Assembly: GCA_937127445.1 (NCBI GenBank)
Contig: CAKZLY010000013.1
Coordinates: 62,001 to 126,000, forward strand
DNA from: Eximiradius sp.
GTDB taxonomy: Bacteria; Bacteroidota; Ignavibacteria; Kapaibacteriales; UBA2268
Length of the DNA: 64,000 nt
Direction: 5' to 3'
Positions 1 to 64,000 of this stretch are shown piece by piece; positions within the stretch are counted from its first letter, which is position 1, and every line of letters begins with the position of its first letter. The notes under the pieces are model-generated. The model did not search any database, had not been told where the DNA came from, and saw only the letters and a list, made by a program, of their open reading frames with translations. The position numbers were made by a program, and so were the translations under genes.

Positions 1-419
1 TTTCAGATCTTGGTGGGATTGCTCATCTGCTTGATGAAAAAATATTACGCGACAAACCTTTATATCACGCTATCGGGGTATCAGTTTCGAATTTTTTGCA
101 AGGAGTTATCGAATTTGCACGCTTGCAGTGCGAAAATCTTTCACTTCTGCCATCAGAAGTACTTCTCCCAATACTTCGAACATCATTTGAAAATTCAGTC
201 TCGGCATTAGAGCAAGGCAGAGATGTACCAATAACTGGACCTGTTGCTCGTGGAGACACCGAACGTATTAATATACATCTCGAAAGCCTGAGAAGTAATA
301 GCCAATATGCTGATGAATACAGATTACTGACTCACTTTTTAGCATCTATTTTGATGAAACAAGGCAAAATTAACGAAGAGACCTACAATAAAATTATCAC
401 TATTACTAATCACAAATAA
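1..419 (+). CDS. DUF2520 / Rossmann-like oxidoreductase family protein, C-terminal part
   Basis: The reading frame is open from the left edge (codons begin at base 3) to TAA at 417-419, so the N-terminus lies outside the window. About 138 residues are visible. The segment TGPVARGD followed by a helical tail resembles the C-terminal dimerisation part of DUF2520 proteins, which have an N-terminal NAD(P)-binding Rossmann fold related to F420-dependent NADP reductases. The physiological substrate of this family is not established. The gene converges on the minus-strand secreted-protein gene ending at 466. Only the C-terminal domain can be judged here, so the nucleotide-binding half is assumed, not seen. 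Confidence 0.65.
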   Translation, partial: SDLGGIAHLLDEKILRDKPLYHAIGVSVSNFLQGVIEFARLQCENLSLLPSEVLLPILRTSFENSVSALEQGRDVPITGPVARGDTERINIHLESLRSNSQYADEYRLLTHFLASILMKQGKINEETYNKIITITNHK

Positions 420-465
420 GATGTAATCCGGATTGCTTGGAATTATATCAATTTTGTATATATTA

Positions 466-1074
466 TTACTTTGAATAATTAAGCTTGTAGTTTACACCAA
501 TTGCTAAACTCATTAAGTGAGGATACCCTGGGACAAACGATACAGCAAAATCTAAACGCTCAGAAAAAGTATATTTATATTCAAACTCGCCACCGTACCA
601 CAAAAATATGTATTGCCATTTGTCATTAGCATCCCCTAAAAAAAAATGAGGATTAACGTATCCATCCAATTCAAGCCAATTCCTTCTGTAAACAAAGGTT
701 GGACCAATTCCACCAAATAAACTATGTCTATCGATTTTAAAAATTTTCGCCCTAAGACCAATATGCGAAAACCCTCCTAATCTTTCGGCACAATCAGCAT
801 ACAAAGCTTGAACTAATTTTAAAGAGAGAAAATCTTTATAGATAAACTTCTCGTAAATTAATTCGCCACCGAGATTCATTACTAAATATGCATTTTTGTC
901 AAGTTTATTGGGCATTAATTTGGCATTCGCCTTTTCACCTTTTGGATGAATGCTCAGACCAAAGAATTTAATACCTATATTATCTTGTGGGTAAATTTCT
1001 GAATATGGAAGAATACAAAAAATTAAACATAAAATGAGCCGAAATTTTCTTTCAAACATATTGATGATAAGCAT
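466..1074 (-). CDS. Hypothetical exported protein, probable outer-membrane barrel
   Basis: About 202 residues. The N-terminus is a basic start (FERKFR), then a hydrophobic stretch ending near IYPQD, which reads as a signal peptide. The mature part has alternating aromatic and polar strands (for example YRRNWLELDGYVNP) and a final stretch ending in YKLNYSK, as in small outer-membrane barrels. The frame stays open further upstream into tmk, but that extension would precede the signal peptide. I therefore take the ATG at 1074; a second ATG at 1059 is equally possible. It is the last gene of the run tadA-rsmI-tmk. I do not recognise a named family. Confidence 0.6.
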   Translation of the reverse strand: MLIINMFERKFRLILCLIFCILPYSEIYPQDNIGIKFFGLSIHPKGEKANAKLMPNKLDKNAYLVMNLGGELIYEKFIYKDFLSLKLVQALYADCAERLGGFSHIGLRAKIFKIDRHSLFGGIGPTFVYRRNWLELDGYVNPHFFLGDANDKWQYIFLWYGGEFEYKYTFSERLDFAVSFVPGYPHLMSLAIGVNYKLNYSK

Positions 1075-1081
1075 AAATCCA

Positions 1082-1699
1082 CTATTTTGAAAAACCTTCG
1101 AAAAAATTGTCGAAAACTTCGCATACCTTTCGAGCAGTTTCTTGTCGAGAACCGCTTGCATCAATAAGGATAAATCTATCAGGTTCTTGGTTGGCAATAT
1201 AGTTGTAGCCTTCTATAACTTTTAAGAAAAATTCATCACCCGCTTTTTCAATTCTATCGAATTCCTGACGTGAAGTTCTGCGTTTTGACTCGTCGAGGGA
1301 AATGGATAGGTAAATTGTAAGATTTGGTATAAGCCCGCCGGTTGCAAATAAATTAAGCTTTTGCACCAAATCGAGAGGTAAACCTCGCCCAAATGCTTGA
1401 TATGCAGTAGTAGAATCATAGAATCTATCGCAAATTACAATTTTACCTTGTTGGAGTTCAGGCTTAATGATTGTATCCACAAGATTTGCACGAGCGGCTT
1501 CGAACAACAATAGCTCCGAGCGAGCTCCAACTTTATGCTTGGAAGAAAGCAGGATTTTACGTAATTGTTCCGAGAAATCGCTACCACCTGGTTCGCGCAT
1601 AGTTACAACTGTTAAACCTTTGCTTTCAATATATTCTTTTAGCAACTTAATCTGGGTTGTTTTTCCACAACCATCTATTCCTTCGAACGTTATGAGCAT
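1082..1699 (-). CDS. tmk: Thymidylate kinase (dTMP kinase)
   Basis: 205 residues, the usual length for the family. It phosphorylates dTMP to dTDP with ATP in the cytoplasm, the committed step to dTTP. The P-loop GIDGCGKTT is at residues 7-15, the dTMP-binding REPGG at 35-39, the DRFYDST motif at 91-97, and a basic LID segment (RRTSRQEFDR) near 140-149. It sits 8 bp downstream of rsmI, and its stop is 7 bp before the next start, consistent with a polycistronic message. All key residues appear intact. Confidence 0.96.
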   Translation of the reverse strand: MLITFEGIDGCGKTTQIKLLKEYIESKGLTVVTMREPGGSDFSEQLRKILLSSKHKVGARSELLLFEAARANLVDTIIKPELQQGKIVICDRFYDSTTAYQAFGRGLPLDLVQKLNLFATGGLIPNLTIYLSISLDESKRRTSRQEFDRIEKAGDEFFLKVIEGYNYIANQEPDRFILIDASGSRQETARKVCEVFDNFFEGFSK

Positions 1700-1707
1700 A
1701 AGAAAAC

Positions 1708-2400
1708 CTATTTTTTCCCTTCTAAAATAACAACAAATTCACCTTTGAAGTTACTTTTATTTTTAATTATTTCTTTAACTTCTGCAATAGATCCACGAAT
1801 AAACTCTTCGTAAATCTTAGTTAGTTCGCGAGCCAAGCAAATCTGCCTATCAGCAGTTGCTATGTCATGTAATTCATCAAGCAATTTATGAATCCGATAA
1901 GGAGATTCATACATCACAGATGTCATATCTAAATCAACAACTTTTTGAAGGAATGTTTTTCGTCCTTTTTTGTGAGGCGGGAAACCGAAAAAAGCAAATT
2001 TATCCGCTGCAATTCCGCTTGCAACAATTGCAGTCAAAAATGCTGATGCACCGGGGAGAGATACAATCTGAATGTTTCTTGCAATTGCTTCTCGCACAAC
2101 AGCCCAACCTGGATCAGAAATAATTGGAGTGCCAGCTTCGCTAATTAGTGCAACGCTTTTTCCACTTTGGATTTTATCGACTAATTCGCCGGCGCGAGCT
2201 CGTTCATTATGCTCGAAGTAGCTAATGAGCAACTTCGGTTCAATTTCGAGCAATTTCAGCAATTTAGATGCAGTTCTGCTATCTTCGCAGGCAATAATAT
2301 CGCATTGTTTCAACACTCGCACAGCTCGAAAAGTAATATCTTCAAGGTTTCCAATAGGAGTAGGCACAATATACAAAGCAGGAGCAATCGAGTTATCCAT
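1708..2400 (-). CDS. rsmI: 16S rRNA (cytidine(1402)-2'-O)-methyltransferase
   Basis: 230 residues. RsmI is a tetrapyrrole-methylase-fold enzyme that methylates the 2'-OH of C1402 in the 16S rRNA decoding centre using S-adenosylmethionine. The N-terminal motif PTPIGNLEDIT is at residues 13-23, and the SAM-site motif SEAGTPIISDPG at about 87-98 (more often SDAGTPGISDPG). MYESPYRI and the late RELTKIYEEF segment are also family signatures. The protein is shorter than the E. coli enzyme, lacking much of its C-terminal extension, as in many Bacteroidota. Its start overlaps the end of tadA by 8 bp, indicating translational coupling. Confidence 0.95.
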   Translation of the reverse strand: MDNSIAPALYIVPTPIGNLEDITFRAVRVLKQCDIIACEDSRTASKLLKLLEIEPKLLISYFEHNERARAGELVDKIQSGKSVALISEAGTPIISDPGWAVVREAIARNIQIVSLPGASAFLTAIVASGIAADKFAFFGFPPHKKGRKTFLQKVVDLDMTSVMYESPYRIHKLLDELHDIATADRQICLARELTKIYEEFIRGSIAEVKEIIKNKSNFKGEFVVILEGKK

Positions 2401-2857
2401 TTTTCCTTTCCCGCAATTTTTTAAAGAAGTTTTTCAGCAATAGCGAACATTCTTCTTCGCATATGCCACCAAGGACATTAAGCCTGTGATTAAGTCTTGC
2501 ATCAGAAGTAATATTATAAAGGCTTGCGGCTGCACCTGCTTTGGGGTCGAACGCACCGAAAACAAGCCTTCGCAAGCGGGCAAGGACAATTGCACCGCTG
2601 CACATAGGGCAGGGTTCAAGAGTAACGTAAATATCGCAATCGAGTAGATGCTTGTGGCCCACTTTTTTAATAGCGCGTTCTATTGCAATAATTTCAGCAT
2701 GAGCAGTAGAATTATTCCTTTTCTCCACTTGATTATATCCACGAGCGATTATTTCGCCGCCCTGAACAATTATTGCACCGACGGGTACATCTTCCGATGC
2801 CGAGCATTTTCTTGCTTGCTTGATTGCTTCTTTGATATAGTATTCATCGGACTTCAT
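2393..2857 (-). CDS. tadA: tRNA-specific adenosine deaminase
   Basis: 154 residues. TadA deaminates adenosine 34 to inosine in the anticodon of tRNA-Arg(ACG). The zinc-dependent cytidine/deoxycytidylate deaminase signature is complete: HAE at residues 53-55 (zinc ligand and proton shuttle) and PCPMCSG around 82-88 with the two zinc cysteines. The loop NNSTAHAE is typical of TadA rather than guanine deaminase. The gene starts 2 bp after the stop of the upstream secreted-protein gene and overlaps rsmI by 8 bp, so it lies in the same operon. Confidence 0.93.
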   Translation of the reverse strand: MKSDEYYIKEAIKQARKCSASEDVPVGAIIVQGGEIIARGYNQVEKRNNSTAHAEIIAIERAIKKVGHKHLLDCDIYVTLEPCPMCSGAIVLARLRRLVFGAFDPKAGAAASLYNITSDARLNHRLNVLGGICEEECSLLLKNFFKKLRERKNG

Positions 2858-2859
2858 AG

Positions 2860-3783
2860 TTAAAAGCGATATCCAAGCATTACATTGAAAACACCATCGC
2901 CAAAAGCATTTTTGCCGACAATATTAATATTATAGCCAGTATTGATGAAAACATTGTTATCGAACAATATATTAAATCCAGCACCCACTTGCAAAGTTTC
3001 TTCGTTTAGCGGACGGCGCCTTAGATTAAATTTGGGCAGTTTTAAATTATCGCCGAGCGGGAGGAAATAATGCCCAAAGAACAAAAGTTGAGTGCCAGGA
3101 ACAGACACAATGCCAAGCTTTGTATTAAAAATAAATCTTGGTTTTAAATCTTCGTCGCGCCAGTTATACAAACTGCCAAGCTCGAAATTGATATTATCAA
3201 TAGTTTGCTTAAAATTAGCACCGGCAATGAGTTCGAAAGCACCATCACAAAGAAAATCATAATCGGGGTCGTCTTGCCCACGATAATATCCAAACGGTAC
3301 ATATACACCACCAACCAAAGACACGGCTGTTTCACCATCTATAATCGCATATTCACCCGTTAGCTTCAAATTTTCCACTTGAAACATATTGAAATCGGCT
3401 TTGGTTGCCTGTCTATAGTTAGAATCGTAAGTATATTTTTCATTATAGTTTGAATAAACAAAAGATAATTCAGCGTTTAATGTAAAGTTTTTTGTTGCTC
3501 TCCATTTGAAATTAGGGATAAAATAATATCTTGAAAGTTGAAATGTATATTTTTTATATCCAATTATTGTGTCATTTTTGATAATTGGCACAGTATCAAC
3601 TGCTCGAGACACAATATTTCCTTTGCTGCTGAAATAAGTAGATGCATTACTCATCTTGTAATCAAACGATAATTCAAATTTCGGCAATTCTTTTTGCTTT
3701 GGTCGCTGCACTTTTAAAGGTTGCGGGAAAAGATTAGCCGACGTCACAATCAATAAAATTCCAAAAAACAATAATTTACGCAT
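2860..3783 (-). CDS. Hypothetical outer-membrane barrel protein
   Basis: 307 residues from the ATG at 3783, chosen because GGAG lies 5 bases upstream and the chain then starts with a normal signal peptide (MRKLLFFGILLIVTSANLFPQ). An upstream ATG at 3798 would add five residues without a ribosome-binding site. The mature part is rich in alternating aromatic strands such as LQVGAGFNILFDNNVFINTGYNI and ends in VFNVMLGYRF, a C-terminal aromatic strand typical of outer-membrane barrels. No named family is recognised. It is the first gene of the tadA-rsmI-tmk run and shares an upstream region with divergent fumC. Confidence 0.65.
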   Translation of the reverse strand: MRKLLFFGILLIVTSANLFPQPLKVQRPKQKELPKFELSFDYKMSNASTYFSSKGNIVSRAVDTVPIIKNDTIIGYKKYTFQLSRYYFIPNFKWRATKNFTLNAELSFVYSNYNEKYTYDSNYRQATKADFNMFQVENLKLTGEYAIIDGETAVSLVGGVYVPFGYYRGQDDPDYDFLCDGAFELIAGANFKQTIDNINFELGSLYNWRDEDLKPRFIFNTKLGIVSVPGTQLLFFGHYFLPLGDNLKLPKFNLRRRPLNEETLQVGAGFNILFDNNVFINTGYNINIVGKNAFGDGVFNVMLGYRF

Positions 3784-3922
3784 AGCAACTCCATACAAAC
3801 TTTTAAAATTAAGAAAAAATAGAATAAATCAAAAGTTTAATTAAACTTGAACTTCTCGATTGTATCATAATATAGTTGAGAAAAATACGTTTTTTAATTT
3901 TTAAACTTGTTTTGGAAGAAAA

Positions 3923-5314
3923 ATGGCAACACGTATCGAAAAAGACACAATGGGCGAAATTGAAGTCCCTAATGAATTTTATTATGGGGCTCAATCAGCT
4001 CGTTCATTAATCCATTTTGCAATTGGGACTGAAAAAATGCCCCGCCCTATAATTCGCGCAATGGGTATATTAAAAAAGGCAGCAGCACTTGTGAACTCTG
4101 ATTTGGGAATTCTGCCAAAAGAAAAAGCAGAACTAATTGTAAAAGCAGCAGACGAAGTAATCGAAGGAAAACTTGACGCGCATTTCCCGCTTTCAATATG
4201 GCAAACAGGTTCCGGTACACAAACCAATATGAACACAAACGAAGTGATTTCCAACCGCGCCATTGAAATTGCTGGTGGGGAACTCGGAAGCAAAAAACCT
4301 ATTCATCCAAACGACGATGTAAATAAATCTCAAAGCTCTAACGATACTTTCCCAACCGCAATGCACATTGCCGCAGCGGAGGAAATTGTTCGAAGGCTTA
4401 TTCCTGCCGTTTCAAAATTGCGTGATACGTTAGCAAAGAAGTCCGAAGAGTTCAAAGACATTATTAAGGTTGGGCGGACACACCTGCAAGATGCTGTTCC
4501 TCTGACACTTGGACAAGAATTTTCTGCTTATGTTCATCAATTAGACAAAGCTCTGGAACGACTAAACAAAGTTTTACCCGATTTATACGAGCTTGCAATT
4601 GGTGGGACTGCCGTTGGAACGGGACTGAACGCACATCCCGAATTTGCAGAATGCACTGCAAAAAAAATTTCTGAGCTGACGGGATTGCCATTTGTTTCGG
4701 CACCGAACAAGTTCGAGGCACTTGCTGCACACGATGCACTCGTTTTTGCTCACGGTGCATTAAAAACACTTGCCGCATCGCTAATGAAAATCGCCAACGA
4801 TATTCGCTGGCTTGCTTCGGGTCCACGTTGTGGTTTAGGCGAAATTAGCATACCGGAAAATGAGCCTGGTTCATCGATTATGCCGGGGAAGGTCAATCCC
4901 ACTCAATCCGAGGCAATGACGATGGTATGCGTTCAGGTTTTTGGCAATGATACTGCAATTAATTTTGGGGGTGCTTCGGGCAATTTCGAGCTGAACGTGT
5001 TTAAGCCGGTGATAATCTATAACTTTTTGCAAAGTGTCCGTTTGCTTGCAGATACCTGCTTGATGTTCGAAGAGCACTGCGCCAAAGGCATCGAGCCAAT
5101 CAAAGAAAAAATCGACTACTACGTGCAAAATACATTAATGCTTGTTACAGCACTAAATCCTTATATCGGCTATGACAATGCTGCAAAAATTGCTAAACAC
5201 GCACATAAAAATAAACTCACTTTAAAACAAGCAGCTATCGAACTTGAAATTCTCACAGAGGAAGAATTTGATAAATACGTACGCCCTGAAAAAATGCTCG
5301 GACCAAATTTATAA
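3923..5314 (+). CDS. fumC: Fumarate hydratase class II
   Basis: 463 residues, the normal size. It catalyses reversible hydration of fumarate to L-malate in the TCA cycle, without an iron-sulfur cluster. The superfamily signature [11 protein letters not shown] starts at residue 316 and carries the catalytic serine loop. The [24 protein letters not shown] and VGRTHLQDA (His187) segments are all fumarase-type rather than aspartase- or argininosuccinate-lyase-type. The ATG is preceded by GGAAG. The gene is monocistronic, divergent from the tadA run, and followed by a hairpin terminator at 5354-5394. Confidence 0.96.
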
Positions 5315-5353
5315 ACAGTCGAATAATTTTATCTACTACGAATAATCGGTTGT

Positions 5354-5394
5354 AAGGAAGTTATTCTCAAATTAATAGAGATAACTTCCTTTTT
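5354..5394 (+). terminator. Rho-independent terminator after fumC
   Basis: The arm AAGGAAGTTATTCTC (5354-5368) pairs with GAGATAACTTCCTTT (5378-5392) with one bulged T and a 9-base loop, followed by T-rich TTTTAATTT. It lies 39 bases past the fumC stop. It could also slow transcription from the opposite side, but the T tract is on the fumC strand. Confidence 0.75.
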
Positions 5395-5457
5395 AATTTA
5401 AAGCATACTTTTCAGGTAATTGACTTGTGATACAACAATAAACGAGAATAAACAAAT

Positions 5458-6351
5458 CTACATTTTCTTGCGCTTCACAAGATAGCTCGAAAGTGCATAG
5501 TCGTAGCTTGAAGAGGTATCGAGTAGATTATAATCAATCTGGTGGTTCAAGCATTCTTTTTTCAGGAAATGAATATAATCATTGACAGCATTTTTGTAAG
5601 CAAGTTGAATTTGGTAAGGGTTAGTAAGCATAGTTTCTCCCGACTCCATATCGACAAAATTAGCTGGAGAACCAACTTTAAAATCAATTTCGCGAGGATC
5701 GAGAACATGGAAAACAATTACTTCGTGTTTTTTATGGCGGAAGTGTTTCAGAGCGGTTAAAATTTCGTCAGGATTATCGAAGAAATCGCTGAAGACAATA
5801 ACAAGCCCACGTCGGCGAATTTTCTCGGCGAGCAAGTTCAGAGCGGAAGCAGTTCCTGTATCGTTTGCAGGAGTATTTTGCTCTAAGGCTTTCAGAATTT
5901 GACGCATATAAGAAGGCTTCGAATTCGGTGGAAGAAAAGTGCGAATACCGTTGTCGAAAAGAGTAAGTCCAATGGCATCTCTTTGCTGTATCATAAGCAA
6001 AGACAAAGCAGCTGCAAGATATGCAGAATACTCATATTTCGAAATATTTCCGTTCGAAGCATAAGCCATCGAACGACTCGCATCAATTGCAATTGTGCAA
6101 CGTAAGTTTGTTTCTTCCTGAAATTCTTTAACGTAATATTTGCCAGTGCGTGCAAATACTTTCCAATCAAGATATTTAATTTCGTCTCCTGGGCGGTAAG
6201 CGCGATGTTCGGCAAATTCTACGCTGAAACCGTGGTAAGGCGAACGGTGCAATCCGGTGATGAACCCTTCAACTACAAGACGGGCAATAAGTTCCAAATT
6301 CCCAACTTTTGCAACGGTTTTCGGATCTAAATACTTACGGTAGTCATTCAT
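5458..6351 (-). CDS. DUF58 domain protein (von Willebrand A-like fold)
   Basis: 297 residues. The DUF58 signature YRPGDEIKYLDWKVFART is at residues 53-70. A VWA-type metal site begins with DASRS at 90-94, followed by a GLVIVFSDFFDN segment. DUF58 proteins usually sit beside MoxR AAA+ ATPases and act in poorly defined chaperone or metal-insertion functions. No moxR is next to this one, which is somewhat unusual. The ATG directly abuts the stop of the upstream FAH-family gene (TAAATG), so it is the last gene of the purS operon. No transmembrane segment is evident. Confidence 0.85.
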   Translation of the reverse strand: MNDYRKYLDPKTVAKVGNLELIARLVVEGFITGLHRSPYHGFSVEFAEHRAYRPGDEIKYLDWKVFARTGKYYVKEFQEETNLRCTIAIDASRSMAYASNGNISKYEYSAYLAAALSLLMIQQRDAIGLTLFDNGIRTFLPPNSKPSYMRQILKALEQNTPANDTGTASALNLLAEKIRRRGLVIVFSDFFDNPDEILTALKHFRHKKHEVIVFHVLDPREIDFKVGSPANFVDMESGETMLTNPYQIQLAYKNAVNDYIHFLKKECLNHQIDYNLLDTSSSYDYALSSYLVKRKKM

Positions 6352-7008
6352 TTATTCTTCGACGCCAACGTTTAATTCAACATAACCACATAGTATGGCT
6401 TTAAGTTTGTCGCCAACAGCAATTGGTCCAACTCCTTCGGGTGTACCTGTAAAGATAATATCGCCTTCTTCGAGATAATAAACTGACGAAAGAAAAGCTA
6501 CGAGTTCTTCAATGCTACGCTCCATTTGCGAAGTGTTTACTTTTTGGCGAAGAGTGCCGTTCTGGTAGAGCTCAATATCGAAAAAGTTTGATGTAATTTC
6601 GGCTGCAGGAACAATTTTCGAAATAGGTGCACTTGTTGCAAACCCTTTTGCAATAGCCCAGGGATGACCGTTTCGTTTTGCTTCGGCTTGAAGATCTCGC
6701 ATAGTTACGTCAATGCCCACACCATAGCCAGCAATGTAATCCTTTGCCTGTTCTTTCGCGATATTGTGACAATCCTTGCCAATGACGGCAACAAGTTCGC
6801 ACTCGTAATGGACATTACTGGAAATCTTTGGAAGGATTATATTATCACCATCATATACAATTGAGGAAGGTGGCTTAATAAAAATAATTGGAGAAGTTGG
6901 CACAGCCGAACCCATTTCGCGAGCGTGAGTAGCATAGTTTTGTCCAACGCAGTATGCTACGCCTGCTTGCAAAGCATTACCGTTTGTGAAAAATAGTTTC
7001 TTTCGCAT
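6352..7008 (-). CDS. Fumarylacetoacetate hydrolase family protein (FAHD1-like)
   Basis: 218 residues, the short single-domain form of the family. Metal ligands match the FAH pattern: E69 and E71 in HYECELVAVIG, and D100 in GYGVGIDVT. The C-terminal motif FTGTPEGVGP is also present. Members hydrolyse acylpyruvates or decarboxylate oxaloacetate, and some act in aromatic catabolism. The short form close to human FAHD1 favours acylpyruvase or oxaloacetate decarboxylase activity, but the substrate cannot be read from sequence. It lies 49 bp after gatA and abuts the DUF58 gene. Confidence 0.85.
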   Translation of the reverse strand: MRKKLFFTNGNALQAGVAYCVGQNYATHAREMGSAVPTSPIIFIKPPSSIVYDGDNIILPKISSNVHYECELVAVIGKDCHNIAKEQAKDYIAGYGVGIDVTMRDLQAEAKRNGHPWAIAKGFATSAPISKIVPAAEITSNFFDIELYQNGTLRQKVNTSQMERSIEELVAFLSSVYYLEEGDIIFTGTPEGVGPIAVGDKLKAILCGYVELNVGVEE

Positions 7009-7057
7009 AATTCACGATTGTTAAAAAGTTATTAGACTGTTTGCAATCAAAATAATT

Positions 7058-8458
7058 TTATTTTAATAAAGCATTTGATAATTGCAATAGTATATCCTCG
7101 TTAAAATGTTTTGATTGCAATTGCAAGCCAATCGGCAAACCATTCGAAGGCGACCCAGCAGGGAACGAAATCGCAGGTATTGCACCAAGATTTGCAGATA
7201 TTGTAAATAAATCGGAATAATACATTGCAATTGGGTCGTTTATTTTTTCTCCAATTTTAAATGGTGGAGTTGGAGTTGTCGGCATAAGTAGAACATCTAC
7301 TTCATTAAATATTCTATTATAGTCGTTATAAATCAAGCGTCGTGCTTTTTGAGCTTTTGTGTAGTAAGCATCATAATAGCCAGACGATAGCACAAAGGTG
7401 CCGAGCATAATGCGGCGTTTGACCTCCATACCAAAGCCTTCGGAACGAGTACGAGTAACAAAGTCGCCTTCGCCTTCTGCCCGAAAACCATAACGAACTC
7501 CATCATAGCGCGACAGGTTGGACGAAGCTTCGGCAGTTGCTAAAATATAATAAGTCGGTATCCAAATATTTGGATTTGTAAATGATATTTCCTTAGGTTG
7601 ACCACCGAGAGATTTTAATTTTTCTACATAGAAATCATAAGCTCTAACAATATCTTCGGAACAATTATTTAATAATTTGTTGCTTATTACTCCGAAAGTA
7701 AATTTTTCGGGCAAATTCTGTAAGTTATCGAAGGTTTGCGATGGTGAAATATTCGCACAGGTACTATCTTTTGCATCAGAACCTGAAATCACATCGAGCA
7801 CACGAGCAGTATCATCTGCATTCGAAGCCAAAATACCGATTTGATCCAGAGATGAAGCAAAAGCAACAAGTCCCCATCGGGAAATACGTCCGTAGGTTGG
7901 TTTAAGTCCCAAAGTACCGCAAAAAGCAGCAGGTTGGCGCACTGAACCACCTGTGTCTGAACCCAGTGCAACGTGGCAAAGCCCAGCAGCGACAGCAGCA
8001 GCCGAACCACCCGACGAACCACCGGGTGTGTATTCGTTATTGATTGGATTTAGCACGTTCCCGAAATAAGAGGTTTCGTTGGAACTTCCCATAGCAAATT
8101 CGTCTAAATTTGTTTTGCCGATGATTATAGCGCCCTCAGCCATCAAGCGTTCCACAGCAGTAGCATCATAGATAGGCTCGAAATTTTCAAGCATTCGCGA
8201 GGCACAAGTTGTTCGTATGCCTTTTGTCGAAATATTGTCTTTAATGGCAACTATCATACCTTCGAGCTTGCGGGGATTTCCATCCAAGAAGCGTTTATCG
8301 CTTTCAGCAGCCTGGGCAAGTGCTTTTTCGTTGCAAACAGTAATGAAAATATTTAAATGCCTATTTTCCCAAATTTTATCGAGAATTTCCTTAGTAAAAT
8401 CGACACAAGTTGTCTCTTTATTTTGGATTTTCTTTAAAAAATCACTGTATTTTATCAT
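7058..8458 (-). CDS. gatA: Aspartyl/glutamyl-tRNA(Asn/Gln) amidotransferase subunit A
   Basis: 466 residues, slightly shorter than the usual 480-490. GatA is the glutaminase subunit that supplies ammonia to GatB for converting Glu-tRNA(Gln) or Asp-tRNA(Asn). The amidase Ser-cisSer-Lys triad is present: K73 in AIKDN, S148 in PGGSSGG and S172 in [12 protein letters not shown]. The 75- and 24-residue spacing equals that of known GatA proteins. gatB and gatC are not adjacent, as is common. The start overlaps the upstream TatA-family gene by 17 bp. Confidence 0.95.
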
Positions 8459-8753
8459 TTCCCTGATTCCCTTGATTTTCTTGATTTTTAGGTAATTCCT
8501 GACGAATTAAATTTTCAGGTTTAACAGATGCATCGCTGCTGCTATTTACAATTTCTTTTTTAACAACATTAATTTCGTCGGAGACTTCCTGCTGAATCTT
8601 GCTTATTTGCGTTTGAATTTCGGATTGAGCCTGACGGAACTGCCGAATACCTTTTCCCAGAAATCGAGCGACTTCCGGAATTTTCTTCGGACCGAAAAGA
8701 ATAATTATAGCGAGCAAAATTAGCAGAAGTTCGCCGCCGCCAACATCAAACAC
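8442..8753 (-). CDS. Sec-independent translocase protein TatA/TatB family
   Basis: 103 residues. A single hydrophobic N-terminal segment (about 7-20) is followed by the hinge FGPKKIPE, an amphipathic helix, and a longer charged, partly coiled-coil tail rich in Q, E and K. The GGGELLLILL start and longer tail suggest the TatB-like role in the twin-arginine translocase, which exports folded proteins. TatA and TatB cannot be separated with certainty by sequence in this phylum. It follows a shorter tatA by 11 bp and overlaps gatA. tatC is not in the window. Confidence 0.85.
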   Translation of the reverse strand: MFDVGGGELLLILLAIIILFGPKKIPEVARFLGKGIRQFRQAQSEIQTQISKIQQEVSDEINVVKKEIVNSSSDASVKPENLIRQELPKNQENQGNQGNDKIQ

Positions 8754-8764
8754 AACGATGCTCC

Positions 8765-8959
8765 CTATGGTTCAATTTTTTTGTTATCCTTGTTCTCATC
8801 TTCTTCAATTGACGAAGCCTTTTTAAATTCTTTAATCCCAGTGCCAAGCCCACGCATAAGCTCTGGAATTTTTTTTGCGCCGAACAGCACAACAATAATG
8901 AGCAAAATTATCAGAATTTCAGAAAAACCCAGAGAACCCATAAAAGCCAATGCCTCCAT
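8765..8959 (-). CDS. tatA: Sec-independent translocase protein TatA
   Basis: 64 residues, the typical size of TatA. The N-terminal transmembrane segment (about residues 13-26) leads into [20 protein letters not shown], the conserved hinge and amphipathic helix. A short acidic/basic tail follows. TatA oligomers form the protein-conducting element of the Tat pathway in the inner membrane. It lies 8 bp after purQ and 11 bp before the second TatA-family gene. Confidence 0.92.
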
Positions 8960-8967
8960 AACAACCT

Positions 8968-9666
8968 TTATTTAGAATGAATATAATTAGCAATTGATTT
9001 AAAAATAATAAGTCCATCGTCGCAACCAAGAATTTCGTCGGAATAGCGTTCGGGATGTGGCATCATACCTAATACATTGCCTTTTTCGTTAATTATGCCG
9101 GCAATATTGTTGATTGAGCCGTTTGGATTAGCCATGTCGGTAATTTCGCCCTGCTCGTTTGAGTAACGAAAGACAATTTGATTATTGTCTTCTAAGCGTT
9201 TAATAGTATCAGCATCAGCAAAATAGTTGCCCTCGCCGTGAGCAATTGGAATACGCAGGACAGCATTTTTTTCGATTAAGTTAGAAAATGGAGTCGTTGT
9301 GTTTTCCACGCGAAGCCAGACGTCCTTACAAACAAATCGCATATTTGTATTGCGAAGAAGCACACCGGGCAAAAGTTGAGCCTCGGTAAGAATTTGAAAT
9401 CCATTGCAAATACCAATTACAAGACCGCCACGGTTAGCAAAACCAACGACCGACTTCATAATCGGCGAAAATCGAGCAATAGCACCGCATCGCAGGTAAT
9501 CACCATAGGAAAACCCACCGGGAATAACAATGCAATCTATATCGTTTGGAATTTGTGTGTCCTTGTGCCAAAGATTAACAACTTCTTCGCCCAAACAGGT
9601 TTGAGTAGCAAAAATTGCATCGTGGTCGCAATTTGAACCAGGAAAAGTAATTACGCCAAATTTCAT
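8968..9666 (-). CDS. purQ: Phosphoribosylformylglycinamidine synthase subunit I (glutaminase)
   Basis: 232 residues. PurQ is the class I glutamine amidotransferase subunit of the three-part FGAM synthase (PurL-PurQ-PurS) in purine synthesis. The start [16 protein letters not shown] is characteristic. The nucleophile Cys87 lies in GICNGFQIL, and later IAHGEGNY and MMPHPER supply the histidine and glutamate of the triad. It begins 3 bp after purS. purL is not in the window. The separate PurS and PurQ rule out the large fused PurL of enterobacteria. Confidence 0.96.
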
Positions 9667-9669
9667 TAC

Positions 9670-9924
9670 TTAAATTTCCTTCAATTCAATAAAATAATCT
9701 TCGATAATGGGATTGGCAATAAGTTGCCTGCAAGCTTTATCAATAATTTCGAAGGCTTGCTCTTGTGTTTCAGCAGAAATTTCAGTTGTAACGAATCGTC
9801 CGATACGCACGTGGGCGATTTCGGGAATGCCCATAGAATGCAAAGCGTTCTCAACAGTTTTGCCTTGAACATCAAGTATACCTTCGCGTAAAGTAATTTT
9901 AACTTCGGATTTGAATTTTTTCAT
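9670..9924 (-). CDS. purS: Phosphoribosylformylglycinamidine synthase subunit PurS
   Basis: 84 residues, the standard length. PurS is the small structural subunit that couples PurQ to small PurL and helps channel ammonia. The segment GILDVQGKTVENALHSMG and the VRIGRFV strand match the family closely. It is the first gene of a seven-gene minus-strand run through purQ, two tat genes, gatA, FAH and DUF58. The upstream region to 10163 is shared with divergent cas6. Confidence 0.94.
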   Translation of the reverse strand: MKKFKSEVKITLREGILDVQGKTVENALHSMGIPEIAHVRIGRFVTTEISAETQEQAFEIIDKACRQLIANPIIEDYFIELKEI

Positions 9925-10098
9925 TATTCTTGCTCAATTAATTACAATAAGTCTTTACAAATTAATAAAAAAAATAAAATTATCCTAATTGACAAAATAA
10001 CATAAAAAAATATGAAAAAATTATTAAAATATATTTGCATATATGATTATTTTTTATTAACTTATTTTTAAGAGTTCTTTTCCTCACTTTCTTCATTC

Positions 10099-10117
10099 AA
10101 AGTCGTCGAGCGACTTT
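10099..10117 (+). other. Hairpin in the cas6 leader
   Basis: AAAGTCG (10099-10105), loop TCGAG, CGACTTT (10111-10117): a perfect 7-bp stem ending 46 bases before the cas6 ATG. It is in the orientation that would be transcribed with cas6. A T-run follows, so it could be a terminator or attenuator, but there is no upstream plus-strand gene for it to end. Its shape resembles a CRISPR-repeat stem-loop of the type Cas6 binds. That reading is inference. Confidence 0.4.
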
Positions 10118-10163
10118 TTCGCCGCGTTATTTAATTGACTTGTTTAATAATCAGTGGTACGAT

Positions 10164-11039
10164 ATGAGATTAGAATTTATACTTAATCCGAAAGAGTTGC
10201 GATTTTCCATCCCAATCAACTACAACTATTTGCTTTTTAGTTCAATTGTAAATATTCTTTACTATTCGCCTGTAAAATTTCATCCCTGGGTTTCCGACAA
10301 CCAAAAAGCCACTCGGATATTGCCCAACAATAAGCTTTTCACTTTTTCCAAATTGATATGTCCAAACTCAAAAGTATCTCAAACTTCATATTCAGGGTTT
10401 GGAGACGTGAAACTACTTTTCTCAGCACCGATTGAAGACGATTTAGCCCCGGTTATTATATCAACTTTTAAATCACGCGAAGTGTTGAAAATTGAGAATT
10501 ACAATGGGTATTCGGAATTTTATTTCAAAAGCATCAAGCAATTGCCGGAACCTGAATTTGAAGACGAAAGGAAGTTCGTAATGCTTTCTCCAACAATAAT
10601 TTCAAAAGTTATGTTCAGCAATGGGAATAAAATTTTGCATTTTTACAGAATAAACGAAAGCGAAACAGCAGGAGCAATTGCCTATAATTTACGCCGAAAA
10701 TACGAAATAATTCACAAAGCACAATATAAGGGAAGAATTGAGGTAGAGTTTGATAGCGAATATGTTGAAATAAAAGGCGGAAGCGAAGGAGTTAGCAAGC
10801 TTGTAACAATACGAGAAGGTTCCGATGAAGAATATAAGCTCAAAGGATTTATCGCACCTGTTACAATTCGTAGCGAACCCGAAATTCTACGAATAGCATA
10901 TCAGTGCGGTATTGGTGAATTCAACTGCTTGGGGCTCGGGATGCTCGAAACAGTCCTTGCGAAATCAAAGAAAAAATCAGAATTTTTTGAGAATAATTCA
11001 GTCAAAAGCAAAGAAAAAGTGGAGTGCATACCTGTGTGA
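10164..11039 (+). CDS. cas6: CRISPR-associated endoribonuclease Cas6, solitary
   Basis: 291 residues from the ATG at 10164; an in-frame TTG at 10140 would add eight residues. Cas6 cuts CRISPR precursor RNA inside the repeat. Visible hallmarks are the start MRLEFILNP, IPINYNYLLFSSI near 16-28, a histidine at 40 where many Cas6 proteins have the general base, KLFTFSKL at 57-64, and the C-terminal glycine-rich loop GIGEFNCLGLGMLE at 249-262. A lysine-rich tail of about 30 residues follows and is longer than usual. No cas1, cas2, effector genes or repeat array lie in the window. It sits between purS and dapB, ordinary chromosomal neighbours. Confidence 0.85.
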   Translation: MRLEFILNPKELRFSIPINYNYLLFSSIVNILYYSPVKFHPWVSDNQKATRILPNNKLFTFSKLICPNSKVSQTSYSGFGDVKLLFSAPIEDDLAPVIISTFKSREVLKIENYNGYSEFYFKSIKQLPEPEFEDERKFVMLSPTIISKVMFSNGNKILHFYRINESETAGAIAYNLRRKYEIIHKAQYKGRIEVEFDSEYVEIKGGSEGVSKLVTIREGSDEEYKLKGFIAPVTIRSEPEILRIAYQCGIGEFNCLGLGMLETVLAKSKKKSEFFENNSVKSKEKVECIPV

Positions 11040-11046
11040 TTTATAA

Positions 11047-11082
11047 AAATGTAGGTGCGTATGTCAATACGCACCTACATTT
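11047..11082. terminator. Perfect 16-bp palindrome between convergent cas6 and dapB
   Basis: The arm AAATGTAGGTGCGTAT (11047-11062) is perfectly complementary to ATACGCACCTACATTT (11067-11082), with loop GTCA. It lies between the ends of two convergent genes, with A/T runs at both outer edges, so it can act as a bidirectional terminator. The long perfect stem and GTAGGTGCGTA core also resemble short interspersed palindromic repeats found scattered in many uncultured bacterial genomes. No second copy was noticed in this window. Confidence 0.75.
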
Positions 11083-11112
11083 GATATATTTAAGTGAATT
11101 AATGAAATAAAT

Positions 11113-11868
11113 TTATTCGCGTTCGGCGAACCAGATTTGGTCAAGAATATCATCGAATTTGAAAACACCCTTTTTGCCGTTAATCCACGAAGCAGCAAGC
11201 AGTGCACCAGCAGCAAATGCTTCGCGGTTTTTTGCATTGTGGGTAAGTTCGATGGTATCCACTGGTGAGTCAATTGTAACCGTGTGCTTGCCTAAATAAT
11301 CCCCGGCTCGAATGCTCGAAATTTGAAGCATCTCGGGCAAAATTGCACCTTCGGGGTTTCCAAATAGAAGCTGGTTTTTGTGCTTGAATTCACGTAATAC
11401 TATTTCTCCAAGCGAGATTGCAGTACCTGACGGAGCATCTTTTTTACGTTTATGGTGCGTTTCAACTATAAAAATATCATAACCAGGAGCCAAATTTATC
11501 AATTTCGAAGCAACTTGGACAATTTTCATAAAAATGTTCATTCCGATAGAAAAATTTGGGCTCCATAGCATCCCGACGTCATATTTCTTAACTATATTTG
11601 TAACTAATTCCAGACTATCATACCAACCGGTTGCACCAATGACAAAATTTTTACCGTTTTTTGCAAGAACACAAGCATTATCATAAACAGCTCGACCAAT
11701 TGAAAAATCAATAGCGACATCAAAATCAAATTTTGTTTCTTCAACTATTGGATTATCAATATCATATTTAGCAACAACTTCAAAGCCATTGCCCAAAGCG
11801 GCCTTCTCGATTTCGTGCCCCATAGTTCCATAGCCAATAATTGCTAATTTTGGAAGTTCAGTGCTCAT
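11113..11868 (-). CDS. dapB: 4-hydroxy-tetrahydrodipicolinate reductase
   Basis: 251 residues. DapB reduces the dihydrodipicolinate-level intermediate with NAD(P)H in lysine and meso-diaminopimelate synthesis. The nucleotide-binding GYGTMG is at residues 12-17, the GATGWYD segment at 78-84, and the active-site motif ETHHKRKKDAPSGTA at 136-150 with the catalytic His and Lys. The ATG at 11868 is preceded by AAGGAG. It stands alone between the cas6 terminator and the divergent SUF regulator. The upstream sequence to 12015 is shared by both. Confidence 0.94.
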   Translation of the reverse strand: MSTELPKLAIIGYGTMGHEIEKAALGNGFEVVAKYDIDNPIVEETKFDFDVAIDFSIGRAVYDNACVLAKNGKNFVIGATGWYDSLELVTNIVKKYDVGMLWSPNFSIGMNIFMKIVQVASKLINLAPGYDIFIVETHHKRKKDAPSGTAISLGEIVLREFKHKNQLLFGNPEGAILPEMLQISSIRAGDYLGKHTVTIDSPVDTIELTHNAKNREAFAAGALLAASWINGKKGVFKFDDILDQIWFAERE

Positions 11869-11928
11869 AAATTCTCCTTGAAAAAATATTAGGTTAATTT
11901 AAATCTTAAACGTATTTTTCATTGAAAT

Positions 11929-11971
11929 AGTATAATTTCATTAAATTCCGATAAAAATAATCGTATTTTTG
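11929..11971 (+). promoter_or_regulatory. Candidate SUF operon promoter
   Basis: CG-TATTTTTG (11962-11971) fits the Bacteroidota -7 box TAnnTTTG. It is followed by T and lies 44 bases before the Rrf2 start. About 18 bases upstream is AGTATAATTTCATTAAA (11929-11945), similar to the AGTATTTCTACTTAAAA element at two surface-gene promoters in this window (49594-49637 and 62393-62436). No start-site data exist here, so this is a sequence-based proposal. Confidence 0.45.
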
Positions 11972-12015
11972 TAACGTCAATAAACTCAATTGAACGATAA
12001 AATAAGTTTGAAACG

Positions 12016-12429
12016 ATGATAAAATTATCAAAAAAAGTTGAATATGCAATATTGGCATTGCAATACATTGCAGAAAACAGTTCGAAAACAAACACAGCAA
12101 AAGAAATTGCTGGGAAATTATCTTTGCCCTACGATTTTTTGTCCAAGCTTTTGCAAACATTGATGAAAAAAGGCTTGCTGGTGTCTCAATTGGGGGTAAA
12201 AGGCGGTTATAAATTAGTGAAACAAATAAGTGAAATTACAGTAGAAGAATTAATGAACGCACTCGACGAGCGTTCAAGCATTGTTGATTGTGCCGATGGT
12301 GACAGCAACTGCTGCTCGCGCACTGAAATTTGTGATATTCGCAGTCCGATTATGACCCTGCAAGAGCAAATAAATAACATTTTTAAAAATACTACAATTG
12401 CAAATTTGAAGAACAATATAAATATATAG
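12016..12429 (+). CDS. Rrf2-family transcriptional regulator of the SUF operon
   Basis: 137 residues. The winged-helix part ([15 protein letters not shown], then [20 protein letters not shown] and VKGGY) is standard Rrf2. Cysteines at 92, 99, 100 and 106 sit where IscR uses C92, C98 and C104 to bind a 2Fe-2S cluster, so a cluster-sensing repressor is likely. It lies 10 bp before sufB and probably controls its own operon according to iron-sulfur status. Whether it is closer to IscR or SufR in behaviour cannot be told from sequence. Confidence 0.9.
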
Positions 12430-12439
12430 GTTAAGAGTT

Positions 12440-13885
12440 ATGGAAGAGAACAATAATATTCTGGGCAATTTAGCAGAGAATGAATATAAATACGGCTTTG
12501 TGTCAAGCATTGAGCAGGAACTTGCTCCAAAAGGCTTGAACGAGGACATTATTCGCTTCATTTCTGCAAAGAAGAATGAACCGGGTTTCTTGCTCGAATG
12601 GAGGTTGCGGGCTTTTCACCATTGGCAAAAGATGAAAGAACCAAACTGGGCTAAGGTAAAATACCCACCAATTGATTACCAGGATATTCATTATTATGCA
12701 GCACCCAAAAACTTCAATAAATATAAGAGTTTGGACGAAGTAGATCCTGAAATTTTGAAGACATACGAGAAACTGGGTATTCCGCTTGAAGAGCAGAAGC
12801 GGCTTGCAGGAGTGGCAGTTGATGCTGTGCTCGATAGTGTTTCTGTTGCAACAACATTCAAGGAAAAGCTGGAAGAGTTGGGGATTATTTTCTGCCCAAT
12901 TTCCGAAGCAGTACATACTCATCCCGAACTTGTAGAAAAATATCTGGGAAGCGTTGTCCCATACACTGACAACTACTTTGCAGCACTAAATTCAGCAGTG
13001 TTTAGCGATGGTTCGTTTGTGTATGTCCCGAAAGGGGTGCGTTGCCCGATGGAGCTTTCGACTTATTTCCGTATAAATGCTTCATCGACTGGGCAATTTG
13101 AACGAACTTTGATTATTGCAGATGAGGGCAGTTATGTAAGTTATCTAGAAGGTTGTACAGCACCAATGCGTGACGAAAACCAACTTCACGCAGCAGTGGT
13201 CGAGCTAATTGCCCATAAAAATGCTGAAATAAAATACTCAACCGTTCAAAACTGGTACCCCGGCGATAAAGAAGGCAAAGGTGGAATTTACAATTTCGTC
13301 ACAAAACGTGGACTATGCGAAGGCGAAAATTCAAAAATAAGCTGGACACAAGTCGAAACAGGTTCGGCTATTACTTGGAAATACCCAAGTTGCGTTCTCA
13401 AAGGCGATAATTCGGTGGGTGAATTTTATTCTGTTGCTCTGACAAATAATTTTCAGCAGGCGGACACAGGCACAAAGATGATACATTTAGGAAAAAATAC
13501 CAAAAGCCGAATAGTATCGAAAGGTATTTCTGCGGGACGCAGTGATAATAGCTATCGCGGTCTTGTTAAAATAAGCAAAAAGGCGGACGGCGCTCGCAAC
13601 TTTTCACAGTGCGACTCTCTGCTGCTGGGCGATAAGTGCGGTGCTCACACCTTCCCATACATTGAAGTTGCCAATCAAACAGCGATAGTAGAACATGAAG
13701 CAACAACTTCGAAAATTTCCGAGGATATTATCTTTTATCTCAACCAACGCGGGATATCGACAGAAGACGCTGTTGCATTGATTGTTCACGGTTATGCAAA
13801 AGAAGTGCTAAATAATCTTCCTATGGAATTTGCTGTCGAAGCAAAGAAACTGCTTTCAGTTAGTTTGGAAGGTTCGGTTGGATAA
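12440..13885 (+). CDS. sufB: Fe-S cluster assembly scaffold subunit SufB
   Basis: 481 residues, the expected length. SufB is the core scaffold of the SufBC2D complex on which iron-sulfur clusters are built. Recognisable segments include SGLNEDI-like [44 protein letters not shown], and [11 protein letters not shown]. The C-terminal [21 protein letters not shown] segment is also typical. The gene follows the Rrf2 regulator by 10 bp and precedes sufC by 31 bp. All parts of a functional SufB appear present. Confidence 0.97.
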
Positions 13886-13916
13886 TTAATTAACAATTAG
13901 TATAAAGGATTTAAAA

Positions 13917-14663
13917 ATGGCATTGTTATCAATAAAGAACTTAAAAGCAAAAATCAACGATACGGAAATTTTGCACGGTATCGATTTAGAAATTAATCCG
14001 GGCGAAACTCACGCAATTATGGGTCCGAACGGTTCGGGCAAAAGCACACTTGCGTCGGTGCTTGCGGGCAAGCCCGGTTACGAAGTAACAGAAGGCGAAG
14101 TGCTGTTCAACGGGAAGAACTTGTTTGAAATGCAACCAGAAGTACGTGCACGCGAAGGAATGTTTCTGGCATTTCAGTATCCCGTGGAAATACCGGGCGT
14201 TTCGAATACAAATTTGATTAAATCTGCTGTCAATGAAATAAGAAAATATAGGAATTTAGAACCACTTGACGCATTCGATTTTATCTCGATGATAAAAGAA
14301 AAGGCAGCAATGGTTGAAATAGAACAATCGTTTCTGAACCGTTCAGTCAATGAAGGTTTTTCTGGTGGCGAAAAGAAACGCAACGAAGTTTTTCAGATGG
14401 CTATGCTTGATCCTGTGCTTGCAGTGCTGGACGAAACAGACTCAGGGCTGGATATTGACGCTCTTCGTATTGTTGCTAACGGTGTAAATAAACTTCGTCG
14501 CCAGGACAACTCTTTCCTTGTGATTACTCATTACCAGCGTTTGCTCAATTACATTGTCCCTGATTACGTTCACGTTCTATACAAAGGGCGTATTGTGAAA
14601 TCTGGCGGTAAAGAACTTGCTCTCGAACTCGAAGAGAAAGGCTATGACTGGATTAAAGATTAA
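13917..14663 (+). CDS. sufC: Fe-S cluster assembly ATPase SufC
   Basis: 248 residues. SufC is the ABC-type ATPase of SufBC2D; it drives conformational change during cluster assembly and has no membrane partner. Walker A GPNGSGKST is at residues 36-44. The signature FSGGEKKRNE lies near 145-155 and the Walker B region is LAVLDETDSGLD, with the SufC-specific ETDSGLD wording. A late ITHYQRLL segment holds the switch histidine. The ATG follows AAAGGA closely, and the stop is 13 bp before the sufD ATG. Confidence 0.97.
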   Translation: MALLSIKNLKAKINDTEILHGIDLEINPGETHAIMGPNGSGKSTLASVLAGKPGYEVTEGEVLFNGKNLFEMQPEVRAREGMFLAFQYPVEIPGVSNTNLIKSAVNEIRKYRNLEPLDAFDFISMIKEKAAMVEIEQSFLNRSVNEGFSGGEKKRNEVFQMAMLDPVLAVLDETDSGLDIDALRIVANGVNKLRRQDNSFLVITHYQRLLNYIVPDYVHVLYKGRIVKSGGKELALELEEKGYDWIKD

Positions 14664-14676
14664 CACGGGTGTAACA

Positions 14677-15975
14677 ATGGAAATTAAAAGTAAATTTATT
14701 GAGAACTTTGCGAATAAGTTCGACACATATTTGAAAGTGTCCAATTTACCCGAAGAAATTACTCAATTCAAAGCAAAGGCTTTCGAGCGTGTTCTATTAG
14801 ACCAGATCCCCACTCCAAAAATGGAAGAATGGAAATACACCAATCTTGCATTTTTGAACAAATTTAATTTTGATTTAGCAGCTTTGCCAACCCTTGATTG
14901 TAAAACAGTGGATAAATTTATTTTTCAGGGCTTAAAGGCAAATGTGCTTGTTTTCAACAATGGTAAATTTTGCAAAGAATTTTCTATAATTATTGACGAG
15001 GCTCTGGAAATAGAAACACTATCGCAAGCTTTGTCGAATGGATTTGTAGGAAATAATTTAAAGTTCGAACTTGTAAGCGATGTATTTACAAATCTGAATG
15101 CTGCATTTTTCGAAGATATTACCTTTATCAGAATTAAGAAAAACGCAATAATAAAGCATCCTGTGCATCTGTTGCAAATTTTTGATGGAAATTTGTCGCA
15201 AACTTCAATTTTTCCGAGGACTTATATTTCAGTAGAAGAAAATGCACAGGCAAAATTCATTGAAACTTACCAAAAAATTGGGGAATTCGACACTCTTTCA
15301 GCAAGCTTGACTGAAATTAAAATTGCCGCGTTTGCTCGATTTGACTTTGTGAGAACGCAAATTTTGCCTGATAATCACATTTTCTTTGGTCAAACAAACG
15401 TCGAGCAGAATAGAAATTCAGTATTCAACGATATTACTTTTACTCTGGACGGGAAATTTATCCGCAATAATCTAAATACAAAGTTCGTTGGTGAATATGC
15501 CGAAACACATTATTATGGCTTTTATTTTGCGGATAAAATCAATTATATTGATAATCATACGTTTATGGACCACGCATTTCCAAATTGCTTCAGCAATGAG
15601 ATATACAAAGGCATAGTTGGCGATAGTGCAACTGCTGTGTTCAACGGCAAAATTTTGGTCAGGCCCGATGCACAAAAGACGAACGCATATCAATCTAACA
15701 AAAATATATTGCTATCGGACAATGCAACAATTAACGCAAAACCTGAACTTGAAATTTATGCCGACGACGTGAAATGTTCGCATGGTGCAACTTCTGGCAC
15801 ACTCGATGAAGAACAGTTGTTTTATCTGCGTTCCCGCGGAATCAATTACGAAAATGCTCGAAATTTGCTACTTGCAGCTTTTGGCGAAGAAATTATTGAA
15901 AAAATTGAAATACCGCAGATACAAAATATGCTATCAGAACTATTTGAAAGCAAACTTGTAGGAAAACTACAATGA
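14677..15975 (+). CDS. sufD: Fe-S cluster assembly scaffold subunit SufD
   Basis: 432 residues from the ATG at 14677; an ATG at 14617 would lie inside sufC and is rejected. SufD is a SufB paralogue that completes SufBC2D and is linked to iron acquisition by the scaffold. The early segment PTPKMEEWKYTN is a SufD hallmark. The C-terminal block with CSHGATSGTLDEEQLFYLRSRG and its late AFGEEIIEKI tail is equally characteristic. The stop overlaps the sufS start (ATGA), indicating coupled translation. Confidence 0.95.
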   Translation: MEIKSKFIENFANKFDTYLKVSNLPEEITQFKAKAFERVLLDQIPTPKMEEWKYTNLAFLNKFNFDLAALPTLDCKTVDKFIFQGLKANVLVFNNGKFCKEFSIIIDEALEIETLSQALSNGFVGNNLKFELVSDVFTNLNAAFFEDITFIRIKKNAIIKHPVHLLQIFDGNLSQTSIFPRTYISVEENAQAKFIETYQKIGEFDTLSASLTEIKIAAFARFDFVRTQILPDNHIFFGQTNVEQNRNSVFNDITFTLDGKFIRNNLNTKFVGEYAETHYYGFYFADKINYIDNHTFMDHAFPNCFSNEIYKGIVGDSATAVFNGKILVRPDAQKTNAYQSNKNILLSDNATINAKPELEIYADDVKCSHGATSGTLDEEQLFYLRSRGINYENARNLLLAAFGEEIIEKIEIPQIQNMLSELFESKLVGKLQ

Positions 15976-17201
15976 GCAATATTGATGAAAGATTATTAGA
16001 AATTCGTCAGGATTTTCCTGTGCTAAATAGGTTGGTGTATGGCAAACCGCTGGTGTATCTTGATAATGCAGCAACAACACAGAAGCCAAAATGTGTGATT
16101 TCTGCAATTTCTGATTACTACTTGAACTATAATAGCAATATCCACCGCGGTGTCCATAGGCTAAGCCAAGAAGCAACCGATGAATACGAAAAATCGCGTA
16201 AAATTATCAAAGAATTTATCAATGCTAATAATACAAATGAAATAATTTTCACTCGTGGCACAACCGAAGGAATAAATTTGGTTGCTCATAGTTTTGTGCG
16301 TCCTCGATTGAGCAAAGGCGACGAAATACTGATTACTTATATGGAGCATCACTCGAACATAGTTCCGTGGCAGATAGTTTGCGAAGAGACCGGTGCAAAA
16401 TTAGTCGTTGCACCAATTAACGATGCTGGGGAACTAATTTTCGAAGAGTTTGAAAAATTGCTCACTGAAAGAGTTAAATTTGTTTCGGTTGTGTATGTAT
16501 CGAATTCGCTCGGAACAATTAATCCGATAGAGGAAATTATCAAAAAAGCACATTCGAAGGGGATTCCTGTGCTAATTGATGCCGCACAATCAATACAGCA
16601 TATGAAAATCGATGTTCGCCGTCTCGATTGCGATTTTTTGGCGTTTTCGGGGCACAAAATTTATGGGCCAACGGGCATTGGAGTGCTCTACGGCAAGGAT
16701 GAGCATCTTGACAAAATGCGTCCCTATCAGGGAGGCGGCGATATGATTAAATCTGTTTCGTTCGTGCGAACTATTTACAACGATTTACCATATAAATTCG
16801 AGGCAGGAACGCCAAATATAGAAGGGGCAATTGGGCTTGGGAAAGCAATTGAATATGTTAATCAAATTGGCTTCGACTTTATAATAGAACACGAGAATCA
16901 ATTGCTCGAATACGCACAGGAAAAATTATCAGAAATAGATGGACTAAAAATAATTGGTACTGCTTCACGAAAAGCAAGTGTTGTTTCGTTCGTGCTTGAA
17001 AATGTACACCCGCACGATGTCGGAACAATGCTCGATGTAGATGGAGTTGCTGTTCGGACGGGACATCATTGCACGGAGCCAATTATGCGGCGCTTCGGGG
17101 TGCCTGCAACAACTCGTGCTTCCTTTGCTTTCTACAATACAAAACAAGAAATTGATATTTTAGCCAATTCAATTCAAAAAGTAATAAAAATGTTTAGTTA
17201 G
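15972..17201 (+). CDS. sufS: Cysteine desulfurase SufS
   Basis: 409 residues. This PLP enzyme takes sulfur from L-cysteine and passes it as persulfide to SufU or SufE. PLP lysine K229 lies in FSGHKIYGPTG, the cofactor-stacking region has EHHSN at 125-129, and the catalytic cysteine C367 sits in RTGHHCTEP. The compact RTGHHC loop marks group II (SufS) desulfurases. It overlaps sufD by 4 bp and is followed by sufU, the usual partner of this type. Confidence 0.97.
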   Translation: MSNIDERLLEIRQDFPVLNRLVYGKPLVYLDNAATTQKPKCVISAISDYYLNYNSNIHRGVHRLSQEATDEYEKSRKIIKEFINANNTNEIIFTRGTTEGINLVAHSFVRPRLSKGDEILITYMEHHSNIVPWQIVCEETGAKLVVAPINDAGELIFEEFEKLLTERVKFVSVVYVSNSLGTINPIEEIIKKAHSKGIPVLIDAAQSIQHMKIDVRRLDCDFLAFSGHKIYGPTGIGVLYGKDEHLDKMRPYQGGGDMIKSVSFVRTIYNDLPYKFEAGTPNIEGAIGLGKAIEYVNQIGFDFIIEHENQLLEYAQEKLSEIDGLKIIGTASRKASVVSFVLENVHPHDVGTMLDVDGVAVRTGHHCTEPIMRRFGVPATTRASFAFYNTKQEIDILANSIQKVIKMFS

Positions 17202-17209
17202 GATTTGTG

Positions 17210-17677
17210 ATGGAAGAATTAAAAGAATTATATCAACAGGTGATCTTAGACCATAACAAGAATCCACGTAATTTTGGGGAATTACCTACTTGCAATCGCC
17301 ACGCGGAAGGGCACAATCCGCTTTGTGGCGACCAAATAGAAGTATTCATTTTGGTCGATGAGGACACAGGCAAAATTGAAGACGTAAGGTTCAAAGGTGC
17401 GGGCTGTGCTATTTCGAAAGCCTCAGCTTCGATAATGACAACACTGCTGAAAGGCAAGACAATCGAGGAAGCAAGGAAATTATTCGAACAATTTCATAAA
17501 GTTGTAACCTCAGACCCATCGTCTAATACAGATGTAATAAATTTAGGGAAACTTGCTGTTTTTTGTGGGGTACGTGAGTTCCCAGCACGTGTAAAATGTG
17601 CAAGCCTTGCCTGGCATACAATGTTAAATGCACTGGATAATCATACTACTACAAAAGTTAGCACGGAGCAATTATGA
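17210..17677 (+). CDS. sufU: SUF sulfur-transfer protein SufU
   Basis: 155 residues from the ATG at 17210, with TTAGGA upstream; a GTG directly before it at 17207 is the alternative. SufU is a zinc-binding IscU homologue that accepts sulfur from SufS. Ligands are visible: C39 and D41 in PLCGDQ, C66 in GAGCAISKASASIM, and C130 in VKCASLAW. The insertion between the second and third cysteines (FEQFHKVV and onward) is typical of SufU and absent from IscU. It overlaps the next gene by 4 bp. Confidence 0.94.
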   Translation: MEELKELYQQVILDHNKNPRNFGELPTCNRHAEGHNPLCGDQIEVFILVDEDTGKIEDVRFKGAGCAISKASASIMTTLLKGKTIEEARKLFEQFHKVVTSDPSSNTDVINLGKLAVFCGVREFPARVKCASLAWHTMLNALDNHTTTKVSTEQL

Positions 17678-17997
17678 GCGAGAGCTACATTTCACCTCAG
17701 GAATTAGAAGAAAAAATAATTAATGAAATAAAAGGTATTTACGACCCTGAAATACCTGTAAATATTTACGATTTAGGGTTGATTTATGATATTGCAATAA
17801 CTGAACAGAACGAAGTTGTTGTGCTGATGACACTTACTTCTCCAAATTGTCCCGAAGCGATTGGATTGCCTGCCGAAGTGCAGGAACGAATTAAGCAAAT
17901 CGAAGGTGTCAAAGATGCGAAAGTCCTACTAACTTTCGATCCACCCTGGGACAAATCAATGATGAGCGAAATTGCTCGTTTCGAACTTGGTTTTTAA
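17674..17997 (+). CDS. MIP18/DUF59 family Fe-S assembly protein (SufT or PaaD-like)
   Basis: 107 residues. The family motif DPEIPVNIYDLGLIYDI spans about 24-40, and the conserved cysteine C59 sits in LTSPNCP. Members assist late iron-sulfur maturation; in SUF operons they are called SufT, while PaaD is the related protein beside PaaE in phenylacetate clusters. The SUF context favours a general maturation role. The following PaaE-like reductase leaves the PaaD reading open. It overlaps sufU by 4 bp. Confidence 0.88.
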   Translation: MSESYISPQELEEKIINEIKGIYDPEIPVNIYDLGLIYDIAITEQNEVVVLMTLTSPNCPEAIGLPAEVQERIKQIEGVKDAKVLLTFDPPWDKSMMSEIARFELGF

Positions 17998-18014
17998 CAA
18001 TTAATGTGAATAAT

Positions 18015-19082
18015 ATGGCTATTGATTTTCATAGATTAAGAGTTAGTGAAATAATCAGAGAAACGCCAGAAGCAGTTTCTATTGTTTTCGAATTGCCAGA
18101 GGAATTGCAATCGGTTTTCACTTACAAGCCGGGTCAATATCTTACAATAAAATTACCTGATGGCAATACAGCAGAGCGCCGAGCGTATTCGATTTCGAGT
18201 TCGCCACACTGGGACGAGCCAATTATGATTACAGTCAAGAAACTTCCAGAAGGTAATTTGTCGGTATATCTAAATGAGAAATTGCAAGTTGGTGACTATT
18301 TAGATGTTATGCCGCCGCTTGGTGCGTTCGTACCTGATTTCGAAACAAAACCGAATGCGAACTATGTGCTTTATGCCGCCGGAAGTGGAATTACACCTAT
18401 TTTTTCAATATTAAAATCAATTTTGAAAGTAAAAGAAAAATCTAAGATTCTATTGCTATATTCGAATAGAACACTTGAATCAATAATTTTCCACAAGAAA
18501 TTACTTGAACTTGAACAACAATATAGCAGTAGATTGAAGATGATTTTTGGGCTAACGCGATACGACAACAACTGGCAAGGCCATAAAGGTCGCTTTACAA
18601 CGCTAAATCTGACTGCACTATTGCAGAAGAATGCCCCTGATTTCCGAGAGCGTGAGCATTTTCTGTGTGGTCCATCGGGGATGATGCGACAGGTGCTCGA
18701 TGCTCTGGAAATACTCGCAGTGAACAAAGCGAGAATTCACAAAGAATCTTTCACTGCCGAGGAAAGCATTTACCATAATGAGGCGAAAAAGCCCGATGTC
18801 GAAATATTACCAAGACGCATAAAAATTAAACTATACGGCGAAACGTTTGAGATAAATGTTGAGCCAGAAGATACGATTGTAAGTGCTTTGCAAAAAGAAG
18901 GATATATGCCACCGTATAGCTGTCAAATTGGGGCTTGCTCGACTTGTCGTGCAAAATCAGTAAGCGGAAGCTTCTATATGGATATATGCGAAGCGCTTAC
19001 CGAAGAAGAAAAGAAAAACGGCTACATTCTTACTTGCCGTGCTCACCCACTTGAAGATAATTGTTTTATTGATTATGATTAA
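18015..19082 (+). CDS. PaaE-like FAD/NAD(P)H reductase with C-terminal 2Fe-2S ferredoxin domain
   Basis: 355 residues from the ATG at 18015; a GTG at 18006 would add three. It is a hybrid electron-transfer protein. An FAD domain carries RAYSISS at 56-62, an NAD(P) domain contains GSGITPIFSILKS, and a plant-type ferredoxin domain has cysteines at about 303, 308, 311 and 341 (CQIGACSTC then C). Domain order and wording match the PaaE subunit of phenylacetyl-CoA epoxidase. No paaABC genes are present, so a role supplying electrons for cluster assembly or to another oxygenase is inferred. Confidence 0.88.
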   Translation: MAIDFHRLRVSEIIRETPEAVSIVFELPEELQSVFTYKPGQYLTIKLPDGNTAERRAYSISSSPHWDEPIMITVKKLPEGNLSVYLNEKLQVGDYLDVMPPLGAFVPDFETKPNANYVLYAAGSGITPIFSILKSILKVKEKSKILLLYSNRTLESIIFHKKLLELEQQYSSRLKMIFGLTRYDNNWQGHKGRFTTLNLTALLQKNAPDFREREHFLCGPSGMMRQVLDALEILAVNKARIHKESFTAEESIYHNEAKKPDVEILPRRIKIKLYGETFEINVEPEDTIVSALQKEGYMPPYSCQIGACSTCRAKSVSGSFYMDICEALTEEEKKNGYILTCRAHPLEDNCFIDYD

Positions 19083-19093
19083 AGGAGAAACAA

Positions 19094-19474
19094 ATGGAAG
19101 AAATTCGCACAGATTGCGAAAGAATTATCCCTGATATTGAGGGAATAGATACATCTGATCATATATTTGTCTCAGAGCGAGCCATCGAGGCAATATCGCA
19201 GATAAAAATCGAAAACAACATCCCAGATGATATGTTCATCCGAATTGCTACAAAAAGCGGAGGTTGCAGCGGTATGAACTACATCATTGGCTTTGATACT
19301 CTGCAAAACGACAACGATATTACTTACAAGGTTCGTAATCATACATTTATCGTCGATAGAAAAAGTATTTTTTACCTAATGGGCGTTACACTCGACTACA
19401 TCGAAGATGAACGCGGCAAAGGCTTTGTGTTCGATAATCCTTACCACGAAAAAACATGTGGATGTAGCCATTAA
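19094..19474 (+). CDS. A-type Fe-S carrier protein (SufA/ErpA/HesB family)
   Basis: 126 residues, slightly longer than usual owing to an N-terminal extension of about 20 residues. The three carrier cysteines are C58 in KSGGCSGMNY and C122, C124 in the terminal CGCSH. These proteins accept clusters from SufBC2D and deliver them to apo-enzymes. AAAGGAG lies before the ATG, a good ribosome-binding site. The gene follows the PaaE-like reductase by 11 bp. SufA, ErpA and IscA cannot be distinguished confidently by sequence alone. Confidence 0.92.
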   Translation: MEEIRTDCERIIPDIEGIDTSDHIFVSERAIEAISQIKIENNIPDDMFIRIATKSGGCSGMNYIIGFDTLQNDNDITYKVRNHTFIVDRKSIFYLMGVTLDYIEDERGKGFVFDNPYHEKTCGCSH

Positions 19475-19498
19475 TAATTAAAAATAATGAGGCGAATA

Positions 19499-20101
19499 AT
19501 GATAGAGAAACCAGCACAAACAAGCATAGAAATCAATGAATTAAGCAAGAAGAGGTGGAGCCCCCGTTCGTACGATGCAAATCGTCCGGTAAGCCGCCAG
19601 CAAATACTTTCTTTGTGCGAAGCTGCGCGATGGGCGCCATCGTGTTACAATGACCAGCCGTGGAAATTTATCATTTGCGATAAGTTCACAAACAAAGATG
19701 CCTACGATAAACTATTCAGCTGTCTTGTAGAGCTCAATCAAGGTTGGGCAGTAAATGCACCTGTTTTGATTGCTGTTGTTGCAACAAATAATTTCTCATT
19801 TAATGGGAAAGAAAATCGTTGGGCACAGTATGATTGCGGCGCAGCAGCGGTAACATTAGCCTATGAAGCAGTTAATCAAGGACTTGTAATTCATCAAATG
19901 GGGGGCTTCGATGCTGAAAAGCTAATGAAAGAATTTTCGATACCAGACGACCACACACCAATGGCAGTAATAGCAGTTGGTTATCAATCTGAGATTGAGA
20001 AATTGTCAGAGCAGTATCAAAAAACTGAAAAAGCAGAGCGCAGCCGTCGTCCACTGAACGAGAATTTTTATTTATCTGATTGGGGCAAAGGAATAGAATA
20101 A
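19499..20101 (+). CDS. Nitroreductase family FMN-dependent oxidoreductase
   Basis: 200 residues from the ATG at 19499, which has GAGG at a suitable distance; an ATG at 19487 would add four. The N-terminal RWSPRSYDANRPV and EAARWAPSCYNDQPWKF are the FMN-phosphate-binding blocks of the family. A later YDCGAAAVTLAYEAVNQGLVIHQMGGFD segment matches too. Members reduce nitro compounds, quinones or flavins with NAD(P)H; the substrate is unknown. It closes the SUF run, ends at a strong terminator, and could belong to oxidative-stress response with the operon. Confidence 0.9.
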   Translation: MIEKPAQTSIEINELSKKRWSPRSYDANRPVSRQQILSLCEAARWAPSCYNDQPWKFIICDKFTNKDAYDKLFSCLVELNQGWAVNAPVLIAVVATNNFSFNGKENRWAQYDCGAAAVTLAYEAVNQGLVIHQMGGFDAEKLMKEFSIPDDHTPMAVIAVGYQSEIEKLSEQYQKTEKAERSRRPLNENFYLSDWGKGIE

Positions 20102-20138
20102 TTTTTTTGAATAAATAATTATTTCGTTCACAATAAAT

Positions 20139-20172
20139 AAAAAGGCGTTTGACTTGGTCAAACGCCTTTTTT
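20139..20172. terminator. Bidirectional terminator between nitroreductase and response regulator
   Basis: AAAAAGGCGTTTGAC (20139-20153), loop TTG, GTCAAACGCCTTTTT (20157-20171), with one further T. The 15-bp stem is flanked by A and T runs on the proper sides, so it ends both the SUF operon and the convergent regulator gene. Confidence 0.9.
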
Positions 20173-20189
20173 CGCAGAAAACTGCACCA

Positions 20190-20873
20190 TTAGTCGTCGG
20201 GATTTGTTTCTCTCATTCGGTAACCAACTCCACGAATGCTTTGAAGGAAGGGTTTGCCGTCATCTTTTTCAATTTTTTGACGTAAACGTTTAATATATAC
20301 GTCGATAATGTTCGATTCCGGGTCGAAATTGTGTTTCCATACGTGTTGAGTGATAGTGGAACGGCTGAGAATACGATTTTTATTGCGCATAAGATATTCC
20401 AGAAGCGAATACTCCTTTGTGGTGAGTTCAATTTCGCGACCATTTCGATATGCAAGGTGCGAAACAGTATCAAGGACAAGATCGCCGCAGCGCAATTTGG
20501 TTGATTTCTCGGGGCTGCTACGACGCAAAATCGAGCGTAGTCGTGCAGCAAGTTCCTCAAAGCTGAAAGGTTTCGGTAAATAATCGTCTGCACCTAAATC
20601 AAGACCAGTTACTCTGTCTTCGGTTGTTCCACGAGCAGTAAGCATAAGAATTGGTGTCGAGACACCACTATCACGTAATTCTTTCAAAACAGTAAACCCA
20701 TCTTTGCCGGGGAGCATTACATCGAGCAAAATAGCATCGAAATGATTGTTCATTGCCATTTCGATAGCAGCAACTCCATCGCCCGCCACTTCGACAACGT
20801 AGCGGTCTTCTTCAAGTCCGTGTTTGATGAAGTTTGCCACCTTTCGTTCGTCTTCAACAACTAAAATTCTCAT
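20190..20873 (-). CDS. OmpR/PhoB-type response regulator, orphan
   Basis: 227 residues. The receiver domain has the phosphoacceptor D51 in LLDVMLPGKDG and the conserved K101 in LPKPFS. The C-terminal winged helix carries the usual RNGREIELTTKEYSLLEYLMRN and IDVYIKRLRQKI segments, so it binds DNA. Wording is close to CusR/CopR/MprA-type regulators of envelope or metal stress. No histidine kinase is next to it. It is transcribed alone and faces the SUF operon across the terminator. Confidence 0.93.
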   Translation of the reverse strand: MRILVVEDERKVANFIKHGLEEDRYVVEVAGDGVAAIEMAMNNHFDAILLDVMLPGKDGFTVLKELRDSGVSTPILMLTARGTTEDRVTGLDLGADDYLPKPFSFEELAARLRSILRRSSPEKSTKLRCGDLVLDTVSHLAYRNGREIELTTKEYSLLEYLMRNKNRILSRSTITQHVWKHNFDPESNIIDVYIKRLRQKIEKDDGKPFLQSIRGVGYRMRETNPDD

Positions 20874-21283
20874 TTTCCCTCCTGATTTTGATAATTGAGT
20901 AAATAATATTCAATATTTAACTCCTAATTTTTATACATAATAAGTTAATTGTCCATTCATAATTATTTTTTATTAATATAACTATTAATCGAAAATATCG
21001 CAAAAGTATTTTTAATTATTTTTTAATAATTCATATAAGTTAATAATATAAAGAACAAAATATAGATTGTATAATTTCTATATTTTTCAGATAATTACAC
21101 AAGATATTTTAATTGTTTTTTTATAGATGTCCTAATTTTGTCTTTCATTTTTTTGAGTTATAAAAAAACTCTTTAATTAATAAACGAATTATGAAGATAT
21201 GTTCATTAAAAACTTGTAATTTGTTATTAGAATTTATTTTAATTATTTTTACTTTGTTGATTTTATTAATATATAGGTTGCTT
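20874..21283. other. AT-rich intergenic region
   Basis: About 410 bases without a convincing gene, between divergent response-regulator and DUF3109 genes. The DUF3109 frame extends open to 21191, but that extension is not family-like. A possible -7 box TAATTTTG lies at 21133-21140, with TTG 17 bases upstream at 21113-21115, shorter than the usual Bacteroidota spacing. No strong hairpin, repeat or RNA gene is visible. It probably holds promoters for both flanking genes. Confidence 0.5.
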
Positions 21284-21853
21284 ATGTATCAATTTGACAA
21301 CTTATTAATTGACGAAAATATAGTTTCTACCTATTTCGCCTGCAATTTGAAAAAATGCAAAGGTGCGTGTTGCACTTTCCCCGGTGAATATGGGGCACCG
21401 CTTTTGGACGAAGAAATCGAAGCAATTGAAAACTGCCTTGAAGAAACAAAAAAACATTTATCAAAGCGCTCGCTGAAAGTGCTCGAAAGAGATGGCTTTT
21501 ACGCAGGGAAGCCGGGGAAATACACAACTGTTTGCATAGACAAGCGAGACTGCATCTTTGTTTATTACGATGGCGATGTTGCCTTGTGTGCTCTCGAAAA
21601 AGCATATAACGAAGGCAAAACAAAATTTAAAAAACCGCTCTCGTGCCATCTGTTCCCAATTCGCGTCGGGAATTTTGGCGGAAAATATATATATTACGAA
21701 AAAATCGAAGAATGCAACCCAGCAATCGAAAACGGGAAAAGCAACAGAATTTTTATGATTAATTTTTTAACTGAACCGCTCGAAAGATTTCTTGGCAAGG
21801 AAAAATTATGCCATTTTATCGATTTTTGTAACAATTGCAAAAATAATATTTAA
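21284..21853 (+). CDS. DUF3109 family cysteine-rich protein
   Basis: 189 residues from the ATG at 21284, chosen because the family starts at this point (MYQFDNLLIDENIV) and AGG precedes it. An upstream ATG at 21191 would add a hydrophobic stretch not seen in relatives. The signature YFACNLKKCKGACC is followed by further conserved cysteines (CID, DCIF, LCALE, LSCHLFPIR), as in YkgJ-like proteins thought to bind metal or a cluster. The function is unknown. It is 46 bp upstream of rpoN. Confidence 0.85.
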   Translation: MYQFDNLLIDENIVSTYFACNLKKCKGACCTFPGEYGAPLLDEEIEAIENCLEETKKHLSKRSLKVLERDGFYAGKPGKYTTVCIDKRDCIFVYYDGDVALCALEKAYNEGKTKFKKPLSCHLFPIRVGNFGGKYIYYEKIEECNPAIENGKSNRIFMINFLTEPLERFLGKEKLCHFIDFCNNCKNNI

Positions 21854-21899
21854 ACTAAATTCGTTATTTATTACTGATGTATCATAAACATATATTTGT

Positions 21900-23666
21900 A
21901 TGAAATTATCGATAGATTTAAAAACTACTTTAACACAGACACTCACTCCGCAGCAAATTCAATATCTGAAATTGCTGCAATTACCCGTTTTGCAATTTGA
22001 GCAGCAGATACGTCAGGAAATAGAATCCAACCCAATGCTTGAAGAAGTTTCAGAATTAGACGATTTATTAGATGCCGAAGAAATAGGTCTATTCCCAAGC
22101 GAACAGGAAAATTTCAACGATACAATAATTGAAGAGCCTATTCCCAGCAATGACTTTGAAAATATCGATAGCAATGGTGAATTTGAAGCAGAAGAAAAAG
22201 AGTTGATAATTGATGAACGCGACCCATTTGAATATTACGAAGCCATTTGGCAGGACGGAAGCGAAGTTTCCCGGAAATCAAGCGATGATTACGATGAATA
22301 CGAAAACTATGAACCATACCAAATAAATGCTCCAACCTCAATTGTGGAAGATTTGTTCCAGCAATTGCGTGTTCATAACTTAACAGGAGAAGAATTATTG
22401 CTGGGTTCGCACATCTTGGGAAATATAGATGACGATGGCTATTTACGTCGTGAACTTCAAGAAATTGTCGATGAAACAAATTCATTTATCGCTAATCATA
22501 ATTTTGAAATTCAAAAACGCGAATTTGAGCGAAAGAACAACAAACCGATAGATTTCTACAAGCAAAACCCCGCCCGAATGTATGCTCTTGGCGAAGAAGC
22601 CGCCCAATTGCTCTCGAATGTCATCAACGAGCATCCCGATATCGCTCAAAACATACCCAAAATGGAACTTTACAAAAAGTTCTTGCAAAAGAAAAATGAA
22701 AATAATGGCGAAAAAATTCTAAATCAAGTAAATATAGCACAAGCCGAAAGAATTTTAAAGATCATCCAATCATTAGATCCACCAGGGATTGGCTCTCGCA
22801 CAATTCAGGAATGCTTATTATCACAATTAGAGCATATTCAGACTCCGAACGATGCACAAAAACTTGCCATAGACATTTTGCGCGATGGGTATGATGCTTT
22901 TGCCAAGAAACATTATCACGTTTTGATTAAGCAATTCGACATAACAGAAGAGCAACTAAAAGCAGCGCTCGACATCATCAAACGGCTTAACCCAAAACCC
23001 GGCGGTGGCGACAACGTAGTTGAGATGAACACAGTAATTCCTGATTTTATTGTTGTCAAAGACGACAACGGCGAACTAACAATCATCGTAAATGATGGGA
23101 ATATGCCGCAAATTCGTCTATCGTCTGCTTACGAAAGACTTCGAAGAGAGGTAAAATCACAAAAAGTAAACAAAGAAACGCGTGAGTGGATACGCTCCAA
23201 GTATGAAGACGCAAAGTTTTTAATTCAGGCAATACGCCAGAGAAAAGCAACTATGCTGAAAGTGATGACAGCAATTGCACACCACCAAAGAGAATTCTTC
23301 GATTACGGCATTTCTGCACTAAAACCATTGATTTACAAAGACGTTGCAGAATCTACGGGACTGGATATTTCCACAGTCTGCAGAATAGTAAACGGTAAAT
23401 ATGTGCAAACTCAATTTGGCACTTTTGAATTGAAGTTTTTCTTCTCAGAATCTTTGCCAAACGACGAAGGAGAAGAAGTTTCCACTACTGTTATTAAAGA
23501 AGAAATCAGAAAAATCATTGACCAAGAACCCAAAGATAAGCCTTACAGCGACGACAAAATCAGCGATTTGCTTAAAGAACGTGGCTACAACGTTGCTCGC
23601 CGCACCGTTGCAAAATATCGTGAGCAACTTAAAATCTCGGTTGCCCGACTTCGTAAGGAACTATAA
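21900..23666 (+). CDS. rpoN: RNA polymerase sigma-54 factor
   Basis: 588 residues, longer than the typical 470-500 because of an acidic region II (about 50-130) and an insertion before the core-binding domain. Region I (LKTTLTQTLTPQQIQYLKLLQLPVLQFEQQI) is glutamine/leucine-rich, as needed for activator response. The core-binding, HTH and C-terminal parts follow. The RpoN box ARRTVAKYRE is intact near 566-575. Sigma-54 needs an AAA+ activator; none is in the window. TATATTTG lies right before the ATG, discussed separately. Confidence 0.96.
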   Translation: MKLSIDLKTTLTQTLTPQQIQYLKLLQLPVLQFEQQIRQEIESNPMLEEVSELDDLLDAEEIGLFPSEQENFNDTIIEEPIPSNDFENIDSNGEFEAEEKELIIDERDPFEYYEAIWQDGSEVSRKSSDDYDEYENYEPYQINAPTSIVEDLFQQLRVHNLTGEELLLGSHILGNIDDDGYLRRELQEIVDETNSFIANHNFEIQKREFERKNNKPIDFYKQNPARMYALGEEAAQLLSNVINEHPDIAQNIPKMELYKKFLQKKNENNGEKILNQVNIAQAERILKIIQSLDPPGIGSRTIQECLLSQLEHIQTPNDAQKLAIDILRDGYDAFAKKHYHVLIKQFDITEEQLKAALDIIKRLNPKPGGGDNVVEMNTVIPDFIVVKDDNGELTIIVNDGNMPQIRLSSAYERLRREVKSQKVNKETREWIRSKYEDAKFLIQAIRQRKATMLKVMTAIAHHQREFFDYGISALKPLIYKDVAESTGLDISTVCRIVNGKYVQTQFGTFELKFFFSESLPNDEGEEVSTTVIKEEIRKIIDQEPKDKPYSDDKISDLLKERGYNVARRTVAKYREQLKISVARLRKEL

Positions 23667-23678
23667 TGGAGCAAAAAA

Positions 23679-24800
23679 TTGAATTTCATTGAATTTGCAG
23701 CTCGCTTTGATAAAATAATAAGAAAGCAAATTTTGAAACTTCCTTCGGCTGTGCCGATTTTTCTTTATTCATATTCTCGCAAATTATTTCTAAAAGCATT
23801 CGAAACTAATTTGAATTTCGAGCAAACTTTGCCGCCCGAGCATTTAAAACAAATGCTATGGAATATTGAGTTTCGCTCGCCAATTTTCAATGCGGCAGGT
23901 GTGTTCAAAAAAGGTGTTGGCTATGACACTGTCTATAAGCAAGGTGCGGGAGCTTTTCTTGCCGGCACAACAACAAGTAAACCACGCTCGGGAAACATAA
24001 CAAATGGGATATTGCACCCATTTGTTCCGTATGCAGAAACAGAAAGCGCTTCGAATTGGATGGGGCTCCCAAACGAAGGGCACTCGGCTGTTGCCAAAAG
24101 GTTATCGCAGGTGCAGAAGCAGAAAGGCTGCCCCATTGGAGCATCGATTGCTGCCGATACGGGTGCGAATGCAAATGAAATTCTTACTGGAATACTTGAA
24201 GGATTTGAGCTATACGATAGAGCTGGGGTCGATTTTATCGAACTAAACGAAAGTTGTCCAAATGTATCTCATCATAGCACAACACATAATATTATTGATA
24301 GAGATATTTCAAATAGATTAGTGTTTATTTCAGAAAAGTATCTGAAAAAACGCAAACGCAACTTACCTGTTATTGTTAAATTTTCGAATGATATTGAAAT
24401 AGAAGCAATCCCGTCTATGATTGATTTGCTTGTCGAACTCGGATATGATGGGATAAATATAGGCAACACATCTACAAAATATGATTATTATAGGCAATTT
24501 GTAAGCAGCAAAGACATTAAAAATTATGATTATTTTACTGCAACTTTTGGCGGTGGATTAAGTGGGAAACTGCTAAAAGAAAATTCCTTCGAAAAGAGCA
24601 AATACGCTGCGAAATACATAAGTGGGAAAAATTTAAGAAAAGAGTTTTATGTCATTCGCACTGGCGGAATTAGTTCGCCGATTGATATTATTAATTCCCA
24701 ACAAAGTGGAGTGAATCTTTTTCAGTGGTTTTCTGCATATTTCGAGAATTTTTCGAAATATGGTTATTCACTTTATTCTGAATTATATAGATGGCTTTAA
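23679..24800 (+). CDS. pyrD: Dihydroorotate dehydrogenase family protein
   Basis: 373 residues. It starts at TTG (23679), supported by GGAG seven bases upstream and by lack of an in-frame ATG before the conserved region. The FMN-barrel motifs AAGVFKKG, NWMGLPNEG, VKFSND, GGLSGK and RTGGISS resemble class 2 (quinone-linked) enzymes, including an N-terminal extension. Yet the catalytic loop reads NESCPNVSHH with a cysteine, as in class 1 enzymes, instead of the class 2 serine. The pyrimidine-synthesis role is likely but class and electron acceptor are uncertain. It lies 12 bp after rpoN. Confidence 0.75.
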   Translation: MNFIEFAARFDKIIRKQILKLPSAVPIFLYSYSRKLFLKAFETNLNFEQTLPPEHLKQMLWNIEFRSPIFNAAGVFKKGVGYDTVYKQGAGAFLAGTTTSKPRSGNITNGILHPFVPYAETESASNWMGLPNEGHSAVAKRLSQVQKQKGCPIGASIAADTGANANEILTGILEGFELYDRAGVDFIELNESCPNVSHHSTTHNIIDRDISNRLVFISEKYLKKRKRNLPVIVKFSNDIEIEAIPSMIDLLVELGYDGINIGNTSTKYDYYRQFVSSKDIKNYDYFTATFGGGLSGKLLKENSFEKSKYAAKYISGKNLRKEFYVIRTGGISSPIDIINSQQSGVNLFQWFSAYFENFSKYGYSLYSELYRWL

Positions 24801-24802
24801 AG

Positions 24803-26530
24803 TTATTTCGGAAGCTTAATCTTAAAGGTGCAAACCCCGCTTCGTGAAATAATGTCAATAACCCCGTAATTTTCTTTCAATATTGATTCGGCTGTGCTGA
24901 CCCCGAAGCAATCTTCCTTAATAACGCTCGCTGGCGGAGCAATACTTTTGCGGCAGGCATTGTGCTGCACTTCGATAACTACAGTGCCTAAATCCTGATA
25001 TGCTTTTAATTTAATATATCCATCGTTGTCTACTTTGGAAAGTGCATTCAACGAATTGAGTATCATAATATCAATGCAAGCTTTAACTCCTTTCGGATTG
25101 CATTCAACGAACAAATTATCTTTTGACTTTTCAACAAAGAAATCAAGGTGGTGAAGCACAGCAGCTTCGTTGAAATCATTGTATATTTCATCTAAAAGAT
25201 TATTTACGTTTATTTTCTCTTTTTGAACTTTATGGCGTTTAGAAAATTCGACAAAGGCATCTTTCACTCTACGAGTATGTTCGAACTTAAATTTAAGTAG
25301 CGCAAGGCATTCATTAATTCCATTTTCGTCCTTGTTTGCAATTTTATCCTCAAGCCTTTTGAATTCCGATTCAATAACATCCTGCAAAATATCCAGAGCT
25401 TTGCCAAGCGAACTGAAAATATCATCTCGAACATCTTGCTGGACAAGATCTTTTTCGTAAGCAGCTTCTTTAAGAGGGCGCAAATCTTGCATAAAAGCAA
25501 CTCTTCCGAGTGGATTTTTCTTGTCGTGCAGTTCAATTGCCCAAAATCGCACGGGCACTTTTGCGCCATCAATATTCAAAATTTCAATTTCGCGAGGTTT
25601 CATTAGCATTTCTTCTCCCTCGGTATAGCGGAAAAATTCTTCGGGAAGAATTCTGTTAATTAAGTTAACGCTTGGTTTCTTTGTTTCCCGCCAGTTCAGA
25701 ATTCTACGAAAAGCATTGTTAATAATCTGAATTTTTCCTTTGGCATCGAAAGCAATTATTCCTTCCGAGGAATGCTGAATAACAGAATTATAGAAATCGT
25801 GAGCAGTTTTAAGTTGCTCTTGCAAATTATTAATTTCAGTAATATCCAAAGCAATTTCCATCACAAGCGAAATGCCTTTTTCGTCGGAAGTAATTGGAGC
25901 AGTAGTAACAAGGTAATATGTTTTATCGCCACTAGAGCTGAAACCAATTTGAGTAGAAGTGTGTGACTGAGCATCTTCGAAAGTCATAACAGCGGGACAG
26001 CTCGGACATTCGGTACGGCGTTTTTTGTATGCTTCGAAACAAGTTTTGTTTCGGCTATCGCCAAAAGTTTCGCGAAACTTATCATTTGCTCGAATAATAT
26101 TGAAATTTCTGTCAATTATTGTTATATAGCAAGGGACTAAATCGAACAATAAATTATATTCCTTTTGCCAACCTAAATCCTTTTGCTCAGTTGATATTTC
26201 GAGAATATATGATATTTCACCGCTTTCGTCTTTGACGGGAACAAAGAAGACGGAATAGTTAAATTTTCTTCCGAGCGCATCAGTCAAAACTTCGTATGCA
26301 ACCATTGGTTCGCCACCGCGCACTACTTCCGGCACCTTGCAATATGGGCATGGGAACTGATTTTTCTTGCAAATAGAGTAGCAAGTTTTGTTTATGTTGT
26401 CGTCCCCGTAAAATTTTTTGAAATGAGAATTCGCCCAGACAACCTTATAATTTTTATCCATTAACGCAATTTGAAAAGGAAGGATATCTAAAAAATCCTC
26501 TTTAATGATTTTTTCAATAATATTTTCCAT
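24803..26530 (-). CDS. Multi-PAS sensor protein with degenerate kinase-like C-terminus
   Basis: 575 residues from the ATG at 26530; a GTG at 26542 is possible. Three PAS domains are visible, at about 10-115, 125-230 and 240-355. The first two carry a cysteine motif: C50, C54 then CPYC at 61-64, and C164 then CPSC at 175-178, suggesting a metal or redox site. A dimerisation-type helix region follows. The expected H-box histidine appears lost (QQDVRDDIFSSLG), and the ATP-binding half keeps an N-box-like NSLNAL but no DxGxG motif. It is probably a sensor without kinase activity. No transmembrane segment is evident. Its end faces pyrD with a 2-bp gap. Confidence 0.75.
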   Translation of the reverse strand: MENIIEKIIKEDFLDILPFQIALMDKNYKVVWANSHFKKFYGDDNINKTCYSICKKNQFPCPYCKVPEVVRGGEPMVAYEVLTDALGRKFNYSVFFVPVKDESGEISYILEISTEQKDLGWQKEYNLLFDLVPCYITIIDRNFNIIRANDKFRETFGDSRNKTCFEAYKKRRTECPSCPAVMTFEDAQSHTSTQIGFSSSGDKTYYLVTTAPITSDEKGISLVMEIALDITEINNLQEQLKTAHDFYNSVIQHSSEGIIAFDAKGKIQIINNAFRRILNWRETKKPSVNLINRILPEEFFRYTEGEEMLMKPREIEILNIDGAKVPVRFWAIELHDKKNPLGRVAFMQDLRPLKEAAYEKDLVQQDVRDDIFSSLGKALDILQDVIESEFKRLEDKIANKDENGINECLALLKFKFEHTRRVKDAFVEFSKRHKVQKEKINVNNLLDEIYNDFNEAAVLHHLDFFVEKSKDNLFVECNPKGVKACIDIMILNSLNALSKVDNDGYIKLKAYQDLGTVVIEVQHNACRKSIAPPASVIKEDCFGVSTAESILKENYGVIDIISRSGVCTFKIKLPK

Positions 26531-26759
26531 CTTCTTCGCCACAAATATAAGTTTATCAAAATTAATAAATTATGCAAAAAATATCAATAAGATATACACT
26601 AAAATAAGTTATTTATGTCAAAAAATCTGAAAATTAATTAATTATAATTTTATTTTAATTTTTTAATTTTTATTAAATAATTATATTTCAGTAATCTAAT
26701 ATTAATTAGTATTTTTCGTTTTAATTAATTATTTTATAAAATTTGAGGATAATAGAAAA

Positions 26760-27932
26760 ATGACGGCATATATTCTTTCAGCCAAAAGAACTCCAATAGG
26801 CGCATTTATGGGTGCATTATCAAACTCGACAGCTCCTCAGCTGGGTGCTGAAGCAATCAAAGTAGCAATAGAGCAATCGGCTGTACGGAAAGAAGATATC
26901 AACGAAGTGATAATGGGGAATGTGCTTATTGGTGGAGTTGGTCAGGCACCAGCCCGGCAAGCAGCAATTTTTGCAAATTTGCCTTATTCGGTCGAGTGTA
27001 TGACAATCAATAAGGTCTGTGGTAGCGGGCTAAAATCTGTAATGCTTGCCGAACAGGCAATCCGTTGCGGTGATGCCGATGTAATTGTGGCTGGTGGGCA
27101 AGAATCTATGTCCAATGCACCATACTTTTTGCAAAAGGCTCGTTCGGGCTATAAAATGGGAAACTCTGAACTCATTGATATGATGATTTATGACGGACTT
27201 TGGGATATTTATAGCCAATCGCATATGGGATTACTGGCTGAAAAGTGTGCCGAAGAATACAATATCTCACGTCAGGAACAAGATGAATACGCAATATTAA
27301 GCTACAAGCGAGCACTTGAAGCCCAAGCAAATGACTATTTTGCAGACGAAATTATACCAATCAAAGCAAGTATTGGAAAAGAATTGGTTACAATAAACAA
27401 AGATGAAGAGCCAGAAAAAGTAAAATTCGATAAAATACCTCAATTAAAACCTGTATTCAAAAAAGATGGCACAATAACAGCTGCAAATGCTTCCTCAATT
27501 GACGACGGAGCTGCAGCATTGGTAGTCGCATCAGAAACATATGTCCGTAGTAATAATTTGAAGCCTCTGGCAAAAATCATTGCTCACGTTTCTTTTTCTG
27601 ATGCACCCGAGTGGTTTACCACTGCCCCAGCCTCTGCAATTAAAAAAGCGATAAAAAAGGCAAATCTTGATATAAACGACATTGACTTGTTCGAAATAAA
27701 CGAAGCTTTTGCTGTTGTTCCGCTATATGCAATAAAATCTTTGAATATCCCGATAGAAAAAATAAACATTAGCGGTGGAGCTGTATCTCTTGGTCATCCA
27801 ATAGGGGCATCGGGTGCGAGAATTCTTACAACACTTATTTATGCACTTCGGAGAAACAATAAAAAGCTTGGTATTGCCTCGCTTTGCATTGGTGGAGGAG
27901 AGGCAAACGCTATGATTATTGAAATAGTGTAA
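26760..27932 (+). CDS. Acetyl-CoA C-acyltransferase (thiolase)
   Basis: 390 residues, the standard thiolase length. The acyl-accepting C87 lies in NKVCGSGLKSV. H346 is in GHPIGASGAR and the proton-shuttling C376 is in CIGGGEANAM. Wording such as GGQESMSNAPY is closest to biosynthetic acetyl-CoA acetyltransferases, which join two acetyl-CoA, but degradative thiolases are similar. There are no neighbouring beta-oxidation genes to decide. A 229-bp AT-rich divergent region separates it from the PAS sensor. Confidence 0.93.
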   Translation: MTAYILSAKRTPIGAFMGALSNSTAPQLGAEAIKVAIEQSAVRKEDINEVIMGNVLIGGVGQAPARQAAIFANLPYSVECMTINKVCGSGLKSVMLAEQAIRCGDADVIVAGGQESMSNAPYFLQKARSGYKMGNSELIDMMIYDGLWDIYSQSHMGLLAEKCAEEYNISRQEQDEYAILSYKRALEAQANDYFADEIIPIKASIGKELVTINKDEEPEKVKFDKIPQLKPVFKKDGTITAANASSIDDGAAALVVASETYVRSNNLKPLAKIIAHVSFSDAPEWFTTAPASAIKKAIKKANLDINDIDLFEINEAFAVVPLYAIKSLNIPIEKINISGGAVSLGHPIGASGARILTTLIYALRRNNKKLGIASLCIGGGEANAMIIEIV

Positions 27933-27997
27933 TTTTGCTTTTATATATTTTGTTTTATTCATATTTTAATATATGTATTATTTTGCTCAGCAATAAT

Positions 27998-28735
27998 ATG
28001 CCTTTAATTGAAGAATTTAATCGTCACGGGAATTTTCTTTTCCGATATAGGAGTATGCTTCCGTTAGTAGCTTTTTTAACAGCTTTGGGTATTTTCATCT
28101 TCAACAAAATATATTCAAGGCCGAACCTTACAGGATTAAGCGATTTGTATATACTATCTTGCTTTGCAGTAAGTATGGTAGGCTTTGCAATTCGTGTATA
28201 TACTGTTGGACATACACCCGACCGGACATCTGGAAGAAACACAAAAGAGCAGGTTGCCGACCGGCTGAACACCACAGGTTCTTATTCACTTGTTCGTCAT
28301 CCACTATATCTTGGAAATTTCTTTATGTGGCTCGGACTGGCAATGCTCAGTAACAGTGTTTGGTTCGTGGTTGTTTTTATTTTAGGTTTCTGGTTGTATT
28401 ATGAAAGAATAATGTTTGCAGAAGAGATGTTTTTGCGCACAAAATTTGGTGATGATTACATTAATTGGGCATCGAAGGTACCAGCTTTTGTTCCAAATTT
28501 ACGGAATTGGATGCCTCCCGACACTAAATTTAGAATTAAAAAAGTATTACGAAAAGAAAAAGATGGATTTGTTGCTGTTGTTTTGATTGTGTTTATTTTT
28601 AATTTTATTCAGGAATACGGAAGAGTTAAGGCGTTCGATCATTTTGATATATGGTTCTTTTTGACAATTTCGGCAATTATTGTTTACGCAGTATTGCAAT
28701 TTTTGAAGAAGAAAACTCAAATTTTGAAAGATTAA
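27998..28735 (+). CDS. Isoprenylcysteine carboxyl methyltransferase-family membrane protein
   Basis: 245 residues from the ATG at 27998; an in-frame TTG at 27935 would add 21 residues. About five hydrophobic segments surround the family motif SLVRHPLYLGNFFMW and the later YYERIMFAEEMFLRTKFG. This is the SAM-dependent integral-membrane methyltransferase fold shared by ICMT and phospholipid methyltransferases. The substrate is unknown in bacteria. An extra C-terminal membrane pair follows. Its stop shares TTAA with the convergent gene at 28732. Confidence 0.8.
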   Translation: MPLIEEFNRHGNFLFRYRSMLPLVAFLTALGIFIFNKIYSRPNLTGLSDLYILSCFAVSMVGFAIRVYTVGHTPDRTSGRNTKEQVADRLNTTGSYSLVRHPLYLGNFFMWLGLAMLSNSVWFVVVFILGFWLYYERIMFAEEMFLRTKFGDDYINWASKVPAFVPNLRNWMPPDTKFRIKKVLRKEKDGFVAVVLIVFIFNFIQEYGRVKAFDHFDIWFFLTISAIIVYAVLQFLKKKTQILKD

Positions 28736-29103
28736 TCATTATTGAACCTTAAAGTAAACATTTTTGCACGTTTTCCTTCGAGCAAGGACATATCGGGCGG
28801 CAGAAAAGTGCTACGTATAACGCAGACACCACTCGTTTGGTCTAAACGTTTTGCCCAGAGATAGAGGAATTTGGCTTTATCCTCGAACTTGCAAATTTTA
28901 CCGTTCTCTGTTACTTCTACGTTAAGATTATCGACTTCATAAAAATACATATGCCGCCACATTGGAAGTTTTTCGTCAATGAATCGCTTCATAAAAAAAG
29001 TAATGTAGCGTGCTTCGAATTTAAAAAGATGGGTTACTTCGTCAGTAACAAAAGCTAAAATTACCCGTCCGGCAAATTGCATTTTGAATTCGCTACAAGT
29101 CAT
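28732..29103 (-). CDS. Uncharacterised protein
   Basis: 123 residues from the ATG at 29103, chosen because it has AAGG just upstream and overlaps the preceding gene by only 11 bp. The frame is open further to 29178, with a cysteine-rich start I consider unlikely. The chain is soluble-looking, with strands such as GRVILAFVTDEV and a charged middle, ending in AKMFTLRFNND. I do not recognise a family. It is the last of a four-gene run behind two S24 peptidases, so a link to that pair is possible. Confidence 0.6.
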   Translation of the reverse strand: MTCSEFKMQFAGRVILAFVTDEVTHLFKFEARYITFFMKRFIDEKLPMWRHMYFYEVDNLNVEVTENGKICKFEDKAKFLYLWAKRLDQTSGVCVIRSTFLPPDMSLLEGKRAKMFTLRFNND

Positions 29104-29530
29104 TGCCTTGCTGCTTAATTGATTGATTCCTATCAGTTTGCAGGTCTTTGAGAATGGACAAATCGTGCGACAAATCAATTAAATTTGCCACTGCCCCATT
29201 GGTATCTACGAAATAAGTTTCGTCGAAACGCTTTTTGATTTGTTCGTCGGCATCATCTACGGCAGTACGCAGAAGATGCCGCAATTCTTCGATTGAAGAA
29301 ATAAACTGAGTTTTTATAGAATCGGCACTATTGCCTATAGATTTTTTGGAAGTCTTGTATAATTGGAAAACGCTTTTTCCTGTGAAAATAAGCTTATTAG
29401 CAAAAGCAAAGTCGCCACGGCTTGCAGAAATTTCCAGAAGCACTTCTAAATCATTCTTTTTTCGAAGCCCCGATTCAGAATAAGCTTCGAGAAAATCAAT
29501 CACACGCCGAGTATCTTCTGAAATATTCAT
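29093..29530 (-). CDS. Uncharacterised helical protein
   Basis: 145 residues, mostly helical and charged with no signal peptide or membrane segment. The N-terminus (MNISEDTRRVIDFLEAY) and the segment FISSIEELRHLLRTAVDDADEQI suggest helix bundles. No motif or family is recognised. The gene starts 2 bp after the stop of the S24 peptidase at 29533 and overlaps the downstream gene by 11 bp, so all three are probably translated from one message. Confidence 0.7.
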   Translation of the reverse strand: MNISEDTRRVIDFLEAYSESGLRKKNDLEVLLEISASRGDFAFANKLIFTGKSVFQLYKTSKKSIGNSADSIKTQFISSIEELRHLLRTAVDDADEQIKKRFDETYFVDTNGAVANLIDLSHDLSILKDLQTDRNQSIKQQGNDL

Positions 29531-29532
29531 TG

Positions 29533-29958
29533 CTACACCATATTATGAATGCAATGGCGTACTATACCAAGAATCTCGAACTGCCAATCTGGAAATATCT
29601 CTATAGGGAAGAATCTTTTGTTAGCCGAAAACAAATACACTTTCCCATTAATCAAGCGAAAAATTTTCACAAGCATTTCGCCGTTTAGCGAAGCTATAAC
29701 AATATCACCATCTTTTGGGTAGTTGTTTTTTTCAACAATCAGAATATCGCCATCGAAAATGTTCTCCTCTATCATACTTTCGCCAGAAACTTGCACCATA
29801 TAATAATTTCCTTTACTTGGAAGAAGCAAGCGAACTAAATCAAGTGAATTAATTTTTTCTGCAACAACTGGTTTGCCACCGGCTTTAAACTGCGCCGGCA
29901 GAACAGGAGCTTCGTAATAGAATTTTTCTTTTATTTCCGGTAATTTTTTTGCTCGCAT
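29533..29958 (-). CDS. LexA/UmuD-like S24 family peptidase without DNA-binding domain
   Basis: 141 residues. The C-terminal S24 fold has the serine S61 in VSGESMIEENIFDGDILIVE and the lysine K98 in GEMLVKIF, the Ser-Lys dyad. An Ala-Gly pair at 26-27 (FKAGGK) sits where LexA-like proteins self-cleave. The N-terminal helix-turn-helix of LexA is absent, so it looks like UmuD or a phage-repressor catalytic remnant. It lies 63 bp downstream of a second S24 gene. No umuC is adjacent. Confidence 0.85.
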   Translation of the reverse strand: MRAKKLPEIKEKFYYEAPVLPAQFKAGGKPVVAEKINSLDLVRLLLPSKGNYYMVQVSGESMIEENIFDGDILIVEKNNYPKDGDIVIASLNGEMLVKIFRLINGKVYLFSANKRFFPIEIFPDWQFEILGIVRHCIHNMV

Positions 29959-30021
29959 AATAATTCATTTATCCAAATAATAACAAAACAATATCTCCGA
30001 ATAATCAATTACTATGCCGAA

Positions 30022-30453
30022 TTATAGAGAATGAATAATTTTTGTAACAACTCCGAGCAATATAAATTCGACGTAACCATCTATTTTTAGAGGAAGAAAT
30101 TGATTATCAGCTGATTGCAAATATGGAACATCGCCAAATTTACGAAAAACTTTAATTGTTAGTTCGCCGCTGATAGAGGATAGAACAAGTTTTCCGTCGG
30201 TTGGCTCGATAACGGTATCTACAATTAAAATATCGCCATCACAAATACCGAAATGGCGAAGCGACTCACCATTAACGCGAGCGAAAAATGTTGCAGCAGG
30301 ATGCTGAACAAGAAATTCATTAAGATCAATTTCGCTTTCGATTGTCTGGTCGACTGGTGTCGGAGTTCCTGCCGAAACACTCATCAAATATAAAGGAAGC
30401 TTTTTATATTCACCTGAACTTGTCTGATACCCAATAAGTTGAATTGTTTCCAT
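30022..30453 (-). CDS. UmuD-like S24 family peptidase
   Basis: 143 residues. EIDLNEFLVQHPAATFFARVNGES is very close to UmuD wording. S64 is in NGESLRHFGICDGDILIVD and K101 in GELTIKVF. An Ala-Gly pair at 28-29 is a plausible self-cleavage site. UmuD' with UmuC forms translesion polymerase V under SOS control; no umuC is next to it. The usual GDSM around the serine is GESL here. It is the first of a four-gene minus-strand run. Confidence 0.88.
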   Translation of the reverse strand: METIQLIGYQTSSGEYKKLPLYLMSVSAGTPTPVDQTIESEIDLNEFLVQHPAATFFARVNGESLRHFGICDGDILIVDTVIEPTDGKLVLSSISGELTIKVFRKFGDVPYLQSADNQFLPLKIDGYVEFILLGVVTKIIHSL

Positions 30454-30534
30454 CTTTATGCTCGAAAAATACTAATAATATTCGATAAATTAAGTAAATC
30501 TTAAGAAATAATCAAATTATTATTTATGTCAGAT

Positions 30535-31740
30535 TTAGACGTTTAAAAAGATGAGTTTTTGATATTCTTCGAGAATAATTTTAACGTTTGTTTTCCAACT
30601 ATAATTTGCACGTATATAATCAGCGGCAGACTTGCCAAGAATAGAGAGCATTTGCTTATTTCGGAGCAAAGCCAAAATGCTATTGGTTGTATCTTCGGCA
30701 GAATTTGCACGCACAAGTCCTTGTGCCTTCCCGGCAGAAATGCCTTGTGCAGCAATATCTGTTGCAACAACAGGCAAACCTGTTGCCATCGCTTCCAGAA
30801 TTTTGACACGAACACCTGCCCCAACAAACAACGGTGCAATATATAGAGTTGCTTTTTGCAAACAAGGGACAATATCCTCGACATAGCCTATTGGACAAAC
30901 ACCCAGGCGAGCATAGTTTCGAAGTTTTTCGGGTAAACCTTTTCCGTAGAGATTTAGTTTAACACCAGATAATTCATTTTTGAGCTTTGGCATAACATTT
31001 TCGATGAACCAGACCAAACCATCTACATTAGGCTGCCACTTATAAGTGGTTGCGATAGCAAGCGTTTTGCTTTCGCGATTGCTCATATCAGCGTATTTAA
31101 ATTTTTCGCAATCGACACCAACGGGAACACACAAAATATTTGCATTGGGCGAAAGCTGGCGAGCTAATTCTGCTTCGTTTTCAGTAATGGCAAAGCAAGC
31201 ATCTACCGCAGACATAATTTCGATTTCTGCTTTTTTGAGTGCTTCTGCTTGTTGTCTAATGAACAATTTTTTGGGATTTGTATCGTTAAGATTTTCAGCA
31301 TAGCGCTGCCATATCATAAATTCAATGTTATGAAGACGGAGCCCAACGGGTATTCCAAATTTGCGACCAAGGACAATCCCAAGTCTTGCCATTGCTGTGT
31401 GGTCGCAATGGATAACGTCGTAGCGCTCTTGTTCGCAAAGAGCAGATAAATATTCCAGTACTTTTGCCGAATAATGCTTGTTTAAATACAGTGAAGAGTT
31501 AGTTATAAATGCAAGAAATGCTCCAAACAATGAATTTTTAGGAATATGCGGATAAATAGTAACTTTCCCGTATTGTTTTGCTTCGTCTAAGGCATTATCG
31601 CTAATTTTGACATCTTCGAAAGCGAACAAATGCACCTCGCATCCCAAACGGCTCAAATTGATAAATATATTAGCTATGCCTATTTTCCCACCGTCATCCA
31701 AAGGAAACGGAAAACGAGGTGCAAGTTGCAAAATTTTCAA
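30535..31740 (-). CDS. Family 4 (GT-B) glycosyltransferase
   Basis: 401 residues. It transfers a sugar from an activated donor, probably to an envelope glycan; the acceptor is unknown. The N-terminal LAPRFPFPLDDGGKIGIAN is typical of GT4 enzymes, and the donor-binding part holds the GT4 motif with E316 in GAGVRVKILEAMATGLPVVAT. A GLRLHNIEFMIWQRYA segment is common in this subgroup. It stands 23 bp downstream of the aminotransferase gene at 31764, possibly co-transcribed. No other polysaccharide genes surround it. Confidence 0.88.
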   Translation of the reverse strand: MKILQLAPRFPFPLDDGGKIGIANIFINLSRLGCEVHLFAFEDVKISDNALDEAKQYGKVTIYPHIPKNSLFGAFLAFITNSSLYLNKHYSAKVLEYLSALCEQERYDVIHCDHTAMARLGIVLGRKFGIPVGLRLHNIEFMIWQRYAENLNDTNPKKLFIRQQAEALKKAEIEIMSAVDACFAITENEAELARQLSPNANILCVPVGVDCEKFKYADMSNRESKTLAIATTYKWQPNVDGLVWFIENVMPKLKNELSGVKLNLYGKGLPEKLRNYARLGVCPIGYVEDIVPCLQKATLYIAPLFVGAGVRVKILEAMATGLPVVATDIAAQGISAGKAQGLVRANSAEDTTNSILALLRNKQMLSILGKSAADYIRANYSWKTNVKIILEEYQKLIFLNV

Positions 31741-31763
31741 AAATGCCTCAATTTAAATCAAAC

Positions 31764-32963
31764 TTATAATACTTTATATTTTGCATAAAATTCTGCAATG
31801 CGATCAAATGCTTTGTTCAGAATTTCTTCGGGTGGCAGAATAACAATTCGGAAGTGATGCGAACCAGGTTTCTGGCCAAACCCACTTCCCGGAACAACTA
31901 CAACACCTGTTTCTTTGAGCAATTCTTTACAGAAATCGTTATCATCTTCAACTTCAATTGACGGGAAAGCATAGAAGGCACCATCAGGACGAACAAGCGA
32001 AATACCTGGAATAGTAGCAAGTTTGTTCATTGTGATTTCGAGCCTATTTTTCAGTCGGTTATTTACATCGGTAAGATGGGACTGGTCGCCGTCCAAAGCC
32101 GCAATGATTGAGTGTTGCTCGGGGTGGTTAGCCGAAACACGTGCACGAAGTAGCTTATTGATAGCATCAATATAATCGCTCAGAACTGAACGGTTGCCAC
32201 TGACAACGCCCCAACCTAAACGAAAACCAGGAGCAATATAATTTTTGGATAATCCCGAGAATGTAATGCAAGAAACCTCTTGATTAAGAGATGCTATCGA
32301 AATAAATTCTTTTTCCCCAAATATTAATTTATCATAGATTTCATCAGCTATGATAACCAAATTGTGTTCCAAAGCTAAATCAATAATTTTTAGTAATGTT
32401 TCTTTCTTGCAAACCGAACCTGTTGGATTGTTCGGATTAATAAGAACGATAGCACGAGTTTTATCATTAATCTTTGATTTAATATCTTCAATATCGGGTT
32501 GCCAGCCGTTTTCTTCGTCAAGATAGTAGGGATTGGAAACAAGTTCAAGCTTACTTTGGACTGCTGTGTATAGCGGATAGCCGGGAGTCGGCATAAGGAA
32601 ATTTTCGCCGGGGTTGAGCAATGCAGTCAAACAAATTTCAATTGCTTCGCTTGCACCTGTTGTAATGAAAACATCTAAAATGTTTTTAATTCCTTTGCGT
32701 TCAGCATCGCGAACAATAGCGTCAATAGCAGGTTTGATACCGCTCGATGGAGCATAGCCGTTTTTGTTTTCGAGCATTGCTTTGTAAGTAGCTTCGATAA
32801 CGTGCTTTGGCGTAACAAAATCATAAACGTTTGGGTCGCCAATATTCAGATAAAGCAATTCCTTGCCACTTTTCTTTACTTCTTCTGCCAGAACGATAAT
32901 ATCACGAATTGCGTAAGTTACATTATGTGTTTTACTCGCGGGTTTGATTTTAATATCTTTCAT
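31764..32963 (-). CDS. PLP-dependent class I/II aminotransferase
   Basis: 399 residues. The PLP lysine K240 lies in FSGLSKNYIAPGFRLGW, NPNNPTG is at 176-182, and IADEIYDKL at 205-213 carries the cofactor aspartate. The APGFRLGW wording and overall pattern resemble the AlaA/AlaT-type alanine aminotransferases, but aspartate or aromatic aminotransferase activity is not excluded. It begins a two-gene run with the glycosyltransferase. The 192 bases upstream hold the terminator of the surface-protein gene ending at 33156. Confidence 0.9.
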   Translation of the reverse strand: MKDIKIKPASKTHNVTYAIRDIIVLAEEVKKSGKELLYLNIGDPNVYDFVTPKHVIEATYKAMLENKNGYAPSSGIKPAIDAIVRDAERKGIKNILDVFITTGASEAIEICLTALLNPGENFLMPTPGYPLYTAVQSKLELVSNPYYLDEENGWQPDIEDIKSKINDKTRAIVLINPNNPTGSVCKKETLLKIIDLALEHNLVIIADEIYDKLIFGEKEFISIASLNQEVSCITFSGLSKNYIAPGFRLGWGVVSGNRSVLSDYIDAINKLLRARVSANHPEQHSIIAALDGDQSHLTDVNNRLKNRLEITMNKLATIPGISLVRPDGAFYAFPSIEVEDDNDFCKELLKETGVVVVPGSGFGQKPGSHHFRIVILPPEEILNKAFDRIAEFYAKYKVL

Positions 32964-33100
32964 AAATCACCAAGTCAATAAAAATTCACAAAAAATATTT
33001 ACAAAGTTACCGAAAATTAATAGATTAAAAAATTGAAATAAAAAAGAATAATTGATAATAGATTACTAAAAAAATAAAAAAGAAAAGATTTACCACTTTC

Positions 33101-33131
33101 AAAAAAAAAAGCTACACGCAAAAAGTGCAGC
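33101..33131 (-). terminator. Rho-independent terminator after the 33156 gene
   Basis: On the minus strand GCTGCAC (33131-33125), a short loop, then GTGTAGC (33117-33111) pairs with one G-T wobble. It is followed directly by ten T (33110-33101). It lies 25 bases past the stop of the T9SS-domain protein. Confidence 0.85.
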
Positions 33132-33155
33132 CTGCCGAATTACTTAAATTATAAA

Positions 33156-35762
33156 TCACCTGACGACAACAACCCTTTTGTTCGCAAGGAAAGAACCATT
33201 GCGAAGAACAACAAAATACACACCGCTCGGAATGCTACTTATATCAAGTTTAATTACGCTGTCTGGTGAATTGTGAACCTGGCGAACAAGCAAACCTCCG
33301 TTTTGGTTGTAGAGTTCAATTTCTACGGTCCCGCCTGAAAGTTCACCGTATGAAATAAACAGTTCTTCCGTTGCTGGTTGTGGAGTGATTGTCAGAGAAG
33401 TAGTTTCATATTCCACAACACCTTTGAGCATAAGAATTGCATCTGTTTCGTATCTAAGAGTTTGTTGTAGTTCTCCAACTGATAAATTACGTGTTTCTGC
33501 AATTTGAAGACTGCCTATTGCCTGATCTTTACGGCTCCATACCTTTACAATAAGTTCCTCGCCTTCGTAAGCACCATCTTTTTCTGGTGTAAAATCATCG
33601 TTGCCCCAAACGACCACACCACGCGATCCTTCCTGCCATACACTTGAACCTACAAGCAAGCCATCGCGAGTGAAAATGCCTACTTCGTCGCCATCTTGAA
33701 TATTTGAAATTTCCATCGGAATTACTGCGGTTTTACCTGTGATATGATTTTTTCGGATAAATACGGATGGCTCAATAAAACTGTTCTTTGATGTAACTGT
33801 TTTAGTTGCTGAATTAGCTGGATATACTAATCTTGCACCTTGTATCATTTTTATCATATATCCTTTTCCTGGCTCTAATGTTTGCAAAGTATTGAAAAAT
33901 GGCGGATGATATACTTGCCCATAGATGGACTTCACCTGCAATATTTTATTTAATATGCTTGATAATGCAGATGTCAATGACATCGAAGAAGTCCTTGGGT
34001 AAGGCAACCAATACCAATTCGTAGATAAAAATATTGGCAAAGCCTGGGGGGTAATCTTAATTCCATATATTGGCAATGTTGCCTGGCTGGACAGACGAAG
34101 CTGATAAGCGTGAAATCTATTCCACTGGCTAAGTGATGATGAAAATGGCGGAGAATAAACAAGTCCATAGTTATTTCTCATTATCTGCAATTTTTGAGAT
34201 ATAGGGGACATTAAGTATGAAATGTTTAATAAATCAGGTAAAACATAACTAGAAATCATATTCCATCCAGTATTTAAGGAAATATTGTGCGTTATTTTTA
34301 CTATTGCACGAATGGTATCAATCAAAGTGATACCGTTCGGTTGGTAAGTGCTCAAACCTGATGTAATATTGAAATCGGCGTAGTGTTCGGATAATGTTTG
34401 AGCGTCCCAGACTTTAATAATATATGTTTCGCCCGAAGAAAAACCCTCTTTTGTATTTTGCGTATAATCATCATCTCCCCAAACAACTATACCAAAGTTT
34501 TGTCCATTCCATATCATATATCCGGCACATTTCTCAACGCTTTCATCAAGACAAAACACACCAATAGCATCTCCATTTGAAATGTTCCTATCGTCAATTT
34601 TATATACTCCGTTTGGGTTTAATCCAATAACTGCATAATTGCCCGTATTATTAGTATAATTCCAATTATCCGGAAGCGGAATTGAAAGGGTTGTAAAACT
34701 CCACACCGAAGACCAAGCTGATGTGCCATTCGAATTTGATGCTCTCACTCGCCAATAATACGTCGTGCTATACGATAAATTGCTCAACTGCCGGCTTGTC
34801 CCTGTTGTTTGTTCATCTATCAATGTTGTGCTAAACGTATTGCTTGCTGACACCTGCACCTGATAACTTGTCGCATTCGATGAAGCCTGCCATTCTAATG
34901 TCGGTGATATCGATACACCGCTTGCATTGTTCGCTGGAGACAATAACACCGGCACCGATAGCGGTGCTTGCTGCGTTGTAAAACTCCACACCGAAGACCA
35001 AGCTGATGTGCCACTCGAATTTGATGCTCTCACTCGCCAATAATACGTCGTGCTATACGATAAATTGCTCAACTGCCGGCTTGTCCCTGTTGTTTGTTCA
35101 TCTATCAATGTTGTGCTAAACGTATTGCTTGCTGACACCTGCACCTGATAACTTGTCGCATTCGATGAAGCCTGCCATTCTAATGTCGGTGATATCGATA
35201 CACCGCTTGCATTGTTTGCTGGAGACAGCAAATTTGGAACACCTGGTTGTGGAGGAGCTGGAATAATTGCACCATTGATAAAATTTAAATTAACAGAACC
35301 ATACAATGTGCCAAAATTATTATCAACTAGGGTCTCCGTTAGCCCAGATGTTCCCCAGGTTAGAGGGACTGTACCTGTGCTATTGTAATAAACATTGATG
35401 TAGAACAAAACATAACCGTTTGGAAAACTAACATCGTTGAAATTTGAAACCATCCAGGTGTTGCTAATGATAGTTGGATCGTACTCCAAATTACCCTGCC
35501 ACTCGTTAGGATTTGTTAATGAACCATACGAAAAACCGACATTTGCGCCTGTTTTAGTAATACCGCTGGTATGAAAAATATAAAATTGTCCCACACCAAT
35601 GGCATTTGTACCATTAGCACCACTAATACTTATTGGAATTGAAATTAATTGCCCCGGCGCCGCTTGAATTGTTCCAATTGTAAGAGTAATTGTATTCTGC
35701 GAGAACAGATTTGCCGGCATCAAGTAAAATAATATCAGCAGAGGTATTACAATTTTTTTCAT
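33156..35762 (-). CDS. Secreted cohesin-like / FnIII protein with T9SS type A sorting domain
   Basis: 868 residues. A signal peptide (MKKIVIPLLILFYLMPANLFSQ) is followed by a beta-rich domain (about 24-170). Its pattern TLTIGTIQAAPGQLISIPIS resembles cohesin domains. Two nearly identical fibronectin-III-like repeats of 95 residues follow (about 180-365), then a middle region with two copies of a WNxxxxGIVVWGDDDYT-like block. The C-terminal 80 residues form a T9SS type A sorting domain (PQPATEELFIS to GVYFVVLRNGSFLANKRVVVVR). It is exported across the outer membrane and probably anchored at the surface. The ligand is unknown. Its 5' neighbour carries a dockerin-like end. Confidence 0.8.
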   Translation of the reverse strand: MKKIVIPLLILFYLMPANLFSQNTITLTIGTIQAAPGQLISIPISISGANGTNAIGVGQFYIFHTSGITKTGANVGFSYGSLTNPNEWQGNLEYDPTIISNTWMVSNFNDVSFPNGYVLFYINVYYNSTGTVPLTWGTSGLTETLVDNNFGTLYGSVNLNFINGAIIPAPPQPGVPNLLSPANNASGVSISPTLEWQASSNATSYQVQVSASNTFSTTLIDEQTTGTSRQLSNLSYSTTYYWRVRASNSSGTSAWSSVWSFTTQQAPLSVPVLLSPANNASGVSISPTLEWQASSNATSYQVQVSASNTFSTTLIDEQTTGTSRQLSNLSYSTTYYWRVRASNSNGTSAWSSVWSFTTLSIPLPDNWNYTNNTGNYAVIGLNPNGVYKIDDRNISNGDAIGVFCLDESVEKCAGYMIWNGQNFGIVVWGDDDYTQNTKEGFSSGETYIIKVWDAQTLSEHYADFNITSGLSTYQPNGITLIDTIRAIVKITHNISLNTGWNMISSYVLPDLLNISYLMSPISQKLQIMRNNYGLVYSPPFSSSLSQWNRFHAYQLRLSSQATLPIYGIKITPQALPIFLSTNWYWLPYPRTSSMSLTSALSSILNKILQVKSIYGQVYHPPFFNTLQTLEPGKGYMIKMIQGARLVYPANSATKTVTSKNSFIEPSVFIRKNHITGKTAVIPMEISNIQDGDEVGIFTRDGLLVGSSVWQEGSRGVVVWGNDDFTPEKDGAYEGEELIVKVWSRKDQAIGSLQIAETRNLSVGELQQTLRYETDAILMLKGVVEYETTSLTITPQPATEELFISYGELSGGTVEIELYNQNGGLLVRQVHNSPDSVIKLDISSIPSGVYFVVLRNGSFLANKRVVVVR
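34690..35227 (-). repeat. Tandem 285-bp repeat inside the FnIII region
   Basis: The 253-bp core at 34690-34942 recurs at 34975-35227, a period of 285 bp (95 codons). The two copies differ at only a few bases, including CCATTCG versus CCACTCG and TTCGCT versus TTTGCT. Near-identity at silent positions means recent duplication or gene conversion of a fibronectin-III-like module. Confidence 0.9.
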
Positions 35763-35800
35763 AGTTGAAATTTATTATTAGTTGAACATATCTCAATTAT

Positions 35801-37783
35801 TTATGGAGTGTAGCTCCCATTAATATCACCAGAGCAAAGCGACTGAATACTGAGAGTAACATTTGCACCATTTATTTCAACACTAGTAGGATAGAAAACA
35901 TAATTAGGAGCGGTCCAAGTATATGGCTGCAAATTATTCAATCGCCTTCTTATTTGATTTGCATCGACTATATTAACTTGATTGTTTACGTTTATATCAG
36001 CAGCAATTAATCTGACACCAGTCAGTGGTGTAAACGACGATTGCACATTATTAAGATGTAACCGGATTAAGTTAACATCGACTATACTAACACCTCCCCA
36101 ATTTTTTGTTGTTGTAATATCTAATGAATAGTTCCCATTTGACAAACCTGTAAATATAAAGTAGCCAAGAGAATTTGTGGTGGTTTGTGTAATTTGCTGC
36201 CCTGATGAATTTAACAAGCGAACCACGCAGTTGTCCATAGGAGTTTGAGCAGTATTTGCATATTTTATTGTACCTTCGATTTGATAAAGTTGCTGCACAG
36301 GCGTTGAAAACTTTCTCTTAGCAGACCAGGCACTTATCTGAGACAGATTGGCACTTCGCACTCGCCAATAATATGTTGTTGCAAATGAAAGAGTATTTAT
36401 CGAATAGTTTGTTGAATTAGTGGTATAATTTATTAAAACAGTTGAGAATAAACTATCAGTGGAAATCTCAATAATATAATTTTCAGCATTAGTTGAAGTA
36501 TTCCAAACGAAATTGACAGTATTCGAAAGCAAAGTAGAATTATTTGCAGGCGAGACTAAATCAGGCGGGAGCAAAATGGGTTCGGTAGTAAATGTTCTAA
36601 CACCAGCCCACAAAGAGGAATCACCACTCAAATCGTAAGATTTCACACGCCAATAATACAATGTATTAGTATCCAGTTTTGATTGTAGGAGAATAGTTTT
36701 CGATGAGTTATTAGCAGTGTCGTTAAACGCCAGAATAGAAAAGTTACTAAATTTAGAGACTTGAATCCTATAATAAGCTGCATAAGGATCATTTGACCAG
36801 ATAAATTGAGGTAAAAGAGAAACATTTGTTGCTCCATCAATGGGTGAAATTAAAGTAGGTGGCGATAAAGTATATTGTGCAAGAATTCTGCCACTGGCTC
36901 CAACTACCCAACCTTTTTGCGGGGAAACAAATTTAACACTATTAAAATTTATCGCTTGCTGCAAGTTCACATTTTGGGCAAACCATTGCGAACCTCCATT
37001 TGTTGTTGCAAGAATTATTCCTCCATCACCAACTGCCCAACCTCTGTTTATATCAAGAAAATGAACTCCATAAAGCCAATTGCTTGTATTCGAAGTTTGT
37101 TGGAACCAATAAGTGCCCCCAGTAGTAGTTTTATATATTACACCACCACCACCGACTGCCCATCCATAGTTGTAGTTTACAAAATGAACGCTATAAAGTG
37201 GCAAGGTCCCACCTATTGATTGGCTGAACCAGTTTGTTCCACCATCATAAGTCAATAATATTGTTCCATTTTGCCCGACGACACAACCGAAATTAGCATC
37301 AACGAAATGAACACTTAGAAGGATTAGATTAACATAGCTTGTCTGCGAAACCCAACTGCTTCCACCATTAGTTGTTTTACGAATTGTGCCACCTTGACCC
37401 ACAACCCAACCTACTTGATCATTTACGAAACAAACACTGAAAAGTGTGTTGCTTGTCCCACTTGCCTGCGAAATCCAACTTGCTCCTCCGTCCGTTGTTT
37501 TGCGGATTGTGCCATTCTGACCCACAACCCAACCTACTTGATCATTTGCGAAACAAACACTGAAAAGTGTGTTGCTTGTCCCACTTGCCTGCGAAATCCA
37601 ACTTGCTCCTCCGTCCGTTGTTTTACGGATTACACCAGCATTTCCGACAGCCCAACCCATAGTTGAATCTAAAAAGAACACATCTCTCAGCTCTTCTGTT
37701 GTGTTGCTTTGTTGGACTATCCAACCTGAATGCAATTGATTATAAGCCAAAATTGCTACAAGCAAGACTATTATTGTTCTCAT
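35801..37783 (-). CDS. Secreted YCF48-repeat / FnIII protein with dockerin-like C-terminus
   Basis: 660 residues from the ATG at 37783, preceded by AAAAGG; an upstream ATG at 37813 would put ten residues before the signal peptide. After the signal peptide come about seven 41-residue repeats with GWVVGQNGTIRKTTDGG cores, as in YCF48-like beta-propellers. Two or three FnIII-like domains (SPANNSTLLS) follow. The C-terminus has a carboxypeptidase-like Ig fold then two dockerin-like segments: VSIVDVNLIRLHL and DINVNNQVNIVDANQI, whose D596, N598, N600 and D607 fit a calcium loop. No T9SS domain is seen. It ends 39 bp before the cohesin-like gene. Confidence 0.75.
   Translation of the reverse strand: MRTIIVLLVAILAYNQLHSGWIVQQSNTTEELRDVFFLDSTMGWAVGNAGVIRKTTDGGASWISQASGTSNTLFSVCFANDQVGWVVGQNGTIRKTTDGGASWISQASGTSNTLFSVCFVNDQVGWVVGQGGTIRKTTNGGSSWVSQTSYVNLILLSVHFVDANFGCVVGQNGTILLTYDGGTNWFSQSIGGTLPLYSVHFVNYNYGWAVGGGGVIYKTTTGGTYWFQQTSNTSNWLYGVHFLDINRGWAVGDGGIILATTNGGSQWFAQNVNLQQAINFNSVKFVSPQKGWVVGASGRILAQYTLSPPTLISPIDGATNVSLLPQFIWSNDPYAAYYRIQVSKFSNFSILAFNDTANNSSKTILLQSKLDTNTLYYWRVKSYDLSGDSSLWAGVRTFTTEPILLPPDLVSPANNSTLLSNTVNFVWNTSTNAENYIIEISTDSLFSTVLINYTTNSTNYSINTLSFATTYYWRVRSANLSQISAWSAKRKFSTPVQQLYQIEGTIKYANTAQTPMDNCVVRLLNSSGQQITQTTTNSLGYFIFTGLSNGNYSLDITTTKNWGGVSIVDVNLIRLHLNNVQSSFTPLTGVRLIAADINVNNQVNIVDANQIRRRLNNLQPYTWTAPNYVFYPTSVEINGANVTLSIQSLCSGDINGSYTP
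37396..37626 (-). repeat. Tandem 123-bp repeat coding YCF48 modules
   Basis: A unit starting GACCCACAACCC at 37396 recurs at 37519, a period of 123 bp (41 codons). Over roughly 105 bases the copies differ at only about one to three positions. The encoded units read SWISQASGTSNTLFSVCF with VGWVVGQ. Other repeats in the gene are more diverged, so these two are recent. Confidence 0.85.
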
Positions 37784-37974
37784 AAAGAAGCCTTTTGTAG
37801 AAATATAAATCAATAACCCTTACGATAAATTTTCTTAATATCGTATAATTCTTAGACTGATTATCGTAAAATTTATTCTATTCTTTAATATGAATGACCG
37901 TATGATTTTTCAATAATTTAATATGCATTAAAACTAACTGATTTGAGAAAAAGGAAGAGATGTTATCATTTTAT

Positions 37975-37999
37975 AAAAAATGGGCTGTAGATACAGCCC
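37975..37999 (-). terminator. Terminator of the six-gene 47295-38024 operon
   Basis: On the minus strand GGGCTGTA pairs with TACAGCCC (37999-37992 with 37989-37982) around a tiny loop, more realistically a 7-bp stem with a 4-base loop. Then come CA and six T (37980-37975). It lies about 25 bases beyond the stop of the CHASE-PAS kinase gene. Confidence 0.75.
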
Positions 38000-38023
38000 C
38001 AAATATTTATAAAGCTCACTCCC

Positions 38024-40219
38024 CTATGTTCGCTTAACCATTGGAAGAGTGAGCATTACTAAGTTGCCCTCTTCGCCGCCAAAAGTTTCGACACTCATTG
38101 CACCATTCATCCGACGAATTATAGATGATGCTTTAGCAAAGTTCAGAATTACATCTTGCTTGTCCAAGCCTATCACATTTATAATATTATTCTGATTGTC
38201 TCTGTAAATTTTGATTAATTCAGCAATATCTCTATTGCCGGGTCCAAGGATTTGAAGTTCGACGGCACCGTCGTAAGTATTTTCCTGCACAACTACATCA
38301 AACGAAACATTATCCATATCAGTAGTTAAAGCATCATATATTAATACCAGCGATTTTTCAAGAAGAGACGGGCTAACCACAGCAGTTGAAGTTGTTTCCG
38401 ATGTATCAATATTAAGGAATATTTTTTCTTTTCTATCTTGCTTTTTATAGACTTCCAGAGCATTGTATAGAGCTGGCTCTATTTTGGTTGTAACGAATCT
38501 ATCGAGCGAGGATTCGCCCTGGTCCAGAGCAGCATCGACAATATCAGAAACAAACGTGAATATTTCCTCCGAGCTTTGCTCTGCATATTGCAGGTAAGAC
38601 ATCATTTCATCTTCTGTTTCATAGAATTTGTTCGAGAGAAGTTGCAGGTAACCGATAATACCGGTAAGTGAGTTACGAAGCTGGTGGCTGAGCTTAATCA
38701 TAAAGAACGATTTAGCGTGGCTTGCTTCGAGAGCGTATTGCTCAGCAATTTCGATTTGCTTGCGTTTGATTTCTGCTTCTTGTTCGGCAAGTTTTTCGAG
38801 CGTTACATCACGGCCAATTGCATAGACAAAGCCATCAGATTTAGATGTTGTCAGGTTCCAGCTTACCCAAACAAGTTCGCCAGAACGGTTTTTCATCTGG
38901 AAGTCTGCTTTTTCGGTGTGTTCATCTTGGGAATTATTAATAATGTTTATTAGTTGATTAAAATCTTTTTCTTGCATAAACAAGTCGGCGAAATTCAAAG
39001 CTAGAAATTCTGTAATCGAGTAGCCGAACATACCTTGCACAGCGGGGTTGATAGTTTTCCATTTCCCCTGAAAATCAATAACGCCGATAACGTCTTTCGT
39101 TGCTTCCAGAATTCTGCGTTGCGAACGCGTAATTCGTTCTGCAATATCTTCGGCTCGGGCACGGCTTGTAAGAACCGAGATAATGAAACCAAACAGGAAG
39201 AAGCTAAGCAAAAATGACGCTGCAAATGATAGTTCAGGCAAATATTCTTGTAACTTCCCGCCATAATTCGGAATAGTATAGAAATGACCAACGAACTGCT
39301 TATTCCCTACGTTGAGTTTCACTTCGTCGGTTAATATTGGCTTGAAGCCAGTTTTAAGCAATTTAGCATTGTCGGAAGCAAAAATTTCTTCCTGCTTATT
39401 ATCATCAATTTGATAATACTTGAAAATAACTGATGTATCCGTTGGGAAAAAATCGTCTTTTTCACCTTTGAGAGCTGTTTTGAAAAAGTTTTTAACGTCT
39501 ATTTCCATTACAAGCGAAGCATAATATTTCGAACGTCGGCTATCTAGGGTTGAGACGTCTGCATCTTGCTGATAAATAGGTAGAATAAGGCAGAACCCCA
39601 TCGTATCCTGCCTGATGGGGAACACTTTTGTAGCTATCAATTGGTTGTCGTCGCGGGCAAGTTCTATACTCGAAGAAATTTCTGGAATAGTTGAGTAGTC
39701 GAACCCAATTCGATGAATGTTTTTATTGTAATCTACACAATGTAGAACTGGATAGTAGAATTTTCTGTTGCCGGGTGGATTCAACTCATAATCATAATAC
39801 CCCTGAGAGCGAGCAGAAAAAACAAAATTCGCAATATTATTACCATCAACATAAGGAACGTAGGATAAGCTCAAAATAGATGAGTAGGTCTTCGCGGGAA
39901 CTGTTCCATATAGTTCGAAATAGTCGCGAACAACTTCAACATTTTGATAATAAAGACCGTGAATAGATTGCAACACTTGCTTTTGACGGTCGAGGTAGTT
40001 TTCAATACGAGTAGCGATAGAGCTTACAGCTTTGTCGAATTCCTGACGGCGAGTGCTCTCAACATTTTGCTTAACAAAATCCCTTATGGCAAAGCTTGCA
40101 GCCACAAGAATTATCAAAATTATATAAGCAACATAAGTTCGCCGAAAATCGAACAGGATAGATTTCCTTTTCTGCCCCGCCTGCTTGACGACTATATCAA
40201 AAGATGTATCATTTGCCAT
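38024..40219 (-). CDS. CHASE-PAS histidine kinase with degenerate ATP-binding domain
   Basis: 731 residues. Two transmembrane segments (about 29-46 and 330-350) flank a periplasmic CHASE domain, recognisable by YYPVLHCVDYNKNIHRIGFDY and LARDDNQLIATKVF. A PAS domain (365-475) and a coiled segment lead to the H-box with H512 in KLSHQLRNSLTGIIGYL. The C-terminal half lacks a clear N-box asparagine and DxGxG motif (it reads LLEKSLVLIYDALTTDMD, then QILGPGNRD), so ATP binding is doubtful. It is the last gene of an operon, 12 bp after a response regulator that is its obvious partner. Confidence 0.82.
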   Translation of the reverse strand: MANDTSFDIVVKQAGQKRKSILFDFRRTYVAYIILIILVAASFAIRDFVKQNVESTRRQEFDKAVSSIATRIENYLDRQKQVLQSIHGLYYQNVEVVRDYFELYGTVPAKTYSSILSLSYVPYVDGNNIANFVFSARSQGYYDYELNPPGNRKFYYPVLHCVDYNKNIHRIGFDYSTIPEISSSIELARDDNQLIATKVFPIRQDTMGFCLILPIYQQDADVSTLDSRRSKYYASLVMEIDVKNFFKTALKGEKDDFFPTDTSVIFKYYQIDDNKQEEIFASDNAKLLKTGFKPILTDEVKLNVGNKQFVGHFYTIPNYGGKLQEYLPELSFAASFLLSFFLFGFIISVLTSRARAEDIAERITRSQRRILEATKDVIGVIDFQGKWKTINPAVQGMFGYSITEFLALNFADLFMQEKDFNQLINIINNSQDEHTEKADFQMKNRSGELVWVSWNLTTSKSDGFVYAIGRDVTLEKLAEQEAEIKRKQIEIAEQYALEASHAKSFFMIKLSHQLRNSLTGIIGYLQLLSNKFYETEDEMMSYLQYAEQSSEEIFTFVSDIVDAALDQGESSLDRFVTTKIEPALYNALEVYKKQDRKEKIFLNIDTSETTSTAVVSPSLLEKSLVLIYDALTTDMDNVSFDVVVQENTYDGAVELQILGPGNRDIAELIKIYRDNQNNIINVIGLDKQDVILNFAKASSIIRRMNGAMSVETFGGEEGNLVMLTLPMVKRT

Positions 40220-40231
40220 ATTGCAAAACTT

Positions 40232-40609
40232 TTATTTTTGTTTAATAATATTTTCAACATCAGAAACAAAGGTAGTTGTGTTTATCGGTTTAGGAATATA
40301 ACCCGTAAAGCCAATATTAACGAATTTCTGTCTATCCTGAGTAGTTGCAAATCCAGTAATAGCAATAATAGGAGTTGCTGAATGAATATCAATTTGCCGC
40401 ACTTGATAATAAAGGTCAGTGCCATTCATATCTGGCAAAAGTATATCCATAATAATCGCTTTCACAAGATTAGCCGATAACCACTCAACTGCGGGCTTGC
40501 CTTCTTCAAAATCTACTGTTTCATAACCAGCACGTTTCAATAAAGTACAATAAAGCTTCCGGATTGGAGTATTGTCTTCGATTACACAAATCAATTTTTC
40601 TACATTCAT
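40232..40609 (-). CDS. Single-domain response regulator
   Basis: 125 residues from the ATG at 40609, with GGAG nine bases upstream; a TTG at 40624 is rejected. It is a stand-alone receiver domain: acidic E11 D12 pocket, phosphoacceptor D55 in IIMDILLPDMNG, T85 in AITGF and K107 in YIPKP. With no output domain it must act by protein contact or in a phosphorelay. It lies between the OmpA gene (20 bp upstream) and the CHASE-PAS kinase (12 bp downstream), so it probably connects that kinase to the surface proteins of the operon. Confidence 0.9.
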   Translation of the reverse strand: MNVEKLICVIEDNTPIRKLYCTLLKRAGYETVDFEEGKPAVEWLSANLVKAIIMDILLPDMNGTDLYYQVRQIDIHSATPIIAITGFATTQDRQKFVNIGFTGYIPKPINTTTFVSDVENIIKQK

Positions 40610-40629
40610 AAAAATTATCTCCAATTAAT

Positions 40630-42009
40630 TTATCTTGGAACAACAATTATTTCGACACGCCTATTCTTACGTTGATTAGCAGGAGTATCGTTCGGAGCAA
40701 CAGGGATGAGAGCGCCTCGGCTTGTTGCAAGAACACGATTTGCCGGTATTCCTTTTTGATTAACCAAATAATTTCGCACATTAGTTGCGCGGGTAGCAGC
40801 ACGCTGAGTGTTCTGTGGCAATGTTCCTTGGTTGTCGGAGTGTCCAGTAATACGAATTTCAAAGTTTGGATTGGCTCGCAAATAATCGGCGAGCAGGTCC
40901 AGATATTCTATAATCTGTGGGCTTAGATTTGTTGTTTCTGGCTTATCAAAACTAAATGCAACCATCTGATTCGGGATAATCCTGCGACGAACCTGCCCAG
41001 TGATTTCACGTTGGCGAAGTTCTTCCTGAAAAATTGGAGTAGTAACTTCTGCAACTTCTTCAATTATTTCAGGCAATTCAACCATTGCCAACCACGCTGC
41101 TACAAGCGGCTCGGGCGAACGAAAACCAGTAAATTCCACACCACTCACAGAAACCTGAGCTAAGAACTGCGGAGGCTCGACGTAAGTTTCATCAAATCGC
41201 AGTGTATCAAATTCTCGGTGGTCTTTACCAAATTTTATTGCAAAACCAACTTTAAAGCCAAGAGTTTTCCATGAAGAATTAAGTTGCGATAGTGCTTTTG
41301 TTCCGCCATTGATAGCAACGTATGGATTGCCTATAAAACGTGCTTTGCCTGCATAATCAGCAAGCAGAAACTCATAACCCGCACCTAAATTAAATTCCAG
41401 ACGCACATTAGGTTTTATGCCCGGAACGCGGACAAATTCATCAATTATTCCAGAATTAATATAACGCTTTGCTTGCTTTGCTGTTGCACTGAGGTTAAAT
41501 CCGATATCAAGTCCACCGTAGTAATACAAACCGCCAATATCTGAAAAATACTTTACTTGCGGCGATAGGATTATATAATCAAGAACTGATCTATATTCAT
41601 ACCTGGTCCTCAAACTATCGTCCATTTGATTTGTTCGAGTGGAAAAGGCTTTGCGGTCGAGCAACGAAATGCCAAGCGAATAGGCTAATCTTTCATTTCT
41701 GGGCTTATATTCGGCCATTACACCAAAATAAAAGCCCCCGCCGAAAGTTGAATTGAAACTAATTTGTGGATTATATAAAGTGTCTTTGATAAGTGGATTT
41801 ATCTTGCTGTATAAATCGCCGAAAAACAAATTAATGTTCGGTCCGCCGAACACTCCAAACCACCAATCACCGTAGTAGCGTTCTACCTTCAAGGTGTCCA
41901 GCGAAGGCAAAGTATAAAATTCTCGCAGGTAACCATCAGGAATTTGTGCATTTGAGAATGAAATCGAAAATAGAGTAATTAGCAAATATTGTATTTTTTT
42001 TCTTATCAT
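40630..42009 (-). CDS. OmpA-family outer-membrane protein
   Basis: 459 residues. A signal peptide (MIRKKIQYLLITLFSISFSNAQ) precedes a barrel-like half (about 45-275) with repeated glycine-aromatic strands. A linker of about 60 residues leads to an OmpA peptidoglycan-binding domain. Its core is ITGHSDNQGTLPQN, with ATNVRNYLVNQKGIPANRV and NRRVEIIVV at the end. It links the outer membrane to the cell wall. The ATG overlaps the stop of the WD40 gene by one base (TAATG). In T9SS bacteria OmpA-type proteins such as PorE anchor the secretion ring; a similar role is speculative. Confidence 0.88.
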   Translation of the reverse strand: MIRKKIQYLLITLFSISFSNAQIPDGYLREFYTLPSLDTLKVERYYGDWWFGVFGGPNINLFFGDLYSKINPLIKDTLYNPQISFNSTFGGGFYFGVMAEYKPRNERLAYSLGISLLDRKAFSTRTNQMDDSLRTRYEYRSVLDYIILSPQVKYFSDIGGLYYYGGLDIGFNLSATAKQAKRYINSGIIDEFVRVPGIKPNVRLEFNLGAGYEFLLADYAGKARFIGNPYVAINGGTKALSQLNSSWKTLGFKVGFAIKFGKDHREFDTLRFDETYVEPPQFLAQVSVSGVEFTGFRSPEPLVAAWLAMVELPEIIEEVAEVTTPIFQEELRQREITGQVRRRIIPNQMVAFSFDKPETTNLSPQIIEYLDLLADYLRANPNFEIRITGHSDNQGTLPQNTQRAATRATNVRNYLVNQKGIPANRVLATSRGALIPVAPNDTPANQRKNRRVEIIVVPR

Positions 42010-43889
42010 TAATTATTTGTAATAAATCTTGTGTTTAAAATAAATCCACTATCAGAAATTAAATTAACAAAATATATGCCATCGGACAAATTCATTTTTC
42101 GTAAAATTTGTGTAGTCCCGCTGTGTAAATATATATCTTCCTGCTCGCTAATTTGCCTTCCAGTTATGTCGAAAATTTGCAATTTATACATTGCTTCTTC
42201 TACTAAAAACAAATTAAGAGTAAGAATATTGTTTGAATATTTTGCATTAATCTTAGGTTTATCGAAAACCAGAATTTCTTTGTCGCTATCCCAGAAACAA
42301 TTAGAGATGACCTTAACAATCGATGATTCACCGAAGAAATAGTAAAAATCGGGATTAGTTGGAATTATCGTATCAATTGTAATGATAGACTTACCAATTT
42401 GCGAACCTAAGGCAAGAAAATTTAATTTTTCAGAAACTCCATTAGACACCTCGCCACTCATATTATACTGTATTTTGCCGGGTATTAGTTCATTATCCCA
42501 GTAGAGCAAATTGTGAGGGTAATTGGCGTGAAGTTCGAAGAAATATCTATTGCGAGGCATTTTACTCGGTTGATAATTGTGACTTACTTTAAGTTCAACA
42601 ATTTTCTTTTCACCGAATTTGGCTTGAATATCTTGCAGATGGACAGCAAACTTATACCCACAATTCAGTGAAATAGTGTCCTGCTGCGAAGTTATTTCAG
42701 GTAATTGCAATAAAATGAACGAGCCATCACGAGCCGAAGCAGCAAGATATTTTCCATTACTTGAAATTGTAGAATAAATGAACTGCGAATTGTATCTATG
42801 TTGGTAGAAAAGCGAACCTGTGAGCAAATCCACGAAATTCAAATTACTATCCAAAGAACCAGAAGCAAAATACTTCCCGTTTTTCGGTACAACAACCGAA
42901 CGAACGTGCCCACTATGCAGTTCTATTTCGCGGGACAATGACAAATCTGGGATCAGCCACGAACGCACTTTTCCGTCTGCTGCTGCCGATAAAACCAACG
43001 GAGCGCCACCAGCAAAATCAACATCAAATACAACAGTATTTTGATTGCCCAGACCGTGCGAGCCGAACTTACGTATATCGTCTGTAACCGTATTTATTAG
43101 ATGGAGCGAACCGTTGTATGCACCGCAGAGTAGGCTATCGCCCGTTTGAGAGAATGCGATGCTATAAATCTCATTTCCCTCAGCTGACGAATCAACCCGA
43201 TAAGTCTTTACAAAATCAAACTTCTGATAATCGAAAACACCGACAAATCCACTATCTGCACCGAAAGCAATGATTTTTTTTGTTGGATGGTGGGCAATTC
43301 TTCGCACATTACCGGAAAAAAGACCTATCCCAATATCTTTTTTTTCTATGCGAGCAGCATCGAACATATAAATCCCGTTTACTGTACCAACAAAAAGTGT
43401 GTCCGCTGATGGTGTCGGCAGAACGAAACGAATTTGCCCAAATTGTTGCAGATTTATTGTTTTAATAAGTCGGCGATTTGCAATATCCCAGAAATTCACC
43501 TCATTTGCGTTGGCGGTAACAAGTGCAAAATCTTGTACTGCAAAAAAAACTGAACGTATTTCCGAAGTATGTGCATTTTCTCTGTGCCAGAGCACAACCG
43601 GTTTGGAATAATTTTCAAAATTTGCAACAATTTGTAAATTTTTAGATTTCACATAGGGAACTCGAAACAAAAAATAACCATCTTTCGATGGAATTCTTCC
43701 AAAAAAGTAACTTACGGAATCATCGAAACCGGTAATATCAACAAAATTGAAACTATTAGGCTGCAAATTTAAATAAACTGTATCATCAACGAAGTAGATA
43801 GGACGAGGATTGGTTACAATAATACTTTGAGAATGCAGGATACTTAAATGTATCAGCAAAAGACAATATATTATAAGAAATGATTTCAT
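42009..43889 (-). CDS. Secreted WD40-repeat protein with T9SS type A sorting domain
   Basis: 626 residues. A signal peptide (MKSFLIIYCLLLIHLSILHSQ) leads to an N-terminal PEGA-like part, then about seven WD40-type blades (90-390), for example GHVRSVVVPKNGKYFASGSLDSNLNFVDLLTG. A beta-rich linker follows. The last 80 residues fit a T9SS type A domain: NNILTLNLFLVEEAMYKLQIFD, then GIYFVNLISDSG. The propeller presumably mediates protein contacts at the surface. It starts 5 bp after the upstream gene and shares TAATG with the OmpA gene. Confidence 0.82.
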   Translation of the reverse strand: MKSFLIIYCLLLIHLSILHSQSIIVTNPRPIYFVDDTVYLNLQPNSFNFVDITGFDDSVSYFFGRIPSKDGYFLFRVPYVKSKNLQIVANFENYSKPVVLWHRENAHTSEIRSVFFAVQDFALVTANANEVNFWDIANRRLIKTINLQQFGQIRFVLPTPSADTLFVGTVNGIYMFDAARIEKKDIGIGLFSGNVRRIAHHPTKKIIAFGADSGFVGVFDYQKFDFVKTYRVDSSAEGNEIYSIAFSQTGDSLLCGAYNGSLHLINTVTDDIRKFGSHGLGNQNTVVFDVDFAGGAPLVLSAAADGKVRSWLIPDLSLSREIELHSGHVRSVVVPKNGKYFASGSLDSNLNFVDLLTGSLFYQHRYNSQFIYSTISSNGKYLAASARDGSFILLQLPEITSQQDTISLNCGYKFAVHLQDIQAKFGEKKIVELKVSHNYQPSKMPRNRYFFELHANYPHNLLYWDNELIPGKIQYNMSGEVSNGVSEKLNFLALGSQIGKSIITIDTIIPTNPDFYYFFGESSIVKVISNCFWDSDKEILVFDKPKINAKYSNNILTLNLFLVEEAMYKLQIFDITGRQISEQEDIYLHSGTTQILRKMNLSDGIYFVNLISDSGFILNTRFITNN

Positions 43890-43894
43890 TAAGT

Positions 43895-45208
43895 TTATTT
43901 ATTCCGAACATACAGTACTTTAACAATAGCGCGAGAGAGTTCAACACCCGGATCGTTAATCGGATATGCAATAAAAACAATGTCGTAGCTTCCCTGAGAA
44001 GTAATCTCCGAAGCTTTGAAGTAAGTTTCGTGCCAGCCGCGAGGAGTAATGCGCGATTCGAGCAAATCGTTCGAAGAATTATCACGCAAAGTTGCTATCT
44101 GCTTGCCTGAGCGGTCGTAAACGTAGCAGGAAAGCCGAACATCATCGCGGACAAAATAGCGAACTTTTGTTTCAGAAACAAAAGGGTTTGGGTCTGCTTG
44201 GGCAAATTCTATAACAGCATTTGGAACAGGAACCAGGCGAGTAGCAAGTTTGATAATTCTATCGTTCTCGTCTTGATAATAAAGTCTGTAAATGTACTCC
44301 ACACCACGATATTCAATATCATCTGTAATTATGCCGTATTCTTTGCCCGTTGGTGAACTGTATAGACCAGTTAGCATACTGGAAAATTTCGGGTCGTTCC
44401 AATCAGCAACAGTGACAGTAAAGGCAGCGTCCGGAATATCTTCCAAATTCATATCTGCCGAAGGAACACGCACTGCACGCTTGATAATAAAGCCCTTGGT
44501 TTTGTATTCAGAGTGGGTTTTGAACCAGAGTTCCACTTTTAAGTTTCCGACGTAGTGAGCAAAGAAGTAATCAAGCGATGTTGCAGGTGGTTTGGTGGGG
44601 TCGTCTTTATATGATACAAGAGAAGTAGAAACATCTCCCATTTCAATGTTATCATCTGTTTCAACATCTAAAATCTCTATTGGAATAGGATCTCCATCAT
44701 GATATTTAAAAGCAACTGCCTGATAATAATTCGTGGGACGCTTCCAATAAATTTTTTCTTCAATTGGCGAACCATCCCGTGTTGAAAGACGAAAACGACC
44801 AATTTTCACACTCGTATCAGGTGGTATTAGAAGCACATCATTAAGTGTTTCGGGACCCAAAACAATTACTTGAATCCTATCTTTCAGAGTACCAGTGAAA
44901 ATTTTATATGGACGACCACCAGGAAGTACAACGGGCAATTCGCTTGTTTGAGGTATCATTTCAAGTTTCAAATTAGTGTAATCATAATCTGGCATATTAG
45001 CAAATTCAAATTGAAATGTAGAATTAGCATAGTACCGCCAGATATCGCTTGTTCGCTGCATATAAATATCAAATTCAAAAGTGCTTGGAGATGCTTTATA
45101 TGAATTTCTAACAGATGCAACAGCCAGTGTGTCGTCTATAAGCACCTGAGATTGAAGTGAAATAAGCGATAAAATGAAAACACTTAATATTGATATAATA
45201 TATTTCAT
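43895..45208 (-). CDS. Secreted protein with FlgD-like Ig C-terminus
   Basis: 437 residues. A signal peptide (MKYIISILSVFILSLISLQSQ) is followed by a beta-rich region whose segment YYANSTFQFEFANMPDYDYTNLKLEM does not match a family I can name. The C-terminal 90 residues (AQADPNPFVSETKVRYFVRDDVRLSCYVYDRSG and on) resemble FlgD-type Ig domains, close to T9SS sorting domains. It lacks the terminal strand pattern I would require to call one. It overlaps the preceding gene by one base (TAATG) and is 5 bp from the WD40 gene. Confidence 0.7.
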   Translation of the reverse strand: MKYIISILSVFILSLISLQSQVLIDDTLAVASVRNSYKASPSTFEFDIYMQRTSDIWRYYANSTFQFEFANMPDYDYTNLKLEMIPQTSELPVVLPGGRPYKIFTGTLKDRIQVIVLGPETLNDVLLIPPDTSVKIGRFRLSTRDGSPIEEKIYWKRPTNYYQAVAFKYHDGDPIPIEILDVETDDNIEMGDVSTSLVSYKDDPTKPPATSLDYFFAHYVGNLKVELWFKTHSEYKTKGFIIKRAVRVPSADMNLEDIPDAAFTVTVADWNDPKFSSMLTGLYSSPTGKEYGIITDDIEYRGVEYIYRLYYQDENDRIIKLATRLVPVPNAVIEFAQADPNPFVSETKVRYFVRDDVRLSCYVYDRSGKQIATLRDNSSNDLLESRITPRGWHETYFKASEITSQGSYDIVFIAYPINDPGVELSRAIVKVLYVRNK

Positions 45209-47295
45209 TATGGGATAGCCGAAACTCTATTTCTATTGTTGAAGCTAATGTTAAAATCTCGTGTAGTGATAATTCCATCCATATTCATATCGCCGACAAG
45301 ATAGCCATTGAATAAATTATATTCCCAAATGTTTGCATCAGGGATGATAGAGTAAAAATCTCTATCATCAATTCGACCGTTTTCGAAAATACTGCCGTTC
45401 ATTTCGCCGGCAATCAAGGCATAAACAAAACTTCCATCAAGATTTTTATCAACACGTTTCAGCGAAGAAACACCACCCATTACTAAATCAGGTGAGGTAA
45501 AATCTAAACTGCGGGTTACCCCGGGCATAATTGAAACCTGCTCTTTGGTAATTACTGCCAAATGGTTTCTGTGGCGAATTGCAACATAGTAATCGCTGCT
45601 ATCCAATCGGTTTGTCTGGCTATAATTTGCAACTGCGATCACCTCATTACCGTATATATCAACTAAACGACCATCTCGCTTGACAAGGTAAGTGCGAAAA
45701 ATACCCGGTTGAGTGAAGCTTTTGCGAAATTCTACAACCACCCAATCAACTACTGAATCAGGAAGCTGCGTTGTAACGTAGAATTGCCTCATCGGGTCCA
45801 GGTTATACGGATAAATATCAGGTGGAGGAACCGGCAAATAGCCTCGCTGACGAAGGTCGTCCGCCATCGAGCCAAAACGATAAGCACCTTCTAAGAATAC
45901 TTTACCCGCAATCTGAAAAAGTGCAGCCGCAGTACTACCTATTGCGAAATAACCTAAATTGTTAATGTTTGTTGCATAACTAAATGCCCAACCACGAGCT
46001 GTGTCCCATTGCGGTTCGGCAGAAGTTTGCAGATCAACCCAGGAATTTGCGAACCAACTTTGCAATTTTAGGAGCTCAAATTGTAAATTGTTTTGTTCAT
46101 CAAGAGTATCAGTTTGTGAGCGACGCCATCCATAACCGAAAAGCATATTTGTTCCGACATCAACAAATTCGCCTGAGGAATTCTTCCCACGAATTTCAAA
46201 GAAACGGCGAACTTTTGTATTGCCCAAAGGTTGCATCGGGAAAGTTGCTGGACGAACAGTAGCAATCAACTCAGTTATACCATTAGCCGAGTTTTCGTCA
46301 GGGAAAATGGCATAAGTGAATGGATTGTGCAAAAGCATTCTTTCGCCACCGGTACGGACACGAGTAAGCCGCAATGTTCCGCTAATTTCAGCATTTGGAT
46401 TGTTCTCATTATAGACAGGATTTTTTGTGGATGCAATTGTCAGTGTATCTTGCAAAAAAATTCTGCCACCGACGTAAAGGCTATCGTTTACTGCAACATT
46501 TTTATCAATAATCAAGTCACCTGAATTTGCTTGAATTAGTTTTTGCAATGAATTTGCATTTGATGGAAGCTCACCGCTTGCAATAATTGAGCCATTACCC
46601 GAATAGCGAACATCTACGCGCCCTTCAAAAATTGGCTCGACTGATAAACTGCTACCGGTAAAACGTTCGATTTCAGTAGAATCTGCCATTGCGAAATTCT
46701 CGGCTTCCGTATTATTGAGAGTGCCGCGAGTAAGTGTTAGTTTTTCGGTAATCTGAAACCCACCGCTGACTACATTCACGCCAAAAGGATTATCAATATT
46801 TAGACGTGAAAATTGACCATTTGCTAAAATGTTCTGCGGTGCATTATCGTTGCTCAAGCGCAAATCGCGTGGACCATCGTAGCGTGCGTCGCGATTGACA
46901 ACAGTTGAACGTGCTATAACGTCTTCGGGTTGAAGTCCAATCCAGCGAGTAGTAAAATCGGCGCCATCGACAATTATCAACGAATCCAAAACAATCAAAT
47001 TGCGAGTCCGATTGTTCTGATCCTTAAAATCGGCAACAATCTTTTTAGCATTGTTTTTTAGCACAAGTTGATTGTAAACGATATTCGGGACTACTTGCTG
47101 AGAACCTTCGCGTTGCTGCAAAAATTCGACACGACCACCCAATGTATCGGGCAAAGCATTTACCTGCCCATTTTTAACTTTGATAGTTCCTTTGTTGTTG
47201 ATTTTACCACCGGAATTATCCAATACATATTGAGCTGCCATCTGTGTGGTAGCTAATATTATCATTACAACAATATGTATTAGTATTCTTTTCAT
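45208..47295 (-). CDS. Surface protein with dockerin-like C-terminus
   Basis: 695 residues. A signal peptide (MKRILIHIVVMIILATTQMAAQ) leads to an N-terminal module (KINNKGTIKVKN to VPNIVYNQLVLKNN) that is paralogous to that of the protein at 47389. A long beta-helix-like region follows, with GGERMLLHNPFTYAIFP near the middle. The end carries two calcium-loop-like segments: AGEMNGSIFENGRIDDRDF and GDMNMDGIITTRDF, where D669, N671, D673 and D680 form a good dockerin-type loop. No T9SS domain is visible. It is the first gene of the six-gene operon, downstream of a long-loop terminator. Confidence 0.72.
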   Translation of the reverse strand: MKRILIHIVVMIILATTQMAAQYVLDNSGGKINNKGTIKVKNGQVNALPDTLGGRVEFLQQREGSQQVVPNIVYNQLVLKNNAKKIVADFKDQNNRTRNLIVLDSLIIVDGADFTTRWIGLQPEDVIARSTVVNRDARYDGPRDLRLSNDNAPQNILANGQFSRLNIDNPFGVNVVSGGFQITEKLTLTRGTLNNTEAENFAMADSTEIERFTGSSLSVEPIFEGRVDVRYSGNGSIIASGELPSNANSLQKLIQANSGDLIIDKNVAVNDSLYVGGRIFLQDTLTIASTKNPVYNENNPNAEISGTLRLTRVRTGGERMLLHNPFTYAIFPDENSANGITELIATVRPATFPMQPLGNTKVRRFFEIRGKNSSGEFVDVGTNMLFGYGWRRSQTDTLDEQNNLQFELLKLQSWFANSWVDLQTSAEPQWDTARGWAFSYATNINNLGYFAIGSTAAALFQIAGKVFLEGAYRFGSMADDLRQRGYLPVPPPDIYPYNLDPMRQFYVTTQLPDSVVDWVVVEFRKSFTQPGIFRTYLVKRDGRLVDIYGNEVIAVANYSQTNRLDSSDYYVAIRHRNHLAVITKEQVSIMPGVTRSLDFTSPDLVMGGVSSLKRVDKNLDGSFVYALIAGEMNGSIFENGRIDDRDFYSIIPDANIWEYNLFNGYLVGDMNMDGIITTRDFNISFNNRNRVSAIP

Positions 47296-47312
47296 TTTTT
47301 CTTTTAGTTTAT

Positions 47313-47366
47313 AAAAGCCCGGTTTCTCGAGGTTTTGAGTGTTTTTTTTCGATACACCGGGCTTTT
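47313..47366 (-). terminator. Long-loop hairpin between the 47389 and 47295 genes
   Basis: AAAAGCCCGGT (47313-47323) pairs perfectly with ACCGGGCTTTT (47356-47366) across a 32-base loop. On the minus strand the stem ends in GGGCTTTT and AT, so it can terminate the upstream three-gene set. The loop contains an A run and a TCGA, unusual for a simple terminator. Read-through control of the downstream operon is possible. Confidence 0.65.
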
Positions 47367-47388
47367 ACGAACAATTATTTAACAGAAA

Positions 47389-49548
47389 TTATTGATTAAT
47401 TTCAATAATGCCTTCGTTGTTAATAGTACCATTATTTTGAATTGCATTAGTTTCAAGTACTGCTGGGTTTGGACCATAAGGAGTAATCCAGATACCATTA
47501 AATCCAGGATTAGTAGTAAACGACGATTTAGCAGCAATACCTGTTCCAAATGCTGGTTGCATTGTATTTGTATTCAAGTTCTGCAGCGTAACTCCGAGAG
47601 CTGATTTAGTCTTGAATACATAAGTTGCTCCGTTATCTTCGTTGCCAAGGATAAATGCAGCATTTGTTAAGTTAGCTACAACAATTGAATTTGCGGCTGG
47701 ATTTGTACCATAAACGCTTGCTTCAGATGTAGTGTTGCCAGTAGCAGGAGTTCCTGCAAATGGACCAGCAATACCAGCATAAACCATATGGCGAATTTCA
47801 ACATTGTCATCTTCAGATGGGCGAGTACCTTCATCCCAAGTATTCGGATTTGTCCAGCGACCGTCTGTAATTGAGTAGAAAGTAGTCGGACCAGCAGCAA
47901 GAACAATGTCGTTTCCGCTTGCGAACAATCCGATGCCGTTAGGCAAGTTAGCAGTTGCGGTATTACCAATACCAGCAAGTTCAACATAACCAAGAGAAGC
48001 TGCCGTTGCAGCAGTTCTTGTTGGGATTTGGCCAGTACCAACCTTTTCACGAGCTGGCTGGTTGGATGCTTCATACATACGAAGTGATGCTTGAGTGTAT
48101 GGAGCAGTCCAGTTTGTTCTTTCGTCTTCACGATAAGCAGCACGAACAGTCATTGCAAAAGCACCTGTATTGCCGGCATAGCTTAGGTTGATTTTTCTAT
48201 TTACATCAGTAGTTGAGTTATAATCGAATGGATTTTGACCAGGACGAACATTCAATGTAATCGAAGTTGGGTTATCTGCATCGGCAACCAAAGTAACGAT
48301 GGTGTTAGTATTGTTGAAAGTATATGCTTGAGCAGTTGTATTAGTTACACGCGAGAATAGACCAACAACTTCGTTCATACTAGTGTAGGTTGCGGTAGCT
48401 GTTGGAGTGTTCATACGGAAGGTGCCATTATTGGCTGCCATATCAAGATTGCCACCATCAAGCGAGAAATTACCGCAAACGTTAATATCGTTGCCATAAG
48501 ATGCAGTTCCACCAGTTTTAAGTCCAGTACCGGAGAGGAACAAATTACCATAACGTTTGCCATCCTGGTTCAAAGTTGGGAGAATAGTTTGAGCACCACC
48601 GTTATAAGTAATGTTCGAACCGCAAGCAAAGTTAAGATTTGTACCATCGCCATTGTTTGCGATGCTGCTCGAAATAACAAGATTATTACCAGTACCTAAA
48701 TTAAGGACACCTGTTGAGCCGATAGTTGTAGCACCTGCAAATGTAACTGTACCAAGGTTGCCAGCACCTCCATCGTTAGCAGTTAAAGTACCGTTGAGAG
48801 CTAATGTACCATTGAAATTCACAGCACCAGTACCAGTTACATTAAAGTTTGAACCATTTTGCGTAGTAACTGCATCGCTGAAAGTAACAGATCCGGCACC
48901 AGTATTAACAGTACCAGTTCCTTGAACTGTAACAGGAGCCCCACTTGCAAAGGTAGAAGCACCAGCACCAAGATTCAAAGTACCAGCAACTGCAAAATCG
49001 TCTGTTGCATTAACCTGATATGCAGTTACAGTAGTTGCAGCAACAACTGTAGCTTGGCTTGAAGCATTGATAATATAGTATGGATCAGTTGTTGGATAAA
49101 TATTCTGCGAACCACCTGTAGCAGCATAGTAGAATGTGCCTGTTCCAAAGTTTAGCGATGAAGCAGTCGAATAGAACGGATAAGTGGAAAGTTGAGCATA
49201 GCCTGCAAGAGGAGTAGGACAAGCTTCGCCGATAACGCGAATACCGTCCTGCATCACCTTGGAGCCACCCGACACAACAAGTCTCTGATAGTAATAAGGC
49301 TGAACGACCTGATTAGCTGTCGTTGAAGCCCATTCGACAACACCAGGAATAGCGTTAGCCGCGCTTTGACCTAAATTAGCCGAACCTGTAATAGTGGCAT
49401 TTGTAGCTTTCAGCTTTATAACTCCACCACAGGTTGCATTATAATTTCCATTGTTGATAAAGCCTTGAGCAAATAGTTCTATTCCGACTAAATTCAGAAC
49501 TATTGCTGCAAGAAAAATTGTCCAATTTTTTTTCATTCTGTTTCTCAT
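47389..49548 (-). CDS. Repeat-rich surface protein related to the giant 49659 protein
   Basis: 719 residues from the ATG at 49548; ATGs at 49536 and 49587 are alternatives. After a signal peptide the N-terminal module (VIKLKATNATITG to VVEWAST and YYYQRLVVSGG) is paralogous to the start of the protein at 45208. A glycine/threonine/asparagine-rich beta-helix-like part (190-340) follows, with units such as GTLNLGAGASTF. Near residue 560 comes FYSITDGRWTNPNTWDEG, the module found six times in the giant protein. The C-terminus ends in INNEGIIEINQ, with no sorting domain. Confidence 0.75.
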   Translation of the reverse strand: MRNRMKKNWTIFLAAIVLNLVGIELFAQGFINNGNYNATCGGVIKLKATNATITGSANLGQSAANAIPGVVEWASTTANQVVQPYYYQRLVVSGGSKVMQDGIRVIGEACPTPLAGYAQLSTYPFYSTASSLNFGTGTFYYAATGGSQNIYPTTDPYYIINASSQATVVAATTVTAYQVNATDDFAVAGTLNLGAGASTFASGAPVTVQGTGTVNTGAGSVTFSDAVTTQNGSNFNVTGTGAVNFNGTLALNGTLTANDGGAGNLGTVTFAGATTIGSTGVLNLGTGNNLVISSSIANNGDGTNLNFACGSNITYNGGAQTILPTLNQDGKRYGNLFLSGTGLKTGGTASYGNDINVCGNFSLDGGNLDMAANNGTFRMNTPTATATYTSMNEVVGLFSRVTNTTAQAYTFNNTNTIVTLVADADNPTSITLNVRPGQNPFDYNSTTDVNRKINLSYAGNTGAFAMTVRAAYREDERTNWTAPYTQASLRMYEASNQPAREKVGTGQIPTRTAATAASLGYVELAGIGNTATANLPNGIGLFASGNDIVLAAGPTTFYSITDGRWTNPNTWDEGTRPSEDDNVEIRHMVYAGIAGPFAGTPATGNTTSEASVYGTNPAANSIVVANLTNAAFILGNEDNGATYVFKTKSALGVTLQNLNTNTMQPAFGTGIAAKSSFTTNPGFNGIWITPYGPNPAVLETNAIQNNGTINNEGIIEINQ

Positions 49549-49593
49549 ATTGGTACCCAATAATGTATTCATAATAATAATTTTCATCTATAA

Positions 49594-49637
49594 CAAAAAT
49601 ACGTTTTCGATGCAATAAATTTTTAAGTAGAAATACT
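49594..49637 (-). promoter_or_regulatory. Shared promoter-like element upstream of the 47389 gene
   Basis: Reading the minus strand: AGTATTTCTACTTAAAA (49637-49621), 19 bases, then TATTTTTG (49601-49594), a Bacteroidota-type -7 box. The box lies 45 bases before the chosen ATG. The same 17 bases, same 19-base spacing and same box occur upstream of the gene at 60110 (62393-62436). Confidence 0.7.
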
Positions 49638-49658
49638 TAATTTTTAGTAACATAACGT

Positions 49659-52600
49659 TTATTCACCTATTTGAATAACACCTTGATTTTGAATAGTAGC
49701 ATTATTAATCACATTTTTCCTAACTGTAAGAGCATTTATCTCGTTAACATTCAAAGTTGCGTTATCTTTGATAAATAAATTTCCTAATATTACTATTGGG
49801 GTATTAACAAATTTTGTGCCATTCCCAGAAAGAATAACATTATTTGGATAATTCGCTAATCCAAAAGGATTTGGGATAAGTGTCTGAGTGCCATAGAACT
49901 CTATATTTGAGTACTCCCCAAGCAAATAATTAGCAAAACCTGATAGTACACTTGTTGTTGGATTTACATTGCCACCAAAAGCAATTGTTGAGCTATCAAG
50001 CAAACGGAATGAAGTACTTCCACTGATGATGTTTGCTAACATTGTGCCCTGGTTGTGCAAATCAAGGCGACCGTTGTAGAGTAGCGTGATACCACCAACA
50101 GAAGGATTTGCAACGTTCAACCTAACATTATGAAGCGAATCGTTCCAACCAATAATAACTGAATCTCCTGCAAACTCATTTACGTTGCTTGGGAATTCAC
50201 CTTCGGGAGCAAAAATTGTTCTGCTTTCGTTGAGAGCCCAAGTGTTGTGGTCGTTCCATAATCCGCTTTGTTTGCTATAAAAGGCAAGATTTTTCTTTTC
50301 ACCGATGTAGAAATCACCAAAACCGCTCCAAAAATCGGCAGAATTTGCAATTTCAACAGATGCAACAGAAGTATTCCAATTAAGTTGAGAATATTGATGT
50401 AAATTCCAAAGAGGAGTTTCGGCAGGATATGATTTACGTAGCAGATATGCATTCGATACATTCGCACCTGGAAAATTATTAACTTCAGAAGCAGGGAACG
50501 TGAATTTTGTATTAAATTGCCTTGTGCCAAGAGTAAAATTGTTTTTGTTTCGAATTTGCCACCAATAATTTACACGTCGAGTTTCATGAATTCTTGCTGA
50601 ATTTATGCTCGGATGAGAATTTGCAATAACAGAAACAAAACCAGAATTGCCACTACCCGAAGTGAAGGTTAATTCGGCAGGAGTATAAACATTTCCAAAC
50701 CCAACTTCAAATTTAAATGAGCCTGCTCCCGTACCAAACGGACGCAAAAGCAATCCATCAATATGCCCGCTACCGTTTCGAACAATAGTAGTTGTGTCGT
50801 GCAAAAGTTTGACAACTTTATTATTGGTTCTTGCATTGATAACAGAATTATTAGTATTTGCAAATGTTAGACGACGTTCGATTTTAATTTCAGCTGAATC
50901 AATTGAACCAGACAAAATTAAGTTCCCGTTATTTTTGTTTATAGTTAGATTATAGAAATTAACACCGGAAGTGTCGTTCATTACAACGTATTGATTACCA
51001 TTCCCATTGATTGTAACATTTGAATTACCGCCAAAAACTTGTGTCCCATTATTTGCGATAAGATTTCCAAGCAAATTAACATTAGCACTGCCAAAGGACA
51101 AATAACCAAGGTCAACGCGAACAGTGTCATCAATGGTAAATGTGGTAGGCGAGAAAGTAACAGTTTTGCTAGATGTACCAGAGTTGTTTACAATTACAGT
51201 TTTTGGGTTAGTCGGGCCATCGCCAGTAGCCTGATTTAAAGAACCGACATATTCGAAAATACCTTTGCCGTAAGAACGAATATTAGCTGTTCTAATAGAA
51301 CCAATATTGGGATAAAGCCCAGTAAGAGAATTAAACCCATAGGCATCATCAGTAGCAATATAACAACTATCACGAAGTTCGAAAGAAAGCCCGCGAATAT
51401 AGCGTTCGTCGAGAAGGACAAGCTTACCTGGCAAGCCATTGATTTTCTCAACCGTAAGCGAGCGGATCCGCGGATTGCTTTGATTAACTGTTACAACGCG
51501 CCCATTACCGATAAAAACTCTGTCTGTTTCAAGATTTGGCCATCTCGGAGCAACTGCACCATTATAGCCCTCAATTGACCAGGTGTTAATATCATTCCAA
51601 TTGCCTGATTGACGAGAATAGAAACGCAAGCCAGCAATTTCAGCAACAAAGAAATCACCAAATTCAACGTTATTCCTAGTTGTAGTTGAGGAATCGGTTC
51701 GTAAATCTGGAACAGTTGTAAACCAAGCACCAGGAGCATTCCAGGCAGGAGTACGGCGGAAGTGCTCCATAATACCAAAAGAAGTACCAACTTTCAGGTC
51801 GCCCGAAGGTTGATAACCTTTTCTGAAAAATGTTGTTAACGCAAAAGTTCTGCCTGAACCTAATTCAAATTGTGGACTACCTGCCGGAACAATCCTCCAG
51901 TAGCGGTCAATCTGAGTATTCGGTTGATGCAGATCGCAATTTGCTAAATCTGGATGTAACACTCCATAGGCAGTAACTGATAGCAAGCCTTGCGTTCCTG
52001 AGCCAGAGGATATATCTAATTGAACAGGAGTATATGCATCGGACGAACCAACAGTAAATAAAATATTTTGTGAGCCATTATTAATCCAGCGTCGGAGTTC
52101 ACCATTGACGTGTCCTTGGCTAAATCTCTGGATAGAAGCCAGATCGATTGATGAAGTCCCAACCTGCACATATCTATTATTTGTATTAACAATTCCAGTA
52201 TTTCCAATAGAAAATTCGAGAGTGTTTTTAATTATCAAATTGGAATTTGGATAATTTACGTTGTTCGACAATTCAACGGAACCACCGTTAGACTTACTGA
52301 TAGCTAAATCAAAGAATGGGATATTGTCACTGCGTTTTATTTTAACAGTCTGAATTTGCTTTGTAGGTGGATTTGAACTGCTATTCCCAACAAAAGCAAA
52401 TCGCCGCGTACCAGTATTCCCCGTTCGGAAAAGTCCATCAATAGTTAAATCACCGCCTAAATTGACCGTATTACCATTCATATTAAAGATTGAATTATCG
52501 CGAATGGTAAGGTCGTTTCGTATGGTTATGATTGGACTACCGAGCAAAAGCTCTTTTCCGTAAGTATTAGCAATATCGAGATTCCAGAAAGGGACAGAGG

Positions 52601-55600
52601 AGATGATATCAAAATTCTGAGTATTTGACAAGAGCGAATCTGGATGACCAATCTGAACAGTACCGCCAGTTACCGTATTTACGGTGGTGTTAACAAAATA
52701 GTCGGGGTCCTTTTCTCCAATTGCACTTGTATCCATCGTGCGAAGAACAACAACTCGACCTCCTGTCATCGTAAATTTTGAATTAGCTTCGCCAAAATCG
52801 AAAGCAGCACGGCGTTGTGAACTGTTGGTAGTTGAACCTTTAATCATCACTCGAATTTCTGCACTATCACGCAAACGGAAATCTACAGCTGATGTTAAGA
52901 ATCTTCGACGTAGCGAACCAGCTACATTGAGTTTGCTACCACCTTGGAAATCAATTATTGTAACGCTTTCATATTGGAAATGTTCATCTTTCTGATTACC
53001 TATATTCATTGTACCGTTGAGAAGCCACACGGAAGCATTTTGCCCGCAAATTAATCCATCACTATATGTTACGCTACCATCTCGAACAACAAGCCCGACT
53101 AAATCACCCAAAAAGACATCACCATCTCCGTCGGTCGAAAGCGTTATGTTAGCAGCATTATCGTGGTAATACATTCCTGCATCCAGAATGAAATCCACAC
53201 TCGGTCGAGTGAGCACTGCATTAGTAAATGCATTTGAAAACGATTGAGATTCGTTATGCAAGTTATAGATAGAGTCGGATTTAACAACTCGAACAGTACC
53301 AATCGAGGTATAGTTTCCTTCACCTCTGATATAAGAATGTTTACTGCCTAAGAATATCAATCGAGCGTTAACTGTATCATTAGCAAATAATCTAACGCCA
53401 GCAGGACTTGATGCGTCATTTTGGAATACGCCTTCAACATATAAAGTATCGATGCTTTTTACAGGAGGTCCCTGCATTTTACGCAAGTAGCCATTTGGTC
53501 CGACACGAATAGTGTTTCTAACGCGAAGAGATTTATTATTGAAGTATCCAAAATCAAGCATTGAGGTATTCGGTGCAGACGTAGCAATCTGAACACTATC
53601 GACAGAGAAACGAGGAGTTTGATTGAGTGTAATGAGATGATTTGAACCAATTATGACAGTATCGCCCTGGAAAAAGCCTGGCGTATTTAGAGCTACAACG
53701 TTACTACTATGTGGATTCCCTGCATTGAAAAAATTAGTCCAAGAGCGCGGATCTTCCCAAGAACCATATTGGCGGCTCCAATATATTCGTGGTCGTTCAA
53801 AAGATGAGGGCTCGCCAGCTGTCCAGTCATGGTTGGGCAGAGTATAGGCATTATCAACTATAATATATTTGTTAGTTGTATCTATTTGAAGGTTTGAAGC
53901 ATTGAAAATAGCAAAGCCCCAGCCCGGGTCGTTAGGTTCGACATCAGCTCGACGGTAAATAAGCGGTCTATAGTTCAATATATTGCCCACACGCTCAGCA
54001 TCGTTGTATCTGAGCCTTAGTGAAGATGTTCCATTACTCAAAACAATATTACTTGTGCTGATGCTCCAATACTTTCTTAACATATTAGGATTGGACCCTG
54101 GAGCTTGAGGATGAGAATAAGCGCTTCTAAGAGTGATTTCTAAAAAATTGTTCGTATTGTATGTTTGGTTGGTAAGCGTAACTCTTGCTTCGCTGTATCG
54201 GACAGGACGCAACCCTAATGAGTCTTCCCCAATTGGGAAAGTAAATGTATATGTTTGGTTTGTAACTACTGGATATATTTTTCTTATGCGAGCAGTATTA
54301 GAACCGCCGCTTACTTTAAACAAACGGGAAGCGTTAAACAAATTCAAGCTATCGATTATTGAATTAGCACCAAATGTTGTAATTGTATTATCGTTCAGTG
54401 CAAAAATTGTGTTTGTCCGGAACTGGACAGAATCGCTAAACTGTATATTTACAGAAGAAGTAATATTACCAGAAGGTTTATCAATTCTAACTGTTGAAGG
54501 AAAAGCGGTTAAGTTTGCTGAACCTCGAATTCTCTGGCTCATAGCATCAATAAAGTAAATACGGCGATTAGATGGGTTAGCTTGGTTATGAAAACCTACA
54601 CCATTTGAGTAATTAACTACATCGCCTTGAATGTTAATCTCTCGTGCTCCATCACGGTTACGGAAACGCCCCCCACGGAAAACAATACTATCGCGAATAG
54701 TAAGCGGTGCATTGTTTGTAAGGTTAACATATCGATCTGCTGCACTACGATTATAATTGATTTCAAGAGATGCAATTGTTGAAGGAAGACCTGAACCTGT
54801 TTCTTGAACTGCATCTGATGCCGCACCAATATAAGCAAAGTTATTATTACCTAAATTATTCCAGTTGAAATTAATAATCGATGAAGATGTAAGCTGCCTA
54901 ATATTCCCTTGTGTAGTAGAGTTCTGCACAATTCCTTGAACAGAGCCGATGTAGAGTTTCCCACCATTTTTCATAACAAATTGGTCGGTGCGAATATAAT
55001 TTTCCCCCGGCATAACGAGCTTACCAACTCCATTATTAGATTTTTCGAGCAGTACATATCGCAAATCAACATTGGAAAGATTGAAATAAACTGAATCGCC
55101 ATCCCCGATAATAGCGTAATCACGATAAGAAGAATTATTGTATCTTGGATAGTCATTGACAGTGTTAGTTGTGATAGCATAACCTTGTTCGGTGTCTTCG
55201 TAGAGAACAGTAGCGTAAGCCCATGTATTTGGGTCGGTCCAGTTGCCGGAATTACGAGAATAGAAAATACGTTCAGTAACAGTCGGTGGGTCCTCGCCAA
55301 TCATAAGCACAATAGAAGAAGCAGGTGAAAATTGTGAAGTAACATTAAAGATATTGTTCCCACCTAAAGAAGGATTATTGAGAGCGATATCTAATTGAGT
55401 AGTTGTATTCCCACTTGTAGAGATATTAGATGTTCTTGTCCAAAAACCAGTTGTAAGAAGTCTAAAACCTCTATAATTTATAGGATTAATTCCTCCACGC
55501 GGTTCATCTTGAGTGAAAAACAATCTCGTATTTAAAGTATAATTACCTTGGATATATTGAGGTGTCATACCATACGGTAAAGTAATTTCATAGTATCTTT

Positions 55601-58600
55601 GGATATTAGTATTTGGGTTTATACTGATTGGATTGAATTGTGGATGATTACCGTCAACAGCAATGATTTCAATAAGTCCTCCTTGTTGCCTTTGACCAGC
55701 TAAAATTACAAACATAGAATATTTAGTACGTGTACCGATAGGAAAAATTCTATTAGAACCTGTTTCATTTGCACCAATAAATCTTATTAATCTTCCAAGG
55801 ACATAACCAACATTTGAATAGTACGCACTATCTGCAAGACTTAAATCATATCTGAATAACGCATAATATCCACCCGTAGAATCATAAACCAATAATCTTT
55901 TATTATTTGTAAATACGTCAAAATTAGAGCGGTTCCCAATTTTAAACCAAAACACAGGAGTACGTATATCAAAACGAGAAATAACATTCCCAGAGCGTTT
56001 CGAAAGACTAATTCTATTAAAAGCAAGGAATTGTGTAGTATCGAATGTCCCCCTTATGAATTGATTATCATTTCCATTAAAGACAACAACACCATGCCAA
56101 AGAGTTGTATCATTTGCATTCCTTTGTGCTGGCGTAAGAGAATTGAAATTTGATATACTATCAGGTCTGAATCTCCCAGGATTAAAAGTAGCTCCATTAT
56201 CTATAACAAAATTACCACTAACCTTTGTGATAGCATTGCTAATGTCAATATTGCCACTTTGGAAATACAAACTATCCGTAATATATAAAATTACTGGTGT
56301 CGTTCCTGTTATAGAAAGTGTTCCAGAGGGCTTATTGACCTTGAAAGTTCTCATTGTAAGTGGCATACCATTACCCGTAACTTGGGCACCGGTGCCAGCA
56401 TAGATAAAATGGCCCGAATTATGACTATTGAAATTAAATTGGCGAGTGGTTGTTCGAATACAGCCGGTGTTGCCTGATGCGGTAATACCTTGAGCATGCC
56501 TAATAGTCAGCGCACCTGCGCTATCCAATCTGAATGTACCAGCACCCGTTAGTAGGATTAAACCGTCAGCAAATTCGAGATTGCCGCCGGGGAAACCACT
56601 ACCACCTGTTTCTACAATAACTGACCTACCTGCATCAACACTATGGTTAACGTTTAGAATTACTGTTTTTCCGTTGCCTATGCGAATATTGTCGCGGCTT
56701 TCGGGAGCTCGGGATGATGGTTCGGTGTTGGTATAGCTTGCAGTCGACCAGGTATTTGGGTTGTTCCAATTGCCATTGGCAATAGAGTAGAAAGTGAAGA
56801 CACGCGGCTCACCAATGATGAAGTAATGCGGAGAATTGTTGTCCAAATCACTGTTATTAATCATAACAGTCGAGAGCGGGTTGCGAACACCAAGTTCAAC
56901 ACGTCTCCATCGCCCCGTGTTAATAGTTGTATCACGGTGATATATTTCAAAATTGAGCGGGTTGCCTCGCCCTATGGTATCAACGGGAGTAAAGAAAAAC
57001 TCTGCGTCGTAAGTTCGAGTGGAAGCAAGAGTAAATCTATTTTGTGAGGTTGTATCCGCGTGAATCACCCATACTTTACGAACATTTCGAGTGGTATCCA
57101 ATTCGGGACCATTTGGCAATTGAGTTTGAATAACTGAGCGAGTTATATTTGGTGCAGCGGTATCAACAAGCACATAAACATCAAGATAGCCAGCAGCACC
57201 GCCCCAGCCATTTATCGATAGGTTAACTGGCGCATAGTGATTTCCTAACCCAATTGGGAATAGTTTTGATACAGAGTTTTCACCAAACGGCAATCGCAAA
57301 CGTCCATCAATATGCCCGGGATTTGCTCCGGGACGAGTAATTGTTCCATCCACCACTATTGGTTTGTTTGGAAGAGAGGTAGCATTGCGTCCACTGATAT
57401 TACCCTGAATAAGCGCTAAGTTATTTGTTACTTTAATCAGTGAGTCACCATCTAAAAGCAAATTGCCAGAAGTTTTATTTACAGTTAAATTATAAAATGA
57501 ACCTTTACCATTATTTATGATGGTTTGGTTGCCTACGCCGTTGAAATAAACACGTCCATTTTGAGCAGCAAAAGTGCCAGAATTTATAAAATTACCACGA
57601 ATTGCCAGAGCAGTGCTATTCAAGTCTCTAAATGTAGCAGGGTCGATAGTCAAATTACCATTAATTGTTATGCTATCTAAGTAATTTACAACACCATTTA
57701 TTGCAGTTCCCATAATACGAACGTTATTGAAGACGATTCCATTCGAAAGAATACTCGTAACTTTGCCATCAGCTTCGAATGTAACGAGTCCGTTTCCAGC
57801 GTCGAACTGCCCACCAGGCTGAGTTACCCACGAATGCAGCAACTTAATATGTTGGTCGTTAGCAACAAGTCGCCCCGAGATAAGATTAATATTATTACGA
57901 ACAAGCAGGAAATTATTCGAAGGATTGGCATCGTTTGGCGGCATTACAATTTTGTTGCCCGTACCGGCAATATTTAAATTATGGAATTTTAATCTATAAA
58001 CTAAATCTCTTGGTGTGGGATATCCTGTGTTGATATTTTGATTACCATTCCCATTGAAAACAACAGTGGAACCAGTTACAATAAATCTATCAGCAATAGG
58101 AGTTGGATGAAATGTAAGAGCAGAAATATCAAGTTCGCCACCAATTCTAATTTCACCGGTTGGGTCTAATGTAATATAGGTATTTGCAGCACGATTGCCA
58201 GTAATTCTGATATTGTGATATTGAGTAACAGCAGGTTCGCCAGGCGATGGACTCCCACTACTTGGCAACCGAAACGAACCTGAACCGTCAAAAATAAGGG
58301 TTCCCGCAGTGAATACTGCATTTTTATATTTAGTTGGATATGTTTGCATAACAAAATAGCCACCACGCATAATAATTTGGCGAACGGTTGTATCTGCTGT
58401 TTCGCCGTTTGCAGTAAAGTTCCCATTTTTGAAGAGGTGGAATGTGCCTTCATTAACTACCAATGAGTCTTTTATCAAAATAGATTTAGTAAGCGAAACT
58501 GTATCGGTAGGATTAGTTTTATTTATTATAAGACTTCGGACAATATCAGGTAATCCGTCACCGGTCACTTGGTTTAAACCACCAATGTATTCATAAATTG

Positions 58601-60035
58601 CATTCTGCGAGTATGACCTATTTTGAGTGCGAATGTTGCCCGCATTTGCATTCTGTGTAATACCATCGGGGCTCGAAATATTTAATTTACCACCATCTTC
58701 GACAAACAGAGAATCGCCTTGCACAAAAGCATTAAAAACTGGAAAAGACAATTGACCTGTCGATTGCACTTGAATGGTTTTGATAACAGGAGTTACCGCC
58801 GAAACAGAGACATTTCGCCCGTTCCCGATGAATACTTTGTCGTTTATTGTCGAGGGATAGCTTCCAGCAGGAGCACCGAAATAACCTTGCTTAGACCAAG
58901 TATTTGGGTCGAACCAATCGCCATCAGCACGACTGTAATAAAATGTGCTGATTGTTTCTTCTTGTCCTACAGTCCATTCTCCATCAAGCAAAAGGTAGGC
59001 ACCACTTACAGTGTCTTTTTTATTAACTTCATCAATATAAAACCTATTATTGACAGGTTCAATTCCATAGCCAGCACCGGGATTTATATAAAATGTCCCG
59101 TTCGGACCGTCGTATGGTCTGTAAAACAGAGTCATCAAATATTGGGTTTCTAATCCCTGCACTTCATTATCGTTATAATTAAATCTTAAACTATATCCGC
59201 CGGGCTGAACGAAAATATTAGCAAAATCTGTTTTCCAGTACTTTCGCAATGAAACGCCCTGCACTTCCACATTTGGGTGTTCCGCAGCGATACAACGAAC
59301 TGATAGGGTTGCGTTTGCAGTTGTTGTCATCTCGCCTGCTGCGAAAACATATCTAATTGATGAATAATTGCGAACAACTGGATTTGATGTGTCGAGTGGT
59401 GTCCCAATAGGGAAACGAACGTTTAAATCGGAGGTTAAGCTTGTAATAACAGGCAATTTTTTAATAATTGCTCCGCTTAGCTGGCGTTCGCCACTTGTCA
59501 TTACAAATTTTTGCGAATTAAATAAATCGACTATCGGATCGTTTGAGTAAGTCGATGTTGAATCTGGGTAAATATTTGCACCGACTTCAATTATCAGATT
59601 TGAACGGTGTATATTAAAAATATTATTCGAAATAAGCCGTATAGAGTTTGAAATTGTAAGGCTGCTAAGCAAAGGCGAAACATTTACCATTGAAGTGCCA
59701 TTTTTCATTACCCAGATACGCTCGAATGTCTGGTTTGGTAGTCCAGCAATTGAATCTTGCAACGCTCCAAAAAAACGCAACACTCCAAAACCGTTCTGGT
59801 TGTAGTTACCTAAATTTCTAAAAATTCCCGAAATCCATAAATTGCTTGCTTGTGAATTACTATGCGATAAAGTAGCATTCGATGCTATTTCGACACCACC
59901 ATTGACAGAAACATTAGCACCTGAATTTACATAAAATACAGCCCCATCTTTCAAATACAATATCTGCGAATGAGTAGAAATTGAACTGAAAAAGGTAAAA
60001 GCAATGATACACATATGTATCAAAGTCTTCCTCAT
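49659..60035 (-). CDS. Giant multi-module surface protein (about 3458 residues)
   Basis: The ATG at 60035 is chosen because GGGAGGG lies eight bases upstream and a signal peptide follows (MRKTLIHMCIIAFTFFSSISTHSQ); an ATG at 60083 is rejected. The chain has almost no cysteine and is rich in Asn, Ser, Thr and Gly. Six modules begin with an aromatic-rich FYSxxxGNWxDPNTW-like motif, followed by a GDxVxIGNGxxV segment like G8-type surface domains. Between them lie long beta-strand repeats such as VNGNLTID and GNGNQNI, and GHIDGxLxRPFG-type segments. The end reads NNATIQNQGVIQIGE with no T9SS domain. It probably forms a long adhesin-like stalk. It lies 110 bp before the 47389 gene. Confidence 0.78.
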   Translation of the reverse strand: MRKTLIHMCIIAFTFFSSISTHSQILYLKDGAVFYVNSGANVSVNGGVEIASNATLSHSNSQASNLWISGIFRNLGNYNQNGFGVLRFFGALQDSIAGLPNQTFERIWVMKNGTSMVNVSPLLSSLTISNSIRLISNNIFNIHRSNLIIEVGANIYPDSTSTYSNDPIVDLFNSQKFVMTSGERQLSGAIIKKLPVITSLTSDLNVRFPIGTPLDTSNPVVRNYSSIRYVFAAGEMTTTANATLSVRCIAAEHPNVEVQGVSLRKYWKTDFANIFVQPGGYSLRFNYNDNEVQGLETQYLMTLFYRPYDGPNGTFYINPGAGYGIEPVNNRFYIDEVNKKDTVSGAYLLLDGEWTVGQEETISTFYYSRADGDWFDPNTWSKQGYFGAPAGSYPSTINDKVFIGNGRNVSVSAVTPVIKTIQVQSTGQLSFPVFNAFVQGDSLFVEDGGKLNISSPDGITQNANAGNIRTQNRSYSQNAIYEYIGGLNQVTGDGLPDIVRSLIINKTNPTDTVSLTKSILIKDSLVVNEGTFHLFKNGNFTANGETADTTVRQIIMRGGYFVMQTYPTKYKNAVFTAGTLIFDGSGSFRLPSSGSPSPGEPAVTQYHNIRITGNRAANTYITLDPTGEIRIGGELDISALTFHPTPIADRFIVTGSTVVFNGNGNQNINTGYPTPRDLVYRLKFHNLNIAGTGNKIVMPPNDANPSNNFLLVRNNINLISGRLVANDQHIKLLHSWVTQPGGQFDAGNGLVTFEADGKVTSILSNGIVFNNVRIMGTAINGVVNYLDSITINGNLTIDPATFRDLNSTALAIRGNFINSGTFAAQNGRVYFNGVGNQTIINNGKGSFYNLTVNKTSGNLLLDGDSLIKVTNNLALIQGNISGRNATSLPNKPIVVDGTITRPGANPGHIDGRLRLPFGENSVSKLFPIGLGNHYAPVNLSINGWGGAAGYLDVYVLVDTAAPNITRSVIQTQLPNGPELDTTRNVRKVWVIHADTTSQNRFTLASTRTYDAEFFFTPVDTIGRGNPLNFEIYHRDTTINTGRWRRVELGVRNPLSTVMINNSDLDNNSPHYFIIGEPRVFTFYSIANGNWNNPNTWSTASYTNTEPSSRAPESRDNIRIGNGKTVILNVNHSVDAGRSVIVETGGSGFPGGNLEFADGLILLTGAGTFRLDSAGALTIRHAQGITASGNTGCIRTTTRQFNFNSHNSGHFIYAGTGAQVTGNGMPLTMRTFKVNKPSGTLSITGTTPVILYITDSLYFQSGNIDISNAITKVSGNFVIDNGATFNPGRFRPDSISNFNSLTPAQRNANDTTLWHGVVVFNGNDNQFIRGTFDTTQFLAFNRISLSKRSGNVISRFDIRTPVFWFKIGNRSNFDVFTNNKRLLVYDSTGGYYALFRYDLSLADSAYYSNVGYVLGRLIRFIGANETGSNRIFPIGTRTKYSMFVILAGQRQQGGLIEIIAVDGNHPQFNPISINPNTNIQRYYEITLPYGMTPQYIQGNYTLNTRLFFTQDEPRGGINPINYRGFRLLTTGFWTRTSNISTSGNTTTQLDIALNNPSLGGNNIFNVTSQFSPASSIVLMIGEDPPTVTERIFYSRNSGNWTDPNTWAYATVLYEDTEQGYAITTNTVNDYPRYNNSSYRDYAIIGDGDSVYFNLSNVDLRYVLLEKSNNGVGKLVMPGENYIRTDQFVMKNGGKLYIGSVQGIVQNSTTQGNIRQLTSSSIINFNWNNLGNNNFAYIGAASDAVQETGSGLPSTIASLEINYNRSAADRYVNLTNNAPLTIRDSIVFRGGRFRNRDGAREINIQGDVVNYSNGVGFHNQANPSNRRIYFIDAMSQRIRGSANLTAFPSTVRIDKPSGNITSSVNIQFSDSVQFRTNTIFALNDNTITTFGANSIIDSLNLFNASRLFKVSGGSNTARIRKIYPVVTNQTYTFTFPIGEDSLGLRPVRYSEARVTLTNQTYNTNNFLEITLRSAYSHPQAPGSNPNMLRKYWSISTSNIVLSNGTSSLRLRYNDAERVGNILNYRPLIYRRADVEPNDPGWGFAIFNASNLQIDTTNKYIIVDNAYTLPNHDWTAGEPSSFERPRIYWSRQYGSWEDPRSWTNFFNAGNPHSSNVVALNTPGFFQGDTVIIGSNHLITLNQTPRFSVDSVQIATSAPNTSMLDFGYFNNKSLRVRNTIRVGPNGYLRKMQGPPVKSIDTLYVEGVFQNDASSPAGVRLFANDTVNARLIFLGSKHSYIRGEGNYTSIGTVRVVKSDSIYNLHNESQSFSNAFTNAVLTRPSVDFILDAGMYYHDNAANITLSTDGDGDVFLGDLVGLVVRDGSVTYSDGLICGQNASVWLLNGTMNIGNQKDEHFQYESVTIIDFQGGSKLNVAGSLRRRFLTSAVDFRLRDSAEIRVMIKGSTTNSSQRRAAFDFGEANSKFTMTGGRVVVLRTMDTSAIGEKDPDYFVNTTVNTVTGGTVQIGHPDSLLSNTQNFDIISSVPFWNLDIANTYGKELLLGSPIITIRNDLTIRDNSIFNMNGNTVNLGGDLTIDGLFRTGNTGTRRFAFVGNSSSNPPTKQIQTVKIKRSDNIPFFDLAISKSNGGSVELSNNVNYPNSNLIIKNTLEFSIGNTGIVNTNNRYVQVGTSSIDLASIQRFSQGHVNGELRRWINNGSQNILFTVGSSDAYTPVQLDISSGSGTQGLLSVTAYGVLHPDLANCDLHQPNTQIDRYWRIVPAGSPQFELGSGRTFALTTFFRKGYQPSGDLKVGTSFGIMEHFRRTPAWNAPGAWFTTVPDLRTDSSTTTRNNVEFGDFFVAEIAGLRFYSRQSGNWNDINTWSIEGYNGAVAPRWPNLETDRVFIGNGRVVTVNQSNPRIRSLTVEKINGLPGKLVLLDERYIRGLSFELRDSCYIATDDAYGFNSLTGLYPNIGSIRTANIRSYGKGIFEYVGSLNQATGDGPTNPKTVIVNNSGTSSKTVTFSPTTFTIDDTVRVDLGYLSFGSANVNLLGNLIANNGTQVFGGNSNVTINGNGNQYVVMNDTSGVNFYNLTINKNNGNLILSGSIDSAEIKIERRLTFANTNNSVINARTNNKVVKLLHDTTTIVRNGSGHIDGLLLRPFGTGAGSFKFEVGFGNVYTPAELTFTSGSGNSGFVSVIANSHPSINSARIHETRRVNYWWQIRNKNNFTLGTRQFNTKFTFPASEVNNFPGANVSNAYLLRKSYPAETPLWNLHQYSQLNWNTSVASVEIANSADFWSGFGDFYIGEKKNLAFYSKQSGLWNDHNTWALNESRTIFAPEGEFPSNVNEFAGDSVIIGWNDSLHNVRLNVANPSVGGITLLYNGRLDLHNQGTMLANIISGSTSFRLLDSSTIAFGGNVNPTTSVLSGFANYLLGEYSNIEFYGTQTLIPNPFGLANYPNNVILSGNGTKFVNTPIVILGNLFIKDNATLNVNEINALTVRKNVINNATIQNQGVIQIGE
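50240..58945 (-). repeat. Six dispersed FYS-GNW-DPNTW modules within the giant gene
   Basis: Motif-bearing segments lie near 58890-58945, 56748-56800, 55215-55270, 53730-53790, 51580-51630 and 50240-50290. Consensus reads FYSRxSGNWxDPNTW. Spacing is uneven, about 1.3 to 2.2 kb. The fifth-position residue and the downstream GDxVxIG differ among copies, so they are old duplications. A seventh copy is in the neighbouring gene near 47835-47885. Confidence 0.8.
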
Positions 60036-60109
60036 CAATTTCCCTCCCGAGTTCAGTATTTTATAATATAAAATTTTGTTCATAAGTTAATTAATAATGA
60101 AATTAGCAA

Positions 60110-62356
60110 TTATGGATTTTGACGTGATAGTTCAATCCATTTTGTTCCACTCCAAATCAAAGTAATAGTATCATCTATCTTGCTCGATTGCCAGGAAGTT
60201 GGAGTAGAAGTTTTTAATGAAAGATTTGAGCCTTGTAACGTTGAATTAGCTGAATTAACTTTATGTAAAATCAAAATTTGACCTGGTGAATTCCCATCTG
60301 AAATAGAAAAATTCCCCAATAAATTAAATTTAACGTAAGAACGATTTCCAACCTGAATAGGTGAGGAAGTAACTACATCTGGTGGATTTAAAGACAAAGC
60401 ACCGTTAATATCAGCAGATACTTCTGGATTTTGTTTCCCAATAGCAAGATTCCCTACCGCTATGGATGAAGTTGTATCACTTGAAGAAACTAAATCTGTC
60501 CAGTTATTACCTTTCCTCACCCTAATATTTTTAGAAGTATTGTCGTAGTATATCATTCCTTCGAAAACACTGCCCGGAGAAGTGTTGCGAGGCTGAAGAA
60601 TTATTGCGATTGGGTCAATATTGCCATCAACAACCAAGTCGCCGGTTACTCGCAAGTCCCCATTAACCTGCGCTGTAATCGAGTCAGGCGTAACATTAAC
60701 ATTTTGCCCCATCCCAATTTTACCGTTGTCAGTAATTCTAAGCCTTTCAATACCATTTGTATACATCTGAATATTAAGAGGTTCGTTTTGACGAAGAATT
60801 GCGTTCCCATTTTGCTCTATTCCGACATCAAATCCATCATTTACACCTCTACCGGTAAGTGTGCCTCCAGTAAATTTATGCAAATTCATTGCTGTAGTTC
60901 CCATATCTTGATGAAGTGCGGCAGTAGGATTTTCAGTAAAATTGCCTATTGCAATTCCTGAACTTGTGTTTCTTAGGAAGCCCGAAGCAAGCCAGCTGCC
61001 ACCACTATAACGCAAAGTCTGGTTGTCCGAACCATTTGGTAGCAATAGCAGCGAAGCCCACTGTGGAGCTGAGTTTGCGCCTGTAGACTGCAAGAACTGT
61101 CCGTTTGTACCAAATGCAAGTTCAGTAATTTGTCCGGAACCATTAGAATAAAATAATTTCCAGTTGTTTGCATTAAGGGCCGTTATTGCATGTGTGTGAT
61201 TCCCTTCGGCAATTGTTCCAGAGGTAAGTCCAAAGTTTGGCGTAGAAATTGTAAAATTTGGATAAGAGCCAGTAATATTTATTAACCCACCTTGGTTTAA
61301 AGTAACGATTTGATCAGGGGCAGTGTTAGAAATAACAGTGCCCGTAATATCAATACCTGTTCCCGCAGTATAACCGCCAGAAGCAGAAGCTTCGTCTCGC
61401 CAAGCGGGAACCCCTGCTGCATCTGTTTTCCAGACTTTATTTGGATTACCGCTACCAGCTGCAACAACCCCAGCCGATGTAACTGTATTTTGCTCAATCG
61501 AAACTGCATTGCCAGCTCTTGTAAGAGGTGCATTAAACGTCAAAGGTTGTTCGACACCTGTTGCTTCTATAGTTATCGAGCCAGCGGCATTAGTTATATT
61601 AATATTAGAACCAGCGGTAAGAGAATTCAAAGTAAACCCAGTCCCATTGCCAATTAATAGCTGTCCATTAGAAGGAGCTGCAGCAAGCCCTGTTCCGCCT
61701 CGGTTTATTGGCAAAGTACCTGATACTTCAGATGTGCTTAAATCAATTGTACCAGTAGTAAGTAATCCACCACTACCAGTTTTAACAATGCTATTAGCCG
61801 CGAGAGACGAAAAAGTAATACTTCCAGACGAAGTAAGCCCTGTAAGCCCAGAAAGAGTTCCTGAAATCGTGCTATTTCCGGTAATATTAATACCGCCTGT
61901 GGAAACAGTTAAAGTGTTTGCAAGGTTTAGACCGCCGTTGTTCAAAAAGTTAGTTCCAGAGTTGCCGATATTAGTAATTAAATTATTGTTCATATTAATA
62001 TTGCCGCTCATAGTGCCGCCGGAAAGCAAAAGGAACAAATTGTTTGTTCCGGCATCAATAATTCTAATCCAGCCAGTACCAGTGTAATAATAGAAACCAG
62101 CAACTGCATCAGTTTGATACACCAGTAATCCCGTAGCAGGAGATGGGATCGCGGTTCGTTCGGCAAGAGTCATTCTTGGGACGAGAAAACCAAGTTTTGT
62201 AGTGAACGATGGAGCAGATACGTCTAAATCTAACAATGCCGAACTGTGCGGATTAGCCGTCCCAATCCCAACGTTTTGTGGTTGTGACCATAGACAATTT
62301 ATTGCCAAAAAGAACACAACAAAAATTTTAATAAACCGAAAAAGATTTTTAGACAT
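60110..62356 (-). CDS. Phage tail-fibre-like secreted protein
   Basis: 748 residues from the ATG at 62356, which has GGAGGAAA at good spacing; an ATG at 62371 overlaps that site. After a signal peptide (MSKNLFRFIKIFVVFFLAINCLWSQ) comes NVGIGTANPHSSALLDLD, then GFLVPRMTLAERTAIPSPATGLLVYQTD, a module common in exported Bacteroidota proteins. A GTLPINRGGTGL motif like phage tail fibres follows, with repeated GSNINITN and low-complexity beta turns. The C-terminal part (residues about 480-748) repeats the NMNGDLRVTGDL-type pattern and has no sorting domain. It is first of the three-gene set, 74 bp before the giant gene. Confidence 0.72.
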   Translation of the reverse strand: MSKNLFRFIKIFVVFFLAINCLWSQPQNVGIGTANPHSSALLDLDVSAPSFTTKLGFLVPRMTLAERTAIPSPATGLLVYQTDAVAGFYYYTGTGWIRIIDAGTNNLFLLLSGGTMSGNINMNNNLITNIGNSGTNFLNNGGLNLANTLTVSTGGINITGNSTISGTLSGLTGLTSSGSITFSSLAANSIVKTGSGGLLTTGTIDLSTSEVSGTLPINRGGTGLAAAPSNGQLLIGNGTGFTLNSLTAGSNINITNAAGSITIEATGVEQPLTFNAPLTRAGNAVSIEQNTVTSAGVVAAGSGNPNKVWKTDAAGVPAWRDEASASGGYTAGTGIDITGTVISNTAPDQIVTLNQGGLINITGSYPNFTISTPNFGLTSGTIAEGNHTHAITALNANNWKLFYSNGSGQITELAFGTNGQFLQSTGANSAPQWASLLLLPNGSDNQTLRYSGGSWLASGFLRNTSSGIAIGNFTENPTAALHQDMGTTAMNLHKFTGGTLTGRGVNDGFDVGIEQNGNAILRQNEPLNIQMYTNGIERLRITDNGKIGMGQNVNVTPDSITAQVNGDLRVTGDLVVDGNIDPIAIILQPRNTSPGSVFEGMIYYDNTSKNIRVRKGNNWTDLVSSSDTTSSIAVGNLAIGKQNPEVSADINGALSLNPPDVVTSSPIQVGNRSYVKFNLLGNFSISDGNSPGQILILHKVNSANSTLQGSNLSLKTSTPTSWQSSKIDDTITLIWSGTKWIELSRQNP

Positions 62357-62392
62357 ATCTATTTCCTCCATTCATTTTCTTTTCCACCACTA

Positions 62393-62436
62393 CAAAAATA
62401 CGTCTAATAATATCATAAATTTTAAGTAGAAATACT
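62393..62436 (-). promoter_or_regulatory. Shared promoter-like element upstream of the 60110 gene
   Basis: On the minus strand: AGTATTTCTACTTAAAA (62436-62420), 19 bases, then TATTTTTG (62400-62393), 36 bases before the ATG. Identity with the element at 49594-49637 covers the 17-base upstream box, the spacing, and CGTATTTTTG, while the rest of the spacer differs. This is the pattern of a functional site rather than a recent duplication. Confidence 0.7.
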
Positions 62437-62648
62437 GATATATGGTATAATCCCATTCATTCAAAGCATTTGCAACTTTTAAAGATTAATTACACTCAAA
62501 AAACATACCATTATTTAAGCTATTTTGATTAAGTTTTTAGTATTAAAAATTCTATGAATTTGTATTATTTATTTTTTTGAAATTAAAAAAGTTTTATTTA
62601 ATTTTTGTAAAGTTCTGGTATTGTTTAAAATTTTCGAGCTATAAATTG
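62437..62648. other. AT-rich divergent intergenic region
   Basis: Together with the promoter element it separates the tail-fibre-like gene from the divergent sensor gene (277 bp in all from 62372). I see only AT-rich sequence, no clear hairpin or repeat and no exact TAnnTTTG box for the plus-strand gene. No RNA gene is recognisable. Confidence 0.45.
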
Positions 62649-64000
62649 ATGCGTTTTTTTACTTTTATTGGATTAATCTATTTATTAACATTTATTAATT
62701 GTGTAAAAGCGGAAAAAGTATATAAAGCAGTATTTGATTATGGATATTATCCATATGAATTTTCCCAAAATGATACTTGCAAAGGCTTTTTAGTTGATAT
62801 ACTCAAAGAAATCTCCCGAGAAGTTGGCATAAAAATCGAAATGAAGTCTATGCCGTGGGGCGAAGCTTTAAAGCAGTTCGACGAAGGTAAGTTTGATATT
62901 ATTTGTATGTATTACTCCCACGAAAGAGCTCAAAAATACAGCCTATCGACTTCACTAACTAATGTTACTCTTAATGTATTTTATCGTAAGGATGCGAAAG
63001 CAATAACAGATCCCAAAGACTTAAAAAATCAAAAAGTATTGGTCGAAGTGAGCCCATTAATTCAGCAACTATTCAAAAATATTGCTCCTGATGCAGAAAT
63101 CGTTACGGTCGACAATCCAATGCAAGCAATCGAATTGATGCTCAAAGAAGGTTATAAATATGCCGTTCTTCCAAAATTTATGGCATATTATTCTAATAAA
63201 ATCAACAAACACGATTTGCTTGTCTCTTCTGATATCATTGTATTTAGTAATAAATACACATTTAGCACACACCACGATAATATTGAGCTCATCCAAAAAA
63301 TCAACGAAGGTATTGATTTGCTTCACCATAATGGCCGCTATCTTCAAATTTATCAAAAATGGTTCGGAGATATAGAAACCCTCTATGAAAAAGAATCTAT
63401 TATCTCAAAATATTGGCTACCGTTTGTAATTTCTATTTCCATATTAGTTGTTTTGTTTTTGCTGTGGAACTATTCGCTGAAAAAACAAGTTAAATCCAAA
63501 ACAAAAGAACTCGAGCAACAATTCCTCGAACACATTCAATTAGAGCAACAGCACAAAATGGCACAATTTGTAATCGACCATTCTATTGATATGATTTTCG
63601 GGATTGATAAAAAATCAAAGTTTATTTACGTAAACGATGCTGTTATTAAATATTTAGGCTATTCGAGAGCAGAATTGCTTAATATGTCTGTCAAAGATAT
63701 AGATAGCTCATTTAAAATTGATAAATGGGAAGAAACATACTGGGAACTTATCAAAAAAGGTGAGTTCAGCCACTACAAAACTTTACAAAGACAAAAAAAC
63801 GGTAGCTACTTAATAGTAGAAGGAAATATATTCTATTTCGAGTTTGATAAGAAAGAATACGTTTTCGCAATTATGCGAGATGTAACCGAAAAAGAAAAAC
63901 TAATGGAGCAAATTGTTCGCTCAGAAGAGATCCTAAGGAGCATTTTCGAAAACACACAACTTCCAATGTTTATTTTCGACCCAAACACCCTGAAGATTAC
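62649..64000 (+). CDS. Sensor protein with periplasmic solute-binding domain and PAS domains, 3' truncated
   Basis: Open from ATG at 62649 to the right edge, 450 codons seen. A short signal-like start (MRFFTFIGLIYLLTFINC) precedes a family 3 solute-binding domain (about 24-230), with FDYGYYPYEF, GFLVDILKEI and FDIICMYYSHERAQKY as its typical blocks. A transmembrane segment lies near 255-273. A coiled linker and a PAS domain (about 305-420) follow, and a second PAS domain begins at the edge. The layout matches EvgS/BvgS-like or diguanylate-cyclase receptors; the output domain lies beyond the window. Confidence 0.88.
   Translation, partial: MRFFTFIGLIYLLTFINCVKAEKVYKAVFDYGYYPYEFSQNDTCKGFLVDILKEISREVGIKIEMKSMPWGEALKQFDEGKFDIICMYYSHERAQKYSLSTSLTNVTLNVFYRKDAKAITDPKDLKNQKVLVEVSPLIQQLFKNIAPDAEIVTVDNPMQAIELMLKEGYKYAVLPKFMAYYSNKINKHDLLVSSDIIVFSNKYTFSTHHDNIELIQKINEGIDLLHHNGRYLQIYQKWFGDIETLYEKESIISKYWLPFVISISILVVLFLLWNYSLKKQVKSKTKELEQQFLEHIQLEQQHKMAQFVIDHSIDMIFGIDKKSKFIYVNDAVIKYLGYSRAELLNMSVKDIDSSFKIDKWEETYWELIKKGEFSHYKTLQRQKNGSYLIVEGNIFYFEFDKKEYVFAIMRDVTEKEKLMEQIVRSEEILRSIFENTQLPMFIFDPNTLKI

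Follow-up and report, generated by a model that had tools for sequence, protein, structure and literature searches.

The locus described here lies in a window of 64,000 nucleotides of an Eximiradius sp. contig and comprises six open reading frames of the window's ORF list, all on the minus strand, which we designate, in the direction of reading, A (45208..47295), B (43895..45208), W (42009..43889), O (40630..42009), R (40232..40624) and K (38024..40219). A overlaps B by one base, as does W with O, while 5 bp separate B from W and 12 bp separate R from K; the gap between O and R is 5 bp when counted from the TTG start of R, or 20 bp from the in-frame ATG at 40609, which is the likely start. An intrinsic-terminator-like hairpin with a T tail (37982..37999, minus strand) stands directly 3' of K and closes the unit, and the tightly spaced, terminator-bounded six-gene arrangement proposed in the initial annotation is thus real. 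Upstream of A, the 93-bp gap that follows gene P (47389..49587, minus strand) contains a long terminator- or attenuator-like hairpin followed by TTTTAT (47317..47362, minus strand; −17.1 kcal/mol), so that the unit plausibly begins at A. Hairpins of this kind were present in 17 of 25 P-A gaps, compared with 4 of 46 gaps after mononucleotide shuffling. Searches for Rfam families and tRNAs found none in the window.

P is a predicted exported beta-repeat protein of 732 residues that ends in a conserved N-x-G-x-I-x-N-x-G-x-I-E-I-G-like rung, with no CTD recognised at its C-terminus. The 695-residue product of A, also predicted to be exported, belongs to no Pfam family and carries a conserved dockerin/EF-hand-like C-terminal tail (45211-45486); Dockerin_1, with its duplicated Ca-binding motif, was recognised at E 0.01 in 7 of 34 family members but not in the window protein itself, so that the earlier label of A as dockerin-tailed needs correction. 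B, likewise a putative exported protein (437 residues), consists of an N-terminal beta domain (44639-45139) whose fold is unproven, an FN3-like middle and a T9SS-type CTD (about 43901-44221). Por_Secre_tail was detected at E 0.1 in 19 of 39 B members, the one in the window not being among them, and residues 330-436 of B align with the CTD of PorU (Z 8.8, 93 residues, rmsd 2.4); SprA_N is present in the genome of the window. B was considered as a possible cohesin partner for the dockerin-like tail of A: Pfam cohesin was found in none of the 39 B members, and the profile comparison (hhalign) of the N-terminal domain with 23 cohesins of the class gave E 0.016 with a probability of 2.8. Cohesins were also absent among the matches listed by VIA for B, which barely covered the N-terminal domain, and the cohesin-FN3 chain 2w1n appeared at rank 38 of the Foldseek search. 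Searched by sequence profile, A and B showed no convincing relative among solved structures.

W is a predicted exported WD40 beta-propeller of 626 residues, with a signal-like start and a weak T9SS sorting tail (25.1 bits against a cut-off of 27), and O is a 459-residue putative outer-membrane beta-barrel with a C-terminal OmpA peptidoglycan-binding domain (about 40660-40941); in the O family, OmpA was matched in 40/46 members and OMP_b-brl_2 in 14/46. The co-occurrence of WD40 and OmpA had been taken to recall PorE (PG1058) of the T9SS, described as combining TPR, propeller, CRD and OmpA domains in a single protein (PMC5053529). Propeller and OmpA domains are indeed both encoded in the operon, but in separate proteins and with a barrel in place of TPR and CRD, and the match of O to the NCBIfam PorE model is confined to the OmpA domain and scores 34.9 bits, the model's cut-off being 600. 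Since W, moreover, occurs only in one family of the order (f1), the analogy was rejected.

Gene order was assessed in 58 neighbourhood loci from six-frame ORFs, leaving out one contig-edge row from each of the B, O-R and R-K counts; the small R genes of loci L056 and L066 (the same gene in L130) were recovered by six-frame profile search. The order is conserved across relatives and not unique to this genome, with A adjoining B in 49/49 loci, W adjoining O in 21/21 and R adjoining K in 28 of the 31 loci that have R. B was followed by either O (27) or W (20) in 47 of 51 assessable loci, and O-R adjacency was found in 32 of 52. As P adjoins A in 35 of 41 loci, the conserved unit is larger than the six genes first delimited. 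Its core is P-A-B-O, that is, a β-repeat protein, a protein with a dockerin-like tail, a protein with a T9SS-type CTD and an outer-membrane barrel that may or may not carry an OmpA tail, into which W represents a family-level insertion. Full-length B was present in 27 of 34 genomes of the window's order, against none of 163 others of its class.

The attachment of R and K to this core is looser, the pair being absent or located elsewhere in several families of the order. Both are joined to the surface genes in most f1 genomes as well as in families f6 and f9, and this retention of tight linkage argues against the idea that R and K hitch-hike, sharing a transcript with the surface genes through descent while acting on other targets, such as partner-switching proteins. 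The same idea gains some ground from f2 and f4, where the core lacks an adjacent R-K pair, and from f8 and f10, where the pair lies away from the core near SpoIIE-GAF genes and, in L292, HATPase_c_2 genes; in f5, against it, the relocated K adjoins another OmpA-domain gene. We consider hitch-hiking unlikely, while the arrangements in f8/f10 and f5 indicate that K need not be tied to the surface genes. No R was found beside K in family f3 or in the genera g24 and g5.

From profile matches, with the TM segments read by eye, K has the architecture TM-CHASE-TM-PAS-DHp followed by a degenerate CA-like domain (38027-38518), and its sequence shows a histidine-kinase fold in which no ATP-binding domain can be recognised. 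HATPase (PF02518) gave no match at K even at E 0.001, and of the 42 HisKA places in the genome, that of K alone has no HATPase in the 600 bp downstream. K is present as a single copy in 73 of 123 genomes of the order; GxGL is missing from all 73 orthologues and DxGxG from 72, the lone exception being off-site, whereas in the control, 30 aligned HATPase domains of the window's genome, the D-G-G and G-G columns show no variation. Profile-profile comparison (hhalign) of the CA region of K with the HATPase domains of the genome aligned the second half only (E 3.6e-6, probability 87.5), and although the structural model of K is of low confidence (pLDDT 48.7), it matches kinase DHp-CA folds, with RetS as the best match (Foldseek E 1.7e-9; by VIA, Z 12.5 over 148 residues at rmsd 3.3, where rows within Z 1 are tied). 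The sequence search of the K-CA profile against solved structures found no convincing relative; the match of its first part to ThkA (E 0.018) fits a kinase origin. The degenerate CA domain is under purifying selection, dN/dS within genus g1 being 0.05-0.08, and DHp is the most constrained part of the protein (0-0.01).

The candidate phosphoacceptor of the window's K is His512 (38684-38686, minus strand). This residue is kept in 43 of the 73 orthologues; the other 30 carry F, D, R, Y, T, L or E instead, which took at least six changes on the tree. An acid at His+1 occurs in 2 of the 73, the window's K not being one of them, and in all 29 other HisKA domains of the genome among the matches listed. 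K thus lacks the marks of an active HisKA kinase, namely the N, G1 and G2 motifs of HATPase_c and His followed by an acid at +1. With the ATP-binding motifs missing and His lost in 30 of 73, a normal two-component pair, as the CHASE kinase and receiver had been read, is unlikely; the joining of surface proteins to a receiver-sensor pair in one conserved operon-like unit stands. The CHASE-PAS-DHp architecture, the kinase-like fold of the model and the usual pairing with an intact receiver could still suit a conventional kinase whose ATP pocket has diverged strongly and which phosphorylates R when CHASE binds its ligand, but given the absent HATPase match and motifs and the state of the acceptor site we regard it as very unlikely. 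Having lost parts needed for ATP use, K probably does not signal with R in the textbook way.

Asn is invariant at +4 in the 43 orthologues that keep His, which could point to phosphatase or phosphotransfer activity wherever His persists. K would then be a sensor-gated, ATP-free phosphatase or histidine phosphotransferase for R~P, of the PhyK, RetS or Spo0B/ChpT type, acting through His and the Asn at +4. The strong constraint on DHp accords with this, and so do the reports that PhyK, which remains active when its G1/G2 boxes are mutated, accepts phosphoryl groups from MrrA, a single-domain regulator (PMC5964349), and that RetS siphons and dephosphorylates (PMC5992135). An invariant His, as in Spo0B/ChpT/PhyK-like phosphotransferases, is not found across the family, though it may hold in the 43; since K persists where His is replaced, including at 10 loci where R is its neighbour, such a role cannot hold for the family in general, and we retain it as a possible but somewhat unlikely reading.

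R is a stand-alone receiver domain in which the phosphorylation residues are intact, with Asp, Lys and Thr/Ser each present in 31/31 members. After five of the 73 K rows (L263, L264, L266, L269 and L295) were dropped because their contigs end just upstream of K, 68 loci could be assessed: R and His were both present in 39, R without His in 10 and neither in 19, and His was without exception accompanied by an adjacent R. Despite these strong raw counts, the independent-event test gave two starred pairs, which is not significant, and with so few independent events we do not claim that the co-loss of R and His is significant.

We favour, at about even odds (0.5), the interpretation of K as a pseudokinase of the DivL kind, which would read or hold R and be coupled to the surface assembly. 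Counting against it are the non-obligatory tie to the surface genes, the lineages in which K has no R beside it, the few independent events behind the association of R with His, the retained His with its Asn at +4, and a divergent pocket that may still bind ATP. The operon products would form an outer-membrane-anchored assembly made of the beta-repeat proteins P and A, of B and W with their T9SS-type tails, and of the O barrel with its peptidoglycan anchor; the T9SS is a putative export route. As the ATP-binding domain has degenerated and the acceptor His has been repeatedly lost, K is unlikely to phosphorylate R normally, and R might instead receive its phosphoryl groups from other kinases of the cell. 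The highly conserved DHp of K may dock R or R~P, and K may relay state by allostery between the cytoplasm (PAS/DHp) and the periplasm (CHASE), in order to match the assembly to the state of the cell through putative contact with the surface proteins. A more specific version appears quite improbable: K would dock R~P that other kinases have made, and CHASE would serve as a periplasmic output that switches the O/OmpA-anchored A-B assembly, an inside-out control by a dead kinase. As a further part of this version, the dockerin-like tail of A might sit in the N-terminal domain of B.

This DivL-like interpretation has precedents. DivL of Caulobacter, reported to have no kinase or phosphatase activity and to sense DivK~P (PMC4211667), resembles K, for which loss of kinase activity is predicted, in its histidine-kinase fold, its single-domain receiver, its PAS domain and the replacement of its acceptor His, by Tyr in DivL and in many K by F, Y or another residue; lost catalytic residues and conservation under selection accompany such a fold in K, as predicted by the low-confidence model. 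However, DivL shows weak binding of TNP-ATP and has CckA as its target, while K has no recognisable ATP motifs, carries a CHASE domain, is encoded in a surface-protein operon of another phylum and is linked to R by gene pairing. In Alphaproteobacteria, PhyK also pairs a non-kinase histidine-kinase fold with a single-domain receiver, and PhyP is described as having a degenerate CA domain (PMC5964349); unlike K, which lacks a CA domain and in many orthologues the His, PhyK retains its CA domain and needs its His. Kinase-region chains of RetS were the best structural matches of the K model, and in Pseudomonas the binding of RetS to GacS is reported to elicit inside-out signalling (PMC12148439). 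RetS modulates another kinase, though, and no such partner is known for K. As for how K might work, LapD of the LapD-LapG-LapA system offers a parallel, as a receptor in the inner membrane through which a surface adhesin is controlled from within; its domains and second messenger are different, and no homology to K is claimed.

Our literature searches returned no paper joining histidine pseudokinase, degenerate HATPase and phosphatase, yielded a plant review only for a CHASE-domain pseudokinase histidine kinase with a response regulator, and found type IX secretion and Kapabacteria together in none of the matches listed. DivL, PhyK and RetS, the dead histidine kinases that we could find reading either a receiver or a second kinase, are all from Proteobacteria. 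K, in contrast, is an order-wide single-copy family of another phylum, with a degenerate ATP domain and a DHp nearly frozen within the genus compared, and in many genomes its gene is firmly linked to those of a stand-alone receiver and of an outer-membrane assembly. The little-studied Kapabacteria thereby gain a defined surface system for testing, and the acceptor site of K offers a natural series (His, F, Y, D, R, T, L, E) in which to probe a kinase fold without catalysis.

The six-gene unit, on the reverse strand, encodes in order an exported protein with a dockerin-like tail (A), a protein with a putative T9SS-type CTD (B), a WD40 propeller (W), a barrel with an OmpA domain (O), a stand-alone receiver (R) and a CHASE-PAS-DHp protein with a degenerate CA (pseudo-CA) domain (K); P, upstream of A, encodes a 732-aa beta-repeat protein. 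Within this genome of 2.45 Mb in 35 contigs (the window lies in contig C13), all six ORFs were located as the initial annotation had described them, its tight spacing being confirmed (neighbours overlap by one base or lie no more than 20 bp apart, according to which R start is taken) and its terminator corresponding to a GC-rich, T-tailed hairpin immediately 3' of K. A second hairpin, followed by TTTTAT, lies within 93 bp 5' of A. Such hairpins occur in 17 of 25 P-A gaps versus 4 of 46 shuffled gaps, an enrichment suggesting that transcription of the unit may begin with A, in which case P may be a conserved neighbour or the first gene behind an attenuator. The promoter-site scan returned 68 sites against 55.5 expected.

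O proteins of close relatives are 91-93% identical to that of the window, and the O search gave a match in 60/60 genomes (own included), many matches being confined to the OmpA domain. Neighbourhoods were first taken from the 45 relatives with a long O match (46 neighbourhoods), leaving out 14 weak-match relatives; 13 stretches were added later, 12 of them via B. The analysis covered 58 loci, and loci at contig edges were dropped from the counts. Conservation of the order across relatives, which the initial annotation had put forward for checking, held for A-B in 49/49 loci from ten families. P and A are adjacent in 35/41 loci, O or W directly follows B in 47/51, O-R adjacency occurs in 32/52 and R-K adjacency in 28/31, while W-O adjacency (21/21) was found exclusively in family f1. 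Family f2 has O without the OmpA tail (6 loci) and no R-K at the surface locus, and in f7 (L123, L125) a P/A-like protein of 1491-1497 aa precedes B. These adjacency counts and their family spread define P-A-B-O as the conserved core, to which W and R-K are added in some lineages. The search recovered full-length B in 27/34 genomes of the order and in none of 163 other genomes of the class, where the matches listed covered only the second half (FN3-CTD). Beyond K conservation drops. Of the two downstream genes, the one at 35801-37813 encodes a protein of YCF48-like repeats that matches dockerin weakly, and the one at 33156-35762 an FN3 protein carrying a T9SS tail; both lie outside the conserved unit. 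They adjoin K in L042, a single relative of the same genus, and L045 and L064 show scattered matches to their repeat domains.

No Pfam family matched the P, A or B of the window, and signal peptides and membrane segments were judged by eye. The dockerin/EF-hand-like C-terminus of A is strongly conserved, matching Dockerin_1 in 7/34 members, the window's A not among them. The B model (4-row alignment, pLDDT 60.8) contains FN3-like and CTD-like domains, residues 330-436 aligning with the PorU CTD (Z 8.8, rmsd 2.4, 93 residues) in a tie with other beta-sandwich rows; 19/39 B members match a T9SS sorting domain. The genome also encodes a SprA_N protein, which makes a T9SS translocon likely. O is a barrel (OMP_b-brl_2 in 14/46 members) with an OmpA domain in 40/46, and W, with dN/dS of 0.14-0.16 versus 0.02-0.07 for its neighbours, evolves about three times faster, which would fit an optional exposed part. 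Upstream of P, an exported beta-repeat protein of 3474 aa (49659-60083) ends, as P does, in an N-x-G-x-I-x-I-G-like rung; this common C-terminal rung could permit end-to-end stacking of beta-solenoids.

K carries CHASE, PAS and HisKA domains and no HATPase match. Among 42 HisKA places genome-wide, that of K is the only one without a HATPase within 600 bp downstream, and in the 30 places displayed the residue after the His is Glu/Asp in 29 and Gln in K. Its C-terminal region, aligned over 30 relatives, resembles the HATPase domains of the genome weakly and over the second half only; the alignment shows no N, G1 or G2 boxes, and the region instead conserves motifs particular to K (ENxYEGxxEIQIL and YKxNxNNIIxALxxDKxDIxLNLA). 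The best structural matches of a low-confidence model (3-row alignment, pLDDT 48.7) were kinase DHp-CA regions, with RetS on top.

Exactly one K was detected in 73/123 genomes of the order (profile, E 1e-25), with E-values of 7.1e-65 or better. Across 395 genomes of the phylum, every match from outside the order stayed within the background (best 1.9e-22); for comparison, an ordinary kinase, additional to K, in one genome of the order gave 8.6e-21. GxGL occurs in 0/73 proteins and DxGxG in one, off the G1 position. Catalysis by K is unlikely. In three g1 genomes dN/dS is 0-0.01 in the DHp and 0.05-0.08 in the pseudo-CA domain, rough values with dS near 1, indicating that the latter is maintained rather than decaying. 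Three f3 genomes (G210, G250, G037; genus g29) carry an in-frame stop inside the K match, possibly a decay of K where R and the His had already gone.

The acceptor position is occupied by H in 43 proteins, F in 13, D and R in 6 each, Y in 2, and T, L and E in one each, with at least six changes of the His on a quick tree with many weak forks. An acidic residue at acceptor +1 is present in 2/73, and Asn at +4 in 58 of 73, including 43/43 of those with His. Judged from the acceptor residues, phosphotransfer via the His cannot be the function common to all K. What they have in common would be a kinase-shaped docking unit joined to a CHASE-PAS sensor; a phosphatase or phosphotransferase action in the lineages keeping the His is the main rival reading. 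R, a lone receiver found beside K in most f1 genomes, f6 and f9, retains its Asp, Thr/Ser and Lys in 31/31 proteins. Of 68 K with upstream sequence available, 39 combine an adjacent R with the His, 10 have an adjacent R without His, 19 neither and none His without an adjacent R, a pattern and not a significant test, since only two independent pairs are supported.

The closest worked example is DivL, described as devoid of kinase and phosphatase activity, binding DivK~P and carrying Tyr in place of the His (PMC4211667). PhyK/MrrA represents a variant: here the HK is not a kinase and takes its input from a single-domain receiver (PMC5964349). GacS is a sensor kinase reported to signal inside-out, which its authors term the first precedent (PMC12148439). 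By analogy with these precedents, we propose that K would read R in a DivL-like manner and that this reading would be coupled to the surface complex, a proposal to which we give roughly even odds (about 0.5).

In L290, L292 and L294 (f10, f8), R-K is separate from the surface operon. SpoIIE-GAF phosphatase genes (Pfam-checked in L290 and L292) lie nearby, as does a HATPase_c_2 gene in L292; these neighbours suggest a partner-switching output for R-K in f8/f10. In f5 (L279-L281, L283), K resides elsewhere in the genome, the gene immediately after it (702-741 aa) matches the O profile, with its OmpA domain Pfam-confirmed in L279, and R remains within the surface operon (L074, L077, L080).

Follow-up and report, generated by a model that had tools for sequence, protein, structure and literature searches.

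How can a protein of several thousand residues be exported and held at the cell surface when its C-terminus carries no recognised sorting domain? This question is raised by a giant gene found in a 64,000-nucleotide stretch of DNA from Eximiradius sp. (the window, i.e. the whole stretch that was analysed). An uninterrupted frame runs along the minus strand over 49659..60083, that is 3474 codons counted from the first ATG (60083). The ATG at 60035, codon 17 of this frame, is a better start since gggaggg lies just upstream of it, and the giant gene is therefore placed at 49659..60035 (minus strand, 3458 aa); use of the first ATG would lengthen the protein by 16 residues. From the preferred start, the protein begins with MRKTLIHMCIIAFTFFSSISTHSQ (59964..60035, minus strand), a hydrophobic N-terminus that, judged by eye from the sequence, is probably a signal peptide. 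Only six of the 3474 residues are cysteines (0.17%). The preliminary description of this DNA, which did not give the strand, had already mentioned a gene of about 10.4 kb, a signal peptide and a near lack of cysteine, and these points hold, the signal peptide as a probable one. The ortholog from a congener is also 3474 aa long and shares 83% identity; codon positions 1, 2 and 3 differ in 0.144, 0.081 and 0.466 of the codons, respectively, a pattern that indicates purifying selection over the whole length. The giant gene is a real and intact protein-coding gene, not a chance frame.

The same description had reported six FYS-GNW-DPNTW modules. Six FYS-GNW-NTW modules were indeed found, starting at residues 381, 1098, 1607, 2101, 2821 and 3268 (3474-aa numbering). 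Their sequence motifs, all on the minus strand, are FYYSRADGDWFDPNTW (module 1, 58896..58943), FYSIANGNWNNPNTW (module 2, 56748..56792), FYSRNSGNWTDPNTW (module 3, 55221..55265), YWSRQYGSWEDPRSW (module 4, 53736..53783, degenerate), FYSRQSGNWNDINTW (module 5, 51579..51623) and FYSKQSGLWNDHNTW (module 6, 50238..50282). Module 1 adjoins a G8 domain (PF10162; residues 408-474, E 2.6e-10), the only Pfam match in the giant, whose score of 40.7 bits against a cut-off of 22.9 makes it a G8-domain protein; an NCBIfam search of the giant gave no match. By its modules, the giant is a G8-type beta-helix surface protein; its end and its proposed partnership, described below, set it apart.

The genome encodes a type IX secretion system (T9SS), with SprA, PorV, PorU and 66 type A tails. 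One of its type A proteins, encoded in the window (33156-35762, minus strand; TIGR04183, 32.8 bits), carries two nearly identical tandem Fn3-like repeats. As previously stated, no recognised sorting domain is found at the end of the giant: searches for the type A (TIGR04183 / PF18962), type B (TIGR04131 / PF13585) and type C (NF033708) domains, the first two in both Pfam and NCBIfam and the third in NCBIfam, retrieved nothing from the giant or from a set of 29 homologous C-termini. A type B domain or another known anchor, which the preliminary description had named as contrary evidence, was looked for and not found. The giant shares its modules and helix with ordinary T9SS type A surface proteins of the G8 / FYS-GNW-NTW kind but, unlike them, has no type A sorting domain. 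This difference is real, because the genome also has a 2457-aa ORF that is similar to the end region of the giant and does terminate in such a domain. At the scale of the whole genome, no type B tail was found in a search whose control was also silent, and the PorP family (PorP/SprF) gave no match either in this genome or in any control genome. Neither the giant nor P0003 and D695, the products of the two genes that follow it, showed a signal for export across the outer membrane.

What the giant does carry at its end is a conserved tail of about 21 residues, VRKNVINNATIQNQGVIQIGE (49662..49724, minus strand), with which P0003 also ends (ETNAIQNNGTINNEGIIEINQ, 47392..47454, minus strand). Its consensus is roughly V-x-N-x-G-x-I-x-N-x-G-x-I-E-I-G-stop. 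N-G-I-N-G-I motifs are easily reached in any beta-helix. The giants of relatives range from about 130 aa (the mini-giants of L047, L089 and L093) to 4880 aa, while their terminal residues are constant. In a set of 782 ORFs from related loci, the tail profile gave 70 matches with E<1e-3, all of which end at most 4 aa from the stop; since these matches include training rows and overlapping loci, they show the position of the tail and not independent events. Weaker, internal matches to the profile fall, among other places, at the N-termini of relatives of P0003 and D695. When the profile was searched against the whole genome of Eximiradius sp., only the giant and P0003 were retrieved (E 5.7e-8 and 3.7e-6), the third match having an E of 1.6. 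With two copies only, the tail is rejected as a dispersed sorting domain in this genome.

Structure prediction, another of the suggested checks, was carried out on the last 420 residues of the giant and gives a beta-helix that reaches the final residue. The AlphaFold model has a mean pLDDT of 88 (90 for the final block) and strands up to residue 418. It comprises a putative beta-sandwich domain (50292..50804, minus strand), whose best structural matches are ankyrin ZU5 (Z 8.1), followed by a right-handed beta-helix at the C-terminus (49662..50291, minus strand), for which the confidence of the model is high. Model residues 40-210 align with ZU5-like sandwiches and residues 211-420 with right-handed beta-helices, i.e. 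a tapirin (Z 8.7, a value near the background of middling Z) and autotransporter passengers. As Foldseek retrieved nothing below E 0.001 from the PDB for the end of the giant, the proposed beta-helix fold rests on VIA-align and on the modelled strands. The modelled end thus resembles the adhesin fold of tapirins and of the passengers Ag43, TibA and IcsA, but these are single-chain proteins that use other export routes, and a sequence search of the PDB gave no match for the end of the giant or for D695.

The giant gene stands in second position in a row of nine closely spaced genes, all carried by the minus strand, from 62371 down to 38024. The first one encodes P0002 (60110..62371, minus strand), a fibre-like protein of 753 aa (GIGTxxP...). 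The giant is followed by P0003 (47389..49587, minus strand; 732 aa), a beta-helix protein that has one FYS-GRW-NPNTW module besides the terminal tail, by D695 (45208..47295, minus strand; 695 aa), which has an N-terminal beta-helix motif LDNSGGKINNKGTIKVK and a dockerin-like C-terminal end, and by E437 (43895..45208, minus strand; 437 aa), whose C-terminal domain is a divergent T9SS type A-like one (weak matches in 3-4 of 12 relatives). Next come a WD40 beta-propeller protein (42009..43889, minus strand) with a T9SS type A C-terminal domain (PF18962 in seven of eight relatives), a probable outer-membrane barrel with an OmpA domain, which by its family binds peptidoglycan (40630..42009, minus strand), a response regulator receiver protein (40232..40624, minus strand) and a membrane sensor protein with PAS and histidine-kinase-like parts (38024..40219, minus strand). 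The dockerin-like end of D695 is rejected as a common sorting domain, as it occurs in this genome on D695 alone. A Ycf48-like repeat protein encoded next to the cluster (35801-37813, minus strand) ends with a dockerin-like stretch and LCSGDINGSYTP and has no recognised sorting domain. Divergent from the cluster, a sensor with solute-binding-like and PAS parts (62577-64000, plus strand) continues past the edge of the window. Elsewhere in the window, two adjoining genes encode similar small proteins resembling UmuD/LexA-type peptidases (29533-29958 and 30022-30453, minus strand), and an Rrf2-like regulator gene precedes SUF-type iron-sulfur cluster assembly genes (12016-20101, plus strand).

The order of the nine genes recurs across many related genomes, and its loci retrieved from the genome collection bear labels of Kapabacteria or of other Ignavibacteria/Chlorobi-type MAGs. 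Relatives of P0003 occur in 51 of 60 related genomes and the giant C-terminus in 42 of the 60 (E<=0.01). In a search of 296 genomes of the phylum, strong and full-length matches were all within the same order; the remaining ones were mostly to inner helix parts of long proteins, and a few weak ones were short or end-reaching (for example, a 193-aa protein of G147). In a related genome that is 100% complete (G021), P0003 with its tail is present and the giant was not detected, while in another (G035) the contig that carries P0003 is not that of the 3486-aa giant (loci L031-L034 and L135 for these two cases). P0003 can therefore manage without an adjoining giant. A LuxR-type regulator gene lies between the giant and P0003 in some relatives (L041:2826-3485, L046:15629-16270 and L095:3509-4171), and a similar one upstream of the fibre gene in L036, L038, L043 and L045.

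In several other species, natural fusions link the proteins that are encoded here by neighbouring genes. In the 46 loci that have both P0003 and D695, these proteins are encoded by separate neighbours in 38 cases and fused in eight. The two proteins are almost complete in L096, L097 and L104, where the tail of P0003 directly abuts the start of D695; in L104, for example, D695 starts immediately after the tail SLDNSGLIANGGKTDI. In L098 and L100, the tail of a mini-giant (LDNKGTVEIGN), nine residues and the start of the mature P0003 follow each other in one chain. In three short fusions (L089, L090 and the L098 type), the joint between P0003 and D695 is inside the proteins, away from the tail. 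Throughout, the order of the domains in the fusions is the order of the genes. The model of the L100 fusion matches tapirin 6n2b (Z 15.3, rmsd 2.4) with 146 residues aligned over 23..195. Its joint is at 131-139. As the aligned range has only 108 residues before the linker, at least 38 of the 146 are located in or beyond it. The model is poor in its D695 part, and its linker block (131-140) has a pLDDT of 64. According to this model, the L100 fusion would be one unbroken helix across the joint. A fused joint is no proof that separate chains stack.

Altogether, the following model can be drawn for this locus. The giant would be the outer part, long and variable, of a surface structure specified by the nine genes. 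The giant, P0003 and D695, although separate chains, would follow one another end to end in a single continuous beta-helix: the tail of the giant would meet the N-terminus of P0003 and the tail of P0003 that of D695, as if the unfused chains stacked like the fused ones. The stack would be held at the surface by E437 and the WD40 protein, through their T9SS-like tails, and by the OmpA protein. The giant itself has no sorting domain and would be exported by the T9SS with or after its tailed neighbours. We regard this end-to-end stack held by cluster neighbours, taken as a whole, as the best explanation, with about an even chance of being right. Against it speak the cases of G021 and G035, the ease with which N-G-I-N-G-I motifs are reached, the low pLDDT of the linker block and the poor D695 part of the fusion model, and the short fusions joined away from the tail. 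Within it, stacking may be deduced from the fusions and the models, and the proposal that the stack is retained by the OmpA protein and by the neighbours bearing T9SS-type ends, with which the giant would leave the cell, is a weaker deduction. Because each tail is placed in the fusions right next to the N-terminus of the protein that comes after it, the giant is likely anchored by docking to its neighbours, of which two have T9SS-like tails. Export and anchoring were both considered at first as unexplained by visible features; this is too strong, as the conserved tail and the fusions suggest a route for anchoring.

Three other explanations have to be weighed against this stack. According to the first, the tail would act as a T9SS sorting signal that has so far escaped recognition, an additional type of C-terminal domain (CTD) that takes the giant and P0003 through the translocon. 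Like a sorting domain, the tail is conserved and strictly C-terminal, the genome encodes a T9SS, and CTDs of other types than A and B are known (type C; PMC10202324). This reading appears quite unlikely, as the genome has two copies of the tail versus 66 type A tails, as the tail belongs to a beta-helix, unlike the Ig-like domain of type A, and as it is internal in natural fusions, which known C-terminal signal types do not tolerate. It is equally improbable that the tail merely caps the beta-helix of a giant that the ordinary T9SS exports via internal elements and that is then released or held non-specifically: the ends of beta-helices need protection and a cap would be conserved and terminal, but P0003 is the only other protein with this end and, at the fusion joints, it continues into the next helix rather than closing the helix. 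Finally, a giant that would be a periplasmic scaffold, kept in the periplasm or freed by lysis, would agree with the lack of a detected outer-membrane export signal in the giant, P0003 and D695, but has little chance of being right: the protein is made up of beta-helix and sandwich domains over 3458 residues and contains hardly any cysteine, it matches adhesins and autotransporter passengers in structure, and its neighbours bear T9SS tails.

The proposed stack can be compared to SprB/SprF and PG1035/PorP/PorE, in which a partner protein, and not a lipid link, retains a CTD adhesin (PMC9143113, PMC10202324). As in these systems, a giant adhesin-type gene is near an outer-membrane barrel gene, and there is a PorE-like OmpA component. 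Unlike them, the giant has no type B CTD and its tail is a beta-helix end common to P0003. The giant does not belong to the type B group, because the type B domain was tested and is absent; by analogy, its system would work somewhat like SprB/SprF or PG1035/PorP/PorE and is not a member of them. In the literature, no paper was found on the nine-gene cluster or on piggyback export by T9SS, and nothing relevant that joins Kapabacteria and type IX secretion.

The structure that bears the giant is predicted to be probably involved in adhesion. The most complete version of the proposal, a surface fibre made of gene-ordered polypeptides stacked by their open helix ends, in which a CTD-less giant is exported via the T9SS and anchored by CTD-bearing partners, is tentative and, in all its parts together, unlikely. 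Docking onto tailed neighbours may be a possible answer to the question of how very large proteins without a sorting domain stay on T9SS bacteria. The natural series of giants, from 130 to 4880 aa and both fused and unfused, would be useful for studying how beta-helix chains join. Kapabacteria are a lineage known nearly exclusively from metagenomes, and the cluster provides them with a phylogenetically broad marker structure encoded by a single locus.
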